Assembly (NCBI RefSeq): GCF_022376445.1
Contig: NW_025955000.1
Location: forward strand, 1 to 64,000
DNA: 64,000 nt
From: Fomitopsis serialis
Taxonomy: Eukaryota; Basidiomycota; Agaricomycetes; Polyporales; Fomitopsidaceae
Direction of reading: 5' to 3'
Under the pieces are notes generated by a model. That model saw nothing but the letters and a program-made list of their open reading frames with translations, ran no database searches and was not told the origin of the DNA. The translations under genes were made by a program, and so were the position numbers. Below are positions 1 to 64,000 of the stretch, piece by piece. Position 1 is the first letter of the stretch; the number at the start of each line of letters is the position of its first letter.

Positions 1-669
1 CGGCGAGGAAAACAGGCGGCGCAAGAGGGCAGGACGAGAGGGCATCTGTGTGGATGTACACATGGGCATTTGCAGACTGGTGGCAAGTAGGCACCGCGGG
101 CCCATTGCTCGTTCAATGTATGAACTTCCTGGAGCGATGTGACTAGCAAGGAAAGGTGTTAATAGATATATATCGCTCACCTTCGGTTTTCATCTCTCTG
201 CTTTTCTTTCGTTCATCACTCCCCTCGTCCTACCCGCCCCTCATCCTATGACCTTCATCTGTGCTCATTGACGTTGCGCTCTGGGTTGTACTCGAGCTTC
301 TCGTGTTCCGGGCTGTGGATTGGTACGATGGCGGTAAGTTGAGTGTGGTTGAGCGGTGTGCAGTGTGGTTGCGCGCGAGTGAAGTTCTAAGCGCCTGCTC
401 TCTCCGACGCGGGCGATTGTCGCAGACGCTCGCATACATAAATGAGCGAGCCCATGAAACGGTCGGATGAGTAGACGGACAGATGAGCAGACGAAAGAAC
501 GGCGGATGAACGGGCGGATGAATGAACGGGCGGATGAATGACCGGGCGGACGAACGGACGGGAGTTCAATATAGCTTTCCCGGTATTCCGATGCATGAGT
601 AGTCCAAGTGTTTGACGGTTGTAGTACTTAATGATCTTGTAGTGTACAACGCAATCATTATTCGTAAGG
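1..669. other. Gene-free left edge with a degenerate tandem stretch
   Basis: No coding region is supported here. From about 463 to 563 the sequence is a degenerate array of the type GGGCGGATGAAT / ACGGACGG, repeated roughly six to eight times with drift. Short ORFs in this interval overlap on both strands and show no family resemblance or splice-site context, so they are treated as chance. The array resembles in style the low-complexity GC-rich blocks near 9.6, 11.0, 18.9 and 36.3 kb. Confidence 0.5.
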
Positions 670-3600
670 CTACCATATTGTCTGATACGAGTATTTACTA
701 CTCCAGTTGTTCAATAGAAACTTACTGGCCTTGTCAAGTACAGTATCCGAGCTCCAGTCTTGAGGTACTTGTGCAGGTAAATCAACGGATGTAGGCTTTG
801 GGAACTTAGGAATCAGTTGACAAGACTGACGAATAGTTCTCAACGGCACGATCTCCCCCGCTGAAGTCCCGTCCGCTCTCAGCGGCATCTTCTGCACGTC
901 GTACATCATGTGTATTGGGTCCGCTGAGGCAGGGAGCTTGGCGAACCACTCGACGTAGGCCAATGGACCTTCATTGGCCCATTCCTCAGGTGCCTCCATC
1001 TCAGCCATCGTCCCATGCTGGCGAATCTTCGAAGGGAGGCGGAAAATCACCTTCACCCTCCCTATCCTAGTACCTAGAGTTTTCGCAGCATGTAAGCATG
1101 AAACGTAAGCATGATCTGATATTGTGAACTCACCTTGGAGTCCTGTTGCCTCCGCTTCATCGCCCTGTAACACCACCACAGTGTCAAATCGCGCTGCGTC
1201 GGTACCGCAAGCCGGTTTGGCTTTGACAGCGTCGCGTTCGGGCTGAGCGTCGGTAAGTGGAATTGTAGTGAACTTGAAGGTATGGTAGACGTCTAGACGT
1301 GAGAAGGGTAGGTACGAGCTTGCCTTGTCCAGCTCCGTAGGAGTAAGTCGACGGCCGAGTTTGAGTGAGTACACGTATTGATTGAGCGCTTTGGTGAATC
1401 CGCGAGCACGATGTCTGTCCACGATGGACAGAATTGGTTGCTGGACGACGGACGGATGCTTGGGCATCATGAGCCCAGTTCTGGGACGGTGAGGGTGGGG
1501 TTCTGGAGGGACGCGAGAGTCGTCGGTGTTGCAGGAGTCCTCTCGAAGCCTCTGGCGAAGCGTCTCGAACATCGCGATTTTTTCCTGGCGATCCAACCAC
1601 TTGACCATTTGCGGTCGTGCGTCGCGATGATTGGATGCTCGCCACGCTTTTTTTGCGCAGTCGATGTGCAAGCGTTCGAACATCTCGGTATTATAGTTGT
1701 CAGTAGTTCCTAGATTACGAATAGAGTCGATGTAATGGTGTAGGGAATGGAATTTGGGGATGTCGAGGTGCTCACGGATGCCGAGGGTCTTCAAGATGGA
1801 TTTGTGCTTGTGGTAGGTCTTCAACGCGTTGTCCATGTACGACAGGGTCGTCTCGTCGTGCGTCGGATACTGCGCTAAGTAGATGAAATCGAGGAGCGCG
1901 CGGAAGGTGTGGATGACAGCGCTAGGGACCCGACCTACGAGACACCCCAGAAGAATGCGGGCCATGTCTTTGCGCTCGCTGCCGGACACCTGCGAGAGCG
2001 AGGAAATCCCGTTCTTGAAATGTCGAGTTCCGTACGCGGGCGGAAGACATCGGATACGGGCGTCGAGCTCCTTCTCGTCCATAAGTCGCCGCACCATTCG
2101 ACGATGTGCTTGAAGACGCCCTGGTAGAGCTGGTGGAGGACGTCGGGGGTGATGCACATATGGATGTCGGTATAGGGTAGGTCTTTCCAGAAGGGCTCGA
2201 GGACGTAGCCAGAGACGTTAAACTCTTTGCACGCGTTGAAGAACGGTGCCGAGCCCTTCGTTCCTTTCGCCTTCGCCTTGCGTAACACGTCAAGCGTCCA
2301 TATCTGGCGACGTGGAGTTCTCGGTGCGTCTTCCCCAAGACCGGACTCGGGACACTGACAAATGCTGCACGTACCGTACTTGGCGCAAGTCACCAAGCAT
2401 TGCTCGGGATAGTCTGCTACGTACGACGCGAGAACGGGGTGAACGCGGCGAACCTTTCCATCGCCCCCGGTAACGTCAATCCCTGTTTTCCCAGCCTCGA
2501 TCAGAGGCTTAAGAATCATCTTGACAGATGAGTGGAACAGCTGCTGGACCAGAGCGCGATGCTTGCGATCGGTGAGCCCAGTTGCGTCCACCTTGTCTAC
2601 AGACAAGTAACCTATCAGCACGCATGCGTGTTCCGAGGGCTTACGTCGCAGAGCCTTCGGGATGTTGCCTAGGGTCATATACACCGGGTAAGCCGATTTG
2701 TTGCCTGAGAACTGTGTGAGCTGAGTCTTATCCGTCGAGATGATGACCGGGGCCAACGCTGCGCCAGTAGGTAGGAGACTCTGCGCCCAAGGCAACGTTA
2801 GTCATAGTCTTTGAGTAATCAATACAATACTCACCTGTACGGCGTGCCACCACTTCCCGGTCCACATCTCTGAATAGATGCGGTTCTTCTTCGTCTCGTC
2901 CGAGAACATCCAGCTCGGTCGATAGACGATGTGGTCGGCATGAGCCGGATTGCCCAGCAAAGCCTTGATGGCTTCAATAATGCAGCGAAATTGCAGAAGG
3001 TGGCGTTCGCCAGGTCGATCCTTGAACGAAAGCCAACGTTCCTTCCACCGCGCACGCTCCGGTAGGGAGTCAACCTTTTGCAAGAGTGCTCTTGTGTTAT
3101 GATACGAGAGCCCTAGCTTCTCCTTGACCTGTATATTTTGTCAGACTCTTCAAGTTGAGCCCACAAACGCACACACCTTAGGTATTTTGAGAAACCTATC
3201 CACCGCACCTTGACTGATACCCTCTTTGATACACCAGGAGGCGATTTCCCAGTCCGTTTCGGATTCGAACGGCTCCCATAATGGTCTAGGAGACTCGTCT
3301 TCGTCTAAGGTAAGCAAATCAGTATTTATACGGCAGCTCAATCTCTTTCTGTACTCACCTGTGTCTCTTTGCGTCTGGTTCTCTTTCCTCTTTGCGAGAT
3401 GACGGCGCCAAGCTTCTTGAACGGTCTCTCTCTCTCCAGTTACCCTCCCTGCCTTCTCGTCTACAACCTCAACTCGAGTGTCGTCCTCGTCATCCAACGC
3501 AATGGCTGTGCGTCGCGCTGGTGCTGACGAGGACTCTGCTGTTCTTGCAGCGCGACTCGGCCCGGCGGTAGGCACGAAGATGAGGTCTTGCGCTTCGTCC

Positions 3601-4071
3601 TCGTCCTCGTATTCGCCCTCTTCCTCGTCCTCTTCCTCGTCCTCGTCCCGATCTTCTCGCTCGAACGCTGTGTGGGAGCGAACAAATGACGGTCCGGCGG
3701 TCTCGTCCGTTCGTGCGCCGTCCTGAGCTATACCACTAGACGTGCTTGCTGCAGGAGTAGGTGAGCGCGTATGCCTCTCAAAAGGTCAGCGACACTTCTA
3801 TAAGGCAAAGTTAGGTATGTACTCACCTACAATCAGCACGCGCCTTCCCTTTTGCACCGCGTTTCTTCTTTGCATCCACCACCGCTTCATCCTCGCTGCT
3901 AGAGTCCTCAGAATCCACGAAGATTTCCCTCAGCTTTCCTTTCTTGTACCAGCGGCATTGGCGGCTGGTTGACTGGTGAGCCATTAGGCCTTGCGTGGTG
4001 TCAAAGTAGCCATAACACGCCTCGCAGGTCTGTGCGAACAGATTCGCCAAACCGCGCGATCTCTTCGGCAT
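670..4071 (-). pseudogene. Plavaka-type transposase copy A, frameshifted
   Basis: This is a transposase of the fungal Plavaka class of DNA transposons, the cut-and-paste enzyme of the element. The first exon (ATG at 4071) carries a C2H2-like finger (CEACYGYF...H...C). Later exons give the conserved body with blocks VIISTDKTQLTQFSGNK, TLGNIPKALRR, a CxxC knuckle (YGTCSICQCPE), TPDVLHQLYQGVFKH and FHSLHHYIDSIRNLG. The order, introns and last residues (YSYQTIW) match copy B at 41.5-44.9 kb along its whole length. Near 2083 one base is missing relative to copy B: after EWCGDL the frame runs into unrelated residues, while the homologous continuation (MDEKELDARIRC) resumes one frame away. No splice signal accounts for this, so the copy is called a pseudogene. 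Apart from that break, exons and donor/acceptor sites look preserved, suggesting fairly recent inactivation. A sequencing error is the main alternative. Confidence 0.85.
2079..2087 (-). other. Single-base frameshift in Plavaka copy A
   Basis: Copy B reads EWCEDLLDEEELDLRIRC across this point. Copy A reads EWCGDL and then needs one extra base between the Leu codon and the following ATG-GAC-GAG to continue as MDEKELDARIRC. The surrounding 200 codons on both sides align without gaps. Confidence 0.8.
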
Positions 4072-4231
4072 GTTCTACTCTTCCTAGTAAGCTTCTACGT
4101 GCAAGGTGAATCCGCCTCCAAAAACCAGAATTCCGCGGATAAATACACTCACCTATTTGCGCAGAACGCTGAGGCTCTGGCCTGGTGATGACGGTGAGTT
4201 TTTGCGTTCAGAACGGTGCCGTAATTCGCAA

Positions 4232-4261
4232 GCACCCTGCGGCGTTTAAACGCCAGGGTGC
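4232..4261. repeat. Imperfect 30-nt palindrome
   Basis: The arms GCACCCT and AGGGTGC flank the perfect 14-nt palindrome GGCGTTTAAACGCC, with a two-base bulge. It lies about 160 bases upstream of the Plavaka copy A start codon. Confidence 0.75.
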
Positions 4262-4290
4262 CTTTCTTACGTCTTGCGCCAGGGCCAGGT

Positions 4291-4308
4291 GTGCTTGCCT
4301 TCAAGCAC
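4291..4308. repeat. Short hairpin, 7-bp stem
   Basis: GTGCTTG and CAAGCAC are separated by four bases. It is the second of three inverted repeats between the Plavaka copy A start and 4.7 kb. Confidence 0.55.
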
Positions 4309-4639
4309 GATTTGGCTACCCAAGTCTTGTCTTACATCTGTACCGACCAGTGCCTCTGTCTCACCGGATAATTCGTATTCAAGAGTTTACCTTCTGGTTC
4401 GTCACGCCCTTACATCGCTCACCTTTTGTTTACACATTGATACAGACGCTTGGTAGAGACCATACGCGATCTCTTATTCGCCACCGCACTTCTGCCAAAG
4501 GCCCTACCTGAGTTCTGCTCTTGGAGGTTGTAGTAAAGGTGAGTGCATTGAACGGTTTGAAGATTGTGTTACCTACGACTAGCAATGATTTTTGTGAGTA
4601 CCTATGTTGCGTCTTGTCAGGTCTGAGGTGCCCTTCAAA

Positions 4640-4688
4640 TTCCTTATTCGGATGAGTGCGGTGTCACCGCACTCATCCGAATAAGGAA
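4640..4688. repeat. 49-bp perfect palindrome upstream of Plavaka copy A
   Basis: Two 24-bp arms are exact reverse complements around a single central T. The arm starts TTCCTTATTCGG and ends GTGCGGTG at the centre. Pairing stops on both sides immediately outside the arms. It sits about 570 bases upstream of the transposase ATG. It could be a terminal or subterminal signal of the element, a MITE-like insertion, or a snap-back duplication scar. Confidence 0.9.
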
Positions 4689-5113
4689 ACTATCGGCCCA
4701 ATTGCCAGCCTGAACACGGCGAAGTGTTTAATGGCGGTATACGGGATGCGGGCAGCGATGTGCAGTAAACGTTGTGCGGAGTGCCGTCGACTCTGTAAGG
4801 TATGAGTTTTGATTGGGCTATAGGGGGGGCTTTCACACCGCCGTCGAACTTTGAACTTCTTGAGTGAAGAAGGACGATTAGGCCGCCTTGTGCTGTCCCA
4901 ATCACGCGAGTCCTGATTGTTGCAGGCCGGATTCGATAGATCGTCATTGGACGATAAGTTGTGAGTGCCGCTGTTTCCCTCCATGTGCCCGCATTCTACA
5001 GCAGCCGGGGGCCCCTAGGCCTTGGTGGCTGGCTTCCAGTGGCGCCGGTGGCGGTCACTTGGCCCTCAAGAATCTTATGCGATGAGTGATTCTTTCTTTT
5101 CGATATACCTCAG

Positions 5114-5300
5114 GCTCAGGCACCAAACCATATCCCCCTCCTCATGTCCACCATACGTTACGTTCACGGGCGCGGTCCTCACATCGTCGCCGACCCCGGT
5201 TCAGACGACGGACACGTCATTGACCCTTACCATTACAGGGTACCCGCTAAGGATCTCCCTGCCATTCCGAGCCAGGGAATCTGGGAGGGAGAACTAGAAG
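5114..5300 (+). other. Isolated coding-like exon, unrecognised
   Basis: An open block (AQAPNHIPLLMSTIRYVHG...GIWEGELEG) is framed by a plausible acceptor (pyrimidine-rich tract ending CCTCAG just before 5114) and a strong donor (GTAAGC at 5301). Protein-like composition and splice borders suggest an exon of a real or former gene. No family is recognised and no convincing neighbouring exons were found in the 4.7-5.8 kb interval. It may be a remnant. Confidence 0.35.
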
Positions 5301-5883
5301 GTAAGCAGGTATCGCGTCACATCGCTCACCGAAACTCTCTTACTCAATGCATTACTCAACGCATCTCTGCAGCGCTCTCTCTCTCTCCATCGTCCTCAGC
5401 AAGCATCAGGAAAAATCTAGGTGCCTTGGCAAGGCTTTTTAAGGCAATTGTGCCTTGGTGAGTGCAATGAGACATACATGTGCACAAAGACAGGTCCTTC
5501 CCTTGATATCCACATAAAAAGTAGCCTAAGGCACGCCCGGCACTTGTCAAGGGCCCAATGATGTCCTTGGTTGTGGCCTATTCAAGCTCTTTAAGTGTGC
5601 CAAGGCAAGCTGCTAACTGACCCTTATTGCACTTTGTATGTTATCATTCAAGCTTATCATGCCATTTGTTGGTGCACTTATAGGTTGTATTCACTTCGTT
5701 ACAGCACAGATAGATAGGTACAGGGTATCGGACAATATACGTATACAACGGCGAAAGGAGGCAGTTTCCACGAGTCGTCGTACAAACACTAGAGATCAAC
5801 TGTGAATGATTGATGTTAGAAAACATGTCTTGGTTACGCTTACAGAGTTAAGTCGCTCACCTTTGGAAGACTCCCCGTTATGC

Positions 5884-8726
5884 TCAGGCGTGCGCACCGT
5901 GCTCGCCCTGGCCGCTTCCACTAGCTACTGGAGACTCAGGCTCAGTTGTTGCCTGCATCACAGTGACAGCCGGTGGGTCGCCTGAAACAGAAAAAATCAT
6001 ATTAGTTCTACTAGCGTTTGTAACGCCCTAATAGCTCACCTGTCTTTCTTGAAGAAGACGCCTCATTTTGCTGGGCTGAGCTGCCAGCATGATCTCCACC
6101 TTCATCCTTTAGCTGGTCTTGTTCTGCGTCTGAGCTATCGGACACCGTGTTAGTGCCACTGACGGCAAGGTCGTCGAAAGGGATGAGGTTCTGTGGGGCG
6201 TCATCGTCATCCTCTCCAGTGCCACCTATCACGTTCTCGTCCTCTTTGATCTTGGAGCTGCAACGTGTGGTTAGTATTGCCTTTGGAACTTGAAGAGTTG
6301 TTACTTGCCTGACTCTACTCCAGATCCTGTCCTTAATGCTGCGGTAGCCGTCAGCGTTCAACGTTGAGATCTCGTTGAGCAGTCTCATGTGGTCGTCCCA
6401 CCTATAAATCAACAGTGTTATCAGTGACGCCAATGCGTTGATTCTATATACTTACTTCGGCGCGTAAATCTTGTTGGAGAACTGTTGGTCAAGAGCGTTG
6501 TTGGCCTCCAAATTGTCCTTGAGGGCAGCCTCCAACTGTTTGCGAAAACGTATGAGTGACTCAGAACGCTCAAAGGTCAATAGGCACTTACCGTGTTACA
6601 GACTAAGGCAATGAGATTATCAGGGACTTGGCTGAACTTCCCTCGAGGCGCTCTGAGCTCCGAGTGTCCAGCCCCAGCGAACCAGAACGTGTAGATGAGT
6701 TTGGATACTGCTGGATGTTGGAACGGCTTCCTCAGGTTCAAGACCGATCTCTGATATCAACTTCAAGCATCAGCTGCTAACGTCGATCATTCAAAAAGCG
6801 CACCTTCTCGTCGAGGACATTCTTGTTGTCGACCCACACCAGCTCTACAACAGGGAAGATGAAATTGGGTACGTTAACGCTTCCACCGTCCTTCAGAGCC
6901 TGGCGACGACTAGTGCACAGCCACACGGCAAGGGCTTGCTTGCGTTTGGCCTTCAAGCCAGCCAAGCCATACGCCTCGTCCACGACCTGCTTCGCCTTCT
7001 TCTTGAGGTCGTTTCTCATCTGTGACGCTCCCTGCCACACCTGTACAAGACGTGGTGGTTAGAGTTCACAATTATAACGATATAATGTAGACAATTGACT
7101 CACGACGTCGGAGAGCTTCTTCCTGAGGTCATCGGCATCCTCAGCTTCCCCCAGCTCTTTGAACGCTGCCCTGAGCTCCGAAGGGCAGCGTCCAGCACGA
7201 TCACGATGCTGGCGAACGTCTTGCATGATCTTCTCGAGGATCTCGTGCTTGTCGATCAGTAGGCTGTGGCTGCTGCTGGTGTACTTCACCCAGGCCATCT
7301 CCAGGGCGATGTGGAGCTTGAGGTACGCAGTCCCTAGGTTTCTGATTGGGGTAACAGCGTCAGGCAGGGCCATGACGAGGGAGCGGTTGCGGTTGCGCTT
7401 CCCCTTCTCCTTGCTCAATGAAATGACACGCCCTACTTTGCCCTTCTTGCTCGCACTGCTCTGCTTGTCTACCAACTGGCGTACCCATCATAATGGTCAT
7501 GGCATGTTCAAGTAAGCATTGACAGAGGGACTTACCACGACGTCGTCATCACTATCGATATCAACCTCACGCTCATCCTCTTTCGATTCACTACCGCCAT
7601 CTTCGCCTCCATATTCCGACCCTGACGATGCTGACAGTGGTTCGTACCACGAGGGCTTTGGCTTGTCCGCCTTGGAGGACCTGGACCCTCGCTGCACAGG
7701 CTCCTTCCCTCGCTGCACAGGCTCCTTCCCCTTGCCAACAGTCTAGGAACCCCCTTGTGAGGTATGTGGTCAGGACGTGCCGTATGAAACGCTTACCTTG
7801 CCGCCACGAGTCTTTATGATAGTCACTGACTCCATGACTTGACGTCCAGGTTTCGTACGCCCCTGGGAAGACTTATCGCCTGCTGAACTCTTCGTACTCG
7901 TCGCCTTGCCCTTGTCCTTGCTAGGGGAGGCTGGCGTCTTCTTCTTCGACAGAGGGGCTCCTGCATATGTACAAGCGTATGCAGCGATACAGTCCAGGTG
8001 TTAAGGTTGCACTCACGGAGACTCCTTGCAAGCTCACGCTCCCCCTCCTCTAGTTTGTCCTCCTCATTCTCCTCAACGTTATCCTCGACCTGCGTGCCCT
8101 TGTAAGCCGGCCTAGGCTTGGCTTGCAATCCATGACAGGTGGTAAGCGTTCAATGTTGGACGTTCTGCGATGTGAAGGGCACACGTACGCTGCTTACGTC
8201 GACTTTTCTCCTTGCCTGCATCCTCATCCTCTTCCTCCTGTGCATCGTCAGATCCACGTTGTTCTTCAACCTCCATGCCTCCCTGCACACTGTCACCATC
8301 GCCGTCACCACTATCCGCTGTGATAGCGTCTATGTCTTGTGCTTTCTTGGACTTCTTGCTTTGGCGTTGCTGAAGCAATCCCTCATCTTCATCCTCAGAC
8401 GCTTCTTCCATGACCATTTCTGCGCTCCGTTTGCGTCTGCCTGTAGTACGTGTGCTAAGATTTGAGCTTATTCCTTGTATATATTGAATAAAATACGTAC
8501 CTGACCTTAGCGCTGCAGCCTGTTGTTGCTCAATGCGACGCTTCTTGGAAGTTAGTTTCTCCAGTTGTTTCTTCTCCGCTGAAGACAATGTGAGCTCATC
8601 ATCATCCTCGTCCATTGTCACCTTATTGCCCTTCACCCCCTTGGGCTGTGGTTTTCTTCCGGCCTTGGCGGTCTTGGGCCGCACAGTATTGGCATCCTTG
8701 GAGCGGGTCTGGTGAGCAGAAGACAT
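5884..8726 (-). CDS. DUF6532-like protein, copy A
   Basis: This is a multi-exon gene of unknown biochemical role. The ATG at 8726 opens a basic, disordered N-terminus (MSSAHQTRSKDAN...), followed by acidic and lysine-rich linkers typical of nuclear proteins. The C-terminal half holds the conserved domain: WQGASQMRNDLKKKAKQVV..AYGL, then FxHPAVSKLIYTFWF, then a block with NLIALVCNTVEAAL and SNKIYAPKWDDH. This pattern matches what is known of agaricomycete DUF6532 proteins, and copy B at 52.4-55.5 kb has the same blocks in the same order at perhaps 40% identity. Introns are short with canonical borders; the last one precedes the final exon ending GQGEHGAHA and a TGA at 5884. No disabling change was seen, but the exon chain is inferred by eye. 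It lies between the Plavaka and TET/JBP-like genes on the same strand. Confidence 0.7.
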
Positions 8727-9589
8727 GGCGAACGTAGAGAACAAGGGCAGGAAGAGATAATACCAACAACTCTCCAAGGCTTGTGGGAACGGAAGGCGGA
8801 AGGCGGAAGGCGGTACGGCTGTTCTCACATGCTGTTCGCCGTCTAGTTCAAGAAGCTGCTGGTCAGCGCTAGTTCGCCGGTAGGCAGCTTCCTTAATAGG
8901 AGAGCGATACCAGTACAGAAACACAATATATATATTTTCTGCTACAGTACAGCTCATGAGCTACACATGGCGCGAAGGATGCAGAACCAGGACATGAGCA
9001 AGGGTGCATGACCACCACTGGGAAAAGTGCAGAACTGGGGCAGACACTCAGCCCATGAATACGAGGAGTGCAAGACTGAGGCATGTGTTCTGCGCTGCAT
9101 GTTGCCTGATGACCCTGGAGGTAATCGAACACCATCATACGAACCACACGACGGCGATAGGGACCATATTGTGGTACGTCTGTAAGTCGGTCGCGTTGAA
9201 CTCACCACGCTCTGGTGGCACCGTAGAGATAGTGGTGCAGGCCAGTGCAGATATCGCCGTGCAGATATATCTCTGGAGTAGCAAGACGGATCAGTGGATG
9301 TGCGAAGAGCGCATTTCACCGCCCAACTCACCAGGTAGGGAGGGTTATCGTCGTACCGCGGTTAGTCAACAAGGAATTGCCTGATTATTGGCGGTGCCTT
9401 TGCCATTTCTCGAACTGTACTCTTGATACGGCGCGTATCAGAAGCTGTGGGCTTCGTGAGCAAACAAATCAGAAAAGAGACAATACCCCAGTACCTTCCG
9501 CACAAAGTGTTCCGCGAAGCGTTAGGTCTCGGCACATACGTATGGCTGAAGAGGTCCAGCTTGGCGTCGTCCGGCTCATAACGATAGCG
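8727..9589. other. No gene recognised
   Basis: This is the upstream side of the DUF6532-like gene. ORFs here are short, overlap on both strands and lack splice context or recognisable motifs. The core promoter of the gene at 8726 presumably lies at the left edge, but no TATA-like or CT-rich signal is strong enough to call. Confidence 0.4.
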
Positions 9590-10020
9590 CATGCGCCCTC
9601 CGTCCGCCCTCGCGTCCATGCCAATGCTTCACCCGCAGACGGAAGTGTCCGCTCGTTTTCGTCTGCTCGCTTTCATCCGCACCCGTCCCGTCTGCACGTG
9701 CTGTCTGCATGCGCTCCCACCCTCTCTTGTCCTCCACTTGCCCGCCTGCTGTTCATCGGCCGTGTCTGCGTACTGGGCATTCGCCCAGTGCGCTCGCGGT
9801 CGATGTGCGTGTTGTGCTGGTCCACGTGTTGTTCCGTTCGTGCCCACTTGCCCGCCCGGTTTCCCCGGTTTCCTGCCCATCCATCGGCGAGCTCTCCCGC
9901 TCGTCTGCCTGCCCATCTGCCCCCTCTCCCGCCCGCCCGTCTTCCCGCGTGCCCGCCCGTCTTCGCGCTTTCCTGCCTATTCACCGGTGAGCCCTCCCAC
10001 TCGTCCGCTGAGCCCTCTCA
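9590..10020. repeat. GC-rich low-complexity array 1
   Basis: This is a degenerate array built from CCGCCCG, CTCGTCTGCC and GCCCGTCTTCC units. It creates long but meaningless ORFs in several frames (Pro/Arg/Ala/Ser-rich). Embedded in it is one copy of a conserved hairpin element at 9769-9792. Similar arrays with the same hairpin recur near 11.0-11.5, 18.9-19.1 and, inverted, 36.3-36.6 kb. Confidence 0.7.
9769..9792 (+). repeat. Conserved hairpin element, copy 1
   Basis: The core ACTGGGC-ATTC-GCCCAGT extends by two further pairs and one T-G wobble, giving a stem of about ten pairs. It is flanked by the conserved GTGTCTGCG (left) and GCTCGCGGTCG (right) shared with the other copies. Confidence 0.7.
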
Positions 10021-10571
10021 TCGGGACGCGACTTCCAGAAATGCCAAGGTGTCCGCGAACACCGGCAGAGAGGGAAGAGCCGTGGTCTCGTGAGCCCGCA
10101 CAGTGCCGAGAGCATAGGGCGTCGGCGAGGGGCGTAAGTCGCGATACCGTGGAGTGGGTGGTGCCAAGACAGAGGCATTCCGGCGTGGAAATGGAGAGCA
10201 AGACGAGCATACGGCAGACGTGTCGGCCATCGCTTTGGAGAGGGACGAGCTTCGCGAGACAGACCCAGATAGTGAAACAGAACTGGGAAGTGTGAAGAGG
10301 CCTCCGTCGTGTGCACGAGAACGATAAGGAGAAGGTCGAGACGGCGCAGAGTAGCGTGGGACGGACGAAAGACCGGTCGGCGTCGTGCTTTGGGGCGTCC
10401 ACGCGAGGCGGGCGGAGGGACGGAAGGCAGGTTAGATGGCCGGAGGATGTGCGCCTCCGAGAATAGCACGGGCTCGGGAAGCAGCGCGGGGAGGGCGTCA
10501 TCGAGCGGCGAAGACGGGGCGACCACAGAAAAGCACAGGGACCCACAGGGAGAGCAAAGAGAGAGACTCAC

Positions 10572-10890
10572 CGACAGCGGCCCTTCTCCTACTCGTCCAT
10601 ACGATCAAGAAGAGGGTGAAGAGGATGCTGACTGCGCAGACGACGATGTTGGCGACGTTGCCGATGGAACCGTCGGCGCCGACGCGGAGGATACCGCACT
10701 GTGGGTTGACACCGACGGGGGCCTCTGGCGCGTTGGCGGACACGTTGGCGAGGAGCGACACGTGGGTGTGTACGATCTGTATGAAAACGATGTCAAGGGC
10801 GGGTGCCGGCGCGGAGGGAGACACGGACCTGGCGGTAGAAGAGATTGCACCAGGGATAGGAGGGGACGGTATGGCAGAGAGAACTGGGAC
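10572..10890 (-). pseudogene. N-terminal fragment of a putative fungal membrane protein
   Basis: On the minus strand an open block reads through PALDIVFIQIVHTHVSLLANVSA, then a short segment with PQCGILRVG, then a hydrophobic helix (NVANIVVCAVSILFTLFLIVW) followed by a basic stop-transfer run SRRR. It ends at a good donor (GTGAGT at 10571). One or two membrane helices and a coupled donor site suggest the first exon of a multi-helix fungal membrane protein. The family is not identified with confidence. No downstream exons were found between 10.0 and 10.5 kb, so it is treated as a fragment. Confidence 0.4.
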
Positions 10891-11056
10891 ATGGTGCTGC
10901 GCTGACTGTGGACGACAGACAGGGTATCGCTGTGCGCGCAGACGGCGGGGACGAGGCGGTCGTGGACGAGGGCGTGACCTATGCGTCTGCTCGGTCGCGG
11001 CTCGGTCGCCTGCCCGCCCGTTCGCTTGAGCGTGCGTTCGTCGGCTGTGTCTGCGG

Positions 11057-11074
11057 GCTGGGCAGTTGCCCAGC
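11057..11074 (+). repeat. Conserved hairpin element, copy 2
   Basis: The stem is GCTGGGC-AGTT-GCCCAGC. The left flank GTGTCTGCG and right flank GCGCTCGTGGTCG match the other copies. Confidence 0.7.
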
Positions 11075-11472
11075 GCGCTCGTGGTCGCCGTGCGTCGTGC
11101 CCGCGGTCCACCCGTCGTGTCCGGTGCCTATCTGCCCGCGCTCTCGTCCATCCACCCACCCGCGGGCGCGGTGCGGCGCAGGCATGCAACAGTCGTCCGC
11201 AATCAACGTGTGTGGTCAGCGGTCGCCTGTCTGCTCTCCCACCAGGCCTCCACGCCCCCTGCCCGATCTCCGGCCTGCGTGTGCGTGTTGTCGTCCGTCT
11301 GCGCGCCCGCTGGCTCGTCCTCTCGCTCGTCTGCTCATCCGCCTGCCAGCCCGTCTCCCCGCTCTCCTGCTCACCTATCAGCGAGCTCTCGCTCGTGCGC
11401 CCGCCCGTCCGTCCGTGCGCCCGCTCACCCGCCTGCTCGTCCACCCGCCGCTTGTTCGTCGGCCGTGCCTAC

Positions 11473-11494
11473 ACGCAGGGCATTGGCCTTGCGT
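11473..11494 (+). repeat. Conserved hairpin element, copy 3
   Basis: The stem ACGCAGGG / CCTTGCGT has one G-T wobble and a six-base loop. The flanks TTCGTCGGCCGTG and GCTCGCGGTCG are shared with copies 1, 2 and 6. Confidence 0.6.
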
Positions 11495-11500
11495 GCTCGC

Positions 11501-12044
11501 GGTCGTCGTGCGCGTCGCGCTGGCGCGTTGCTGCGTATGACGCATCTGCCCTCACCTCTTGTGCCTGGTGTCTGGTACCTCCTGCAATCCTTCGCACCTG
11601 CTCGTCCCCGCGATAGACGAGCGGCCCTCCTTGTGATCTCCTGCGCGCACCGATGCAGCCTGGACGTTCGTCTGCTGGTCTTGCTGGGCCTTGTCTGCGC
11701 TCGTCGGACTTGCAGACACGCTGCACGCGCTGCGCGTCGGTGGTCCGCGGCGTTGGCGGGGCCTTGACAGGCGCGTCGACACGTCGAGCTCGCCGTCGCT
11801 CAGAGGGCGGGCGCGTGGTTGCTCGCCAGAGTCGATCCTCCCTTGTTGCTGGGCGGAGGGCGAAGAAAGAGGGAGGAGGTGTGGCAATCCTGTGATCGAC
11901 TCGTTTGGGCGCTGGCGGAGTTGCCTCTTTTGGCAGTTGCGGGCGCTGCGAGTACCCGCAGACTGTAGGGGTCGGTACGTGGGTTCAGGGAAACGCAAAG
12001 CACTAGATAGAGGTAGGTAGCTAAGAGAAGTACTTGTAAGGTAG
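11501..12044. other. No gene recognised
   Basis: This is the GC-rich 3' side of the TET/JBP-like gene that follows to the right. Near 12014-12056 a short direct repeat (GTAGCTAAGAGAAGTACT, twice) overlaps the end of that gene. No coding region is supported. Confidence 0.4.
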
Positions 12045-14938
12045 CTAAGAGAAGTACTCGTTAGAACCCCATCCGTTGCGATCACCCTCCCATTTTGCCA
12101 TTTCACGATCCGTATGTAGAACTATGGACGCCCTACGTCCTACGTAGTGCAGGTTGTAGTGTGTTATTCTGCAAGAGGGAAAAACGATGAAATCACCACC
12201 ACTAAAAGGAAAAACCAGACCAGGCTCATAGAGACACAGCTCTCCACCTTCAAAGTCACCGACAGCCAAAACAAGACATATTGTATCGTCCTTGCTGTCC
12301 CTGTGAGCGTTGGTGACGACGTTGAGGTTTATGACCAGGCCCAAGAAAGGGTGCACGGCAGAAGTGTTGTTGTCGGGAAGGGTAGAAGCCGTAGCTTCTA
12401 GGTGATGGTATTCGTTAGGCAACATGGCTCGAACCTATTGCTAGCTTACTTAGAGGATGGAGGACCGTGACGAAGGGCAAGCTCGTACCTTGGCATCCAC
12501 AAACGCGAAAACTTCGTCAAGTAAACACTTGATGTTGTTGTATATCCCTTGGTTCTCAACCATGTCCTTAGATGGGTACGGGAGCATCTGCCAGTGATTA
12601 GTGCGTTGCCCACCGGAGCGTTTCATCATGCGCGGAGGTACGTCTTGCGGCGCTGTATGACCCTGTAGATATTAGGTTAAATGTCTAGTAAGCAGAAATC
12701 AAGTATAGTGCTCACCTGAGTACAGTGCCTGTTGTACCAAGAAAAGTGCAGTGTTTGGAAAGTTACGTCCGCTGGGTCTGTGGAGGTAGTACGATGGATC
12801 AAGGGATCACTTTCGAAACTGGCGCTAAGGCGGGAGGCCAAGCTTTCCCTCATGTCCTGAGACATGGAGGTGCAAATGCCAGCTATGAGGTCCCCGTTCT
12901 CACCTCTGAGCATGAGCACGTCCCTGAAAAGTAGTTAGACAGACGTATTCAACCGCTGGAAGAGTGAATAATATTACGTACTCAACCTCGTGCAAAGGGA
13001 CCCTTACAAATGTGTTTGCTGAGGTCCTACGACCGTGTTGATACATCTTACTGAGCTAAATATAACAAGGTAAGGGTTAGTACAACGATTAGGAGCAATA
13101 TGAAAACTTACCTGATGCTCAAGCAAGCTGAGGTTAGCAGGGCTTATTGCAGCCGAAGCGCCGTTACGAGCTTGCTCAGTCCAAACGTCATTTTCAGCCC
13201 TATCTCTAGGGGCGGGGAAACGACAGTTGTCCAGTAGGTCCAGGGCGTAGGGAACGGACAGGTTAACGACGCGTACAGAGCCAGGAGAAAGAGGCTCAGG
13301 TAACGGTGTTTCAGGCAACGGGGTCAGAGGAGATTCCTCTCTCTGAGAGAGAGGCGGACTAGCTGCCGGAATACATACGTAACCCAGCAGGGGGCACAAC
13401 GTTTGCCAGACTTCGTGATTCCTGGGCGCTAGGGCGAAAGAGCTTCACTTTTGTTTAGAAAGAGTATAAGCTAAATGACAAGAAGTTACGTACTTGTAGG
13501 TGAGGCCTTCGAAGAAATGGTCAGAGGCGGCCACGTTGCTGCAGGGGGTTTCTGGCGATATGCCCATTTCCTGCAGGGCTGAGAGCTGGAAGAGCTGGCC
13601 AAAGCTCAAGGGATGGCACCGTGCTAGGGTTTCCACTACGGGTAGGATCTTCTTGACGTCTTTACTGGCGGCCCCTGAAAGTAAGCTTAGCCTTAGCTTT
13701 CAATATCTCTCATCTAAAAGGACGCTTACCTTGAGGCCAACGCAACAAGTTCCCAACATCTGTGGATAGCGTGGTATCGTTGCTGCCCAGCTGGGATCTT
13801 GCCCTCTGCAGCACCACCAGCAGCAAAACATATATGGTCCCTACGTAGGACGTAAGTCGTTAGCACGTTTCAAGATTCGAAACAGGCCGGCAGCAGGACG
13901 CCTACCTCCAGCCGCCACTCGAGCGTACTTGCTGCCTATTTTGTACCAGTCTTGGAACGTACGTAGCTGGGGAGAAGCCTCGTCCTTTCCCTCCACGTGT
14001 TGGCGCCAGAGGCTCGTCAGGTTGGTCTTACCCGACGAGTCGGCGTAGACCATACTTGCACAAAATCATTATCAGCTTTAGTTAAAGGTTTTAGAGCAAC
14101 ACCCACGTACCTCTGACACTTGTACACCAGGCGCATAAGCGAAATCACCACATCAAAGCCTGAGGCCGATAGCTTGTTAGAATCGTAGACGCACTTCAGG
14201 GCGTAGGCAGAGACGCTGTCAGGGGACAGCTGATCATTTTGGGAGGGCAGACTCAGAGCAGAGCCCTCAGTATATCGCTGCAGGTAGCGAGCGCACGCTG
14301 TGAGCCTAGGGTCTGTCAAGTTTGTCGCCAGCTTAGCGGTGAACCTGAAGGCCTCAGCGTTGGAAACAGGGGCGGGAAGGGCACTGGCTTCCCAGCGAGA
14401 GGGCACAAACTGGATGCCGTTACGAGGACACCGCCATAACATCGGTTCGCCAGGAGCCGCCCCAGTACCAGGACGAGCGGGAGGGTACGGTTCTGCCCGC
14501 TTGGCTCGTCGCCCCCGAGCGCTGCGAATGGGTCCTGCACAGCTACTGGAGCCGTCTTCCTCTACACGGAAAGAAATTGACGTAAGTAAAGCCTGCCCTT
14601 GGCCGCGTCGGACGCGTCGGACGCACCGTCATCCTCAAGGGCTCCCTCAGAGGCCTTGGCGCCCGCGCTCTCTCGCGGAGCCGACATACTCTCCGGCGGA
14701 GCAGATGTACCCTGCCCAGCGTCGAGCCACAGCTCGTTATCTGCAAAGGAAGCGGGGTCAGAGGATGGTACCCACCTAATTTAAGAGGTTTACCACAAGT
14801 TACGGAGGGGCCCAGTTCCCTCAGGCGTGCCAGCAAGGCCGCCAAGGGCGGGCTAAGGTCCGCTGTCCTTGATAGCAAAAGCTCCAGCTCGCTGCTCTCC
14901 TCCGGGGCCAAAAGTACGTTTCCTGAATATTCTCCCAT
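12045..14938 (-). CDS. TET/JBP-like 2-oxoglutarate/Fe(II) dioxygenase, copy A
   Basis: This is a predicted nuclear dioxygenase of the TET/JBP kind, a family that oxidises 5-methylcytosine or thymine in DNA using Fe(II), O2 and 2-oxoglutarate. The last exon carries the core: AHRDSKDD supplies the HxD iron ligands (codons near 12305-12297), GGELCLYEPG and GGDFIVFPS form the strands between, THYN gives the distal His, and GRRASIVLHTD the Arg expected to bind 2-oxoglutarate. All four residues are present. Upstream exons, starting at ATG 14938 (MGEYSGNVLLAPEES), encode about 600 residues without recognised domains, including a conserved block ending DNCRFPAPRDRAEND and FSWYNRHCTQ. Copy B at 47.3-50.3 kb matches exon by exon. 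It ends NEYFS with TAG at 12045. Introns are short and canonical. A general 2OG oxygenase with another substrate remains possible. Confidence 0.75.
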
Positions 14939-17049
14939 TATCGCGCGAACGGGTGAGACCAGAGCGAGGGAGGAAATGGCTGTCAGACGGGGGAGAGCTC
15001 AGGCGAACCTCCCTAAAAGGCGACGCGCGGGATCCCGCGTGATTACCTAATCTGCGAAACCTGCCCTGGTTTTTCGAACGTGGGCTCCCCAGGGCCCGCC
15101 GGCAGAAGCTTCCTGGCGTTCAGAAATATAGGTATACAGATATGCTACTCTAGTTTGTATAGTGACGATCCCACCAGGGTGGTGGAACGTGCCCCTTTGC
15201 CTGCGGGTCGCCGGCACGCTCGCCCTCTCCCTCTCCTGCTCTCTACACGCTCAGGCGCGAAGTCGGCCTGTGGTGCTGGATCCAATGCTGGCCGCCATAC
15301 ACCTATTGTGAGGCGACCAGCCACGCCCCGTCAACAGTTGAGTTGAGCTGGCCTTTCGACATCTAACAATACGTCCTGGCGCGGCGCATGTACCCGTCGA
15401 TAATGTGGCTGACGATTTTGGGAGGAGGGTCGGTCAGCACCAGACAAGGGAGGAGAGGAGGCGGAAGAGCTGGCGTGGTAACGTATGGCGTACGTAGAAC
15501 GCACCATTGTGCGCAACGTACGCTGCCGCGGGCGTTAGACTCTGCGCGCCGGACACTTCCCCCGTCCCACTAGCGACGGCGCCCTGTATCTCACATCAAT
15601 GACAGCGACCTCAGCCCGACGGACACGAGACGCACCTGCCCGTACCTCGACACCAACACACTCTTTCCCCATCTCCGCGCTCCAACAGCCGGCCACGCTG
15701 ACTTGGCCACGATGTGCTCGTTCCTGACGAGGGTGACGCTGCGTCATTCGGGAGTGCTTACGACGGGCGCGACGCTGCGAGAGTCTGCTCTGCGTCTGCA
15801 GTGGAAATCTACCAGTGCCTTAGACTTTAACCCAACGCCTCGCAAACAGTCGCAGCGACGCCATAGGAATGAGACGCACCTACTCAACACGCGCATGGAG
15901 ATCCTCACACCAGTCCGCCATCTCGGGAAGCGAAGGAGGCGGGGCGGCGGGGCCATGTGGCGAGACCGGGCGAATAAAGCAGCATCTAGTATGGGCGAGC
16001 TTGAAAAGGTCACGCTGTTAGTGCTACCGCCCTCACACGGTGAGACACGGAACATACTACCGTCTAGCACCTTCCTCCTGTTGTCATCTGTGATCATCAG
16101 CTGGTGCGCTGGCTCAAAGCCTGTGTAGGTGTCGAGTCAGGTGAGCACGAAGGGCTCCGGTTATATGCCCTGATGACGTGCCGGTCGTAGGGTAGCGTCA
16201 AGGGGTCGTCCTGTAGTCGTGCGCGCGCCGAGCCGCTCCTTCGTCACTCTCGTTGGCACGTTCTCCACAGACAGGGTCGGGTTGGGGGAGGGAGAGGACG
16301 AGGACGAAGGGGTGGGCAGGGTTGGAAGGCGAGAGGCCGGGTCGCCGGCGTCTGGGGAGAGTGGGTGGATGGGTTGAGACCTATTGCCAGCGACAGTCAC
16401 CCGTTTACTGTCGTCTAGGCCTATGAACTAAGAACCGCCTGGCCAAAGTAACTAGACTTACCTACGCTGATTTTGCACAAGCTTAGGCATAGCGCCGCAG
16501 ATTTGGCTGCGGGGTCCGCTGCAGCGCTGGTTTTCCGACGTGGATGTGGGTCTTGAACGCGACTCAATGGCACGATTGACCGCGCTGCGAGAGTGTGCGG
16601 TGAGCTACGCAGGCAGGAAAATTGGGCAGTGACTTACCCGGCGGTCTTGCCCTCGTCCCCGCTCACAGATACTGTACGGGCCATTTGCGTTAGTATTCTC
16701 CTAGCGCGACGACGCTACAAGCTGAGAATGCCGATTTCTTGTCCAGTACGGCAGGCGCAGAGTAGGAGTGTGCCAAGTGCCCGTACGCACGCGGCTCAAC
16801 CCCGGTCGACTTCCCAATCGGCAATGGCAACCGCCCGGGGGATGCGAGCTTGAGCAGGATCGACGTGGAGTGCTTGCACTCACAGGCAATGGCGAAGGCA
16901 CCAGATGAACGGGGAGGTGCAGGTACCAGGCAGAGTACTTCGCGCCGCGACAAAATATGCGTGGGGAGTAAGCCCCACGGCCAGAGGCTCGGAATGGAGA
17001 GAGGAAGAGGGCGCGTATCAGGCTCTGGAGTCGCTCGCCGTGGTGGGCG
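14939..17049. other. 2.1 kb without a recognised gene
   Basis: This is the upstream region of the TET/JBP-like gene and the 3' side of the kinase gene. Many short ORFs exist but none shows a family signature. The one distinctive item is a hairpin-bearing motif at 15014-15066 that recurs at 32716-32776. Confidence 0.4.
15014..15066 (+). repeat. Hairpin-bearing repeat motif, copy 1
   Basis: The segment has CTAAAAGGCGACGCGCG, the palindrome CGCGGGATCCCGCG, a second small inverted repeat GATTACCTAATC, and then TGCGAAACCTGCC. A closely similar stretch lies at 32716-32776. It is about 80-130 bases upstream of the TET/JBP-like copy A start codon. Confidence 0.6.
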
Positions 17050-18577
17050 TCAGGCTGCAGTCGACAAAGAAATCAGAACCGGTCGTGTCGGGGGAGTTTT
17101 GTGACGAGAAGGGCACTCCAGATGTAGGAGAGGCCGTTGATGGTGGTCGTCTCGCCAGACATGGACTCCAGCTCGCCTAGGCCGAGGGTGGGAGACTCCG
17201 CTCTGAGAGCAGACGTAGTTCTCGCCCCCGATCGTTGGGTAGGTGTAGGTCGACTTGGCGTCCACATCCGCGCAGCCGGTGATGGGAGTCTCGATGTCCA
17301 TCGCCTGCGCCGACATGAGGGAGGACGTCTTGTCGGGGACGACAGCGGAGAGGTACGGCGAGTACATCCCGTACGCTTCCATCTGCGCCTCCAGAGCGGT
17401 GTGCATCGACGACGAGCGCGCGGAGATCATCATGACGCTGTCGTCGTAGTACGTCGGCCGACCGTTGTTCATGTCGACGTTCAAGCGCAGGGCAGGACGC
17501 CTGTTCGCGGGCTGGTTCCACCCGGCGCTTTCCGGACCCGGCGTCCTCGGGAGCGACGGTATTGACGGCGACGAAGAGACGACGGAGTACGTCGAGGGGT
17601 TGCTCGGCGTGTTGAGCGCGTCGAAGAGCTTGCTCTGGGCGAAGAGCGGCGACACCGGGGATGGCGACATCGAGCGGCTGTACGAATCGTGGCGCGCGCG
17701 AAGAGACTCGTCCGCCCAGGACGATCGGGTCTCGGATTGCGTCGCGAATACCATCTCGGAGTCGGAGTCGTTCCAGGACGACACGAGCGCCTCGTCGTGC
17801 GGCCTCTGCTGTGGCTCGGGCTCGATCGCCTCCTCCTCCTCTTCCTCGGACTCGCTCTCGGACTCTGCCCGGATACCCGCCTCCCAAGGACACCGCGCCA
17901 TGCTATCCTCGAACAAGACGTCGGGAGAGTAGAAGTTCTCGACGCCCTTGATCGCACTGCGCATCTCGCGCAGCGTGATACGCCTGCGCCAGTCGACCTC
18001 GAGCGTTCGCACCAGGAGCATGTTGACCTCCTCTGAAATCGGGAGCACGGTGGGGAGGAAGTGAAGGGGGTCGCGGAGGTAAGCCTGGAACGTGCAGTCG
18101 TCGGCTGCGGCCGACTTCCACGGATTCCGACCGGTGATGAGGTTGAGCAGAATGATACCGAGCGACCAGATGTCGTTGAAGAGAGGAGAGTACGTCCTCG
18201 TAGGTGCGAAGACGCCGCCCTGACATTCTGGAGGCTGTTCAGTATCAACACCAGGAAGCGCGATGCACCGTACACACCTGGGCTCATGTGGTAAACACTA
18301 CCGGTGCGGAACTCGGTACTAACCGTCTCCGTCGTGGCAAGTCCGAAGTCTGTGATGGCGAGGCGCATGCCACCATCAAAACAGAGCACGTTCTCCGGCT
18401 TCAAGTCGCGGTGATAAATATGCAGGGAATGGCAGTACTCGACTGCGTCAAGCAGCTGCAGGAATACTTCCTTAATGAGCTCGTTATTGCCCAGATGACG
18501 ACGATGGTGAAGGATTTGCGAGAACAGGTCGCCGTCCTCGCAATAGTCCATAACAATATAGGTGTACTCTGGGTCTC
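17050..18577 (-). CDS. Ser/Thr protein kinase, Ran1/KSP1-like (5' end unresolved)
   Basis: The catalytic domain is clear: DPEYTYIVMDYCEDGDLF (hinge), HRDLKPENVL (catalytic loop), ITDFGLATTE (DFG), then after a 50-nt intron an APE-loop equivalent SPECQGGVFAPTRTYSPLFNDIWSLGIILLNLITGRNPW. The SPECQ motif after the activation loop is characteristic of fungal Ran1/KSP1/SKS1 kinases, which act in nutrient and cell-cycle signalling. A C-terminal tail of about 250 residues is acidic and Ser-rich. The ATP-binding lobe should lie upstream; a coding-like block near 18670-18700 (LAQLARRHPP) may be its last part, but a clean exon chain to an ATG was not found. The last 30 codons are ambiguous: the overlapping frame (SPTLGLGELESMSGETTTI) also looks protein-like, so a small splice or frameshift near 17200 is possible. 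Confidence 0.75.
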
Positions 18578-18929
18578 GATGACCATCTGCTGAGCCGAGA
18601 TGAGGTGGAACATCGTGTTAGTGTTGCACGTCCATCCGCATCTCGTAGAGCATTGCCAGGAGTACATGGGAGGGTGTCTTCGTGCAAGCTGAGCGAGTCG
18701 AATATGCGGTACGAGTACGAGTTCGTTGACGTCAACATGAGGTCGAGGTCGAGGTCGAGCGGTCTTGCTGCCCGTAGTCGACGCAAGAGCGACCTTTGCC
18801 GCGCCCGAGTTGCATGTAGAGTGACTGCGCTCGCGTTGTCGGGCTCTGTGCACCGCACTTGGTTGAACAACAGAAGCATGAGGCGACGAGAATAGAGTGT
18901 CCGTTCAGGACATATGAACACACCTTGGT

Positions 18930-19160
18930 CTGCTAATCTCCTCTCCGCTTGCCCATTTCTCCGCTCGCTCGCCCTCGCGCCCGCCCGTTCCGACCATCCA
19001 CTCGTCCTCTCCTTCGCCCTCATTCACACCTTCGCCCTCATTCATTCCTTCGCCCTCGCCTACACCCTCGCCCGTGCTCTACTCGCCGGCTATGTTTGCA
19101 CACAGGGCATTCGCCCTGTGTACTCGTCGTCGCTGTGTGAGTCGCTTTACCGTACCCCGC
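18930..19160. repeat. Low-complexity array 3 with hairpin copy 4
   Basis: CGCTCGCCCTCGCGCCCG and CTCATTCACACCTTCGCC units are repeated in a degenerate array. It ends in the conserved hairpin element at 19100-19121. Confidence 0.6.
19100..19121 (+). repeat. Conserved hairpin element, copy 4
   Basis: The perfect 9-bp stem ACACAGGGC / GCCCTGTGT has loop ATTC. Compared with copy 1, two stem pairs are different but still complementary. Confidence 0.7.
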
Positions 19161-19384
19161 CTTGTGCATCACTGCTAACTCGAGTCGTCCTCTCGCGCCA
19201 TTCTCCGCTTACCCACTGCCGTCCTTGATTGCCCTTGCCTGTCCTTACACGCGAACGGTCCGCTCGTTGATCGTGTTTGCATCTGTGCTCGCTGTTACCA
19301 GTGCGCCTGCACCTGCACTCTTCTCGGCTGCTCTTCGCTCGCGCACCCGCCGTCGGTTCGCCGGCTACGCTCATCGTCAGTCAG

Positions 19385-19626
19385 CTAGCGGGCCTCGGAA
19401 CCTGTCTGATCCTCTGCAGAGAGGCCAGCGCGCCGCCCATGCTTGTCGATCTCCTTGCCATCCAGCGTCTTGGTCACGTAGGGGAACCTTGGGTAGTTCG
19501 GAGCCGTATCCGCGAAGGTCTCTATTACACAGAGGCGCATGGCTAGATCAGAAACGGTCCGTACAATATCAAGGTTGGAATGACGCACTTCGATCGATGA
19601 TTCGAGACCTGACCGGAAGGTAACTT
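19385..19626 (-). other. Coding-like fragment, unrecognised
   Basis: The minus strand carries a protein-like block VTFRSGLESSIEVRHSNLDIVRTVSDLAMRLC followed by DTAPNYPRFPYVTKTLDGKEIDKHG. It is preceded by an acceptor-like sequence (ending GACAAG near 19627). No family is recognised. It may belong with the block at 19750-20060 as scattered pieces of one decayed gene. Confidence 0.35.
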
Positions 19627-19749
19627 GTCAAAGCCTGTAATCCATCGAAAGAGAGAAGTACTCACACTATGCTTTACATACGATTGGGTGTGCCATCTGG
19701 ACGCGATACCCTGGCAGAAGAGGTGATGTGCGCCTCCTGCGACGTTCGC

Positions 19750-20060
19750 CTACTTTTTCCCGCGAGCAATCAACCGCGCCTTCAAGCCGTCGGCGAGGCC
19801 CGGTCCCGCGTAGTACTCAATATGAAACACGGGCAGCTCCGAAATCTTCTTCGTCCTGGTGAACGTCGGGATGTCCAAGACGACCCCAATGCCGGAATAT
19901 CCGAAGCCGGACGGTGCGTCCCGCCGCCGCGCATCACTCGCCTCGACGAGCCGCCAGATGTACTGCCTGTTCTGCGCGCCGTCCTGCCGACCGACGATCA
20001 GTCCCGTGGGGTCGCCACGTTCGCCTGGCGCACCTTCGCACCTTCACCCGCGCTGGCCCG
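19750..20060 (-). other. Coding-like C-terminal fragment, unrecognised
   Basis: An uninterrupted minus-strand frame gives GLIVGRQDGAQNRQYIWRLVEASD, then SGIGVVLDIPTFTRTKKISELP and HIEYYAGPGLADGLKARLIARGKK before a stop at 19750. It looks like the C-terminus of a real, conserved protein, with a stop just upstream in the same frame near 20060 implying a missing exon border. No function is assigned. Confidence 0.4.
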
Positions 20061-20090
20061 CGGTGAGAGGCTCGGCACCTTGAACTCCGC

Positions 20091-20990
20091 CTACCTGCCT
20101 ACCGCAGTGCCCGCCTTCGGTACGGCGGGGGCGGACATGGCTTTGGGCAGGCGTGTCGTCCTCTCGCGCGCGCAGCGCAGTGCCTCCCTTTGTCCGTCAT
20201 CGCCGCGGGTCGAGACTGCTTGTCGCGCGTCCCGCTTGCGCGGCGGTCGTGATCCGGGGTCGTCTAGACGCGGGCGCGAGAGGACGGGCGCGGGTGGCGG
20301 GTCAGGGAGGATGCAAGCGACGAGGAGGTGGGAGGGTTGAGGGTTGAGAGAGGGTTGAGGGTTGAGAGAGGGTTGAGGGTTGAGGGGGGCTGTCGAAGAC
20401 GTCGGACGAGGTAGATTTGAGCTGGGCGTAGACGAGGATGTCTTCTTGCCTGGAAGCCGCGTTTGCGAGCGTATGAGTACTAGTTGGCAAGGAGGGGAGC
20501 TGGACCAGTGCTTACCACTGCCGCTGAGGCTGATGCGTACCCCGTGGTCACTGCGCCCGGTGGGAGATGTGAAAGGCTCGAGATAGAATAGAGGGCGTGG
20601 TCGAAAGCGCACGGGCGAGATGGCACGCGGGCGAGACGGAGGGCAGACAGCAGGGTTACGGAATGAAGAGCGCGAGCGAGACGGAGTGCGAGAGGGAAGG
20701 CGGGCGGGACTGCGAGAGGGAAGGCGGGCGGGACTGCGAGATGCCGGGCGTGCGAGACGGCGGAGGTGTGCAATGAGGATAGCGTGACAGCGCGCAAGCG
20801 AGACGGCGGGCGAGATGAACAGCGGCTGACCAAAACAGCAGGCGAAGGCTGGGCGAGTAGGTGGGAGAGTGGGGGGGACGAATGAGCAAGCAGGTAACTG
20901 ACCGAGCGGGTGACCAAGTTGAACAAGCGGGCGAGTAGGTGGGCGAGGGAGCACATGCACAGGCGAGACAGCGCAGGCGAGACAGCCAAG
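20091..20990. repeat. Low-complexity region with an 18-bp minisatellite
   Basis: From 20329 to 20390 the unit GGGTTGAGGGTTGAGAGA is repeated about three times. To its right (20600-20960) the sequence is a degenerate array of GCGAGACGGCGGGCGAG type. The long minus-strand ORF over this stretch is Pro/Arg/Ser-rich and compositional. Confidence 0.6.
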
Positions 20991-21047
20991 ACGACGATAC
21001 GAGAGGAGTGAGCGTATGAAATGGGCTGGAAGCAACCAGCCTGCGAA

Positions 21048-21400
21048 CAACCAGAAACCGGCTTTCGGCGAGAGCTCTCCGGGTCGTCCCTTCAGCCGCG
21101 CCAGCTGTGAGTCCTCGACTCAGAGTCAGACAAGTCCGCATTAGTCACAGTATGTACAATGTTAAGCAAGGCTCACGGGTTCTCCTTCCGCTCCCACTTC
21201 AGATTCTCCTGCCACGCCTGCTCGTTCAGGAAGGCATGTATCTGCGCCATCGTCTCGACGTGCTCCTTCGGGGTCTCCCACCCCTTCGGTACCACGGTAC
21301 CAGGGCACCAGTGCGTTATAACACTGCTGCGGTGAGGCATGTTCCCAGCGCGAGGACTCGTCGCGCCGAATAATCGACGTCGAGCAGTCTGTCGGAAGCG
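21048..21400 (-). pseudogene. Cytochrome c heme lyase fragment
   Basis: Minus-strand blocks in order are WEHASPQQCYNALV, then KGWETPKEHVETMAQIHAFLNEQAWQENLKWE, a short intron (donor GTGAGC), then LARLKGRPGELSPKAGFWLF. These are hallmark C-terminal motifs of holocytochrome c synthase, the inner-membrane-space enzyme that attaches heme to cytochrome c. Between NALV and KGWETP the frame is broken by a small insertion containing two GGTACC sites. The N-terminal part of the enzyme was not found. It is a decayed fragment. Confidence 0.7.
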
Positions 21401-22580
21401 CTATCCTCCGGTGCGTTGCGGAGGTTTGCGACAGGGTGGGCATCTAATTGAGCGGGTTAAGGGCGGCGGCGGTTTCGTGGCTGATCGGACATTGTGCGGG
21501 CGCAGAGGACGAGGAGGCAGCGGCGCAAGCGGATGGCCGGGCAGGTCGGCGAGCGAGTGGGCAGATGAGTGAGCAGACAATGTAGGCTCGTTCAAGTTTA
21601 TATCTGCCTGACGCGTCGTCCGTTATGCATGGAGGAGTCGCGATACTTCGCAGCCGGCTTGACATGACGGCGGACCTTCAGCGCTTCAGCGTCGAGTGGT
21701 GTTGCTGGGGCAAGGGAGATGGAATGGCCGATGTGAGGTCCCGGACCGGGACGTGGACGTGTTCGAGAGCGGAAACGGCAGCCGGTGGTCGCGTCCAGAC
21801 AACCTGAGCGCGCGCGGGGTCCTGCGTTAGCCTCCGGCGACGCTGTGGTGCATCGGTGCAGCTCGCCGGCGCCCCGTCTCTTGAGGACGAGGCCGTCTGC
21901 GTGTCCTGGAGATCCACGGCAGGCAGTTGATGGCAAGACGGTGTGATCGATGGAGGAGAGGAAGCAGAGGGCGGCGGACACGATGGAAGGGCCTTAGAGT
22001 AGACCAAAAGGAGACTCTCGTATCCTCCTCCTCCTCCGTACAACTCTCGTAAGACTTGGAGGCTGGAGCAACGAGAACAGCGGTTGTGGCTGCAATCGGC
22101 ATTCGCCGAGTTGAGCGCTTCGCACTGCCCTCGCACACCTGTCTATAGCCTCTCACCTTCACGCCTCCCCGCCTGTCTTGCTTCTATTCCCGATTCACCT
22201 GTCTGCTTTGTCGCTCCGATGTCAGCTTTCTTGCGTGTCCGCTCAATCGTCCTCCTGACCGCCTGCGCATATAATGTCCAACTGCCTGCTGCCGTCTGCC
22301 AGCCGATTTCGAGTCGCCGGACATCAAGATGCTCGCGTCGGTCGAGACGACTGCGTGAACCACAAGGAACGCAGTGGGAAGACGACGAGAGGAGAACGCA
22401 ATCGGAAAGGAGTGTGTGAAATGTGCAGTTTGAGTGGACAGAACCAGCATGAACGCTTGAAATTCGAAGGTACGCCCCGCTACTCGCACCTCACTCGCCA
22501 TCGCGGCCGCCCTTGCCAGTGCCCGCGTCAGCAGGCGATTGATGAAATAGGAATCCGTCATGTAGGCAACATCGTCCCCG
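21401..22580. other. No gene recognised
   Basis: ORFs occur on both strands but none shows a recognisable motif or a splice-consistent chain. Considering the gene fragments on both sides, it may hold unrecognised pseudogene pieces. Confidence 0.35.
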
Positions 22581-22582
22581 GA

Positions 22583-23010
22583 CAAGCAGGTCCACCTTGA
22601 GCAGCTCCGCGCGGACATGCGCCGCCTCAAGGCTGAGCGCGGACTCAAGTCACTCGACTGTGTCGTCATCTTCTGGACCTCAAACATGAAGCGCTATACA
22701 GCAACATCAAGCCCGGCGTGAACGACACCGCCGACGCGCTCTTCGCGGCCATCAAGGCGTCGCACTTTGAGGTGTCGCCTTCCATGCTCTTCGCCATCGC
22801 CTACATCCGCGAGGGCGAGCCCTTCGTGCTTCGTGAACGGTGCGCCCCAGAACACGTTCGTTTCGGGTGTCATCGAGCTCACGGAGCGCTATAAGGTGTC
22901 CATTGACGGCAGCGATCTCAAGTCGGGCCAGACAAAGCTTAAATCCATCTTAGCTGAGTTCCTTCGTCAAAACGGGCATCAAGCCGCTCTCCATTGCATC
23001 CTATAACCTC
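22583..23010 (+). pseudogene. Inositol-3-phosphate synthase fragment
   Basis: Blocks spread over several frames read [79 protein letters not shown] and [14 protein letters not shown]. These are diagnostic of myo-inositol-1-phosphate synthase (INO1 family), the NAD-dependent enzyme that makes inositol 3-phosphate from glucose 6-phosphate. At least three frameshifts separate the blocks and the sequence is cut after SYNLS. An open frame continues to 23213 (AAAAARRLAQAKEEEKLQNSL...) that does not belong to this enzyme, so the fragment appears joined to another sequence. Confidence 0.75.
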
Positions 23011-23819
23011 TCCGCAGAGCTTCGGGTGCTGCGGCTGCGGCTCGTCGCCTCGCCCAGGCCAAAGAAGAGGAGAAGCTGCAGAACTCGCTTCGCGCCACAG
23101 GAGATGCGGCGGTACGTTCAGTCATCGGTGCGCCGCTCGCGATGAACCTTGAGCAGCTGCAGCGCGCGCGAGGCCGCGCGGTGAAGACCGCGCTGGAGTA
23201 CGTCGATGGCTGATGGCGAGCTCGCGGCACCTCAGTGCTTTTGCGCACACCCGGTATACCTGTACATACATGCTGTTTTGATGCTGTATAATAAAATGAC
23301 GGTGAGAAGCCGCCCCTACGGAAGTCGCGTACTTATCTGTTGATATCGTTCACACGCGAGGCGTCACGATACTCGAGACATGCGAGGGTCAAGCCAGCCC
23401 AGGCGACATCGACGTGGAACCAAACATCAGGATAGTCCTTCACTGTATGCGCGTGAACGACCGACCATCCCAGCAAACGAGCGACACGTGCGGACATCGC
23501 CGATCTCGTCCAGACGGTCGATCGTGCCCGACGAGGTCGTCCCAACCGCGCCAACTACCACGCACCCTCCGAACGGCCCGCATGCAAGCGAGGCCGACTC
23601 AATCAGGAAGAACCGACGCTTCCCAGCGCGAAGTCTTCCTCAAGCACCGCGCGGAGCGTCTCGCCCGCAGGGCGTAGCTGTACTTCGGCTCGCTGTCCAA
23701 GACGCTGCACTGCAGCCCGAGGACGAGGCTCGCGCATGTGGCTCGTCACGCACAGGTCCAGGTCCTCGGTTCACCCGCCCCGACCTCGGAGGCGGCAACA
23801 GGACGGGCTTCCGGAGACG

Positions 23820-24340
23820 GGGGAGTGGGTCTTGGTCTGCATGCCAGACGCTAAGTATGTACCCGGAACGCATGGACTCGGAAGCCATGGCGAACCGAGT
23901 CCGCGAAACCCGCGCGAAATTCTGCAGCTTCCCGACTTAGCCATACTTAGACATGCTCAGCCTCAGCCACTGGAACATCAATGCCATCTACGCAGAGCGG
24001 TGTCGCCCCACGAAACGTCACGGTGTCTTCTTAGCCGGCGACGCTGCGCATCGCATCCCGCCGTGGGGTCCAGGACGTCACGAACCTGATCTGGAAGCTC
24101 GACCTTGCTTTGCAGGACGAGGCGAAGTACGACTCACTTCTTGACAGCTACAACACCGAGCGCAAGCCCATTGGCGCGCGCGTCGAGTGTGCCAGCCTGC
24201 GCAACCTGCGGAGCCACGGCCTCGTCATGAACGCCGCTCTGAGCCTCAAGCACAGACAACTTGCCCGAGCAGAACTGGGCCGCACTCAAGCCCTACTTCG
24301 ACCCCATACTACGAAGGGCCTGGCCGGACCAAGGTAACCT
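23820..24340 (+). pseudogene. FAD-dependent monooxygenase fragment
   Basis: The blocks are GEWVLVCMP, MDSEAMANRVRET, MLSLSHWNINAIYAER, GVFLAGDAAHRIPPWG, DVTNLIWKLDLALQDEAKYDSLLDSYNTERKPIGA and NLRSHGLVMNAAL. They are in the order and spacing of the PheA/TfdB-type aromatic hydroxylases; the GDAAH motif binds FAD ribityl phosphate. The blocks sit in different frames and are separated by small indels, so the gene is dead. More degraded coding-like sequence extends left to about 23380. The right end is overrun by dispersed repeat R1 at 24310. Confidence 0.75.
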
Positions 24341-24495
24341 TGACGTACGTACGTTGATTTTGGTGTTGTTTTTCGAGCGTCAACGATGTCGACGTTGCAC
24401 CCTACGTACGTTGATGTTTGATGTTGAAACGTTGATGTATAAATTGAGTTACTTGACAGGTTGTCCGACAGGTCACCTGACAGGTCTGGGCGCCG
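24310..24495 (+). repeat. Dispersed repeat R1, copy 1
   Basis: This copy shares GAAGGGCCT..CCGGAC, GACGTACGTACGTTGAT, CGTACGTTGATGTT and a 3' run of GACAGGT units with copies at 26427-26633 and 26839-27009. Confidence 0.65.
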
Positions 24496-24499
24496 TCTG

Positions 24500-25105
24500 T
24501 GCCATGTCGTCCTTCGCGTCTTCAGCTCTGCTCATCCGGCAGAGAGTGGTCGATGATGGTAGGTCTGACCTGGTCGCGACGCTGCCGTTCATGGACCCGG
24601 GCCTGACGTTTACTCATACGCGCAAGACATTCCGCCAGGAGCTGAACCCGGCGCAGCCTCGCCGCATACCACGCCAACATTGAGCACGCATTGCGAGAGC
24701 GTTCGCTGCAACCGCGGACACGCCGGGTTCCGGGACGTACTCCAACATCGACCGGGTACCGTTCCGTACGTCCAACCTCCTCCAACCCGCGCGCTTGCTC
24801 TGACGCCGTCCCGCCGGCAGTATGCTACCTGCCTCACTGGGCACCCGGGTAGAGCCTCCTGTGGCTCGCAACCTACTGGCGCGACCGTCTCTGGGAGATT
24901 GCGAACGGCACAGCAGACCTCGTCCGCGAGGATCGGGTGCCCAATGTTTCACCTTCCTCGATGGGGATGCTCGCTCACAGGACGCGAACGTCGGGCGCGC
25001 CGAGCACGTCATTCATAGGGAACCTTTACGGCAACCCGCGGGACGGCATGGACCTCGATGAGGCCCAATTCAAATTCATCGCCATGACCATGTCTGCAGG
25101 TACGC
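24500..25105 (+). pseudogene. Cytochrome P450 pseudogene, 5' part
   Basis: The blocks are SDLVATLPFMDPG and THTRKTFRQELNPA (the W/HRRxFxxxF region of basidiomycete P450s), then, after several disabled frames, MDLDEAQFKFIAMTMSAG, the start of the I helix with its oxygen-binding groove. The sequence stops at a CAG/GTACGC border at 25103-25104. The continuation (SSSLGFLAAMVRFPAAQKRA) appears 5.2 kb to the right at about 30300. Frameshifts throughout mark it as a pseudogene. Assignment rests on two short motifs and the split, so it is less certain than its neighbours. Confidence 0.55.
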
Positions 25106-25107
25106 CC

Positions 25108-26426
25108 CCTCCTTTGAAGGGCACCGCCGGACAATTGCTATCTAGTCGAAAAAATTCCTTTCCGATGTATTCACCGCCGTTGTCTGCCCGCAGGCTCTTC
25201 AACTCGACATTGAACAATGTCTTCATCATTGCGCGGTACTCCTTAAACTTCGACAGCACCTCCGACTTCTGCCGCATCGGGTAAGTGACAGTTCGTCGTG
25301 CCTTGATGTCCGTGAATGACACGTAATACAGCTGACCTCCGATTGCTGCGGTCCGAGCCGGTCCCCACACGTCCGAGACAGTCAGATCGCCGATCTCTTT
25401 GACCTCGGTGAGTGATTTCTTCGGAAACGGCTCGACGTGCTGCTTTGCCTCCACGCAGGTCTTGCACTGCTCGTGCGTCGGTTCTGACTCGTCGATCTCT
25501 AGACCCGTCACCATCCCCTTGCGCTTCAGCGTCAAGACCGCGCGGGCGTCCATGTGGCCGAAGATCCGGTGCCACTTGTCCAACGTCTTCCACTGCTTCG
25601 GGCGCACTGGTGCCGCGAGGTGAGTCTTCTCCTCGCGTTCTGGGCTGATGACCATGCGATACAGGTAGCGCGAGATCCGGCTGCCGCGCAGAAAGGTGCG
25701 TCCTTTCTCATCCTTCGCATCCAACTGTCCACCACTGATCTCAATCCTGTGGCCAGCTGCCTCCAGTCGTCCGAGTGAGACAAGGTTGTGGGGGATCGCA
25801 GGTGCGTGGACAACGTCTTTGAGGGTGATCGACTTTTGCTGACCATCTACGTCCGCATGGACCTTGATCGTCCCTCGTCCAAGTACTGCAGTCGATCCAG
25901 AACCGTTCAGCGTCGCGCCCGGCGTGGTGCGGTAATCCGAGAAATACTCCCGACGACGCGCAACATGCACCGTCGTTCCCGTGTCCCCGAGCCAATCGTC
26001 GGCATCAAGAGCTGCGAGTGCGAGGTCGCCGTCCATGTGTGACGCGGTGTCCGTGGCTATGAACGCGTAGTCGCCACCTGCGTCTGACGTATCTGCCACC
26101 ATTGCCTTCTCCTCGCTGCCCTTGCCTTTGTCCTCGCTGGACTTCTGCTCGGTGCGCTTCTTCTCCTTCTTTCTCCTCGCCGCTCCCTCGTGATCTGGGC
26201 AGTCTGCCTGGTATCCTGGCTTGTTGCACTTCCAGCAGTTGGGTAGGGGTTGCTTGCCCTTCCCTTTCGACTTCTGGAACTTCCCATGCAAGGCCGTCTC
26301 CTTGGCGCGAGACTTTACGCGCCGATCCTCGTCCAAGATCCGAGCGATCAATTTCGCGGAGTCCTTCAAGCCCGTGCGATAGTCAAGGGCCGCCGTGAAC
26401 GTATTCCACGACTCCGGGAGTGCGGT
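25108..26426 (-). pseudogene. Ty1/copia retrotransposon polyprotein fragment
   Basis: One long minus-strand frame encodes a truncated copia Gag-Pol: Gag end (LPESWNTFTAALDY), a degenerate zinc knuckle (CWKCNKPGYQADC, the His missing), a retropepsin region with DTGTTVHVA, the gag-pre-integrase motif (WHRIFGHM...CKTCVEAKQ) and the start of the integrase core (DLTVSDVWGP...FTDIK...LRADNGGEYIG). It ends right after the second catalytic Asp; reverse transcriptase and RNase H are absent. No flanking LTRs were identified. The truncation point carries a 44-base sequence that is repeated in inverted orientation at 28637-28682. Confidence 0.85.
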
Positions 26427-26633
26427 ATGAAGGGCCTCGCCGGACAAAAACAACCTGACGTACGAATGTTGATCTCGGTGTCGTTTTTTGGGCGTTGATG
26501 TTGATATTGCCCCGTACGTATGTTGATGTTGGTCTTGTTGTTCACAAGTTGAGTTGTTTGACAGGTTGTCGGACAGGTTGTCTGACAAGTCGTCCGACAG
26601 TTTGTCTGACAGGTCACCTGACAGGTCCGTGCA
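26427..26633 (+). repeat. Dispersed repeat R1, copy 2
   Basis: This copy starts ATGAAGGGCCTCGCCGGAC and ends GACAGGTCCGTGCA. It contains five to six tandem TGACAGGTTGTC-type units. About 90% alike copy 3 by eye. Confidence 0.75.
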
Positions 26634-26838
26634 ACCACGTCGCCTCTCGTCGCCGACTCGCCTGCGCCTTCGGACGCGCCCGACGAGCCCAACAATGCAT
26701 GATGGCCGGCGCCCCATGACCGCTCGTGAGAGACAATCGAGCGGCCGCACCCATCACTCTCACCTTGCTCTCACCTCTCGCAGGTGGATACCTCGTCCTC
26801 GACCCTGCGTACTCCGGTGTCATCGTCTCGACGAGCGT
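26634..26838 (+). pseudogene. Phosphomevalonate kinase 5' fragment, first copy
   Basis: This duplicates the 5' region found again at 27010-27250: the CCCAACAATGCATGATGGCC segment, the GAGCGGCCGCACCCATCAC segment, and the coding block GGYLVLDPAYSGV. The preceding glycine-rich PGKVLL piece is missing here. It is bounded by R1 copies on both sides. Confidence 0.6.
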
Positions 26839-27009
26839 ATGAAGGGCCTCGCCGGACAAAAATAACCTGACGTACGGATGTTGATCTTGGTGTCGTTTTT
26901 CGAGCATTGATGTTGATATTGCACCGTACGTACGTTGATGTTGGCCTTGTTGTTCATAAGTTGAGTTGTTTGACAGGTTGTCTGACAGGTCACCTGACAG
27001 GTCCGTGCA
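26839..27009 (+). repeat. Dispersed repeat R1, copy 3
   Basis: This copy starts ATGAAGGGCCTCGCCGGAC and ends GACAGGTCCGTGCA, with fewer TGACAGGT units than copy 2. Confidence 0.75.
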
Positions 27010-27922
27010 CCGTCTGAACCACGTCGCCTCTCGTCACTCGTCGCCTGCGCCCGACGCGCTTGACGAGCCCAACAATGCATGATGGCCCCATGACCGCTCG
27101 TGAGAGACGATCGAGCGGCCGCACCCATCACTCTCAGTGGCACTCTCACCACCAACGACCGTCGTCTATGTCCCCGGCAAGGTCCTTCTCACAGGCGGAT
27201 ACCTCGTCCTCGACCCTGCGTACTCCGGTGTTGTCTCGACGAGCGCGCGGTTCTACACGACTGTGCGCGACCTCGATGATGAGGCAGCGAGCGTCACGGC
27301 CGCGAAGGCGGACTGACCGATTGAGATCCGCGCGCGATCGCCCCAATTCGTGAACGTAACCTAGCTCTATTTCGTGTCCTTTGACGGCGAGGCCGTGCGT
27401 GTCGAGCAGGTCGCAGACATGTGGATGGTCTGCTCGAGGTTGCCCTGCGTCGTGTCGTGATAGGCGGGATGCTGAGTGGGTTCGGGTTCATCGCATCTCG
27501 CAGCGCGTCCTCGACCTCCTCCTCGAAGAACAAGTTCATCCACCATGCACTCCGAGTGGTTCATCCACCATGCACTCCGAGTGGCGTACGCTCTCCCTAG
27601 CACTCGGAACTCGTGGTGCCGGCACCCTACAGAACAGCCTCAGGCTCTTGTATGACCTCAATATCACCATAGCCGGCGACAATGACGTTGACTCTCAGTG
27701 GGCTCAGGTGAATGCTCCCCATGCCTGCTCAATGTGCAGCCCTCTAAGATTCCCCTGCGCACAGCTGACAGCGAAGAGCCTCCTGCCCACGCTCGCATCT
27801 CTCGCACAGCTCCCGCCCTTCGCTCCGACTGGCGTACACTGGTTCGCTGAGGTCACAAGACGGGGCTCGGCGGCACTCATCACCTCACTGGTCTCGAGCC
27901 TCCTCGTCCTATCGAGTTAATA
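27010..27922 (+). pseudogene. Phosphomevalonate kinase pseudogene
   Basis: The frame VYVPGKVLLTGGYLVLDPAYSGVV-STSARFYTTV is the N-terminal GHMP-kinase signature of phosphomevalonate kinase (ERG8 type, mevalonate pathway). It continues as SPQF and LYFVSFDGEAVRVEQV with stop codons between, then LALGTRGAGTLQNSLR, LNITIAGDNDVDSQWAQ, LPPFAPTG and SAALITSLVSSLL. The ATP-binding GLGSSA motif is shortened by a small deletion. Several stops and frameshifts make it non-functional. The right end stops at 27922, inside the catalytic domain. Confidence 0.75.
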
Positions 27923-28152
27923 ACATGGGGGTCTCTAGCATACTTGTACACTGTACTGCAGTCTGCAGAGCTGATCGCAGTAATTACGATACCTCTCAAA
28001 ACCATACATCTTGCATGATGTTGTTACCGTACTCGGTACAGTACTCACATACATTCGTAACCTTTATCAAGTACTTCAGACTCGTACGCTGGCACGCGCA
28101 CTTCGTGTCTCCATGGCCGTCACTACTCATACTAGTACTCGGAGCCCACGTC

Positions 28153-28264
28153 GGCCACTTTCTTGCGCATTCGGGGCCTTGCTAACACCTCCATTGTGCC
28201 GATTCATATGCGTAGAATGCGAGAATGAGGCTTTCAAGCCAGTCTGATTAGTATTGAGTGTGCG
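28153..28264 (+). repeat. Dispersed ~110-bp repeat R2, copy 1
   Basis: The sequence from GCCACTTTCTTGCGCATTC to TTGAGTGTGCG is repeated in inverted orientation at 35839-35953. Both encode a CxxCENEAFxP-like string, so it may be an exon of a repeated gene. Confidence 0.6.
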
Positions 28265-28385
28265 ATAAACAACGCGAGAGGCGGCGACGGTCCTGGCGGA
28301 TTGACGGTGGATAATGGAGGGAGGACCGGGCACGCAAACAAATGCGTCACAAACCTCGTAAAGGGCTTCGCATCTCTTCGTGTCC
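28264..28385 (-). pseudogene. Inverted partial copy of the cyclin fragment
   Basis: Reading leftwards, this matches the cyclin fragment from its GHEET codons onward (GGACACGAAGAGA, TTTGTGACGCATTTGTTTGCG, CTCCCTCCATTATCCACCG), with frame-breaking differences. It forms the outer left arm of a fold-back structure. Confidence 0.65.
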
Positions 28386-28967
28386 GTCTCAGCGACAGTG
28401 GATCAGGACGGAGAGCGTAGACTCGCTGTTACATTGTAGGCCTGTTCGCGGTTCAGTGCATGTGGCGGATGCCCGGCGCTTGCCGGGCAACCTGTCAGAC
28501 AACCTGTCAAACCACTTGTCAACTTCAACATCAAGAACAACGTACCCAACTTGTGTAAAATGTCTTCAACACAACGTTCGACGTCTCGGGACTAACAAAC
28601 AGAACAGCTCGAGGCCGTCAACATCAACATCAACCCGTTTTTTTCGACAGGATAGCAATTGTCCGGCCGTACCCTTCAAAGTGCGGTGAGTATGGAGATC
28701 GAAAATTCCTCCTCCGAGACTGTTTGCTGAAGCGTCAGCAGGTCATCTCGGTAACCTGTCATTTGTCGAAAGGACTCTTCGACGTTGTCATGCATCAACT
28801 CGGGACGTTGTTCTTGACGTTGAAGTTGACAGGTTCTTGGACAAGTTGTTTGACAGGTTGTCTGACAGGTTGCCCGGAGTCCCGGACATCATCCGCCACA
28901 TGCGCATGCGGCACTGGCCTACAGTGAGTCCCTAACAGTCCCCGTCCCGACTCGCTCTCGCTGAGAC
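28386..28967. repeat. Fold-back (inverted-repeat) element
   Basis: The left arm 28386-28560 and right arm 28795-28967 are inverted copies, sharing GTCTCAGCG, TGTAGGCC, CATGTGGCGGATG, GGGCAACCTGTCAGACAACC and TCAACTTCAACNTCAAG. The centre (about 28637-28682) holds a piece of copia integrase. The GACAGGTTGTCT units of the arms are the same as the 3' part of repeat R1. Confidence 0.7.
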
Positions 28968-29058
28968 TGCACCTGTAAGAAACGGCCATCTGCAATATCA
29001 AGCGGCCGTGACATGCACGACACAATCGTGAGTACCGAGCACCTACTCTGACGCAGCA

Positions 29059-29352
29059 ATGGCTTTACCAACTCGCTCGCTGATCCATCCACAGCCCAAC
29101 GTGTATTACGGACATGAAGAGACTACAAAGCTCTATGCGAGGTTCGTGACACATTTGTTTGCGTTATTGGACCTCCCTCCATTATCCACCGCCAATCCGC
29201 CAGCACCGTCGCTGCCTCCCGCATTGTTTATCGCCTACGCCCTCCATAGGACACTACTGCACACCTCCGTGATCTTCGCTGCCCTCTACCTCCTCCAATG
29301 CCTGAAAGTGCAGTTCCCCGTTGCCCGCGGCTCGTGGGGCCACGGGACTTAT
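29059..29352 (+). pseudogene. Cyclin N-terminal fragment
   Basis: Starting at an ATG, MALPTRSLIHP... runs into YYGHEETTKLYARFVTHLFA and, later, FIAYALHRTLLHTSVIFAALYLLQCLKVQFPVARGS. This is the first half of a cyclin box of the fungal PCL/G1 type, a regulatory partner of cyclin-dependent kinases. The second half is absent: after GSWGH the frame continues into unrelated sequence. A partial inverted copy lies at 28264-28385. It is most likely a captured or duplicated 5' fragment rather than a working gene. Confidence 0.65.
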
Positions 29353-29524
29353 GATACGGCTGTAGCATACATACTGCTACAGTACTGTAACGCTAATACC
29401 CATACTCCAGCTTTTGCTCCCGATCTGCGGCGTGCTGGAGACGATGTACGTTCCCGTGTTGAAGTAGATGATGGAGCAGCCAGAATACTAACAGACGGCG
29501 GGTCAGTACGATGCAACACCTAAC

Positions 29525-29960
29525 ACACGCCGGGAACGACTCCGGAGTCATACCTGGCTGAACACAGCTTGGAGCGCGGCGGCGTCGTCCGTCGAGCCGC
29601 CGCCGCGCCCTGGCCGTTGACGCTCACGAACTGGTTCACCGCATAGTCCTCGTACTGCGGGATCGTCCGCCCGAAGATCCGGCTGTTGGACAGGAGGCCG
29701 CTCGCCTTCGTATGCGCGGCGATGTTCCCTGACATGAACTTCGCGGAACCGCCTGTGGCCGGAGCACTACACGCTGCCCTCAGGCTGGCCCCAGATGAGT
29801 CGATCGTCATCGTTCCGCCGGCGAGCACCTCGGCGCCGTTGAGGACAGTGACAGCCGTGGGCACATTGTTCCACCGCACGACATTGTTGAGGACGACCGA
29901 GCCAGCGAGCGCGCCGTCCGACGCGTTGGAGTTTCGGTAGAAGACGGGCGTGTTGGACGG
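29525..29960 (-). pseudogene. GH55 exo-beta-1,3-glucanase fragment
   Basis: The minus-strand frame PVFYRNSNASDGALAGSVVLNNV, NNVPTAVTVLNGAEVLAGGT, GNIAAHTKASGLLSNSRIFGRTIPQYEDYAVNQFVSV matches the middle of fungal GH55 laminarinases (secreted enzymes cleaving cell-wall beta-1,3-glucan). Both termini are missing, and the frame decays after VNGQG. The left-reading 5' edge abuts repeat R1 sequence at 29960, so the breakpoint coincides with the repeat. Confidence 0.7.
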
Positions 29961-30040
29961 ACCTGTCAGACAACCTGTCAAAAAACTCAACTTATGAACA
30001 ACAAGACCAACTTATCGACGTACGCAACGCATCAAGAGCT
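29958..30040 (-). repeat. Dispersed repeat R1, partial inverted copy
   Basis: ACCTGTCAGACAACCTGTC, AACTCAACTTATGAACAACAAG and CGACGTACG are the reverse complement of the 3' half of R1. Confidence 0.6.
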
Positions 30041-30284
30041 ACCTGCTCTGCGCACCTCAGGAAAAATCGTACGGTGCGTTTCCGGCGCCTATTATGCAGC
30101 GCCGTTTTTGGCGGGCGTATACCGGCGTGCAGACGGCATGTTCCAGCCGTCCTTCGGGCGTTAAAAAGGTTGAGGGTGTGCTCAAGATGCATGAAATTTA
30201 GTTTGGCAATCGGAAAAGCCTTCGCGTTGCGGGTGCTGGACAGTAACGCAAACACGATTGCATTACAGGTTCAGCGTCAGCACT

Positions 30285-30485
30285 CCCTCCCCCGCCCAGG
30301 TGGCATGCTCCCACTCACCTCCTCCTCCCTCGGCTTCCTCGCCGCGATGGTGCGCTTCCCCGCTGCGCAGAAGCGCGCGCATGCAGGGCTCGAGGGAGTC
30401 CTTGGCGGGAGGCACCTCTCCACGCTCGGAGGCCGTCGTGTGCTGCCGTACGTCTGCGCGCTCAACCTTGGTTGTTGCGAATAGC
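30285..30485 (+). pseudogene. Cytochrome P450 pseudogene, 3' part
   Basis: After a pyrimidine tract ending CCCAG, the frame GGMLPLTSSSLGFLAAMVRFPAAQKRAHAGLEGVLGG..LSTLGGRRVLPYVCAL matches the end of the P450 I helix and the J/J' region that precedes the ExxR motif. The ExxR and heme-binding Cys regions were not found downstream. Joining the CAG at 25103 to the GTGGC here restores a continuous I helix, so this is read as the continuation of the block at 24500-25105. Confidence 0.5.
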
Positions 30486-33100
30486 TGGTGCAGAGCGTGC
30501 GAGTGTGGTGTGGGGGTGGGGCAGGGATCGTCGCATGGCGGGTGTGGGGAGCTTACGTGCGGGCGCAGGGATTGGCTGGAGGGTCAAAAACACGGGTCCA
30601 GGTACGTACTTCTCCGCCGACGACAAATGAGCTCCCTTCTCCAGCGCCCCTGCGCGGCGGCTCGCGTCCTTCCCCATGCTTCAAGTGTACTTTAGACGTG
30701 TCACAGCCAATGGAATTACTTAGTAACCGTAGAGGAGTCTGCAACACGCGCCCAAGTGGCAGCCGTCGCGGCGCGAGCCCCTACCGACCATCTCAGTCAA
30801 CACGACGTGCAAGCTCGCGACAAGCTCACTCACCGTACGGTTCGTCGGGAACGACTGCGACGAGTATCACAGTCAACGGCGCAAAGGAGCCAACGTCGTT
30901 ACGCGACTTCAGCGGAGGGCCACTTGCCGGCTTCCTGACCGGAAGGTAAGGCTCAGCCAACGGGGCTCCTGTACGAGTTTGCTAGCAATCAGTGAACGTG
31001 AAACAAAGACGAGAAAGACTGCTCACCTCTCACAGTCGCCCGCCCTCCGGACGGCGGTATCCATGTTCACAGCGAGCCCGATACATGAGACCGACTTAGC
31101 AGTCACGGGCTCGATAAGAGGAGTGATGGGCAGAGCGTTCGCGCGCTGCTCGCTATGACGACTACGCGCGTGGGGACACAGCACAGGCTTGCCCCCGTGC
31201 ACACTGCGTCAGTGTTACGCTAGCATGAGTGTTAGGCTGACGACGTACCTGATACAATATGTCACTGGACCGCTGGACGTCGTCTTCGCCCTGACCACCA
31301 TTCGCGCGGCCAGGCCCCGACTTCAACGTGCTTCACAATTGGCCCTAGGTGTCGCTCGCCGGATGGCGAAATGTACCTACGTTGCCGTTCTGAGTATACA
31401 GTGAGCGCTGATGAGTCAGATTGACGATGCCCCACGAACACAGCTGTCGAGCAGGCGACGCCGCACGGGGAACGCACGGGGAGCACGCGCTCTCGACCGT
31501 AAGTAGTAGGCTGTTGTCGATATTCTCTCATATTCTCTCGGTGTATGGCAGGGCGAACGGCGCGGACGCGACTCTGTACGCCGAGCTTGTCCCATTGACA
31601 TAAGTTGACAACGGACACAGCGCGTAACGGCCTGTCTCGTGCTACTCAGGGAGGAGGTGAGTGCCGTCATGACGGTTCCTGGTACTGACTTACCCGCTCG
31701 GCGGACTGAACGGCGGGGAAGCGCGGAGCAAGGAGCGGCGCGGGAAGGATGCGAGCGGCGCGAGCAGCGAGCGTTGACGTTGAGCCGCGATCCAAGAGGG
31801 CAGGCGGCGGGGGCAGGGGCAGGGGCAGGGGCGGATGAGGCCAGTGCGGCTTCGTCGTCTTGGCAGGCTTGCAGCTCGTCTGGGCCACGGCGCGATCAGT
31901 GCGAGCGGGGCGTGCGTAGTCTCCGTTGCAGAGCGTACAAGCCGGCAAGCATCTTGTACGTCGCAGATATGCCGAGAAGTATCTGCATACCCTCCGAGTC
32001 CTCCAGTCTACTAATGAATCAGTGAGATGGAGGGACACAGAACGGTGACCTAGCGTGGCGATATCTCCACTGCGGATGAAGGCGCTGAAGCACAGAAGCG
32101 GAGAGAGCGGAGAGGGGAACTTCAAGCAGGGGCGGGTCAGACAGGCGTGTTGTCGGCCGCTCCGCGTCGCCTGCTTGCGGGCGTCGCTCAGCCTGAGGAG
32201 GTGACCCACACGTCGCCGACCGAGCTGCGTACAATATTGTAAGTGTGGCGAGATGCGGCCGGTTTTTCTAAAGAAGGAAGCTTTGAGCAGCAACTTCGCA
32301 GTGACGGAGGATACCTGACCACGAACGTAGGCGTTCCTCTGGGATCCCGCGAGGGTACCTAGTAAGACCTCGTTCGAAGCGCTCACATCCGTACACATGA
32401 GCCTGTGCCTTCTCCTGAGTGTAAAGAATCACGTACTGACGCAAAGACTACCTCTCAGATGCTGTGCTCTAATCATTGCACGTTCGCCAACGCATCTCCC
32501 CGTGCCCCGGTGGAGGCACCCAACAGGTAGAGGGTCGTAGACGCGGAGGGATAGATCAAGGGGAGATACGAGTGGCAAGCATCATGGCTTAGTAGACAAG
32601 TGCGAGCGCCTGAAGGAACCGAACCCAGCAAGTGGCGAGCTGCAGCGTACCGTCAAGGTAAGTACGGTAGTTGGGCGAGAACTGTTACCGGGACGTACCA
32701 AGAGCCAGCCAAGAGCCCTTGTCTCTAAAGGGTGACGCGCGGGGTCCCGCGCGATTACATAATCAGCGAAGTTTCGCCTTCCTGGGGGGCGACCTACTCA
32801 CCTGCGCTTGCGGCCTGGGCGTAAGTATACTAATAATACCGTCGGTCGAGAGTCGAGACGGAGCCGCGCCTGGTGCCGACCTCTCCTCCGCCGCAGTGGC
32901 GGGAGCCCCGCCCGTCGACCGTCCGCCTGCCTCTAAAGTCCTCCTTGGCTCGCCGCCCTGCTCGTGGCTGTCTTGGGACGGCCACCTGGGAGACCTTCCG
33001 ATGCAGCTCTCGATCCAGGGCTCTGACGTTGTAGTCCGCACGTGAGTCTTTTCGTGTCGTTGTTCTTTCTTGCCCAGCATGCTGACTGGCACACGCAGCG
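30486..33100. other. 2.6 kb with no recognised gene
   Basis: Short ORFs in all frames lack family motifs. It includes a hairpin-bearing motif (32716-32776) shared with 15.0 kb. Considering the neighbours on both sides, further decayed fragments are likely but could not be identified. Confidence 0.35.
32716..32776 (+). repeat. Hairpin-bearing repeat motif, copy 2
   Basis: CTAAAGGGTGACGCGCG, the near-palindrome GCGCGGGGTCCCGCGC, then GATTACATAATC and GCGAAGTTTCGCC. This matches 15014-15066 with changes that mostly keep pairing. Confidence 0.6.
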
Positions 33101-33304
33101 GCACCTTCCTGCGGCAGCTGCTAGAACGGCACGGAGTTGTTGATTCTTAACAGCGATCTCACGCTCAACAACACCAAGCTCACGCCGCCGAGCAGATGCT
33201 CTACCAACTCTTGTGCACGCCATACGATTGCAGTGAGTGTCCCTCCCTCCCTGAGCGCTCTGTGATGTCTGACAGCCCCGTTCGTGCAAATCCACGGTGT
33301 AGCA

Positions 33305-33445
33305 CTTCTACATTTGGCACCCCAAGGACGTCTGGCAGGTGGCGCTGAACGTGCGAGTGCAGGAGGGCCAGGACGTGCGCTACCAGAAGTCCACAAGGAG
33401 GTGCCCCTCTGGTACCTCACACTTAATGAGTCCTCTCTACGCCAC
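33305..33445 (+). other. Coding-like fragment, unrecognised
   Basis: A block FYIWHPKDVWQVALNVRVQEGQDVRYQKST is followed in the next frame by KEVPLWYLTLN. It looks like frame-shifted coding sequence of a conserved protein, but no family was recognised. Confidence 0.3.
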
Positions 33446-33899
33446 CAAGCTCCCTCCCACGGCCGAGCGCTGCACAAGTCAAGGCCGCTGAAGAACACAT
33501 CGAGGCGCTTGAGAGAAGATGGGTTGAGCGTTGCGTCGCCGAGCTGGGCCCTGTCTCCCAGAAGGACGCAGAGCAGGCATGTATCCCGCTCCACCCGCCA
33601 CGGAGCGCGAGCAAGGTGATCCACCTTCCGTTCCCGAGCTCGCCTACGAACCCGCCGGGTTCGCTGAACGCCTTGATGCCTCTTATGCAGCTCATCGAGT
33701 CCCTCCACCTGCGACGACCCTTGTGCAGGCGAGGGCGCTCGTTAACCCACCACCGATTGAGACCTTCCTGTCGAGCATGTCTGGCTCCCGGCGAGCGTCG
33801 ACTTCGGCATTCCATCCCAGCTTGCTCCTGCCGCCCACTGCATTCCCCGCAACGTTCTTCCCTTCCTCACCTGTTCCGTCCGCATATACTCGCACCGCT

Positions 33900-34340
33900 C
33901 GACCTCTGCCACTTTCCTGCCCCCGTCCCCACCGTCATCGAACACGTCGACATCGTCCTCATCGCTCGCACCATCTGTCTCATCCTCCGCTGCCACATCA
34001 GGGACGTCCATGTCGACCCCGCTCCCTGCGTCTTACCATACACGCCCCGCCAAAATCCTTATCTTCTCAGCGGACGGGTACACTGAGTCGAGTGTGCGCG
34101 CGCTCACGCTGCTGATGGCGTGGCGGAAGCTTTCGCTGCCCAAGGCGTACCTCTGCCTGTGGAACGAGAAGCGGAGGTCGTTCTTCGTGTACAGCGCTGG
34201 CGTATCAGCGCTGATACGCCGACGCTGAAGCGGATCGAGATGAGGATTGAGAGGGAGCACAAGAGGGGGTGGGGGAGTATGGGGCAGGGGATCGTGCTTG
34301 GTGTTGAGAAAGAAACGGGAGGAGGAGGAGGTAGAGGAGG
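33900..34340 (+). pseudogene. PPS1-like dual-specificity phosphatase fragment
   Basis: The frame AKILIFSADGYTESSVRALTLLMAWRKLSLPKAYLCLWNEKRRSFFVYS is the distinctive C-terminal motif of fungal PPS1-type dual-specificity phosphatases (SxDGYTESS in place of the usual CX5R loop of this repeat). The continuation ADTPTLKRIEMRIEREHKRG is one frame away because of an exact 14-nt inverted insertion at 34197-34212. Upstream, a Ser/Pro-rich stretch from about 33900 may belong to it. No start or upstream catalytic domain is visible. Confidence 0.6.
34199..34220. repeat. 22-bp perfect palindrome in the phosphatase fragment
   Basis: The 22 bases equal their own reverse complement (starts GGCGTATCAGC). 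Removing 14 bases (GGCGTATCAGCGCT) restores the open frame FVYSADTPTLKR, so the palindrome was made by inserting an inverted copy of AGCGCTGATACGCC next to it. Confidence 0.85.
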
Positions 34341-35030
34341 TCCGGACACCGCTCGGTATTGAGACCTCAAACGAGGTCATGCAGAGCGATTTCGTGCCTC
34401 TCAGACCCGTCGCAGCGAAGTCGGTGTTGTTGGCGGTTCTGCTGGCTCCACGCCCGGTGACGACGGCGATCACTGTGCGCCCGGTGAGGTTGCAATCACA
34501 AAGCAGCCGCAGCTGTACGTGCCCAGGGCGTGGTACACCTCTGTGAATCACCTTGCTATTTCTACGTGGCTAGGGCCCAAGGTGGGATTGAACAGATAGA
34601 ACTATCTGTTCACGCTGTTGTTGGCGCGGAGCACGGCTTCCAGTGGTTGGGCTTCAAGTTGGGCGTGGAGACCTCTCTCACTTGGCGTCAACTTGGGCGG
34701 GAAGACCGCACTAGATGGCGCCGCGAAGGGGATGCTTATGACTAGATTACATATGCACGTCTACTATGGTTACACATGCATGTATGTAGCACACACCTCA
34801 CCAATTACACCCCTCTTCCTCTCTGGTCAGATGGACAGACGTTCAATCAAGTGGTGCTGCGTAAGATAGGCGTTATATTGACTCTATACACCATCCCTAC
34901 TACCCAACACAGGAGTCCGCACCCATGGTTCCCTGTGTGACCCTAGCTCCTCAATCTCAGGCTACGCCTTACACCTTCTCTACAATAAACAATAAAAATC
35001 AGAGGGGCACAGCGTTGAATCAGGGACAAC

Positions 35031-35620
35031 TCACTTGAGCGCTTGCTTCTGCGGCAAACATTGGGTAGACTTGCTGCGTTTGCGTGAACCGTTTGAGCGT
35101 TTGCGTGGCCCGGTGGTGGTCAATTCTTTCGCAGTAGACGAGGAAGTTGTAGAAGATGAGGAAGGCTTAGAAGACAAGGAAGTCGTAGTCGAGGAAGTGG
35201 GCTGTTGGGCAAGAGAAGGTATTCAGGGCTCATTGAAGCATGAAATAGAGGACACTCACCTTTCCCGCCTCGTCTTCGCTGTCTGAGACGAGGTCTATGA
35301 CCACTCGTTTTTGCGTACTTGTTTTGACCTTTGGGGCAGGTGGCGGAGGGAAGTGGGAATAATCCTGCGTGTTGAGATATCCACAGTATACGAAGCCATC
35401 TTCCTCTAATTTTGCCTTGTGAACTGCACTCTTCCCTACGTTGGCACGGTAGAAGCCAACGTATTGGACCTCAGGCTGTGGGAGGTTCTGCGCTGGGGCT
35501 GGCATAGATTCCAGAAGTTGCTGGGGAAGCACACACGTCAACCTTAATCGGGGTATAGCACTGGCAGGCGTGAGCTCACCTGCAAATGCGCAAACCCTGT
35601 CTCTTGTGGACGGCTTGTCT
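35031..35620 (-). pseudogene. C-terminal exons of an unrecognised basic protein
   Basis: Two exons are well supported by splice sites. The exon 35520-35263 gives LLESMPAPAQNLPQPEVQYVGFYRANVGKSAVHKAKLEEDGFVYCGYLNTQDYSHFPP and ends SDSEDEAGK at a GTGAGT donor. The exon 35201-35031 gives a Ser/Thr-rich then basic tail (GPRKRSNGSRKRSKSTQ...ALK) with stop at 35031. A preceding exon seems to start right of 35575 but loses coherence, so the gene is probably 5'-truncated. The acidic SDSED patch and basic tail suggest a nuclear protein. No family is recognised. Confidence 0.4.
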
Positions 35621-35838
35621 GTGTGTCCGGACGTCTATGGTGGCAGGCAAGCAACGTGGAGGGCGAGGTGTAGCAGTGGTGGCTCGAGTCGACCCGCGAT
35701 CGGGTTCGCCGAATTGAGCGCTTCAGACTTGCAGTTTCCGTCCTCTACCGTTACCGCTAGTCCGAGGATGAAGCTTTTGCGCCACGCGCCTCCGCCAGCA
35801 TCGCAACTCACGCCTGCCTCTCCTCTCGCTTCTCACGA

Positions 35839-35953
35839 GCACATTCAATACCCACCCGATTGGCTCGAAAGCCTCATTTTCGCACTTTTCGCATCGGAAA
35901 CAGCATAACGGAGGTGTCAGCAAGGCCCGGAACGTGCGAGAAAGTGGACACGG
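35839..35953 (-). repeat. Dispersed ~110-bp repeat R2, copy 2
   Basis: This is the inverted counterpart of 28153-28264 at about 80% identity by eye. It encodes FRCEKCENEAFEPIGWVLNV on the minus strand. Confidence 0.6.
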
Positions 35954-36458
35954 CTCTCGCTGCATCCTCGCATGCCCGTCCGTGTACGACTCGGCGCTGT
36001 CGACACTCCTCCGGTTCATTCATCACTCAGCCTACAGTGCTCCTCGGTGCCTTGATCTTGACCATGCTCATGCTTATTAGTATCCATAGGCCTCAAGTCG
36101 TTCTCGCCACTCTGCCTCGTACGTCCTCCTTCCAGCTGAGTATGACGTAACCTTCTGACCCTGACTCCTTGCGGTATTCCTGCATGTGTGGCGCTGGCTC
36201 CCAAGTGTCGTCCGCTCCGTCCTCGCTCTCGTGCTTGAGCATCGACGGCTGCCCCGCAAGTGTGCACCAAGCCGACACGCAAACGAGTGGGTAGGTAGGG
36301 AGGTGAGAGAGCGACTGGACGGGCGAGAGAGCGGGTGGTTGGGTGGGAGGGCGGGAGAGCGGACGAGTGGGGAGACTGGTGAGCTGGCGGGGAGGCGGGC
36401 GGGTGAATGGGTGGGCACAGGGCGTGCCATCACGCCGCACGACACACATTGACGGCGA

Positions 36459-36484
36459 CCACGCAGCGCGAATGCCCTGCGTGG
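36459..36484 (-). repeat. Conserved hairpin element, copy 5
   Basis: The arms CCACGCAG / CTGCGTGG enclose GGGCATTCGC-type core sequence, with one internal G-G mismatch. The flanking GTGGTCGCCGT matches copy 2. Confidence 0.6.
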
Positions 36485-36608
36485 AGACGCAGCCCACGAG
36501 TGGACTGCAGGCGAAGGAAGGTGAGTCCAGAGACGCGCCAGCGAGCTAGCTGTCCGCAAACACAGGGCGTGATGATGTGTAGCACAACACCCCACACGTC
36601 AACCGCGA

Positions 36609-36634
36609 GCGCGCTGGGCAACTGCCCAGCGCGC
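36609..36634 (-). repeat. Conserved hairpin element, copy 6
   Basis: The perfect 11-bp stem GCGCGCTGGGC / GCCCAGCGCGC has a four-base loop. On the minus strand it is preceded by TTGGCCGTGTCTGC and followed by TCGCGG, as in copies 1-3. Confidence 0.75.
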
Positions 36635-36650
36635 AGACACGGCCAACGAT

Positions 36651-38368
36651 TGGACGGCGTGTGCGTGAGCGAAGAGTGGGCGAGGCAGCCGCGTAAGGTT
36701 GGACACGGGTAGCACCACGGGTGCGCAGGGCGCATACCGCACCCGTGACCCGCGTACCCGTACCCGTCTGCATCACAAGCCTGACCAGCGGAGAACGAGG
36801 TATGTTCGACCGATCACTGCCTCTTGTCTGTCACAATGACAATTCAAAATCTCGTCGCCTCGCCGCCAAGGTGAGTAGTATAGTCTTATGGGCTCAAATC
36901 TCTAAATCGTTCCCGAGTATGCGGACAGAAGCCTGAAGCCCAAGAGGAAGTTGGGTGACAGGTCCTACCGCAGCCCATTGTCAGTCCAACTTCCTGCTCA
37001 CGAAAGCTCCAACCGTCGCTTATTGAAATAACTGAGCTCCAGTGCTCGCCATCTGTGAGGTAGGGTTGACATCACAGTGACGGTTTGCGTCTGTTCCTGG
37101 TCTCGTCTGAATTGCCTTGGAGACACATCCGTGCGTTGTAGCTCTCTTGTGTTTCCTCGCCATAGTGCTTGATATTTCGCTTAGAACTCGCAGGCACAGA
37201 CCTGAGACGGCGCTTACCACATCCTGACGCGCCGACCTCCCTCACGCTCTTAGACTGTCAATTCCACCTTCTTGACACCTTCTTCCCACTGTTTTTGACA
37301 CGTACAGTCCAGAAATAATATAGACAAGCCCGAAAGACAAGTATTTCATGACCTGGACACAGCACAAAGACAGACAAGGCGTGCCACGAGATGTGGCGCA
37401 GGCGTGTGGCGCAAAAGCCTCATCCTCGGACTAGCGGGCACCCGTAGTCCTTCCTCTGCCGCACATGCCCCAGCAAGTCACATAGGGACTGTGCTCCACG
37501 TTCAAGGTGTGGTGAAATTTCCATCACGCCATGTCTCTCAAACACTGTGCCTCCGTTCGCCTGTCTCAGTACGCTCACCTATCGCTTCACTAGGCTGTTC
37601 CGTCCTTACACACCAAACTCCCAAACCTGCTGGAAGCAGCAATTTCCGAGCTTGCGGTCTACTTCAGCAAGGCAATAGGACACAGACACGTATCAACTAC
37701 GGCAGCGGCATGGAGCTCAACTTTCTCTGCTGGTGGATCATCTGCCTGGAGCGGTTAGGAATCTTGCAAGAGAGCGATCAAGTTGCTCTTGTGATCAGAG
37801 TTTTTGAAGGTGCGTTGCCAGTCTTCAGCCTTGAATTCTCCGTCGAAGGCAGCTTTGGCTCAGTGTTCATTTTCTCATGCTTTGCAGATACGTTACGGTT
37901 ATGCGAGTCCTGCAGTCAACATACTGGCTGGAGCACGCGGGTTCCCATGGTGTCTTGTGCGAGGTCGGTTGATTCCCAGAGGACTCACCGGACGTGTTCG
38001 AGTTATGGCCATAAACATATCAAGCTGAAGTCCATTCATGACGCCGACTTCGTATTGCCTGTATCCAATCCATCAACTCTGTATGTCGTGTGTCACAATC
38101 CACGCCCCTCCCTCGCCTCCATGAGCCTTTGATTGATTGAGTGCCACACGCAGGTCAAGTCAACCTCGTAGATGGGAGTAACATTAGGCGTTAGGCTGGC
38201 TCTTATTATACGAAAGCCTACTCAACGTTTGACTCTACTGGCGTGGCGTAGTGAGTTGTGACGAGAGTGATGGCATCATCAGTGAGAGCGGCGTACAGCA
38301 ACAACATGGAGATAGCGATGGGCACAAAGCAAGACCAATAGAAGAAATATAGACAAGATAGCGGCCTT
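36651..38368. other. 1.7 kb with no recognised gene
   Basis: A 242-codon plus-strand ORF (37404-38132) exists but has no domain, no partner exons and an unbiased composition; it is not accepted as a gene. Nothing else is supported. Confidence 0.4.
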
Positions 38369-40682
38369 TCAACTCGAAGGTGAGTAGTCGTCACTAGGGT
38401 CCCCATCACCTCCTTTCATGACTTGCTCCTCTTCCCATTTCGCCATCTCTGCATCGTCTGCCTCCCTCTCCCTATTGTCGGCCATGCTCAGAGTGCCAGC
38501 CCAAGGCACTGCAACGGGCCTGTTCAGCACCAGCTGAGCAAGGCGCTTTCTCCTGTTCACCTCAGCGCCCTCGGCTTCCTCATCTAGTTCGTGGCCAGCG
38601 GGCTTCTTATCCTCTGAACGAGGGCGCTTTCGCTCGTTCCGTTTGGCCCGTCGGTCGTAGTCGCTGAGCGCGTCGTCTGCTGCCCAGTCATGGAGAGTAG
38701 ACCCGTCAACGGTAGTGCTGTCGCCGAACTGAACCCCAGGTTCAGCACGGTAGTCTTGACTGGATTTCTCTGCGACCTGCTGAGCCGCCTGCCTCGCCGC
38801 TACGGCAATGCTACTAGCAATCCAAGACAGATTTGATCGTGCAGGTAATTCCTTGGCTTTCTTCCTTGCTGCGTCTAGTAGCTTGTTGGCTACGTCAGCA
38901 ACAGTAGAAGGAGTACCAGCAGAGGTGGAGGAGGAGGAGGAGGAGGAGGAGGAGGAGGAGGAATGGCCCCTAGGAAGAGACCTCTCAGGCTTGGTGTCAT
39001 CTGCTTGGAGCCTTTCCAGGAAGGCAGCGGCAGCCGCATCAGTTGCATTAGGCTCGTGCCTGAACCAGAGGTAGGCTCCCTGGTTTAAGACAGTACAACG
39101 CATACCGACAACGGCTTGGCTGAAGCTGCCCTTGTCAAATCGCCTCCTATCCTCTAAATGCTTGGCATCCTGCCAGCCAGTTAGGATACGCTGACAGGTA
39201 ATCAACGTGGTGTTGCTGAGCAGAAGTTCAACGCCGGCTCACCGCTGCGATACCCCTCTCAATGTACCACTCCTCTGGCTTGTTGAGCCGCAGGCCTTCC
39301 CTGAGGAGCTCCAAGTCTGCTTGCCCATAGAAGACGTACAGAGTAGCGGTGATGCGACCCTGGATAACCTTCCCATCGTAAACGTACCCAGGGTCAAGGA
39401 CTATAGGGTCGTCAGGGTCTGGGCGAGGGATGCCTTGGAGAGCCTTGCAACGTTCCATCGTCAACGCTTCAGGGTGTGACTTGGTATTGCGTGGGGCCTC
39501 GTTCACATCCAGGATGAGGTGTGCCGTGGGACCGTACTTATATTGACCACCTACTTTGATGAGCGCCGCATCGTGGGTCTGCGAAGACAACATTAGCTGT
39601 AGGCTAAGCTGGAGACGTATAAAGACAATTTACTTTGGCAAACACTTCATCGCGTGTTTGCTTGTCAGATACCTCAACGCTCCAGAGGGGTGCGATGTCG
39701 ACTCTGGAATCTGTGGTTGGAGAGGCAGGGAAAGGTTGGCGCACTTGGCAGCTACCAATGTTGTCCGCTACGGTGAAGCCCCGGCCAACAGCGCTTGCCT
39801 TCGCTGAGCCTTCGTGCTCTGAAATCTCTTGAGTAGGCACCTGGTCTGACTCTTGATCGTACTCATTGTACGATGCAGAGGATCTACCGCCTCTACCGCC
39901 TTTCTCTGGCAGCTCTGGGAAATAATTGACGAACGTCTCCGTATTCATCTTACATATTTTGCCCATCCTTGAGCTAGCCTCCTGGTGGACAGCTCCTATA
40001 TTTCCATGGACTTCCACGGTCTCTGTCATGTCGTCCCGAAGGAATCTAATACTTGGGTTCAGCACCACAAAATAGCCCTTACGTGAGCGTTACTCACTTG
40101 AAAAATCTGATAACCTTAGGTTGTTTCTCAACGATGAACTGGACAATTTGGCTCCACTCTTGAACAGAGATAGGCACGACCTTAAAGGTCAGAGAGTTAT
40201 TCAGCCTGCCTAGACAAGAAAAGAAAAGAACTTACACGTGGTTCTTGTTTGCGTACCACAGGAAACAGAGGCTCCTCTAGCCAATCCCCGAAGACCTTGA
40301 CAGAGTGTGGGGGTAGAAGCCACGTCCTCTCAAGTTCCTTCAGCCTATCCTCTAGGTCACAGCCGGGGGCACGTCCGTCAGTATGGCCTTCGTCCACACT
40401 GAAGCTCGTATCTGGGTCCTCCGAATCTATAACTGAGTGAGTATACGTCTGTCACTGAGTACTTGAAGGAGTGTCACCTCTCTTCCCTCCACTGGATTGT
40501 TCAGACTCAGCGTCTGAGGCTGTAGATGGGCTGCTTGGGCGTTGCCTGTCTGTACAGGGGTAAGTATGCTACGTAGGCCCCATCAATTGTCAGCACTTAC
40601 CTGGCACTGCAGGGGTGGAGCGTTCACTCAACGTAGCACCCTTGAGGTGGAGGGAAAGATAGGAGGACGGTTGAGAAGACAT
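38369..40682 (-). CDS. Family X protein, copy 1 (unknown function)
   Basis: The ATG at 40682 (MSSQPSSYLSLHLKG) starts a gene of at least six exons. Recognisable blocks, shared in order with copy 2 at 45.1-47.0 kb, are: HSVKVFGDWLEEPLFPVV (copy 2 IFGDLQERPGFPRLY), a segment around VQFIVEKQPKVIRFF, the block VVLNPSIRFLRDDMTETVEVHGNI, and DPGYVYDGKVIQGRITATLYVFYGQADLELLREGL (copy 2 GWKRGDQVLVGRLQAQMYVF...ADLEVCLRRF). The last exon has a poly-Ser run encoded by a GGA/GAG repeat (38928-38961) and a charged C-terminus ending DDYSPSS. No domain is recognised; fold and function are unknown. It is divergent to Plavaka copy B, whose start lies 845 bases away, so the two may share a promoter region. Confidence 0.6.
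38926..38962 (-). repeat. GGA trinucleotide run (poly-Ser) in family X copy 1
   Basis: GAGGAGGAGG repeats encode about twelve consecutive Ser on the minus strand. Confidence 0.8.
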
Positions 40683-40958
40683 GACTGAAGGTATGAGTGA
40701 GTACATCTGTACGCTGCATGCACAGAACTATGTCGTGTTATCTTACTGAGGTAACTGGGGTCCTAGTGCCGTTGACCCAGTGACACTGAGGCACAACGTA
40801 GCTTCTTCTCTAGCAACGTGTTACCTCCCTCTTGAGTCGTGTTTTGTCCCACTTGCACCATCCTCATTTATACGTGATGTAAGTGCCTAGCTTCTTCTTC
40901 TGCTGGCTCCGGTTCTTATCTTGCAGGGTCCTTGTATGAAAGACCAAGAGGCGTTGGA

Positions 40959-41010
40959 GTTACCAAATTAGGCTTGCCGCTGGATCCAGCGTAGAACCTA
41001 ATTTGGTAAC
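40959..41010. repeat. Nested hairpin upstream of Plavaka copy B
   Basis: The outer 14-bp arms GTTACCAAATTAGG (40959-40972) and CCTAATTTGGTAAC (40997-41010) are exact reverse complements. Inside lies the perfect 14-nt palindrome CGCTGGATCCAGCG. It is about 520 bases upstream of the transposase ATG, a distance close to that of the 49-bp palindrome upstream of copy A, but the sequence is unrelated. Confidence 0.85.
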
Positions 41011-41527
41011 TTCTGAGAACTAGGACCAAAATGCCGAACAACGCCAGCATAGGTGTCCTAGCCGGAGATTATGCAGTAGAAGAAAAAACGTACAGAGCTG
41101 CTTAGCTGTGTAGATGCAACGCTCACCAGAAAATTTGGCAGGCTCACCATCAAAGCTGAGCGTTGACTTGGTTTGTTGGCGTTGAGTGTTGGCTTTGAGT
41201 GTACATCATCAGAAGTACTAGAATGAGATACCTACAGAGAATATCAATGTGAACAACAAGACAAGGAGGGTTGGTAGCGTGAGGGAGCGAAAGGAGGGAG
41301 AGGAAGGCAGCCAAGAGTACAAAGGCCACCAAAAGAACCCTAACACCGCACTCCTCGCAACCGATTAGTAGCTTGGAGTCTAGACGCCTACAGCCTGCCT
41401 AATTTAGTGGCGTAACAACTGTCAGAGGACTTTGGCGGCAGTTTTGCAGGGGTTGTCTACCTCTGAACACGTACACTTTCAAGTCCTATGAGCTTGTGTT
41501 CTTGCTGACTGAGACCAGTTGCTGAAC

Positions 41528-44500
41528 ATGGGCAAACGTAAACGCTTCCCTCACTTCTGTCCCTTGGGGGGTGAATTCTGCCCTGCTTGCGACGAGTGGT
41601 TTGAAACCGTCCCAAGTCTTATGTCCCATTTATCCAGCAGCAAGAGGTGTGCCTGGTATAAGAAGGGAAAGCTCAAGGCAGTGTTCCAGCCGTTAGCTGC
41701 AGCAACATCCTCAGAAGAGGAGGATTACCCGCCTGGGCCGCTTACTAGGTCAGTGGGATTTAGACCTGTTGATATTTCAGTCTTAAGGATTTCCAGCAGC
41801 GCCCACTCTCCCGGTCGACAAGAAAGCCCGTTTCCTCAGGCATCTGGCAGTTCCTCTTCTTATGGTAAGGTCCACTCCTTGGCGTACACTTGGAGCAGTT
41901 CGTTGGCAACTCATGGTGCAGGAAACAACGGCAACGAAGACGAAGGCGATGATAGAGAAGAAGAGGAAGAAGAGGAAGAAGAAGAACTTCTTGAGGACCT
42001 GGTCTTTGTCCCTGTAGCCGGGCCCAGTCAAGGGCACCAAGGCAATCCTGAAGGCGCTGAAAGCTCTACGTCAGGAGCCCTGAGACGACGTACTGCTCTA
42101 GCCCTGGACGATGATGATGACAGCCGTTTTGAGGTGGTTGATGAGAAGGCAGGGAAGGAGTATGGAGAAGGGCAGACGATGAAAGAGGCTTGGAGGAGAC
42201 GTTTTGCAGAGAGGAACAGCAAGGACGGCATAGGAGGCTCAGGTGATAGTACCGTCTTGTTCTCCACGAGCCCGTACTGATGCATCAACAGACGAGACCC
42301 GCTCTTTATGGGAGCCGTTTGAATCGGAGATGGACTGGCAGCTGGCGGCTTGGTGTGTCAAGTCGGGTGTGAGTCAAGGCTCAGTAGATGAATTGCTCAA
42401 CATACCTGGGGTACGTACGGTACGTTCGGAGAAGGGTCCAACCGCTGACAAGGGCACAGTTGCAAGACAGATTAGGGTTGTCATATCACAACATGCGTGC
42501 CCTACTGCAAAAGGTCGACTCCATACCTGAAAGAGCAACCTGGACGGAGCAATGGCTCACCTTTAAGGACCGCCCGGGCGAACGACATCTTGTGCAGATT
42601 CGTGACATTATCATGGCCATCAAGGCCTTGCTTGGCAACCCTGCACACGCCGACAAGATAGTATACCGTCCCCGCCGTATCTTTACGGACCGCTCAAAGA
42701 AAAACCGTATTTACTCTGAGATGTGGACTGGAAGGTGGTGGCACGCCGTCCAGGTGAGTGGCATAAGTGTATAGTATTTGCTGAGAGGTTGAGAGATCTG
42801 AACGTCTGCTCAGAGCCTGCTTCCTGACGGTGCTTCCCTAGCACCGGTCATTATCTCCACCGACAAGACTCAACTTACCCAGTTCTCAGGCAACAAGGCC
42901 GCCTATCCAGTGTACATGACGCTGGGGAATATACCTAAGGCCCTTCGGCGTAAACCCTCAGAACATGCCTGCATTCTCATAGGCTACCTCTCTGTCGACA
43001 AAGTCGACTCTACCGGCCTCTCTGAAGCAAAGCAGCGCGCCATGATGCAGCAGCTGTTCCACGCCTCCGTCAGGATGATCGTCGAGCCTCTCATTGAGGC
43101 AGGAAAGACAGGCCTTGACGTCACTGGGGGGGATGGAAAGGTTCGAAGGGTGTACCCAGTCCTAGCGGCGTACGTTGCAGACTATCCAGAGCAGTGTCTG
43201 GTGACCTGCTCCAAGTACGGAACCTGTGCCGTATGCCAGTGCCCAGAGTCTCAGCTTGAAGACGCCTCTTCCAAGACACCTAGGCGCCAAATATGGACCC
43301 TTGACGTACTCGAGAAGGCCAAAACCAAGGGAAGAAAGGGCAGCACAACGTTCTATAAGGCCTGCAAAGAATTCAATGTCTCTGGTTACGTGGTTAAGCC
43401 GTTCTGGAAGGATCTTCCATATACCGACATCCACCACGCAGTTACCCCCGACGTCTTGCACCAACTTTACCAAGGCGTCTTCAAGCACCTTGTGGAGTGG
43501 TGTGAGGATCTCTTGGATGAGGAGGAGCTGGACCTTAGGATCCGTTGTCTCCCGCCAGCGTTTGGAACGCGCCATTTCAAGAAGGGCATATCGGCCTTAT
43601 CTCAGGTTTCTGGCAGTGAGCGTAAAGACATGGCCCGTATCCTCCTAGGCTGTCTGGTGGGCTGCATCCCTAACGCCGTCATGCTCACATTCCGAGCTTT
43701 GCTAGACTTCATCTACCTGGCTCAGTATCCCACCCATGACGACACTACCCTATCCTACATGGAGGACGCCCTCAAGTTATTCCACAAGAACAAGGCTGTC
43801 CTTGTGACACTTGGGATACGTGAACATATGAACATACCAAAATTCCACTCTCTCCTCCACTACGTCGACTCTATTCGCTCTCTTGGCACCACTGACAACT
43901 ACAACACAGAAATGTTCGAACGCCTGCATATCGACTGTGCCAAAAAGGCCTGGCGTGCGTCCAACCACCGTGATGCCCGCCCCCAAATGGTGAAGTGGCT
44001 CCAACGCCAGGAAAAGATCGCAACATACGAGACTCTTCGTGAGAGGCTTGTGGAGGAGGAAGGAGATGCTCATGTGGATGGGGCCTCTGAGAACGGTCAG
44101 CACTGTCCCAGGGCTGGGATTGTGCTGGCAAAGCATCCCTCAGTGACGCAGCAGTCCCTCAACTCTATTGGCACAAAGCATCAAGCTCCCGGATTTTCCA
44201 AGGCCCTTCGCCAGTATATCTATCGCCTCAAACTTGGACGCCCGCTCACTAACAGAGAAGTAGAAGCCGCATTGTCGTACCTCCCATTTTCACGTCTAGA
44301 TGTCTTCCATGGGTTCAAGTTTACCACAATCCCCCTCAGCGACAGCAAACCAGAGCGTGATGCAGTCAAGGCACGCCCTGCCAGTGGTGAGCAGCCTGGC
44401 AGGTTTGATACCGTTGTTGTCCTGCAGGGCGAGGAGGCAGAGGCTACAGGTCTTCAAGGTACGTAATTCTGTATGTTTACTGCTTCAATTATGCTCAGCT

Positions 44501-44923
44501 GGGTACTACGCTCACACAGGAACACGTATCGGACGCCTCAAAGTCGTATTTCGTTTGCCCAACAGGATAGAGCAGTTCAGAACAAACGAGTCCATGCCTG
44601 CACCTCAGGAATGGGCTGCAGTGGGCCCTCTGGCGTACGTGGAGTGGTACGCCAAGCTTCCTCCCTCTGCTGATCCCATCCACATGATGTACGACGTGAG
44701 GAAAGCTCCTCTACGTACAGATGGTACACCACCTTGCGATATTGTACCTTTGAGCATGATACGCCAATCCTGCCAGTTAATCCCCCATTTTTCGAGACCC
44801 ACTGCTTCTCAGCCTTCTGTACGTGTACCTGAGGATTGGAACACTCATACCATACTTGATAAAGCGTCGAGGTTTGTGCTGAACAATTGGGCCACTAAAT
44901 ATTCGTACCAGACCCTGTGGTAG
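41528..44923 (+). CDS. Plavaka-type transposase copy B, apparently intact
   Basis: The predicted DNA transposase has about 1058 residues in five exons: 41528-42242, 42292-42410, 42460-42753, 42814-44458 and 44520-44923. All introns are 49-61 nt with GT..AG borders and the joined frame stays open. The N-terminal finger is CPACDEWF...H...C (residues ~18-41), followed by an acidic linker (a Glu run encoded near 41955-41990). The core has VIISTDKTQLTQFSGNKAAYPVYMTLGNIPKALRR, YGTCAVCQCPE, HAVTPDVLHQLYQGVFKH, GTRHFKKGISALSQVSGSERKDM and YNTEMFERLHIDCAKKAWRASNHRD. The C-terminus is YSYQTLW with TAG. The upstream TTG/CTG codons in frame are not starts; ATG 41528 is the first. It is about 75-80% like copy A by eye. 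Intactness suggests recent activity. Terminal inverted repeats of the element were not delimited. Confidence 0.85.
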
Positions 44924-45098
44924 ATACTGTATGGCGTAGTTTTTAATGATACAGTTCACAATGTCTACTTGAGTACCTTGGGCATCTTGAAATAAAGAAG
45001 CACAAGGGTCCTTGGTAATCAGTGGCGATACCAACAGCACACAGAGTAACCTTGCCAAGGCATACTCATCTCCTCAAGGGTACACCTTCAAAAAACGG

Positions 45099-46959
45099 AT
45101 GCTGAATGTTCCCTTGTATGCCTTGCAGCACCGTCCAAGGGCAGGAAGACTCGATAAGACATCCTTGTCCTGGTCAAGCCTTGCCAAGATAAATGGGTTT
45201 TTCCTGATGAGCGACCCGCCATCCTCCCCTGGGCTGGGTCCTGCGCACGCACACGGGGAGAAAGGGTGCTACGTCGATATTGTAGATCTGGCCAACAAGA
45301 TCAGCCATTGGCCCCTCGCCGACAAAATATTCGGCGACCTGCAAGAACGACCCGGTTTCCCTCGGCTCTACGACACCTCCACTGTCCGCCTCAACATTTC
45401 TTCACAGGACTGGCAAGCAACAAGGCAATTCATCCAAGACCAACCGTCACTACTACATTGTCTATCGTGAGTGCACGGAGATTAAGTAGCGACCCTACCA
45501 GAAGCACTGACTATTTCCCCACAGCTTTGTGTACAACCCGGCCATGAGCAATCTCACGGTATACGGCCCAACGAGTCTGCACCAATGGGTCAACAATTGC
45601 TTGGCGGGTCAAGTCGGCGACGCTGCCGTCGTCTCGCCCTCCCAAGTCGTTCGCATGGACGGGGCGCGCGGACTTCTCACCGCCAACGTAGCACACATCC
45701 CGGACGCCGTGATGACTGTGTCCACATCGAAGAAACTATCGCCGACCCGTTTAATCCACATCTCTCGCGACACGTACGTGAACGAGACGTCGTACACCCA
45801 GATCCTCAAGAAGGTGCTGCCACAGGTAAGCAAACTTTACAACGCACTGCGATCAACCACCTACTGACGTATTTTCAGATCCACACCGCAATGTGCGTGA
45901 AGCACAAAAGGGGTCCTCTTCTGTTCACCGTGATCAACTTAGAAGAACTCGCCTACATCGACCCTGATGAAGAGAATTCGCAGCCGGACGAGGACGGCTT
46001 TGTAGCGGGAGGCGGCGATGGTGACGACATCTTGTCTACCGGCTGGAAGCGCGGAGACCAGGTACTTGTAGGGAGGCTTCAAGCTCAGATGTACGTATTC
46101 ATCCCAGAGGATCGGGCCGATCTGGAGGTTTGCCTCAGAAGGTTTTGGGAGAAGAAGGACTGGCAGATTTGGAACTATTGCGTGGTACGTAACTTCTGCC
46201 TTTGATATATATATTGTCTTTGATGATTGCTCACTTGAACTTATGCAGCCCGTCCAACGCAGATACATCGCCGGGTCGACAGTCGCTGAATTGCACGATC
46301 ACGTCGTCAACAAGTACCGAGGCGCGATCTGCAACATTCGCGAGGCGTCGCACAACCAGCGACTGATCGCTGAGACCACAGAGGCGATACGGACAAACGA
46401 CGCACCCCTCATACATCGCTTGGAGAACGAGGCACGAGACACGCCGAACTTCTCGCTGCCAGCCATCCCCGACCCCATCCCTAAACTAGTCGACGACATT
46501 CAAATCGCCGCGTACCAGCTGGCGGTGGACAAATGGAACAATAGCAACTACCGCGTTGACGACAACCTCCCGGAGGACGCGCTCAAAGGTGCCGATGAGC
46601 GAGCCATGATCCTGGAGGTTGCTAAGTGTCTGAAACGCCGTCTCGACGGACCTCTGTCGTCCGGGGAGGACGATATCATCGCGAACTTCAACAAGAGGAG
46701 GCGCGCGAACACGCCGCCGCTGCAGACGGAGTCCATCCTGTTGCAGGATGATACGTCGCAGGAGACCCTCGTCGCGGACAGGGTGCACAGCGACGACTCG
46801 GCCAACACTTCTGCTAATACCTCTTTTGAGTCGCAGAGCGGGCAGAGCAGTCACTCCGCCCACAGCTCCTACGACGATGACGACAACCTGCGCACAGCCG
46901 ACATCCTCTCACTCGCCACCGGCCGTGAGCTGAGGAGCGAGACTCGGCGGCGTTCGTAA
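45099..46959 (+). CDS. Family X protein, copy 2 (unknown function)
   Basis: Four exons are supported: to 45466, 45525-45835, 45879-46194 and 46249-46959, with canonical borders and an open joined frame. The ATG at 45099 (MLNVPLYALQHRP) is the first in frame, but the frame is open further left to about 45012, so the 5' end could be truncated by Plavaka copy B ending at 44923. Shared blocks with copy 1 are listed there. Unique to this copy is an acidic insert (PDEENSQPDEDGFVAGGGDGDD) and a C-terminal region NKRRRANTPP followed by a Ser-rich tail (FESQSGQSSHSAHSSYDDDDN), suggesting a nuclear protein. No catalytic motif is recognised. It lies directly between the transposase and the TET/JBP-like gene, all on the plus strand, 306 bases upstream of the latter. 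Confidence 0.6.
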
Positions 46960-47265
46960 GTCATACGGTTCGTGTCGGTTCGGGTAGGTTAGTGTCGTGT
47001 AGGTTCGCATTGTTCGCGTTTTCATAATGCTGTCGTGTCGCTTTGTCGTAACCGCACTAGAGCGTGTATCTACGTTGTATGTCAGTACGTGTCTGGAAAC
47101 GGTATATATATGTCGCTTTGTTTATGTGCAGAAGTCACGACCTTAACGAAAGTTAACCGCTAGTCTTGGGCGCCTTCGCGTCTAATGCTGCGTACAAGCT
47201 AAGTACCTTCTCTAGTACTATCCTCAGTCTATATTACGCCTCATCTTGACTGTGTTACTCTCAGT

Positions 47266-50253
47266 ATGATCACTCCGCTTTCCGTCGATGAAACTGAACA
47301 GCAGAATCTGATTGCGCTGCTCGAAAGCATACCCAACCTCAATCAAGTCTTGCAGGACTTGCTGGCACGGTTACAAAGCAACGGGTACATTCCTAAGGAA
47401 AAATCGAGTCAGTCAGGTAAGAATTACTCCTATGTTACACACGGATAGGTTCATACCACAGTAACCCTAGAATCATCAGCACTGAGCATGGAGAACACAG
47501 TCTCCTCCTCTCAGCTGTCTGTTGAACCGCGTCGGACACGCTCTCAAACTCAACAGCTAGCCCGTAACGATAACGGTAAGCTCTGCCTGATTATATGCGT
47601 ACGTAAACTGGCCTGACATTTGCTTCAACCAGTGACTGCTCAGTCCAGCAATACCTCAGACCGCACCGTAGGGCCAGCCAGGCAGACACGGTCACGCCAT
47701 CGAAAGGCACCGTATGCCCATGAAGCGGGTAACGAAGCGGGTAACCCTGCAGCTGAACAATCCTCTCATCGTCGTAATGCCCTGCGCCGGCGATCCCGCT
47801 CACCATGCTGGCGTGGAGGATTCCCATTTAGTGTTGCGAACGCCGCGCCATCGAATTTGGTATGGGAATCAGATCAGCTAACGGCACCGTCACAGTCGTC
47901 GAAGGCCAGCGTTCAAAGGTTCTTCACGATGCTCACCAGCAACCTGGCTGAGAGAAGGATCTTGGACTGCTGTAAGTCCCTGCAAATCGGTACGGTCTCT
48001 AGTATCCGCTTGCAAAGTTCGTCGGCAAACGAGTCGGTGACCACTCTCGCCAAACAATGCGCAATGGCTTTCAAAGACGATGCAACCTCCGACATCGTAG
48101 TGATGTTGCGACTTATCCAGCTCGCGTGCCGTTGCAGCCAGTGCGTGGGTTCTTTGGTTTCATCCAAGACGAGCTTACAAGTGTGCTTTTGGCAAGCTTG
48201 AAACATGCGGAACCTGGCCTCACCACTACCGACATCTGGCGATCCCAGCTGAGTCATAAGAATGACGTTGAAAAGAGAACGTTCCTCGACTGGGTCGCCA
48301 TGGGGAACAAATTTGCTTTCGTGGCGGAGGAGGTACGTAGTGTACAACTTTCTTAGATGTGCGCTGAACAGTCATTATTTGGCCAGGCTCAGTATATCTA
48401 CTTATCATGATTGCAGTCCAGAACCTCAGAGTTCCTTTGGGCGCGGTCGACGGCCATTCTGCCCAAGACATAGGCAACATGCTACGATGGCCGGACAGTA
48501 TGCTTCTGCAGTATGAGAACAGCGCCCAACTGACTAATCAAGCACACAGACTCACGAGCGGGACGTACGGTAAAAGATACAGTGATCCCAACTGTATCAC
48601 TCCTACAGAAGCACTACCCGTCGATGTTTGAAGACCTCTTCCCAATGTCTAAGACAGGCGGTTCAAACAGTACCCTTGTCCTAGAGCGAAACGACACTTT
48701 TTTTGACACACTCAAATTCAAGTAAGTCCTTCCCCGTGCAGTGTATGATGAAATTCATATTCCGGCAACCTTTGCAGTGCTTTCAAACTTGTTCCAAGGA
48801 TGCATTCGGCTTGGGAGTCTTGCGATCAAGGCGTTCTGATCCATTCACCCTCAGTCGCGACGGTGTCAGCGCCTACCCTGCAACCGGCGGATGGACCTCG
48901 AGCAGCCCCACCCCCTTCTCCTCTATCTCCTCTGTCTTCGCTATCGTCTCTCTCTCCGTTATCGTCACCGTGTCTGCCCTCGCGCCATACTAGTTGCGCC
49001 CCCGAACCAATTCCATCTCTAGGCCAAGTCATTCTCACATCCTATGACTCTCAAACCGTTACGAACAGACGGTATCCAGCCCCTCGTGACAAGGAGGAGA
49101 ACATAGCATGGACAGAGAACGCACGTTCAATCGCTAGCAAAGCCAGTGCACCAGTAAGTCTTCAAGAGCTCGAGTTTCAGGTACAGTGGTTCGTTCTTGA
49201 CTCAGACGTGGCTAATTGCGACGTATTTACCCAAGCTACAAACTGCGTACACAGCCGGGGAGAGAGCTAACCCGAATGCTTACATTCGCGTGCCGGTGAA
49301 CATGATACCGTGCGTAACGTTATCGTGTTTGTTGTTCACACGCTTACTTTCTCTGGCAGGGATGTCCTAACCATTCGAGGCCAGGATCACTCGTTGGTTG
49401 CCGGCATCTTCACGTCGATGCCAGATACCATGAAACGAACCCTAATCGATCGTCTCCTTGCAAGCTTCAATTCAGACCCCTTCAAGACAGTTGACGCAAA
49501 TTCGGCGACCGGTGAACGTACATTCCAAGCAATACATTTCTCATGGTATAATCGACACTGTACCCAGGTCAGTACTGTCAGCGATCTGCAGTTGGTGAGC
49601 TATGCTTATGATGTCATTCCTTCAAAGGGACATGCTGCGCCTGCTGATATACCCCCGTCTCTGCTGAGCAGAGCAGGTTGCACACGTACCAACCATGGTC
49701 AATTCCTACCGTACATGTCGAGGGACATGGAAGACCACCAGGCGATCTATCAGTCCCTCAAAAGCGTCTTCGCAGACGTGTTTGGTTTCATAGACGACCA
49801 GGTAAGTAATTCAGTTGTCAATCACAACATGCCGGTAGGTAATGTATATGGCCGTAGCTTCAAACGTTCTTGCCCCGGGAATACGAAGTACTTGAAGCAA
49901 CGGCCGCTATTTTACCTGGTAATAACGTCTCAGTGGTCAGCCCGTTCGTCGGACTTGTGGTCAACCTTAATGTCGTCACTCGAGCCCATAGAGATAGCAA
50001 AGACGACGGCGTATGCCTCGTCTTGCCAATCGGCGAATTTGATGGCGGTGAGCTGTGTCTTGTGGAGCCAGGCCTTGTCATTCCACTTCGACACGGTGAT
50101 TTTGCAGTCTTTCCTTCGTGCAAAATCACACATTACAACATGCATTATACTGGAACTCGTGCCTCCATTGTTTTACATTCAGACAGGGAAATGTGTAAAT
50201 GGACCGAGAACGATCGTCGGAATGGCTGGGCTTCCAGCAATCACTTCCAGTAG
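47266..50253 (+). CDS. TET/JBP-like 2-oxoglutarate/Fe(II) dioxygenase, copy B
   Basis: This is the second TET/JBP-like gene, expected to oxidise modified bases in DNA. The start MITPLSVDETEQQNLIALLESIP at 47266 aligns with copy A's start. Subsequent blocks match copy A in order: an Arg-rich linker, RLIQLACRCSQ, DIWRSQLSHKNDVEKRTFLDW, DIGNMLRWPDS, a Ser/Pro-rich segment, NRRYPAPRDKEENIAWTENARSIA, RDVLTIRGQDHSLVAGIFTSMP, FSWYNRHCTQ and FADVFGFIDDQ. The catalytic exon (about 49876-50253) has THxD-type ligands in AHRDSKDD, GGELCLVEPG, HGDFAVFPS, the distal His in THYN and Arg in TRASIVLHSD. All predicted iron and cofactor ligands are kept, so both copies could be active. At roughly 45% identity overall to copy A the duplication is old. 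The N-terminal 600 residues hold no domain I recognise. Confidence 0.75.
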
Positions 50254-50680
50254 GCTTACTATTGTAGTAGTTCTAATGTGGGCCCCACTGATAAATTAAT
50301 GATACCTACGAACCCGGCCGTGTTTTCTTTGCTTTCGTTTCGCTTCACTTTTTCAAATATGCAACTACACTTCCGAGACTGAAGGCAGCCTGTGGGCGCC
50401 AGGTGTGGTCACGTGATCTGCGACTTCGATTGTTTCTCGAGTCTCGTTTCTTGTCTCGTTTAGGCCCCGTTCTTATGTCTCGTTTCTCGTGTCTAGCTTC
50501 TCGTTTTCTCAATGGCCGGCCTCAAGCGCTCTACCAATTCTACGCCTCTCGCTCGGACAACCTGCAAGACAAATCATCCGATTACCGGGTTATGCAGAAC
50601 AACCGCACGCCCCGTAGCCAACCCACCGCGGCGCCTCCGACGGCAAGCTTGTCGATTGAAGCGTCAAGACGAGCTAGTCC
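50254..50680. other. Intergenic, CTCGTTT-rich
   Basis: From about 50430 to 50510 the motif TCTCGTTTC recurs about six times in a pyrimidine-rich strand. No gene is supported. Confidence 0.4.
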
Positions 50681-50699
50681 GTGCTTGCGCGAGGAAACA

Positions 50700-51125
50700 C
50701 CGAGATGGTCACAACAAAGCGTGCGGCGAGGCTCCCAGAGGACGCACCACTACCTACCGCAGGCGGTACCTCGACCGCGCTCGGACTGCTCGCCGGTGCC
50801 GACCGAGTCGAGGGCTGTCTTCTCGGGAACGGTGAGCGGTCAGGCAGCGTAGACCTCGTCGCCGTCACGCTCAACATGTATACGCAAAGCGTGCCTTGCA
50901 GACTGGACCTCAGCAATATACAATCCACGATAGACCTCGTAACCGAGCTCACCTCCATCCCTGTCCATCCCCGGCACCCCTACGCCGGGGAGCTCATCTT
51001 CACCGCCTTCTCCAGTCAGCACCAGGACGGGATCAAGAAGGGGCTCGAGTCGCGAGGCGCGCCGGCCAGCCGCTGCTCTGGGACGTTCCGTACCTCCCGC
51101 TGGACCCTGCGGATCGTTAACTCAG
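50700..51125 (+). pseudogene. 2-isopropylmalate synthase fragment
   Basis: The frame has GADRVEGCLLGNGERSGSVDLVAVTLNMYTQSV, then TELTSIPVHPRHPYAGELIFTAFSSQHQDGIKKGLESR; one frame over it continues PLLWDVPYLPLDPADR. These are signature motifs of the fungal/LEU4-type enzyme that condenses acetyl-CoA with 2-oxoisovalerate in leucine synthesis; the GNGERxGxxDL motif is at the barrel C-terminal end. The N-terminal barrel and the regulatory C-terminal domain are missing, and there is at least one frameshift near 51060. Confidence 0.75.
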
Positions 51126-52359
51126 GCGGAACTCAGGAGGTACAAGCGCGGATGTCAGCCAACGTGCGGTCGACCCGCGAAGTGAAGGGGCGTGCAGTTG
51201 GGAGGGAATGGGAAGACGAGAAGATCAGCGAGGCTCAGGCGCGGGAGCATCAGCAATGCGCGCGCCAGGCACCGGGGCTACAGGCTCATGGGGCGGAGGC
51301 GCGACCTCTGGGACAACGAGTTCGGGAACAGCGGGCGCAGATGGTGCAGCGAAGGAAGAGCCGCCCGGGACCATCGTCATCAAGCAGCGGTCTATGTAAG
51401 TACTATAATCAGTCTCTATAGTACGCGCACCTGTGCATACTCGGCGGGTCTGATCGCTCACTGTCGCTCATCCACCGCAGCATCCACCGCAGTTCGATGT
51501 TCAAGCATCAAGTTCCGCCGCATCCGCTCACCGTCAACGCACTGTGGCCTCCGCCTTGCCTTCCCTCGCTCGCGTCTCCATCGTCAACGATCTGGGTTGC
51601 ACCGAACCGTTGTGCGTCAGGTAACAGCCCAGCAGCAGCCACCAATTCCATGCTGGAGGTCGAGTCTACGAGCCGTTGCTCTCCACGATGTGATGGGGTG
51701 GTTCGCCGTTGCAAACCGCCGCTTGAGCACTGCGTATCGCGGTGTAGTCCTGTTACCGTGTGTGAATGCGTAGCAGACGTGCGTTTACGGACAGTCAAAT
51801 ACGGCGAGTTGACACAGCTTGTACAGTAGCAGTCAATGACGAATTTGTTAACGGTATGTGTTTGTTTTTGCGCCTGTGTGCTTCAAAATTACTGCACCGT
51901 TTCAATGAATGAACTCCAGCAAAAGAACGACAAGGCTCGAAGTATACCACAGGACTTTCAGGAACACTTGGTAGACCGTCTGTGTAATATACTCGAGTTC
52001 GTGAAACTCAGCCTTCAAGTTCGCCTGTCAAGTGTTGTGAATCTTGAAGTGCTTACGTAGATCAACTGTATAGATTGTATTCAGCGCTAATGCTAACAAC
52101 GCTGTCTGGTTCGAAGGCTTCCAGAACCGCGACCAGCCGCGAGTCTCATGTGCTCATGCCCGCAGTGCGGTCCGATGCTCTTGCACTTGGCTTCCATCAT
52201 CCTCCGAAGTTCGCGCGACCGCTACGACCGACGGAAGACTTCGAGAACCTCATCCAGCGGTGAGTCAGAGTCCGCTCACACGGTGTGTTATCTAAAATTT
52301 TTCACTGTTCCGTCAACACTCACCACCGCTCGCTCTCAGTGAACGTACTGCACCTTGGA
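51126..52359. other. No gene recognised
   Basis: A protein-like stretch at about 51240-51400 (Gly/Ala/Thr-rich, ending GTIVIKQRSM) follows the 2-isopropylmalate synthase remnant but is not recognised. The remainder up to the DUF6532-like start has no supported gene. Confidence 0.35.
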
Positions 52360-55300
52360 ATGGCTACACGTCAGTCTCTCCGTAGTGCGGCACGCCAGCC
52401 CACCGGCCAGCCGACCACGAAGGCTAAGACTGGTCAGGCCGCTGTAAAGTCAGCGCCGGCTGCTAAGAAGTCCTCCACCGCTACGAAAGCCTCATCGAAG
52501 GGCGCCACGGGTTCCAAGCGCGGCAGGCAGGAAACCCCAGAGAGAAATGGCAAGACCTCCCAGCCCGACATTCTGTCCCCGTCCGAGAAGCGGTTGTACG
52601 ACAAGTTGAAAGCGAAGATGGAGCAGGCCGAGAAGCAGGCGGCGGCCGAACATCGATCCAGTGAGTGCTCAACTTCACGTTGATTGGGATGGACGACACG
52701 AAACGAATGCTGAACTCACAACAGACGTACGAAGGACGAGCACAGCTATGTTGCTAGAGGAGAACACGTCTGGCGCAGAGGACGAGGAGGATGAGGATGA
52801 GCAACCGAGGCGCAAGAAGCTGAAGAAGAACGTGGAGATCAGGCTCAGCGAGGATGAAGAACAGGACGAGCTTGTCGAGGAGGAGGAGGTGGCGGCGGAG
52901 GCGGAAGCGGAAGCAGAGGAGGAGATGCGAGTGGAGCCAGAGCGAGAGGTGGGCAATGCGAACGATGTGGATAATCCCCCAGAGGCACCTCTGCCTCCGC
53001 GCCGTGAGTCTTTTACACAAGCTAATAAGTATATCGAACTACTAACAGAAGTGGTATGCAAGCCAAACCTAAACCAAGGCCTGCGTTTGGTCGGAAGCCG
53101 GCGAACGAACCTGAGAAAGCCAAGAATGACCGGGGCGACACTTTGCTCGACGCAGACGAGCGTAACCTTGCGACAGCTCTCGGTATGTGGGTCCTCCCAT
53201 AGGTTCCTAGCTAATCTGCAAGCAACATCATAGGTAAGCCTCAATCGTCGTCAGCAACGTCAAAAAACAATCCGAAGGCAAGGCAGCGAAACAACCATGC
53301 TCATGGGGACAGTGGGTCAGAAGACGACGAAGAGCAACGCACTAACGTCACGCAGCGTGCCAAAGCCAAGAAAGTGTGGCGCATGGACGCCGTTGTCATT
53401 GACTCACCTCCAAAAAAGGTGAAGGTGAGTGCATCTTTATTTACTCATCTCAAACTATGATAGATTACGCAGCAGACGGTGGTCAACAAGAACAAGGGCA
53501 AGGGTGCGGCGGTCAAGACCAAGGGCAAGGGTGCAGCGGTTGAGAAGAACAAGGGCAAGGGTACGAGGGTCAACAAGAAGCAGAAGAAACAGCGCGACTG
53601 GTTGGACACCGACACCGAGTCGGAGAACAAGACCGAGCCGGACGCGGACGATACGGAAGAAGACCATGAGTCGGACAGTGACTCGGACAGCGACAGCGAC
53701 AGCGACGGCGACAGCGACGACGATGATTCGGAGGAAGACAGAGACGCGGAGGACGAGGCGATGGACGAGGACAGTGAGGATGAAGTGATCGTAAGTCAAT
53801 CGTCCCGCATTCACTGCTTTGTCGATGAAGTTCTGCAGGTTGTCAAGGCCCCGAAGAGTAAGGCCGGGCAGTCCAAAGGCAAGAGAAGCAAACGTAGCAG
53901 CAGCAGCGCGGCCGGGCAGAAGTCCGAAGGTCGTCGTCGTGCGCAGGCCAGGGACATCCCGGAGACCCTCAAGCCTATTGTTACGTGCTCACAGATGTAC
54001 CTCCGCCTCCGCCTCTCACTCGACCACGCGTGGACCTCCGAGAAGACGCAGAACAGCAGTCAGCTGCCCCACAAGCACCTCGTCATCAAGAGGGCCTTGA
54101 AGGACGCTCGCCGCCATCGCGCGGAGGACGGCAAGAAGATCGATTACCTTGTGTCAGGGTTCAAGACCCTGAAAAAGAAACGCAACCACGTTCTTCGCGA
54201 GAACGTCGCCAGTGTTGTAAGTCCCTTGTTCCTGACACATCAAACGAACTGAGTCTTGTTGCAGGTGTGGACAGGCGCGTCTCAGCTCCGAAACGAGGTC
54301 AAGAAGAAAGCGAAGATTGTGGTCGACAGTGCCTACGGCCTGGGAAGCCTCTCGACGCAGCGCAGAGTCGCAGCCGCAACATTCCTCCTCAAGTCGAACA
54401 CACAGGGCAAATTCTCAATGCCGAATTTTATCTTCGGCGAAATCGACATCGCCTGGCAGTCGGACGAACCTTACGAGGTCGACATGAAGGTATGTACAGT
54501 CATCTTGGATGTTTACTGCTTGTTCTTGAAGGGCCCCACAGGCGAGCGTCGTGAACCGCAAGAAACCGTTCCAGCACAAGGCGTTGTCCGACGTCATTGT
54601 GCAGCACTGGTTCCATGGACACAGGGACACTGCGTCAGTCGCAGCGTACGATCGGTTCAGTGAGGTTCCGAACAACCTCATAGCCCTCGTGTGCAATGCG
54701 GTAAGTTTTGTTCACGTTAGTTTATGGACGGCTGTAATACTGAACAATTCTTTTATAGATCGAGGCGGCGTTGGTGGACATAGCCACAGGGACTCACCAC
54801 TTCTCTAACAAGCTATATGCGGCCAAGTGAGTGTAACAGTCTGTCTAGCGTAGTGTTTCTCCCTCACGTGTGAGTAGGTGGATCAACATCATGGGCATCC
54901 TGGATCAGTTCGAAAGCAACGCATCGGAGGCGTACCAAGCTCTGAAGGAGATGATGTGGACCAATGTCAGGTAAGTGGCATTAATACTAACCTTCTAAAC
55001 GTCGAGTCTATCTCAATGTTGGTCCAGCGCACTCATCGATGAGCAGCAAGTCTCGAGATCGAAGGATAAGCAAGACGTCGCTGACGATGGTAGCCCTGGC
55101 GAGCAGTTCATCGCGTGGAGCGATGTAGAGGTCGGCGACACTAAGGCCACCGGAACGAAGGCTGCAAAGCCATCGTCAAAGCTGTCGTCTTCGAAACCGA
55201 CATCGTCGAAGCCGTCGTCTTCGAAGCCGACATCGTCGAAGCCGTCGTCATCGAAGCCGACATCGTCGAAGCCGACATCGTCGAAGCCGACATCGTCGAA

Positions 55301-55465
55301 GCCGACATCGTCGAAGCCGCCGTCGTCGAAGCCGCCGTCGTCAAAGACGACGACGTCGAAGGCGCCTGAGGGTAAGTGCATCACTGTCAATAGTATGTGT
55401 GTACAATGAACGATTGTTCCCCAGTCGAGCCTCAGGTCAACGAAGAAGAAGCTGGGCGTGTGTAA
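52360..55465 (+). CDS. DUF6532-like protein, copy B (3' end cut by an LTR)
   Basis: The ATG at 52360 (MATRQSLRSAARQ) starts a basic, Lys/Ala-rich N-terminus, followed by strongly acidic exons (EDEEDEDEQPRR, a DSDSDSDSDGDSDDD run near 53680-53730) and Lys/Gly repeats (KNKGKGAAVK). The conserved domain spans about 53950-55020: ITVCSQMYLRLRLSLDHAW, VWTGASQLRNEVKKKAKIVVDSAYGL, NRKKPFQHKALSDVIVQHWFHG, NNLIALVCN and HFSNKLYAAKWINIMG. It is followed by a Ser-Ser-Lys-Pro-Thr repeat region (55165-55370). The reading frame ends VNEEEAGRV with TAA at 55463, three bases inside the left LTR, so the original C-terminus is probably lost. Copy A carries a different, longer end. Introns are short and canonical. 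Confidence 0.7.
55165..55370 (+). repeat. 15-bp coding minisatellite (SSKPT repeats)
   Basis: TCGTCGAAGCCGACA-type units are repeated about twelve times in frame, encoding SSKP(T/S/P). Confidence 0.85.
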
Positions 55466-55661
55466 GGCGCCTTACTCGTCGTGCCTCGTATGCGCTGCAC
55501 CCAGTCTCTATTCAAGAGGTACTGTCTACAGATTGCATACAAAGGCGGTGACGAGGTAAAGGCTGAGGACTTGTAGGTGCACTGGCGCGCCATACGAGTC
55601 CTCGAGCAAACAAAGACAAACATTTAATGTAAGACATACCGTAACGGGAATATCCGTTACA
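55461..55661 (-). repeat. 3' LTR (201 bp)
   Basis: TG..CA-bounded direct repeat, identical by reading to 61520-61720. It is preceded on the minus strand by a polypurine tract. Confidence 0.9.
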
Positions 55662-55672
55662 CCCTCCCCCAC
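55662..55672 (-). other. Polypurine tract
   Basis: GTGGGGGAGGG on the minus strand directly abuts the 3' LTR. This is the expected position of the plus-strand primer in LTR elements. Confidence 0.7.
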
Positions 55673-55891
55673 TGGACACGACCACGGGTCCCAGCGATAA
55701 CCAGAGAAACAGATAGAAAAAGGAAAATGAAAGGAGACATATGCAACAACCCACCGGTGGTAGCAGTTGGCAAACAAAGATGATGTTGAACTGTAGACAA
55801 CAACATGTTAGATTGCGTCAGTGAGCAGACACAACCATTCATCATTGTCGTACATAACTCGACAAAGTTATGCAGGCCATAAGGTAAACTA

Positions 55892-58054
55892 CTACTCGGA
55901 CTCGGAGTAGTAGTCAGCATCTTCAGAGTTACCCTCATCGTCGGCAGATAGTGCAGAAGAGCTAAGGGTATCCTCCATCTCAGACTGCTCGTAGTAGTCA
56001 GAGACTACTACCGAGTTAGTCTCCTCAGACCCAGATCTTCGTGAGTCCCACGAGCTAAGATGCTCGGACTCGGAGGGATACTCCGACTCAACATGGTCAG
56101 GGTACTCCTCACGAGTCATGGTACGAGGCTCCTCATCAGAGGAGTTGTACCAGTCGGACTCATCCACTGGTTGTTGACGAGGTGGTACAACAAGCCATCC
56201 CAGCTTGTTGTAGGCCCAATGTCGTACCATCTCCATAGGAAGTGGTGCAACGAGCCGAGGATCAAACTCGAGTGGAACCACTTCCAACTCCCTCTGGAAG
56301 TGGTCCCATGCTCGACAAGCTGCACGAGAGTATGTCCCTGGTCGTGGGGACATATCCTCGATGGCCTGCCCACAGCTAAGGGCTGACCTCTTGCAGTGAG
56401 CCCAGATGTCCCACTCGCCAGTACTTGCCGCGACATCAGCCTCGTCGAAGTCATGCTCAAGCTGGTCTGCAAGGAGGGTGAAGCACTCCTCACGCGACAC
56501 CTTATCCGTGGGCCATCGACTCACGTCGACAGTCACTGGGTGACCCAGTGCAGTCGGTACTCGGTTTAATCCCAGTACTTCGTGGCGCGAGGTACTGGTT
56601 TCCGAAGTGATGTCGCGGCTGCGACGATCACGAGTATCCTGCACCTCGATTCGATCACTCGACGCATGCAGTACAGGTGGTACCTGCCTCAATGTTCGAC
56701 GTGAAGCCCGTACGTCGACATTGGACGTACGGCCTGTGACTACATCCAGTTCCAGTACATCACTATGTGATGTACTGGCCACTCGCACGGTATCCTGCAC
56801 GTCGAACCCCTGGCTCACTGTGCGACTGCCTGATCTTCGCGTCGAGTTCCCATGGGTGATCCGTAAGTCGAGCTCACGGCTTGACATCCGTGTCACTAGG
56901 GGATCCGGGACCAGTACATCTTCGCGTGGTGTACTGGTCATGGTGTGGATCAAGCGGTGGCTGCTCGAGGCCCCGCTCCCTTCCCCTCTCAAGAGAGTAA
57001 CCCCCCTCGTAGAGGAGGTAGCTCCTCCTTGCGCTCGCGCCGGCTCGGTCTTGGTACCATCAGTTGTAGATGAACGTCGCCGTTCGCCTGAATCCAATGG
57101 TTCCGGCCTTCGCATCGACTGAGCTTTGAGTCCCTCGAGATAGATCTGGAAACCTTTCAATGGATCCCGGGAACGCATCTCCGTTTGGGCACGCGGCGAC
57201 ACTCTAGTAGTCGCACGAGTCGACGCACTGGGCATTTGCATCCGCAAGAACGAAGGTTCGTTCTCGCCAGGTGTCCCTGATCCTGGAGCCACGGATGTGG
57301 ATCCGCCAGTTCGCGTCGATCCATTCGACTGTGCTGGGTCCAGGGAAGATAACAGCACATCCATCTTGGATGTGCTCGGCGGTAGCTCCCGGTCTCGTTC
57401 GCTAGACGCAACAAGTACTTCGCAGTATTTGGGCTGGTGCTCGCCGTCGAAGTACACGTCCAGATCGCGTCGGTCTTGCTGAACGCGACGTGCCGGCAGC
57501 ACGTAGCGTCCCGACGGTCGCCATTCAGGTCCGGGTGCAGTCCGTCGTACGTCTACATTTGTAGACGTACCGGCTGACTGGCCACGATTCGCGGGATTGA
57601 GCTCGCCTGTATCTTCGTCGAGGTCTGTTGCAGTGTGACACGGCGGTGACACTGCAACTATAGTAGGTGAGCTGGCGAGTACCGTGAGGTACTTGCCTTT
57701 GACAGGAGAAATGTCGTGTCCTTGTGCGGCACCCACTGCACTTGACGCAGGCAGAGACTTGAGTACCTTATGGTACTCGCACTGCTCATGAGGGTGCTCA
57801 TCGGCACCTACCTCAAGCTTGATGCTTGATGTCGGTACTACACCTGTATCGGAGAGGTGGGACGCGCCGGTAGTGCCTGTGTGCACCCCGGGCGCGCCGC
57901 CGTGCGTGCCAGCGGATGCGATTGCGATGTCGCTCCGTGGTGTGGATGGACCAGTGTCGATTGCGACGACCTTCGGGGTGGTCGCGATCGGTGGTGGTAT
58001 CGGAACAGGGGTGGTGACGGCAGGGCGAGTACCGTGAGGTACTCGCTTTTCGAG
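55892..58054 (-). CDS. LTR-element ORF2 (no known domain)
   Basis: A frame open from 58054 to the stop at 55892 (about 720 codons) lies in the -1 frame relative to ORF1 and overlaps it by about 217 bases. There is no ATG near its start (the first usable codon is GTG at 57886), so expression would need frameshifting, splicing or readthrough. The product is polar: Ser/Thr/Arg-rich with recurring S-T-x(4-6)-V-L-x-L-D units, then a more folded-looking part (REECFTLLADQLEHDFDEADV...WDIWAHCKRSALSCGQAIED; ACRAWDHFQRELEVVPLEFDP; MVRHWAYNKLGWLVVPP) and an acidic, Ser/Tyr-rich tail. No pol motif is visible. Many of the repeated units are encoded by inverted repeats. Confidence 0.6.
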   Translation of the reverse strand, partial: LEKRVPHGTRPAVTTPVPIPPPIATTPKVVAIDTGPSTPRSDIAIASAGTHGGAPGVHTGTTGASHLSDTGVVPTSSIKLEVGADEHPHEQCEYHKVLKSLPASSAVGAAQGHDISPVKGKYLTVLASSPTIVAVSPPCHTATDLDEDTGELNPANRGQSAGTSTNVDVRRTAPGPEWRPSGRYVLPARRVQQDRRDLDVYFDGEHQPKYCEVLVASSERDRELPPSTSKMDVLLSSLDPAQSNGSTRTGGSTSVAPGSGTPGENEPSFLRMQMPSASTRATTRVSPRAQTEMRSRDPLKGFQIYLEGLKAQSMRRPEPLDSGERRRSSTTDGTKTEPARAQGGATSSTRGVTLLRGEGSGASSSHRLIHTMTSTPREDVLVPDPLVTRMSSRELDLRITHGNSTRRSGSRTVSQGFDVQDTVRVASTSHSDVLELDVVTGRTSNVDVRASRRTLRQVPPVLHASSDRIEVQDTRDRRSRDITSETSTSRHEVLGLNRVPTALGHPVTVDVSRWPTDKVSREECFTLLADQLEHDFDEADVAASTGEWDIWAHCKRSALSCGQAIEDMSPRPGTYSRAACRAWDHFQRELEVVPLEFDPRLVAPLPMEMVRHWAYNKLGWLVVPPRQQPVDESDWYNSSDEEPRTMTREEYPDHVESEYPSESEHLSSWDSRRSGSEETNSVVVSDYYEQSEMEDTLSSSALSADDEGNSEDADYYSESE

Positions 58055-61000
58055 TCACTGTCGGGTTCCTCGAAACAGGCGTCGAACGAAGAGTCCGACG
58101 TCTGCGTGTGAGTCGCAGGGACTTTGGGTACGCCGGTCGAGCGCACTCGCCCACCGATCGTCCCGCACGGCCTGTCCGTGCTGGGCTCGACCTGTAGGTC
58201 GCCCCATGGGTCGATCATACCGTCGACATGCGTGGTGGCTGCCACGATAACCGCATTGGTTGTCGTGGTCGTCACGGGTGGTGGTGGCGGTGTAGGAGGA
58301 GGTGGTAGAGGCGGGGGAGGTACCTCCGACATGGACGTACCTCTGTCTTTCGAGCTCGCAGGTTCGTCTCCTTCGCCTACACCGCACCCTTCCTCCCCTC
58401 CTCCTTCTGCCAGACCCTCCTCATCTGACTCCTCTGTCTCTGCACTCTCATCCACGTCCCCCTCGTCCCCGGCCTGATCCGCCATCCGTCCTGCACTCGA
58501 TCTCCGGAGTGCGCGCGCGACCTCCGACTCGTGGTGCCTCTCGTAGTCGCCACCGATGTCGGGAGCCGCGAAGGAGTCGATGGGGAGTTGGGTAGGGGTC
58601 CCTAGGAGCGAGCCCTCGACGAGAACTGTGAAGTTCTCGTCGGGTTGACGGTCGGGATGCCGTTCTGGTCTGTCGGGGTCCGTAAGCGCCGGCTGCTGCA
58701 CTGGCAGTAGTGCAGCAGTCGAGTCGCGATCTCGAGCTAGCGCGTTCATTGTGAATACGCAAGCGTCGGACTGCGCGTTCGCAGGAGCACTGGGGTCGCA
58801 GAGAGATTGGTGGCTGCTGACAGTGCCGAGGTCTAGCAGCTGAACCGCGTGCGGTTCGGCTGCGCATGGACGGTCGCTCTGACGCACGGCCGTTGGGGCG
58901 ATACGTGCGTCCTGGGTCGCATGCGTGACGGTTCGGCAGCCGTCTGCGTCGACGTCGTGGCAAGACGACTGTCGGTCGTAAGTGGGGTCGTCCGGGGAAT
59001 CTGCCAGTTGAACCGTGGATGGTTCAGCTGCGCATACCCGAAGGAGTTGTGTTTGCACGTCCGTTAGGGCGGTACAAGCTTCTCGCGGAGAGGTCATACG
59101 CTGAGGGTCGCTCGCCATAACCCTTGCGGGATCGAGCGCGTTGCGGGAGAGATCGTCGGGGTCGTCCAATGGCTCGGCCAGCTGAACCAAATGAGGTTCA
59201 GCTGTGCTGAAGCAGTCGGACGCCTGTACTTCCGTGAGGATGTGCAAGGTGTCTTGAGGCGCAGTTGAGTGCGCGATGCGACTGGCCGACGAGGAGTCAG
59301 CGAACACCGCGTCACATCCAGTCGAGGTTGAATGGGGCACATCGGACCTGCATCGCTGCTGGTCCGTTGTGCCGCCTTGCGAAATGAATAGTACGACCTC
59401 GCGGTCGTCCTCTAACACCGGCGCTCCGTCTTGCAGAGTGGGGGGTACGATCCTTGGGTCGCCCCGCGGCGCGATCGTACCCTCTCCATCGCTAGCAATG
59501 CGCGCGGCGAACTTCACGTTCGTCGCTACGATTGCCTGTGCGGGCACCGTCAAGGAGGGAGATATCGAGGCGGATACGTCCGTCTGGGGCGTATCCGCTA
59601 CTCGATATCCGGTCGAGAAATTATGGGGCACGTCGGACGTGCAGTACTGCGCGTCCGTCGTATTGCCTTGCAAAGTGGAGGGTCCGGGTACGACCTCAGG
59701 GTCGTACCGCAGCTCCCGTGGGACATCCGGTACGACTTCGCAGTTGTACCTGTGGGCGGAAGTGCCATATTCGTGGCCAGTAGTGCGCACGACGAGCCTT
59801 ACGTTCGTCGAGACGCCTACTGGCGCGGATACAGGGGGCATGGAGGGTACGACCTGGAGGTCGTCCCGCAGCACCTTGGGCGTGCTACCACCCGGAACAT
59901 CAGGTACGACTTCGCAGTCGTGCCTGGGGACGTAGTTGCCATCTTCGTGGCTAGCAGTGCGCACGACGAGCTTCTTGTTCGTCGCTACGCCTGCTAGCAC
60001 GGGCACGGGAAGCGGGGGCTGCGATGCAGGAACGTACAGTGAGTACGTACCTGTGGTGGTCGAGCCTTCGGGCTCATGCTTCCTGCTCGCCCAGCACCCT
60101 TCCTCCCTCTGTCCCTGCGTTCCCTCCTCATCCTCGCTACTCCTCTGCCCCCTGTCCTTCTTCCGTTCTCCTCGATCTGCGTTGTCCATGGTCCGCTCAG
60201 TCTCGCTACTCGGCGTTGGACTTGAACGCGCGTCGTTCAAGTCCTGGGTCGCGTGGCTGGGTTGCGTGTCGCCAGAGCCGCGGTATCGGTCGCCAGAGTT
60301 ATCGGACTCGAGGAGGGGACCACCCAAGTCGAGGCGAGAGGCAAGAGGGGAGAGGTGAAGAGCCGGGGATGGAGGAAGTGGCGATCTGGTACCGGGAGGT
60401 ACCAGGTCGGTCGCCACTGACTGGACTGGCGGTAAGTCAGCCAGCCAGTCGCAAACACGAGTTCGCACTCGCGTTGGGACGGCGCGCGCGTCTGGTTCGC
60501 CAGACGGGCGCTCGAGGTGGCTGCCCAGAGAGTGGAGGTGGTCGAGAACGGCGGGTCGGTGGTGGCGGTCGAGCGTAGTGCGGTAGGCGCTAGCACGCGG
60601 GGCGCTCGCCACGGACTCGTGACGCTCAACGCTCGTAGCGTTGAGCGCGTCGCGCGTCGCGTCGAGCCGGCTGCTCGTCGTGGCGCGCACGTCGTTCGAC
60701 AGTGGCAATATATTTTTTGTATCGCGGCTCATTTCTGAGCGCGCGACGAGGGTATCTAGGGGCGTGGGCTCGCTTCCACTGTACATAGTACTACTACTGT
60801 AGTACTGTGTGCCTATACCCTCCCGAACCTGGAGATGCGTCGACTCGACGCACCGCTCGCTCAGTTCGGGTTCGAGCTCGGCGCCAGGCCTGTCGTCGAA
60901 CTCGGCGCGTGCACCATCCTTCGGGAGGGTGCCCGGCTTCGCTGCTTGGGCTGGAGCTGCCCGGGATAGTGTTTCCGGGTGGCTCTGAGCAGACCCAACG

Positions 61001-61398
61001 GTGGGCTCGGGCTGCTCTGTGCCCAGTGCGTGTTCGACCTCACGGTCGGACGGCGCCTGCTCCGTGGGTGCTCCGGCTGAGTTCTCCTGGTCGGAGGACT
61101 CAGTCCGAGCGGTCTGCGCGCGCGATGAACGGCCGCTACTGCTGCTGCTCGCCGCCGACAGTGCCTCGTCGACGGCGTCCATCAGATCCTTGCGGGTCTG
61201 CTTGGACTCTTCGAGCGCGGCATTAATCCGCTGCTGACTCGCCGCGGCTTCGGCGAGTGTATGCTCGAGCCGCTCTTGGCTCGCGGCGAGCTTGGACTTG
61301 ATCTCCGCTCGCAACGCCTTGAGCTTGCTGCGGGTTCCACTACGGGTTCCGCGGTTGCTCCGGGTTGCTTCGGAGGGGTTGGTTGTCGATCCAGACAT
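57838..61398 (-). CDS. LTR-element ORF1, Gag-like position (1186 aa)
   Basis: The ATG at 61398 opens 122 bases inside the 5' LTR, the usual place of Gag. Residues 1-90 are basic and then a predicted coiled coil (SKLKALRAEIKSKLAASQERLEHTLAEAAASQQRINAALEE), as in many Ty3-type Gag N-termini. The remaining 1,100 residues are low-complexity and contain two diverged repeat families: units with TNxRLVVRTxxHExGT..HRxxCEVVPDVP..DDLxVVPS (about 59.3-60.1 kb) and units with CAAEPHxVQLxDxxDDP (about 58.7-59.3 kb). A Pro-rich segment (PPPPLPPPPTPPPPP) lies near the C-terminus. No capsid, zinc knuckle, protease or polymerase motif was recognised. Its length without a stop, despite repeat expansion, argues that it is translated. 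Confidence 0.6.
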   Translation of the reverse strand: MSGSTTNPSEATRSNRGTRSGTRSKLKALRAEIKSKLAASQERLEHTLAEAAASQQRINAALEESKQTRKDLMDAVDEALSAASSSSSGRSSRAQTARTESSDQENSAGAPTEQAPSDREVEHALGTEQPEPTVGSAQSHPETLSRAAPAQAAKPGTLPKDGARAEFDDRPGAELEPELSERCVESTHLQVREGIGTQYYSSSTMYSGSEPTPLDTLVARSEMSRDTKNILPLSNDVRATTSSRLDATRDALNATSVERHESVASAPRASAYRTTLDRHHRPAVLDHLHSLGSHLERPSGEPDARAVPTRVRTRVCDWLADLPPVQSVATDLVPPGTRSPLPPSPALHLSPLASRLDLGGPLLESDNSGDRYRGSGDTQPSHATQDLNDARSSPTPSSETERTMDNADRGERKKDRGQRSSEDEEGTQGQREEGCWASRKHEPEGSTTTGTYSLYVPASQPPLPVPVLAGVATNKKLVVRTASHEDGNYVPRHDCEVVPDVPGGSTPKVLRDDLQVVPSMPPVSAPVGVSTNVRLVVRTTGHEYGTSAHRYNCEVVPDVPRELRYDPEVVPGPSTLQGNTTDAQYCTSDVPHNFSTGYRVADTPQTDVSASISPSLTVPAQAIVATNVKFAARIASDGEGTIAPRGDPRIVPPTLQDGAPVLEDDREVVLFISQGGTTDQQRCRSDVPHSTSTGCDAVFADSSSASRIAHSTAPQDTLHILTEVQASDCFSTAEPHLVQLAEPLDDPDDLSRNALDPARVMASDPQRMTSPREACTALTDVQTQLLRVCAAEPSTVQLADSPDDPTYDRQSSCHDVDADGCRTVTHATQDARIAPTAVRQSDRPCAAEPHAVQLLDLGTVSSHQSLCDPSAPANAQSDACVFTMNALARDRDSTAALLPVQQPALTDPDRPERHPDRQPDENFTVLVEGSLLGTPTQLPIDSFAAPDIGGDYERHHESEVARALRRSSAGRMADQAGDEGDVDESAETEESDEEGLAEGGGEEGCGVGEGDEPASSKDRGTSMSEVPPPPLPPPPTPPPPPVTTTTTNAVIVAATTHVDGMIDPWGDLQVEPSTDRPCGTIGGRVRSTGVPKVPATHTQTSDSSFDACFEEPDSDSKSEYLTVLALPSPPLFRYHHRSRPPRRSSQSTLVHPHHGATSQSHPLARTAARPGCTQALPARPTSPIQV
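58025..58046. repeat. Hairpin at the start of the ORF1/ORF2 overlap
   Basis: The perfect 9-bp arms GCGAGTACC and GGTACTCGC have loop GTGA. On the minus strand it follows an AAAA run (58050-58047) at the point where the -1 frame first becomes open. Confidence 0.85.
58617..58642. repeat. Perfect 11-bp hairpin in ORF1
   Basis: The arms CGACGAGAACT / AGTTCTCGTCG have loop GTGA. This is one of at least 25 similar structures between 55.9 and 61.0 kb. Confidence 0.85.
60623..60647. repeat. Perfect 11-bp hairpin in ORF1 (3-nt loop)
   Basis: CGCTCAACGCT-CGT-AGCGTTGAGCG. Confidence 0.85.
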
Positions 61399-61519
61399 CC
61401 TGTCGAGGTCTTCCTGGGCCGACTAGAGGGTTTGATAGAGCATAGAGTTCGAGTTTCGAGATGTTGTTGCCTAGAGTAGAAAATCCCCAGAATAGAAGCT
61501 TTTCTGGAGCGCAAAAAAG

Positions 61520-61720
61520 TGTAAGGCGCCTTACTCGTCGTGCCTCGTATGCGCTGCACCCAGTCTCTATTCAAGAGGTACTGTCTACAGATTGCATACA
61601 AAGGCGGTGACGAGGTAAAGGCTGAGGACTTGTAGGTGCACTGGCGCGCCATACGAGTCCTCGAGCAAACAAAGACAAACATTTAATGTAAGACATACCG
61701 TAACGGGAATATCCGTTACA
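61520..61720 (-). repeat. 5' LTR (201 bp)
   Basis: Identical by reading to 55461-55661. On the minus strand it begins TGTAACGGATATTCCCGTTA and ends CCTTACA. Confidence 0.9.
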
Positions 61721-63146
61721 CTCAGCCTCTTCAGAGCGTGTACATGCTCGATGAAAGTAAAGGTACGTCCAAACTTGGTAATATACATTATGACGAAACG
61801 TCGTACTCACGCCCATTCAGTTCCAAGCGCAGGGAAGGTGTATGAAGACCTCGCGAAGATGGAAATCACACCCAAGGGGAAGTTCGCGGCCGCAGCAGCA
61901 GACAAGGTACCACAGGGGACGACAAACTTCTTCATTAAGGCACTGGATCTTGAGAAGCGACAGTAAGTCTACGTACATCCCAATAAGGAGCTGGATTGAC
62001 GCCGTCTGCAGGTACGAACTTCGTACGAAACTCAAGAAGGCGTTAAGAGGCCATGCCGAACTGGTGGAGGACGACTCGGGGGTCGCTGGAGTCGGCACCG
62101 AGCGACGTGTGCTACGTCGTGAATTGGAGAAGTGGCGCGACCTTCAGAGCTCGCTCATGCCTCACATCAACTTCCCAGACGTCGACGGCGACGACGGCGA
62201 TGACGACGATCACGACGACGACGACGACGACGGGGGTAGCGGTCGGCCTGAAGACGAGCCTCTCGCCCTCCCATCCGACTTCTCGGCAGCTGAGCGCAAC
62301 ACGCTCGGCCTGGAGGCGCAGGCGGTCTTCGAACGCCGTGTTCGACATGGCCGTGCGTACGACCTTCTCGCTGCAGTCAAAGAGTCTATCAATCACCAGG
62401 GCGCATTCCTCGAGGACAAACAAAAGCACGCGCGTGGTCAGAAAGACAACACTCGCTCTCAAAAGCAGGTGTCCAACGCGACCGCACGCACGCGCATGCT
62501 GGCCGGGCTCTACAATTACAACCGCGACCGCCTCATTGCATTGAGCGATGGCATTGCGGAGGACGTCCTACAGGCGATCAACATGGAAACGGACCTCAAG
62601 AGTAAGAATTGGCGCAAGCCGCGACAGCAAGGGGACAGCCGCGAAGAACGGGCATGGATCTGGACGGTCATCCCCCCGTGGACGACCGAAGACGATGCGG
62701 AAGCATGGGAACTCGAAGGCGAGTGGTTCGTCTATCCCAATTGCTAGTACTAACAACTCGCTAGTCGACCGGGTACAATGGTTCCGCGCTCGGGCGGAGG
62801 TGAAGCGAGTGAACGAGGAAATCAACAAGCTTCATGCCGAGTTCAAGAGGACGATCCTCGGTTTCAAGAACATGTCTAGAGCTTGGGAACAGGTCTCGGC
62901 GAAGGCAGGGTTGTCCGATGGGGCGAGAGCGTATGCGCTGAGGAAAGTGAATATGTTCAACAAGCTAAGCGTCCAATGCGCGGACGTTTTCGGGACTACA
63001 CGAAAGGATGCCGCAGAGAAGTGGGACTACTCGATTGTAAGTTCCAATTAATGATGCGGGCACCGACTCATGTTCATTCCCTCCAGTCCTCAAGTACATC
63101 CACGCCAGCTGACACCGGCCAGGGGAAGGGGAAGGAGAAGGAGTAG
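61721..63146 (+). pseudogene. KDZ transposase C-terminal remnant
   Basis: This is the last part of a KDZ (Kyakuja-Dileera-Zisupton) transposase. Exons read SVYMLDES, VYEDLAKMEITPKGKFAAAAADKVPQGTTNFFIKALDLEKRQ, an acidic linker encoded by a GAC run (62190-62235), then LEAQAVFERRVRHGRAYDLLAAVKESINHQGAFLEDKQKHARGQKDNTRSQKQV (the conserved RxGxAxDxLxxVR...RGQxxNTR pattern), MLAGLYNYNRDRLIAL, ERAWIWTV, and WFRARAEVKRVNEEINKLHAEFKRTILGF...AYALRKV. It ends KGKEKE with TAG at 63146. The entire catalytic core and the cysteine cluster expected upstream are absent, because the LTR element begins immediately to the left at 61720. Within the preserved part no stop was noticed. Confidence 0.7.
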
Positions 63147-63244
63147 GGAGAAGGAGAAGTCGTGGTGCGGTAGGGTGGATGCGAAGGATGGCGATGCTAG
63201 GTGAGTACGTACTATGTATGCTTCGTCAATGTGCTTCCTCTTCT

Positions 63245-63367
63245 CTACCCGCCACCCCGCTATCGACGTCGCCGTCCTACCCGCCACCCCGCTATCGTCG
63301 TCGCCGTCCTACCCCCCATCCCGCTATCGTCGTCGCCGTCCTACCCCCCATCCCGCAAGCGTCGTCG
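63245..63367 (+). repeat. 32-bp tandem repeat, about 3.8 units
   Basis: CTACCCGCCACCCCGCTATC plus GTCGTCGCCGTC units are in tandem. Two early units have CCCGCCA and two later ones CCCCCCAT. Confidence 0.85.
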
Positions 63368-63779
63368 TCAACACCGAGCTTCGTTGAAGCTCCATGCGCA
63401 GCGCTAATGCTCGCCACATTGATATTTACGCGTCGACACGCACCCTGTCTGACTGCGTGCTTTGTACGTCGAGCTCACTGGTCTTCTTCTGTCAGGTATC
63501 TACAGCAATGCGTTGTAGGAGGCTGAGGGGGCGGGGCGTGGGCGATGGCAGTATCTAGGTGAGTCGAGTTCCGTCTCGACCTATGCATGCTTCGACGGGT
63601 CTACTGCCGGTGCTCCTGCGTTGTCATTCGCTCAGTGACCGCATCTGGTGGTTTGTGGCCGTGGCATGTGCGCAGTACGGTCGCGCGGTCATTTATTGTG
63701 TATTAATGTTTATTGCTCCGCACAGGGATTGTTTTCCGAGATCCTCGAGTGCGTTGATGCGACGATCGTGTGGATGCGA

Positions 63780-64000
63780 GGGGTGACAGCTGGATTAGTC
63801 GCGAGCTAATCGAGGATTACTGGCGAGCTAATCGAGTGACTTACGATGGCTCAGCTATGGCATTGGGAAGTAATCTACTGTCTTCGTGACTGATTCCTTA
63901 TGGCTTAGTATGTACTCAGAGTGTTTCTTCTTGGTTGATTTGTACTGGCTTAGCATGTCTTCGTGGTTGATCAGTAGTGGCTTAGCATGTCTTCATGGTT
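63780..64000. repeat. Short degenerate repeats at the right edge
   Basis: GCGAGCTAATCGAG occurs twice (about 63800-63840), and TGGCTTAGCATGTCTTC occurs twice near 63950-64000 with a diverged TGGCTTAGTATGTACTC before them. The array continues beyond the window. No gene is seen from 63147 to the end. Confidence 0.6.

What the first reader, a model, noticed from the sequence alone, without database searches (positions are those of the whole stretch)
55889..60935. LTR element whose long ORFs are punctuated by dozens of short hairpins
Reading the interior of the element I find at least 25 inverted repeats with 6-12 bp arms and mostly 3-8 nt loops, roughly one every 100-200 bases. Examples: 55889-55913, 55991-56011, 56187-56211, 56277-56304, 56534-56550, 56708-56732, 56752-56778 (12-bp arms), 57547-57570, 57761-57778, 58025-58046, 58617-58642, 58693-58718, 59180-59203, 59687-59708, 60386-60405, 60489-60506, 60623-60647, 60836-60852. 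The loop GTGA recurs (57684, 58034, 58628), and TTCG appears in two others. The hairpins lie inside two ORFs of 1186 and about 720 codons that stay open. I know of no described fungal retroelement with this architecture. Possible roles: RNA packaging or dimerisation, evasion or triggering of RNA silencing, or scars of repeated snap-back replication.
Basis: seen in the sequence. Interest (0 to 1): 0.88.

Follow-up and report, generated by a model that had tools for sequence, protein, structure and literature searches.

The report
Hairpin-studded retrotransposon pair in a fungus
A family of mobile elements in a wood-rotting fungus carries dozens of short fold-back hairpins inside its protein-coding sequence, the hairpins are kept by evolution even where the protein does not care, and a related element that can make its own copying enzyme has the same peculiarity, but what the hairpins do is not known.

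Summary
All 18 listed inverted repeats exist, far above chance: 19-30 perfect hairpins per ORF in 8 copies with a long intact ORF, against means of 2.1-2.5 in codon-preserving shuffles. The host is Fomitopsis serialis (Polyporales). The element is a recently active, non-autonomous LTR retrotransposon family; 17 full-length copies were studied. Eight have one ORF of 1509-1832 aa; in the window copy it is split.

The hairpins are conserved. Six sites occur in 17 of 17 copies. Fourfold-degenerate sites in stems diverge 0.068, against 0.157-0.175 outside. Compensated pairs number 182 against 62 expected. A Ty3/Gypsy element sharing the primer-binding region, 3'UTR and LTR end, the likely mobilising partner, is also hairpin-rich (20 and 16 against about 0.6 per ORF); an 80%-identical sister has only a weak excess and four other retroelement ORFs none.

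So a nucleic-acid structure is probably under selection. G-U is tolerated no better than A-C and loops show no strand preference, so an ordinary sense-RNA fold is not proven; single-stranded cDNA is possible. Snap-back scars as main cause failed a direct test. Function is inferred: a distributed signal in particle assembly or reverse transcription.

The parts
55461..61720 (-). whole LTR element, coding strand minus; no target-site duplication found in this copy (15 of 17 copies have a 5-bp one)
61520..61720 (-). 5' LTR (201 bp, identical to the other)
55461..55661 (-). 3' LTR (201 bp)
61506..61519 (-). presumed primer-binding region CTTTTTTGCGCTCC; CTTTTTTACGCTCC stands behind the 5' LTR of the Gypsy partner (L043)
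55662..55672 (-). presumed polypurine tract GTGGGGGAGGG
   Evidence: direct reading
55655..55873 (-). 3' untranslated tract with LTR edge, 70.6% identical over 221 aligned nt to that of the Gypsy partner
57838..61398 (-). ORF of 1186 aa, first part of what is one long ORF in 8 of 17 copies; N-terminal 100 aa conserved
55892..57886 (-). ORF of 664 aa, second part; C-terminal 200 aa conserved
55853..55872 (-). hairpin in the 3'UTR, 7-bp arms, also present in the Gypsy partner in the homologous tract
55888..55914 (-). hairpin, 10-bp arms, over the stop codon; site in 17 of 17 copies
55991..56011 (-). hairpin, 9-bp arms; 17 of 17 copies
56186..56212 (-). hairpin, 10-bp arms; 16 of 17 copies
56277..56304 (-). 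hairpin, 10-bp arms; 17 of 17 copies
56331..56354 (-). hairpin, 8-bp arms
56534..56550 (-). hairpin, 8-bp arms, loop 1 (3 when one pair is opened)
56708..56732 (-). hairpin, 9-bp arms
56752..56778 (-). hairpin, 12-bp arms
56909..56939 (-). hairpin, 10-bp arms, loop 11
57247..57264 (-). hairpin, 8-bp arms; 9 distinct sequences at this site in 15 copies, with compensated pairs
57354..57376 (-). hairpin, 10-bp arms; A-T/G-C and C-G/T-A compensations among copies
57547..57570 (-). hairpin, 11-bp arms
57761..57778 (-). hairpin, 7-bp arms
58025..58046 (-). hairpin, 9-bp arms, loop UCAC in the sense strand
58617..58642 (-). hairpin, 11-bp arms; site in 17 of 17 copies, compensated A-T to G-C
58693..58718 (-). 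hairpin, 10-bp arms
59179..59204 (-). hairpin, 10-bp arms
59687..59708 (-). hairpin, 9-bp arms
60218..60244 (-). hairpin, 11-bp arms
60386..60405 (-). hairpin, 8-bp arms; site in 17 of 17 copies
60489..60506 (-). hairpin, 7-bp arms
60623..60647 (-). hairpin, 11-bp arms
60787..60806 (-). hairpin, 8-bp arms; site in 17 of 17 copies
60836..60852 (-). hairpin, 8-bp arms
61237..61258 (-). hairpin, 8-bp arms

Best explanation
The element is a young, non-autonomous relative or parasite of a Ty3/Gypsy retrotransposon (the C158 type) with which it shares the primer-binding region, 3'UTR/polypurine tract and LTR end. In both partners the coding sequence doubles as an array of short perfect fold-back hairpins (about one per 250 nt in the non-autonomous ORF; 4-nt loops commonest, C-G pairs favoured next to the loop), and in the non-autonomous family the hairpins are under selection at the nucleic-acid level. 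Shown: density, conservation and compensation in the non-autonomous family; density in the partner; only a weak excess in a close Gypsy sister. Inferred: the hairpins fold in the single-stranded intermediate (genomic RNA or its cDNA) and act there as a distributed signal, most likely for packaging/condensation by the partner's Gag or for reverse transcription, which would be why two elements with largely unlike coding sequences have the same architecture.
For: Density 19-30 vs 2.1-2.5 in synonymous shuffles in 8 of 8 long ORFs. 67 hairpin sites over 17 copies, six in 17 of 17. Loop-length peak at 4 nt (76 vs 4.4; related copies counted separately), excess at 1-8 and 11-13. Fourfold silent divergence in stems 0.068 vs 0.157 (near) and 0.175 (far), 59 of 60 triples, 0 of 300 circular shifts, also in well-aligned windows (stem/non-stem 0.056/0.126, 0.034/0.071, 0.011/0.028). 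Compensated pairs 182 vs 62 +/- 6.7, 0 of 2000. Gypsy partner L036: 20 and 16 hairpins in its two long ORFs vs 0.60 and 0.65; RT-integrase of its relatives C12 and C374 19 and 18 vs 0.70 and 0.60. Shared primer-binding region, 3'UTR and LTR end. Sister C46 (80% aa): 3 vs 0.45 in RT-IN and 4 vs 0.82 in gag; C457:219832 (55% aa): 1 vs 0.46; four other Gypsy/Copia ORFs 0-2 vs 0.5-0.7. The same stem bias (C at the two positions before the loop, 0.50-0.60) in both partners.
Against: Changes that make G-U in the sense strand are tolerated no better than A-C or transversions (obs/exp 0.25, 0.27, 0.20 over 10 copies; 0.27, 0.25, 0.24 in codon alignments; 0.20, 0.18, 0.22 at third positions), and A>G, the mildest change in an RNA stem, is the most constrained transition in two of the three data sets. 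Independent single mismatches are 30 A-C to 25 G-U. GNRA loops: 8 sense, 9 antisense of 75; partner 3 and 2 of 24. Folding z-scores are alike on both strands. No common loop sequence. In the partner, slow silent evolution of stems is not established: with C158 stems, C158 vs C12 differ at 0.030 (n=33) against 0.316, but that choice is biased; with C12 stems the values are 0.240 (n=50) against 0.293; and comparisons with C46 show no slowing (0.62-0.65 against 0.55-0.56). Smaller loop-length excesses occur at 24-26 nt too (30 vs 6.5). Partnership rests on shared non-coding ends, not on a mobility test. No Gag-RNA data. C46 has a weak excess, so the feature is not all-or-none.
Confidence: 0.45

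Rival explanations
1. Fold-back in DNA: the hairpins work in single-stranded minus- or plus-strand cDNA, or as cruciforms in the integrated copy, not in RNA.
For: Strand symmetry of mismatch tolerance, loops and folding energy; perfect Watson-Crick arms. Distinct one-mismatch hairpins even lean to A-C (63 to 26), the G-T of the antisense strand, but one vote per site removes the lean (30 to 25).
Against: No known function of this kind in LTR elements (recalled); C-G closure next to the loop is favoured by RNA parameters (-0.39 kcal/mol) and not by the DNA parameters used (0.00).
Confidence: 0.25
2. Mutational origin: an error-prone reverse transcriptase of this lineage creates and repairs palindromes by snap-back template switching; no function needed.
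For: Two exact loop inversions (TCAC/GTGA and GCGA/TCGC) and five near ones among 48 equal-length loop pairs at the same sites; concentration in one RT lineage and its likely client; arm homogenisation and spacer inversion are known marks of this process (PMC8604942, abstract and discussion read; PMC8794818, abstract and two sections read).
Against: Changes fall on both arms (max-arm share 0.692 vs 0.711 expected, 31 sites). Unbiased arm conversion should not slow silent divergence (argument, not a call), yet stems are 2.3-2.6 times slower. Two-sided changes (130 of 5252 pair cells) are far rarer than neutral divergence would give. C46, with an RT region 80% identical, has few hairpins.
Confidence: 0.17
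3. Silencing-related role: hairpins shield the transcript from, or feed, host small-RNA or DNA-methylation machinery.
For: Recent activity (14 of 17 LTR pairs identical) would make evasion useful; selection on structure beyond the protein.
Against: Stems of 8-12 bp are too short for Dicer (recalled); hairpins cover only a small part of the length; no small-RNA data were available.
Confidence: 0.08
4. By-product of repeated peptide motifs (for example DDLxVVP) or of tandem duplication of hairpin-bearing units.
For: Some hairpins recur in related sequence at several places (GAGTACC, GGTACGACC, CAGCTGAACC families).
Against: Shuffling synonymous codons, which keeps the peptide, removes about 90% of hairpins; hairpins lie in all three codon registers, roughly in the proportions of shuffles; enzyme domains of the Gypsy partner carry them as well.
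Confidence: 0.03

Closest known systems
Coding palindromes of Nematomorpha mitochondrial genes (PMC6649704; abstract, discussion and found passages read)
   Same: Numerous perfect inverted repeats inside conserved protein-coding sequence, built by codon choice, gained and lost between relatives.
   Different: There up to 284 bp long, in mtDNA, no excess of imperfect ones, a conversion mechanism such as template switching discussed by the authors; here 7-12 bp arms, imperfect ones also common, slow silent evolution of stems, a retrotransposon.
Non-autonomous LTR elements: LARD and TR-GAG (search listings only)
   Same: LTRs with priming sites, internal region without pol, presumed trans-mobilisation; structure of the LARD internal domain has been discussed (recalled).
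   Different: Here an ORF of up to 1832 aa under protein selection, without a Pfam match in the window copy, and dozens of conserved local hairpins.
Ty3/Gypsy (Tf1/Tf2-like integrase SH3) retrotransposons
   Same: Partner L036 has RVT_1, RNase H, H2C2 and rve integrase and SH3_Tf2-1; 5-bp target duplications in the non-autonomous family.
   Different: No hairpin excess in the four Gypsy/Copia ORFs tested as controls.
Dispersed packaging-signal hairpins of RNA viruses (search listing only)
   Same: Many short stem-loops along a coding genome, proposed to be read by a coat protein.
   Different: There a shared motif in the sense RNA (recalled); here no loop consensus and no strand bias.

Membership tests
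Non-autonomous LTR retrotransposon | identical or near-identical LTRs with TG..CA ends | tested here: met
   LTR pairs 100% identical in 14 of 17 copies, 97.5-99.0% in the others
Non-autonomous LTR retrotransposon | target-site duplication | tested here: met
   5 bp in 15 of 17 copies (L019 and L020 share theirs); none in the window copy and L017
Non-autonomous LTR retrotransposon | no reverse transcriptase or integrase of its own | tested here: met
   window ORFs P0001 and P0002: no Pfam match at a curated cut-off; the other copies were not scanned
Non-autonomous LTR retrotransposon | shares priming sites with an autonomous element | tested here: met
   primer-binding region, 3'UTR and LTR end shared with L036/L043
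Non-autonomous LTR retrotransposon | moved in trans by that element | not testable with these tools
   needs an experiment
TR-GAG (non-autonomous element with a gag gene) | gag homology | tested here: inconclusive
   weak N-terminal similarity to partner gag (best tblastn E 7.9e-6 for L023 without filter or composition correction); hhalign probability 2.3
Functional RNA secondary structure | compensatory changes above expectation | tested here: met
   182 vs 62 +/- 6.7, not corrected for relatedness
Functional RNA secondary structure | G-U tolerated better than A-C in stems | tested here: not met
Functional RNA secondary structure | stable loop families enriched on the transcribed strand | tested here: not met
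   GNRA 8 sense, 9 antisense of 75 four-nt loops
Functional RNA secondary structure | match to a described RNA family | tested here: not met
   Rfam, window 55300-61900, E up to 1: none
Template-switch (snap-back) palindromes | one arm replaced by the complement of the other | tested here: not met
   31 sites
Template-switch (snap-back) palindromes | spacer inversion | tested here: inconclusive
   2 exact and 5 near inversions of 48 loop pairs

The most novel reading that the evidence does not exclude
A Gypsy retrotransposon lineage and its non-autonomous client have evolved, through codon choice, a hairpin code spread along the whole coding sequence that marks their RNA or cDNA as genome to be packaged and copied, a new kind of membership signal in retroelements that works by many interchangeable perfect hairpins and not by one packaging site.
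Probability: 0.25. Interest if true: 0.88.

Novelty: new variant of a known kind. Interest (0 to 1): 0.74.

Why it matters
It is a clear case in which an RNA-copied mobile element carries two superposed codes, protein and dozens of fold-back structures, both with measurable signs of selection, in a family whose likely autonomous partner has the same peculiarity. That makes the question of how non-autonomous elements are recognised in trans directly testable, and offers a natural contrast (C158 type rich in hairpins, C46 type nearly without, RT regions 80% identical) inside one genome.

Tried and rejected
Chance or composition: rejected by codon-preserving and block shuffles. Genome-wide RT artefact: not supported, four other retroelement ORFs have 0-2 hairpins and seven window open frames of at least 300 codons 0-2. 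Conservation bias from choosing hairpins in one of the two copies compared: the first test had this fault; replaced by the three-copy design and repeated in well-aligned windows. The same design could not show slow stem evolution in the Gypsy partner, because only C46, nearly without hairpins, was at hand as a close third sequence. Sense-RNA wobble test: negative; an apparent lean towards the antisense strand vanished with one vote per site. Counting double changes with slid partners (192 at the true register, 92-145 at slid ones) was not a fair control for complementarity and was replaced by the permutation. One-arm replacement: negative. Codon register: roughly as in shuffles; partner ORF2 has 3 of 20 in the 3-3 register against 0.40 expected, the direction reported for Nematomorpha. 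AlphaFold of the C-terminal domain: mean pLDDT 42.7, not used. Solved-structure search: no hit at E 0.01. Rfam: none. Whether the Rhodofomes roseus relative keeps the hairpins could not be read from its protein alone (41 compatible sites vs 34.5 +/- 5.4 shuffled). Literature: no description of hairpin-dense LTR retrotransposons among the rows listed (top rows only, open-licence library).

Rows dropped before counts: L025 (upstream LTR hit of only 64 nt) and L026-L030 (one LTR hit each), so 17 of 23 places used; L019 and L020 have the same flanks and may be one insertion; LTR searching scored 40 of 82 candidates, so copy number is a lower bound. Gapped cells were set aside in the pair counts. 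The codon tests used 6 of the 8 long ORFs, and the first wobble table used 10 of 17 copies.
Full report
What was checked. The window is G000:C335:1-64000 of a 66.2-Mb assembly in 806 contigs. The only protein matching the C-terminal domain at E <= 0.001 among 1701 candidates is B0H18DRAFT_1211770 of Fomitopsis serialis, which is letter for letter the window's two frames joined by a predicted intron of about 60 nt near 57970-58030, so the host is F. serialis (Polyporales). The element spans 55461-61720 and is coded on the minus strand. Its 201-bp LTRs are identical.

Hairpins in the window copy. With arms of at least 8 and loops of at most 10, the element has 22 and the other 57.7 kb have 23. 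With loops up to 12 the element has 25, and block shuffles give 1.4 (max 4 of 30).

Other copies. LTR searching scored 40 of 82 candidates; 17 full-length copies with paired LTRs were used. Fifteen have a 5-bp target duplication and 14 have identical LTRs, while internal regions differ by up to 26%: several lineages were active recently. Internal regions hold 22-32 perfect hairpins each. Eight copies have one ORF of 1509-1832 aa. Pairwise dN/dS is 0.50-0.70 in 26 of 28 pairs (0.34 and 0.86 in the two closest), with low pN in the first 100 and last 200 alignment columns: a real protein, fast-evolving in the middle. The window ORFs have no Pfam match at a cut-off. A profile search (capped at 7990 candidates) found six proteins: the window's own, four more of F. 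serialis and one of Rhodofomes roseus, which shares the N-terminal part and, weakly, the C-terminal tip.

Beyond chance. In the 8 long ORFs, perfect hairpins number 29, 23, 24, 25, 20, 25, 30 and 19; 60 synonymous shuffles each give means of 2.13-2.48 and maxima of 5-7. Loop lengths peak at 4 nt (76 observed, 4.4 expected, seven related ORFs) with excess at 1-8 and 11-13, and a smaller one at 24-26. Folding energy is far below synonymous shuffles, z -11.4, -12.3 and -18.0 for the sense strand and -16.7, -12.0 and -15.0 for the antisense strand, in the 3 copies tested.

Conservation and selection. The 17 copies hold 488 hairpins (loops up to 12) at 67 aligned sites, six in all 17. With hairpins defined in a third copy, so that choosing them does not bias the pair compared, fourfold sites in stems diverge 0.068 against 0.157 within 15 codons and 0.175 elsewhere; 59 of 60 triples agree and none of 300 circular shifts is as low. 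In windows of at least 60, 80 and 95% protein identity the values are 0.056/0.126, 0.034/0.071 and 0.011/0.028. Pairs changed on both sides and still Watson-Crick number 182 against 62.0 +/- 6.7 in 2000 permutations over 269 comparisons; copies are related, so this is not a true probability. Together these are hard to explain without selection on pairing.

The likely partner. The 3'UTR search found three places at 70% identity, C158, C718 and C25; reverse transcriptase matches lie about 5 kb upstream in the first two and about 11 kb upstream in the third. C158 (L036, L043) is a Ty3/Gypsy element with RVT_1, RNase H, integrase and SH3_Tf2-1 domains, an extra 3' region, and a 5' LTR followed by CTTTTTTACGCTCC, against CTTTTTTGCGCTCC in the window element. 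Shared sequence found is limited to this, the 3'UTR (about 220 nt, 70%) and the LTR end (about 60 nt, 77%); coding parts show only weak N-terminal similarity. Its two long ORFs carry 20 and 16 hairpins against 0.60 and 0.65, inside RT, RNase H and integrase among others. RT-integrase of C12 and C374 (93-94% aa) carries 19 and 18 against 0.70 and 0.60, of the sister C46 (80%) 3 against 0.45 (max 3 of 200) and of C457:219832 (55%) 1 against 0.46; C46 gag has 4 against 0.82 (max 3 of 60). Six C158 hairpins lie on peptides identical in C46 whose pairing there is imperfect, so codon changes account for the difference at these sites; which state is older was not settled. Three further sets of the non-autonomous family (L035, L037, L038) are hairpin-rich too. 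Slow silent evolution of stems, shown for the non-autonomous family, is not established for the partner: the biased pairwise values are 0.030 (n=33) against 0.316 with C158 stems and 0.240 (n=50) against 0.293 with C12 stems, and comparisons through C46 give 0.62-0.65 in stems against 0.55-0.56.

RNA or DNA, and which process. The stems favour C before the loop in both elements (0.60 and 0.52, 0.50 and 0.56 at the last two positions), but loops share no motif and no strand preference. G-U-making changes are not favoured. This is unlike rRNA, where GNRA loops are 36-fold commoner than their complements (PMC8794818, section read). It does not exclude RNA, since a demand for high stability could act against all mismatches, but single-stranded cDNA remains open. 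Template switching was tested because its known marks are arm homogenisation and spacer inversion (PMC8604942, abstract and discussion read; PMC8794818, abstract and two sections read). There are 2 exact loop inversions among 48 loop pairs, but arm changes are not one-sided and stem silent sites are slow. It may be a minor route, not the main cause.

Verdict. The best reading is a selected array of fold-back structures in a Gypsy/non-autonomous pair, acting in the single-stranded stage of the life cycle; the exact role is inferred. The closest published parallel found is the coding palindromes of Nematomorpha mitochondria (PMC6649704; abstract, discussion and passages read), which differ in length, setting and perfection.

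Noticed in passing
window 32000-37000: A second hairpin-dense patch: 10 perfect inverted repeats against 0.8 in shuffles (max 4 of 30); pieces of it are repeated in the genome. Not identified.
   Followed up: partly
window 4640-4688: Perfect palindrome with 24-bp arms and a 1-nt centre.
   Followed up: no
window 55171-55366: 15-bp tandem repeat (TCGAAGCCGACATCG type), apparently coding, just beside the element.
   Followed up: no
window 63245-63367: Tandem repeat of 32 bp, at least three units.
   Followed up: no
window 55461 and 61720 flanks: The window copy has identical LTRs but no target-site duplication, and L017 shares its upstream 12-nt flank with L021 but not the downstream one: exchange between copies is likely.
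   Followed up: partly
window 57970-58046: NCBI gene model B0H18DRAFT_1211770 bridges the break between the two frames by a predicted intron of about 60 nt that starts inside the hairpin at 58025-58046; long ORFs of other copies run through, so the intron is probably an annotation artefact.
   Followed up: partly
window 42910-44466 and 1546-3115: Plavaka transposase ORF; 42473-44049 has an inverted 74%-identical partner at 1546-3115.
   Followed up: no
L036:6600-9040: The Gypsy partner has about 2.4 kb between its pol region and the 3'UTR with further open stretches and hairpins; the 310-aa piece tested has no Pfam match.
   Followed up: no
copies of the element, internal regions: Identity to the window copy jumps in blocks (for example L023: 96% then 81%), the mark of mosaic recombination.
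   Followed up: no
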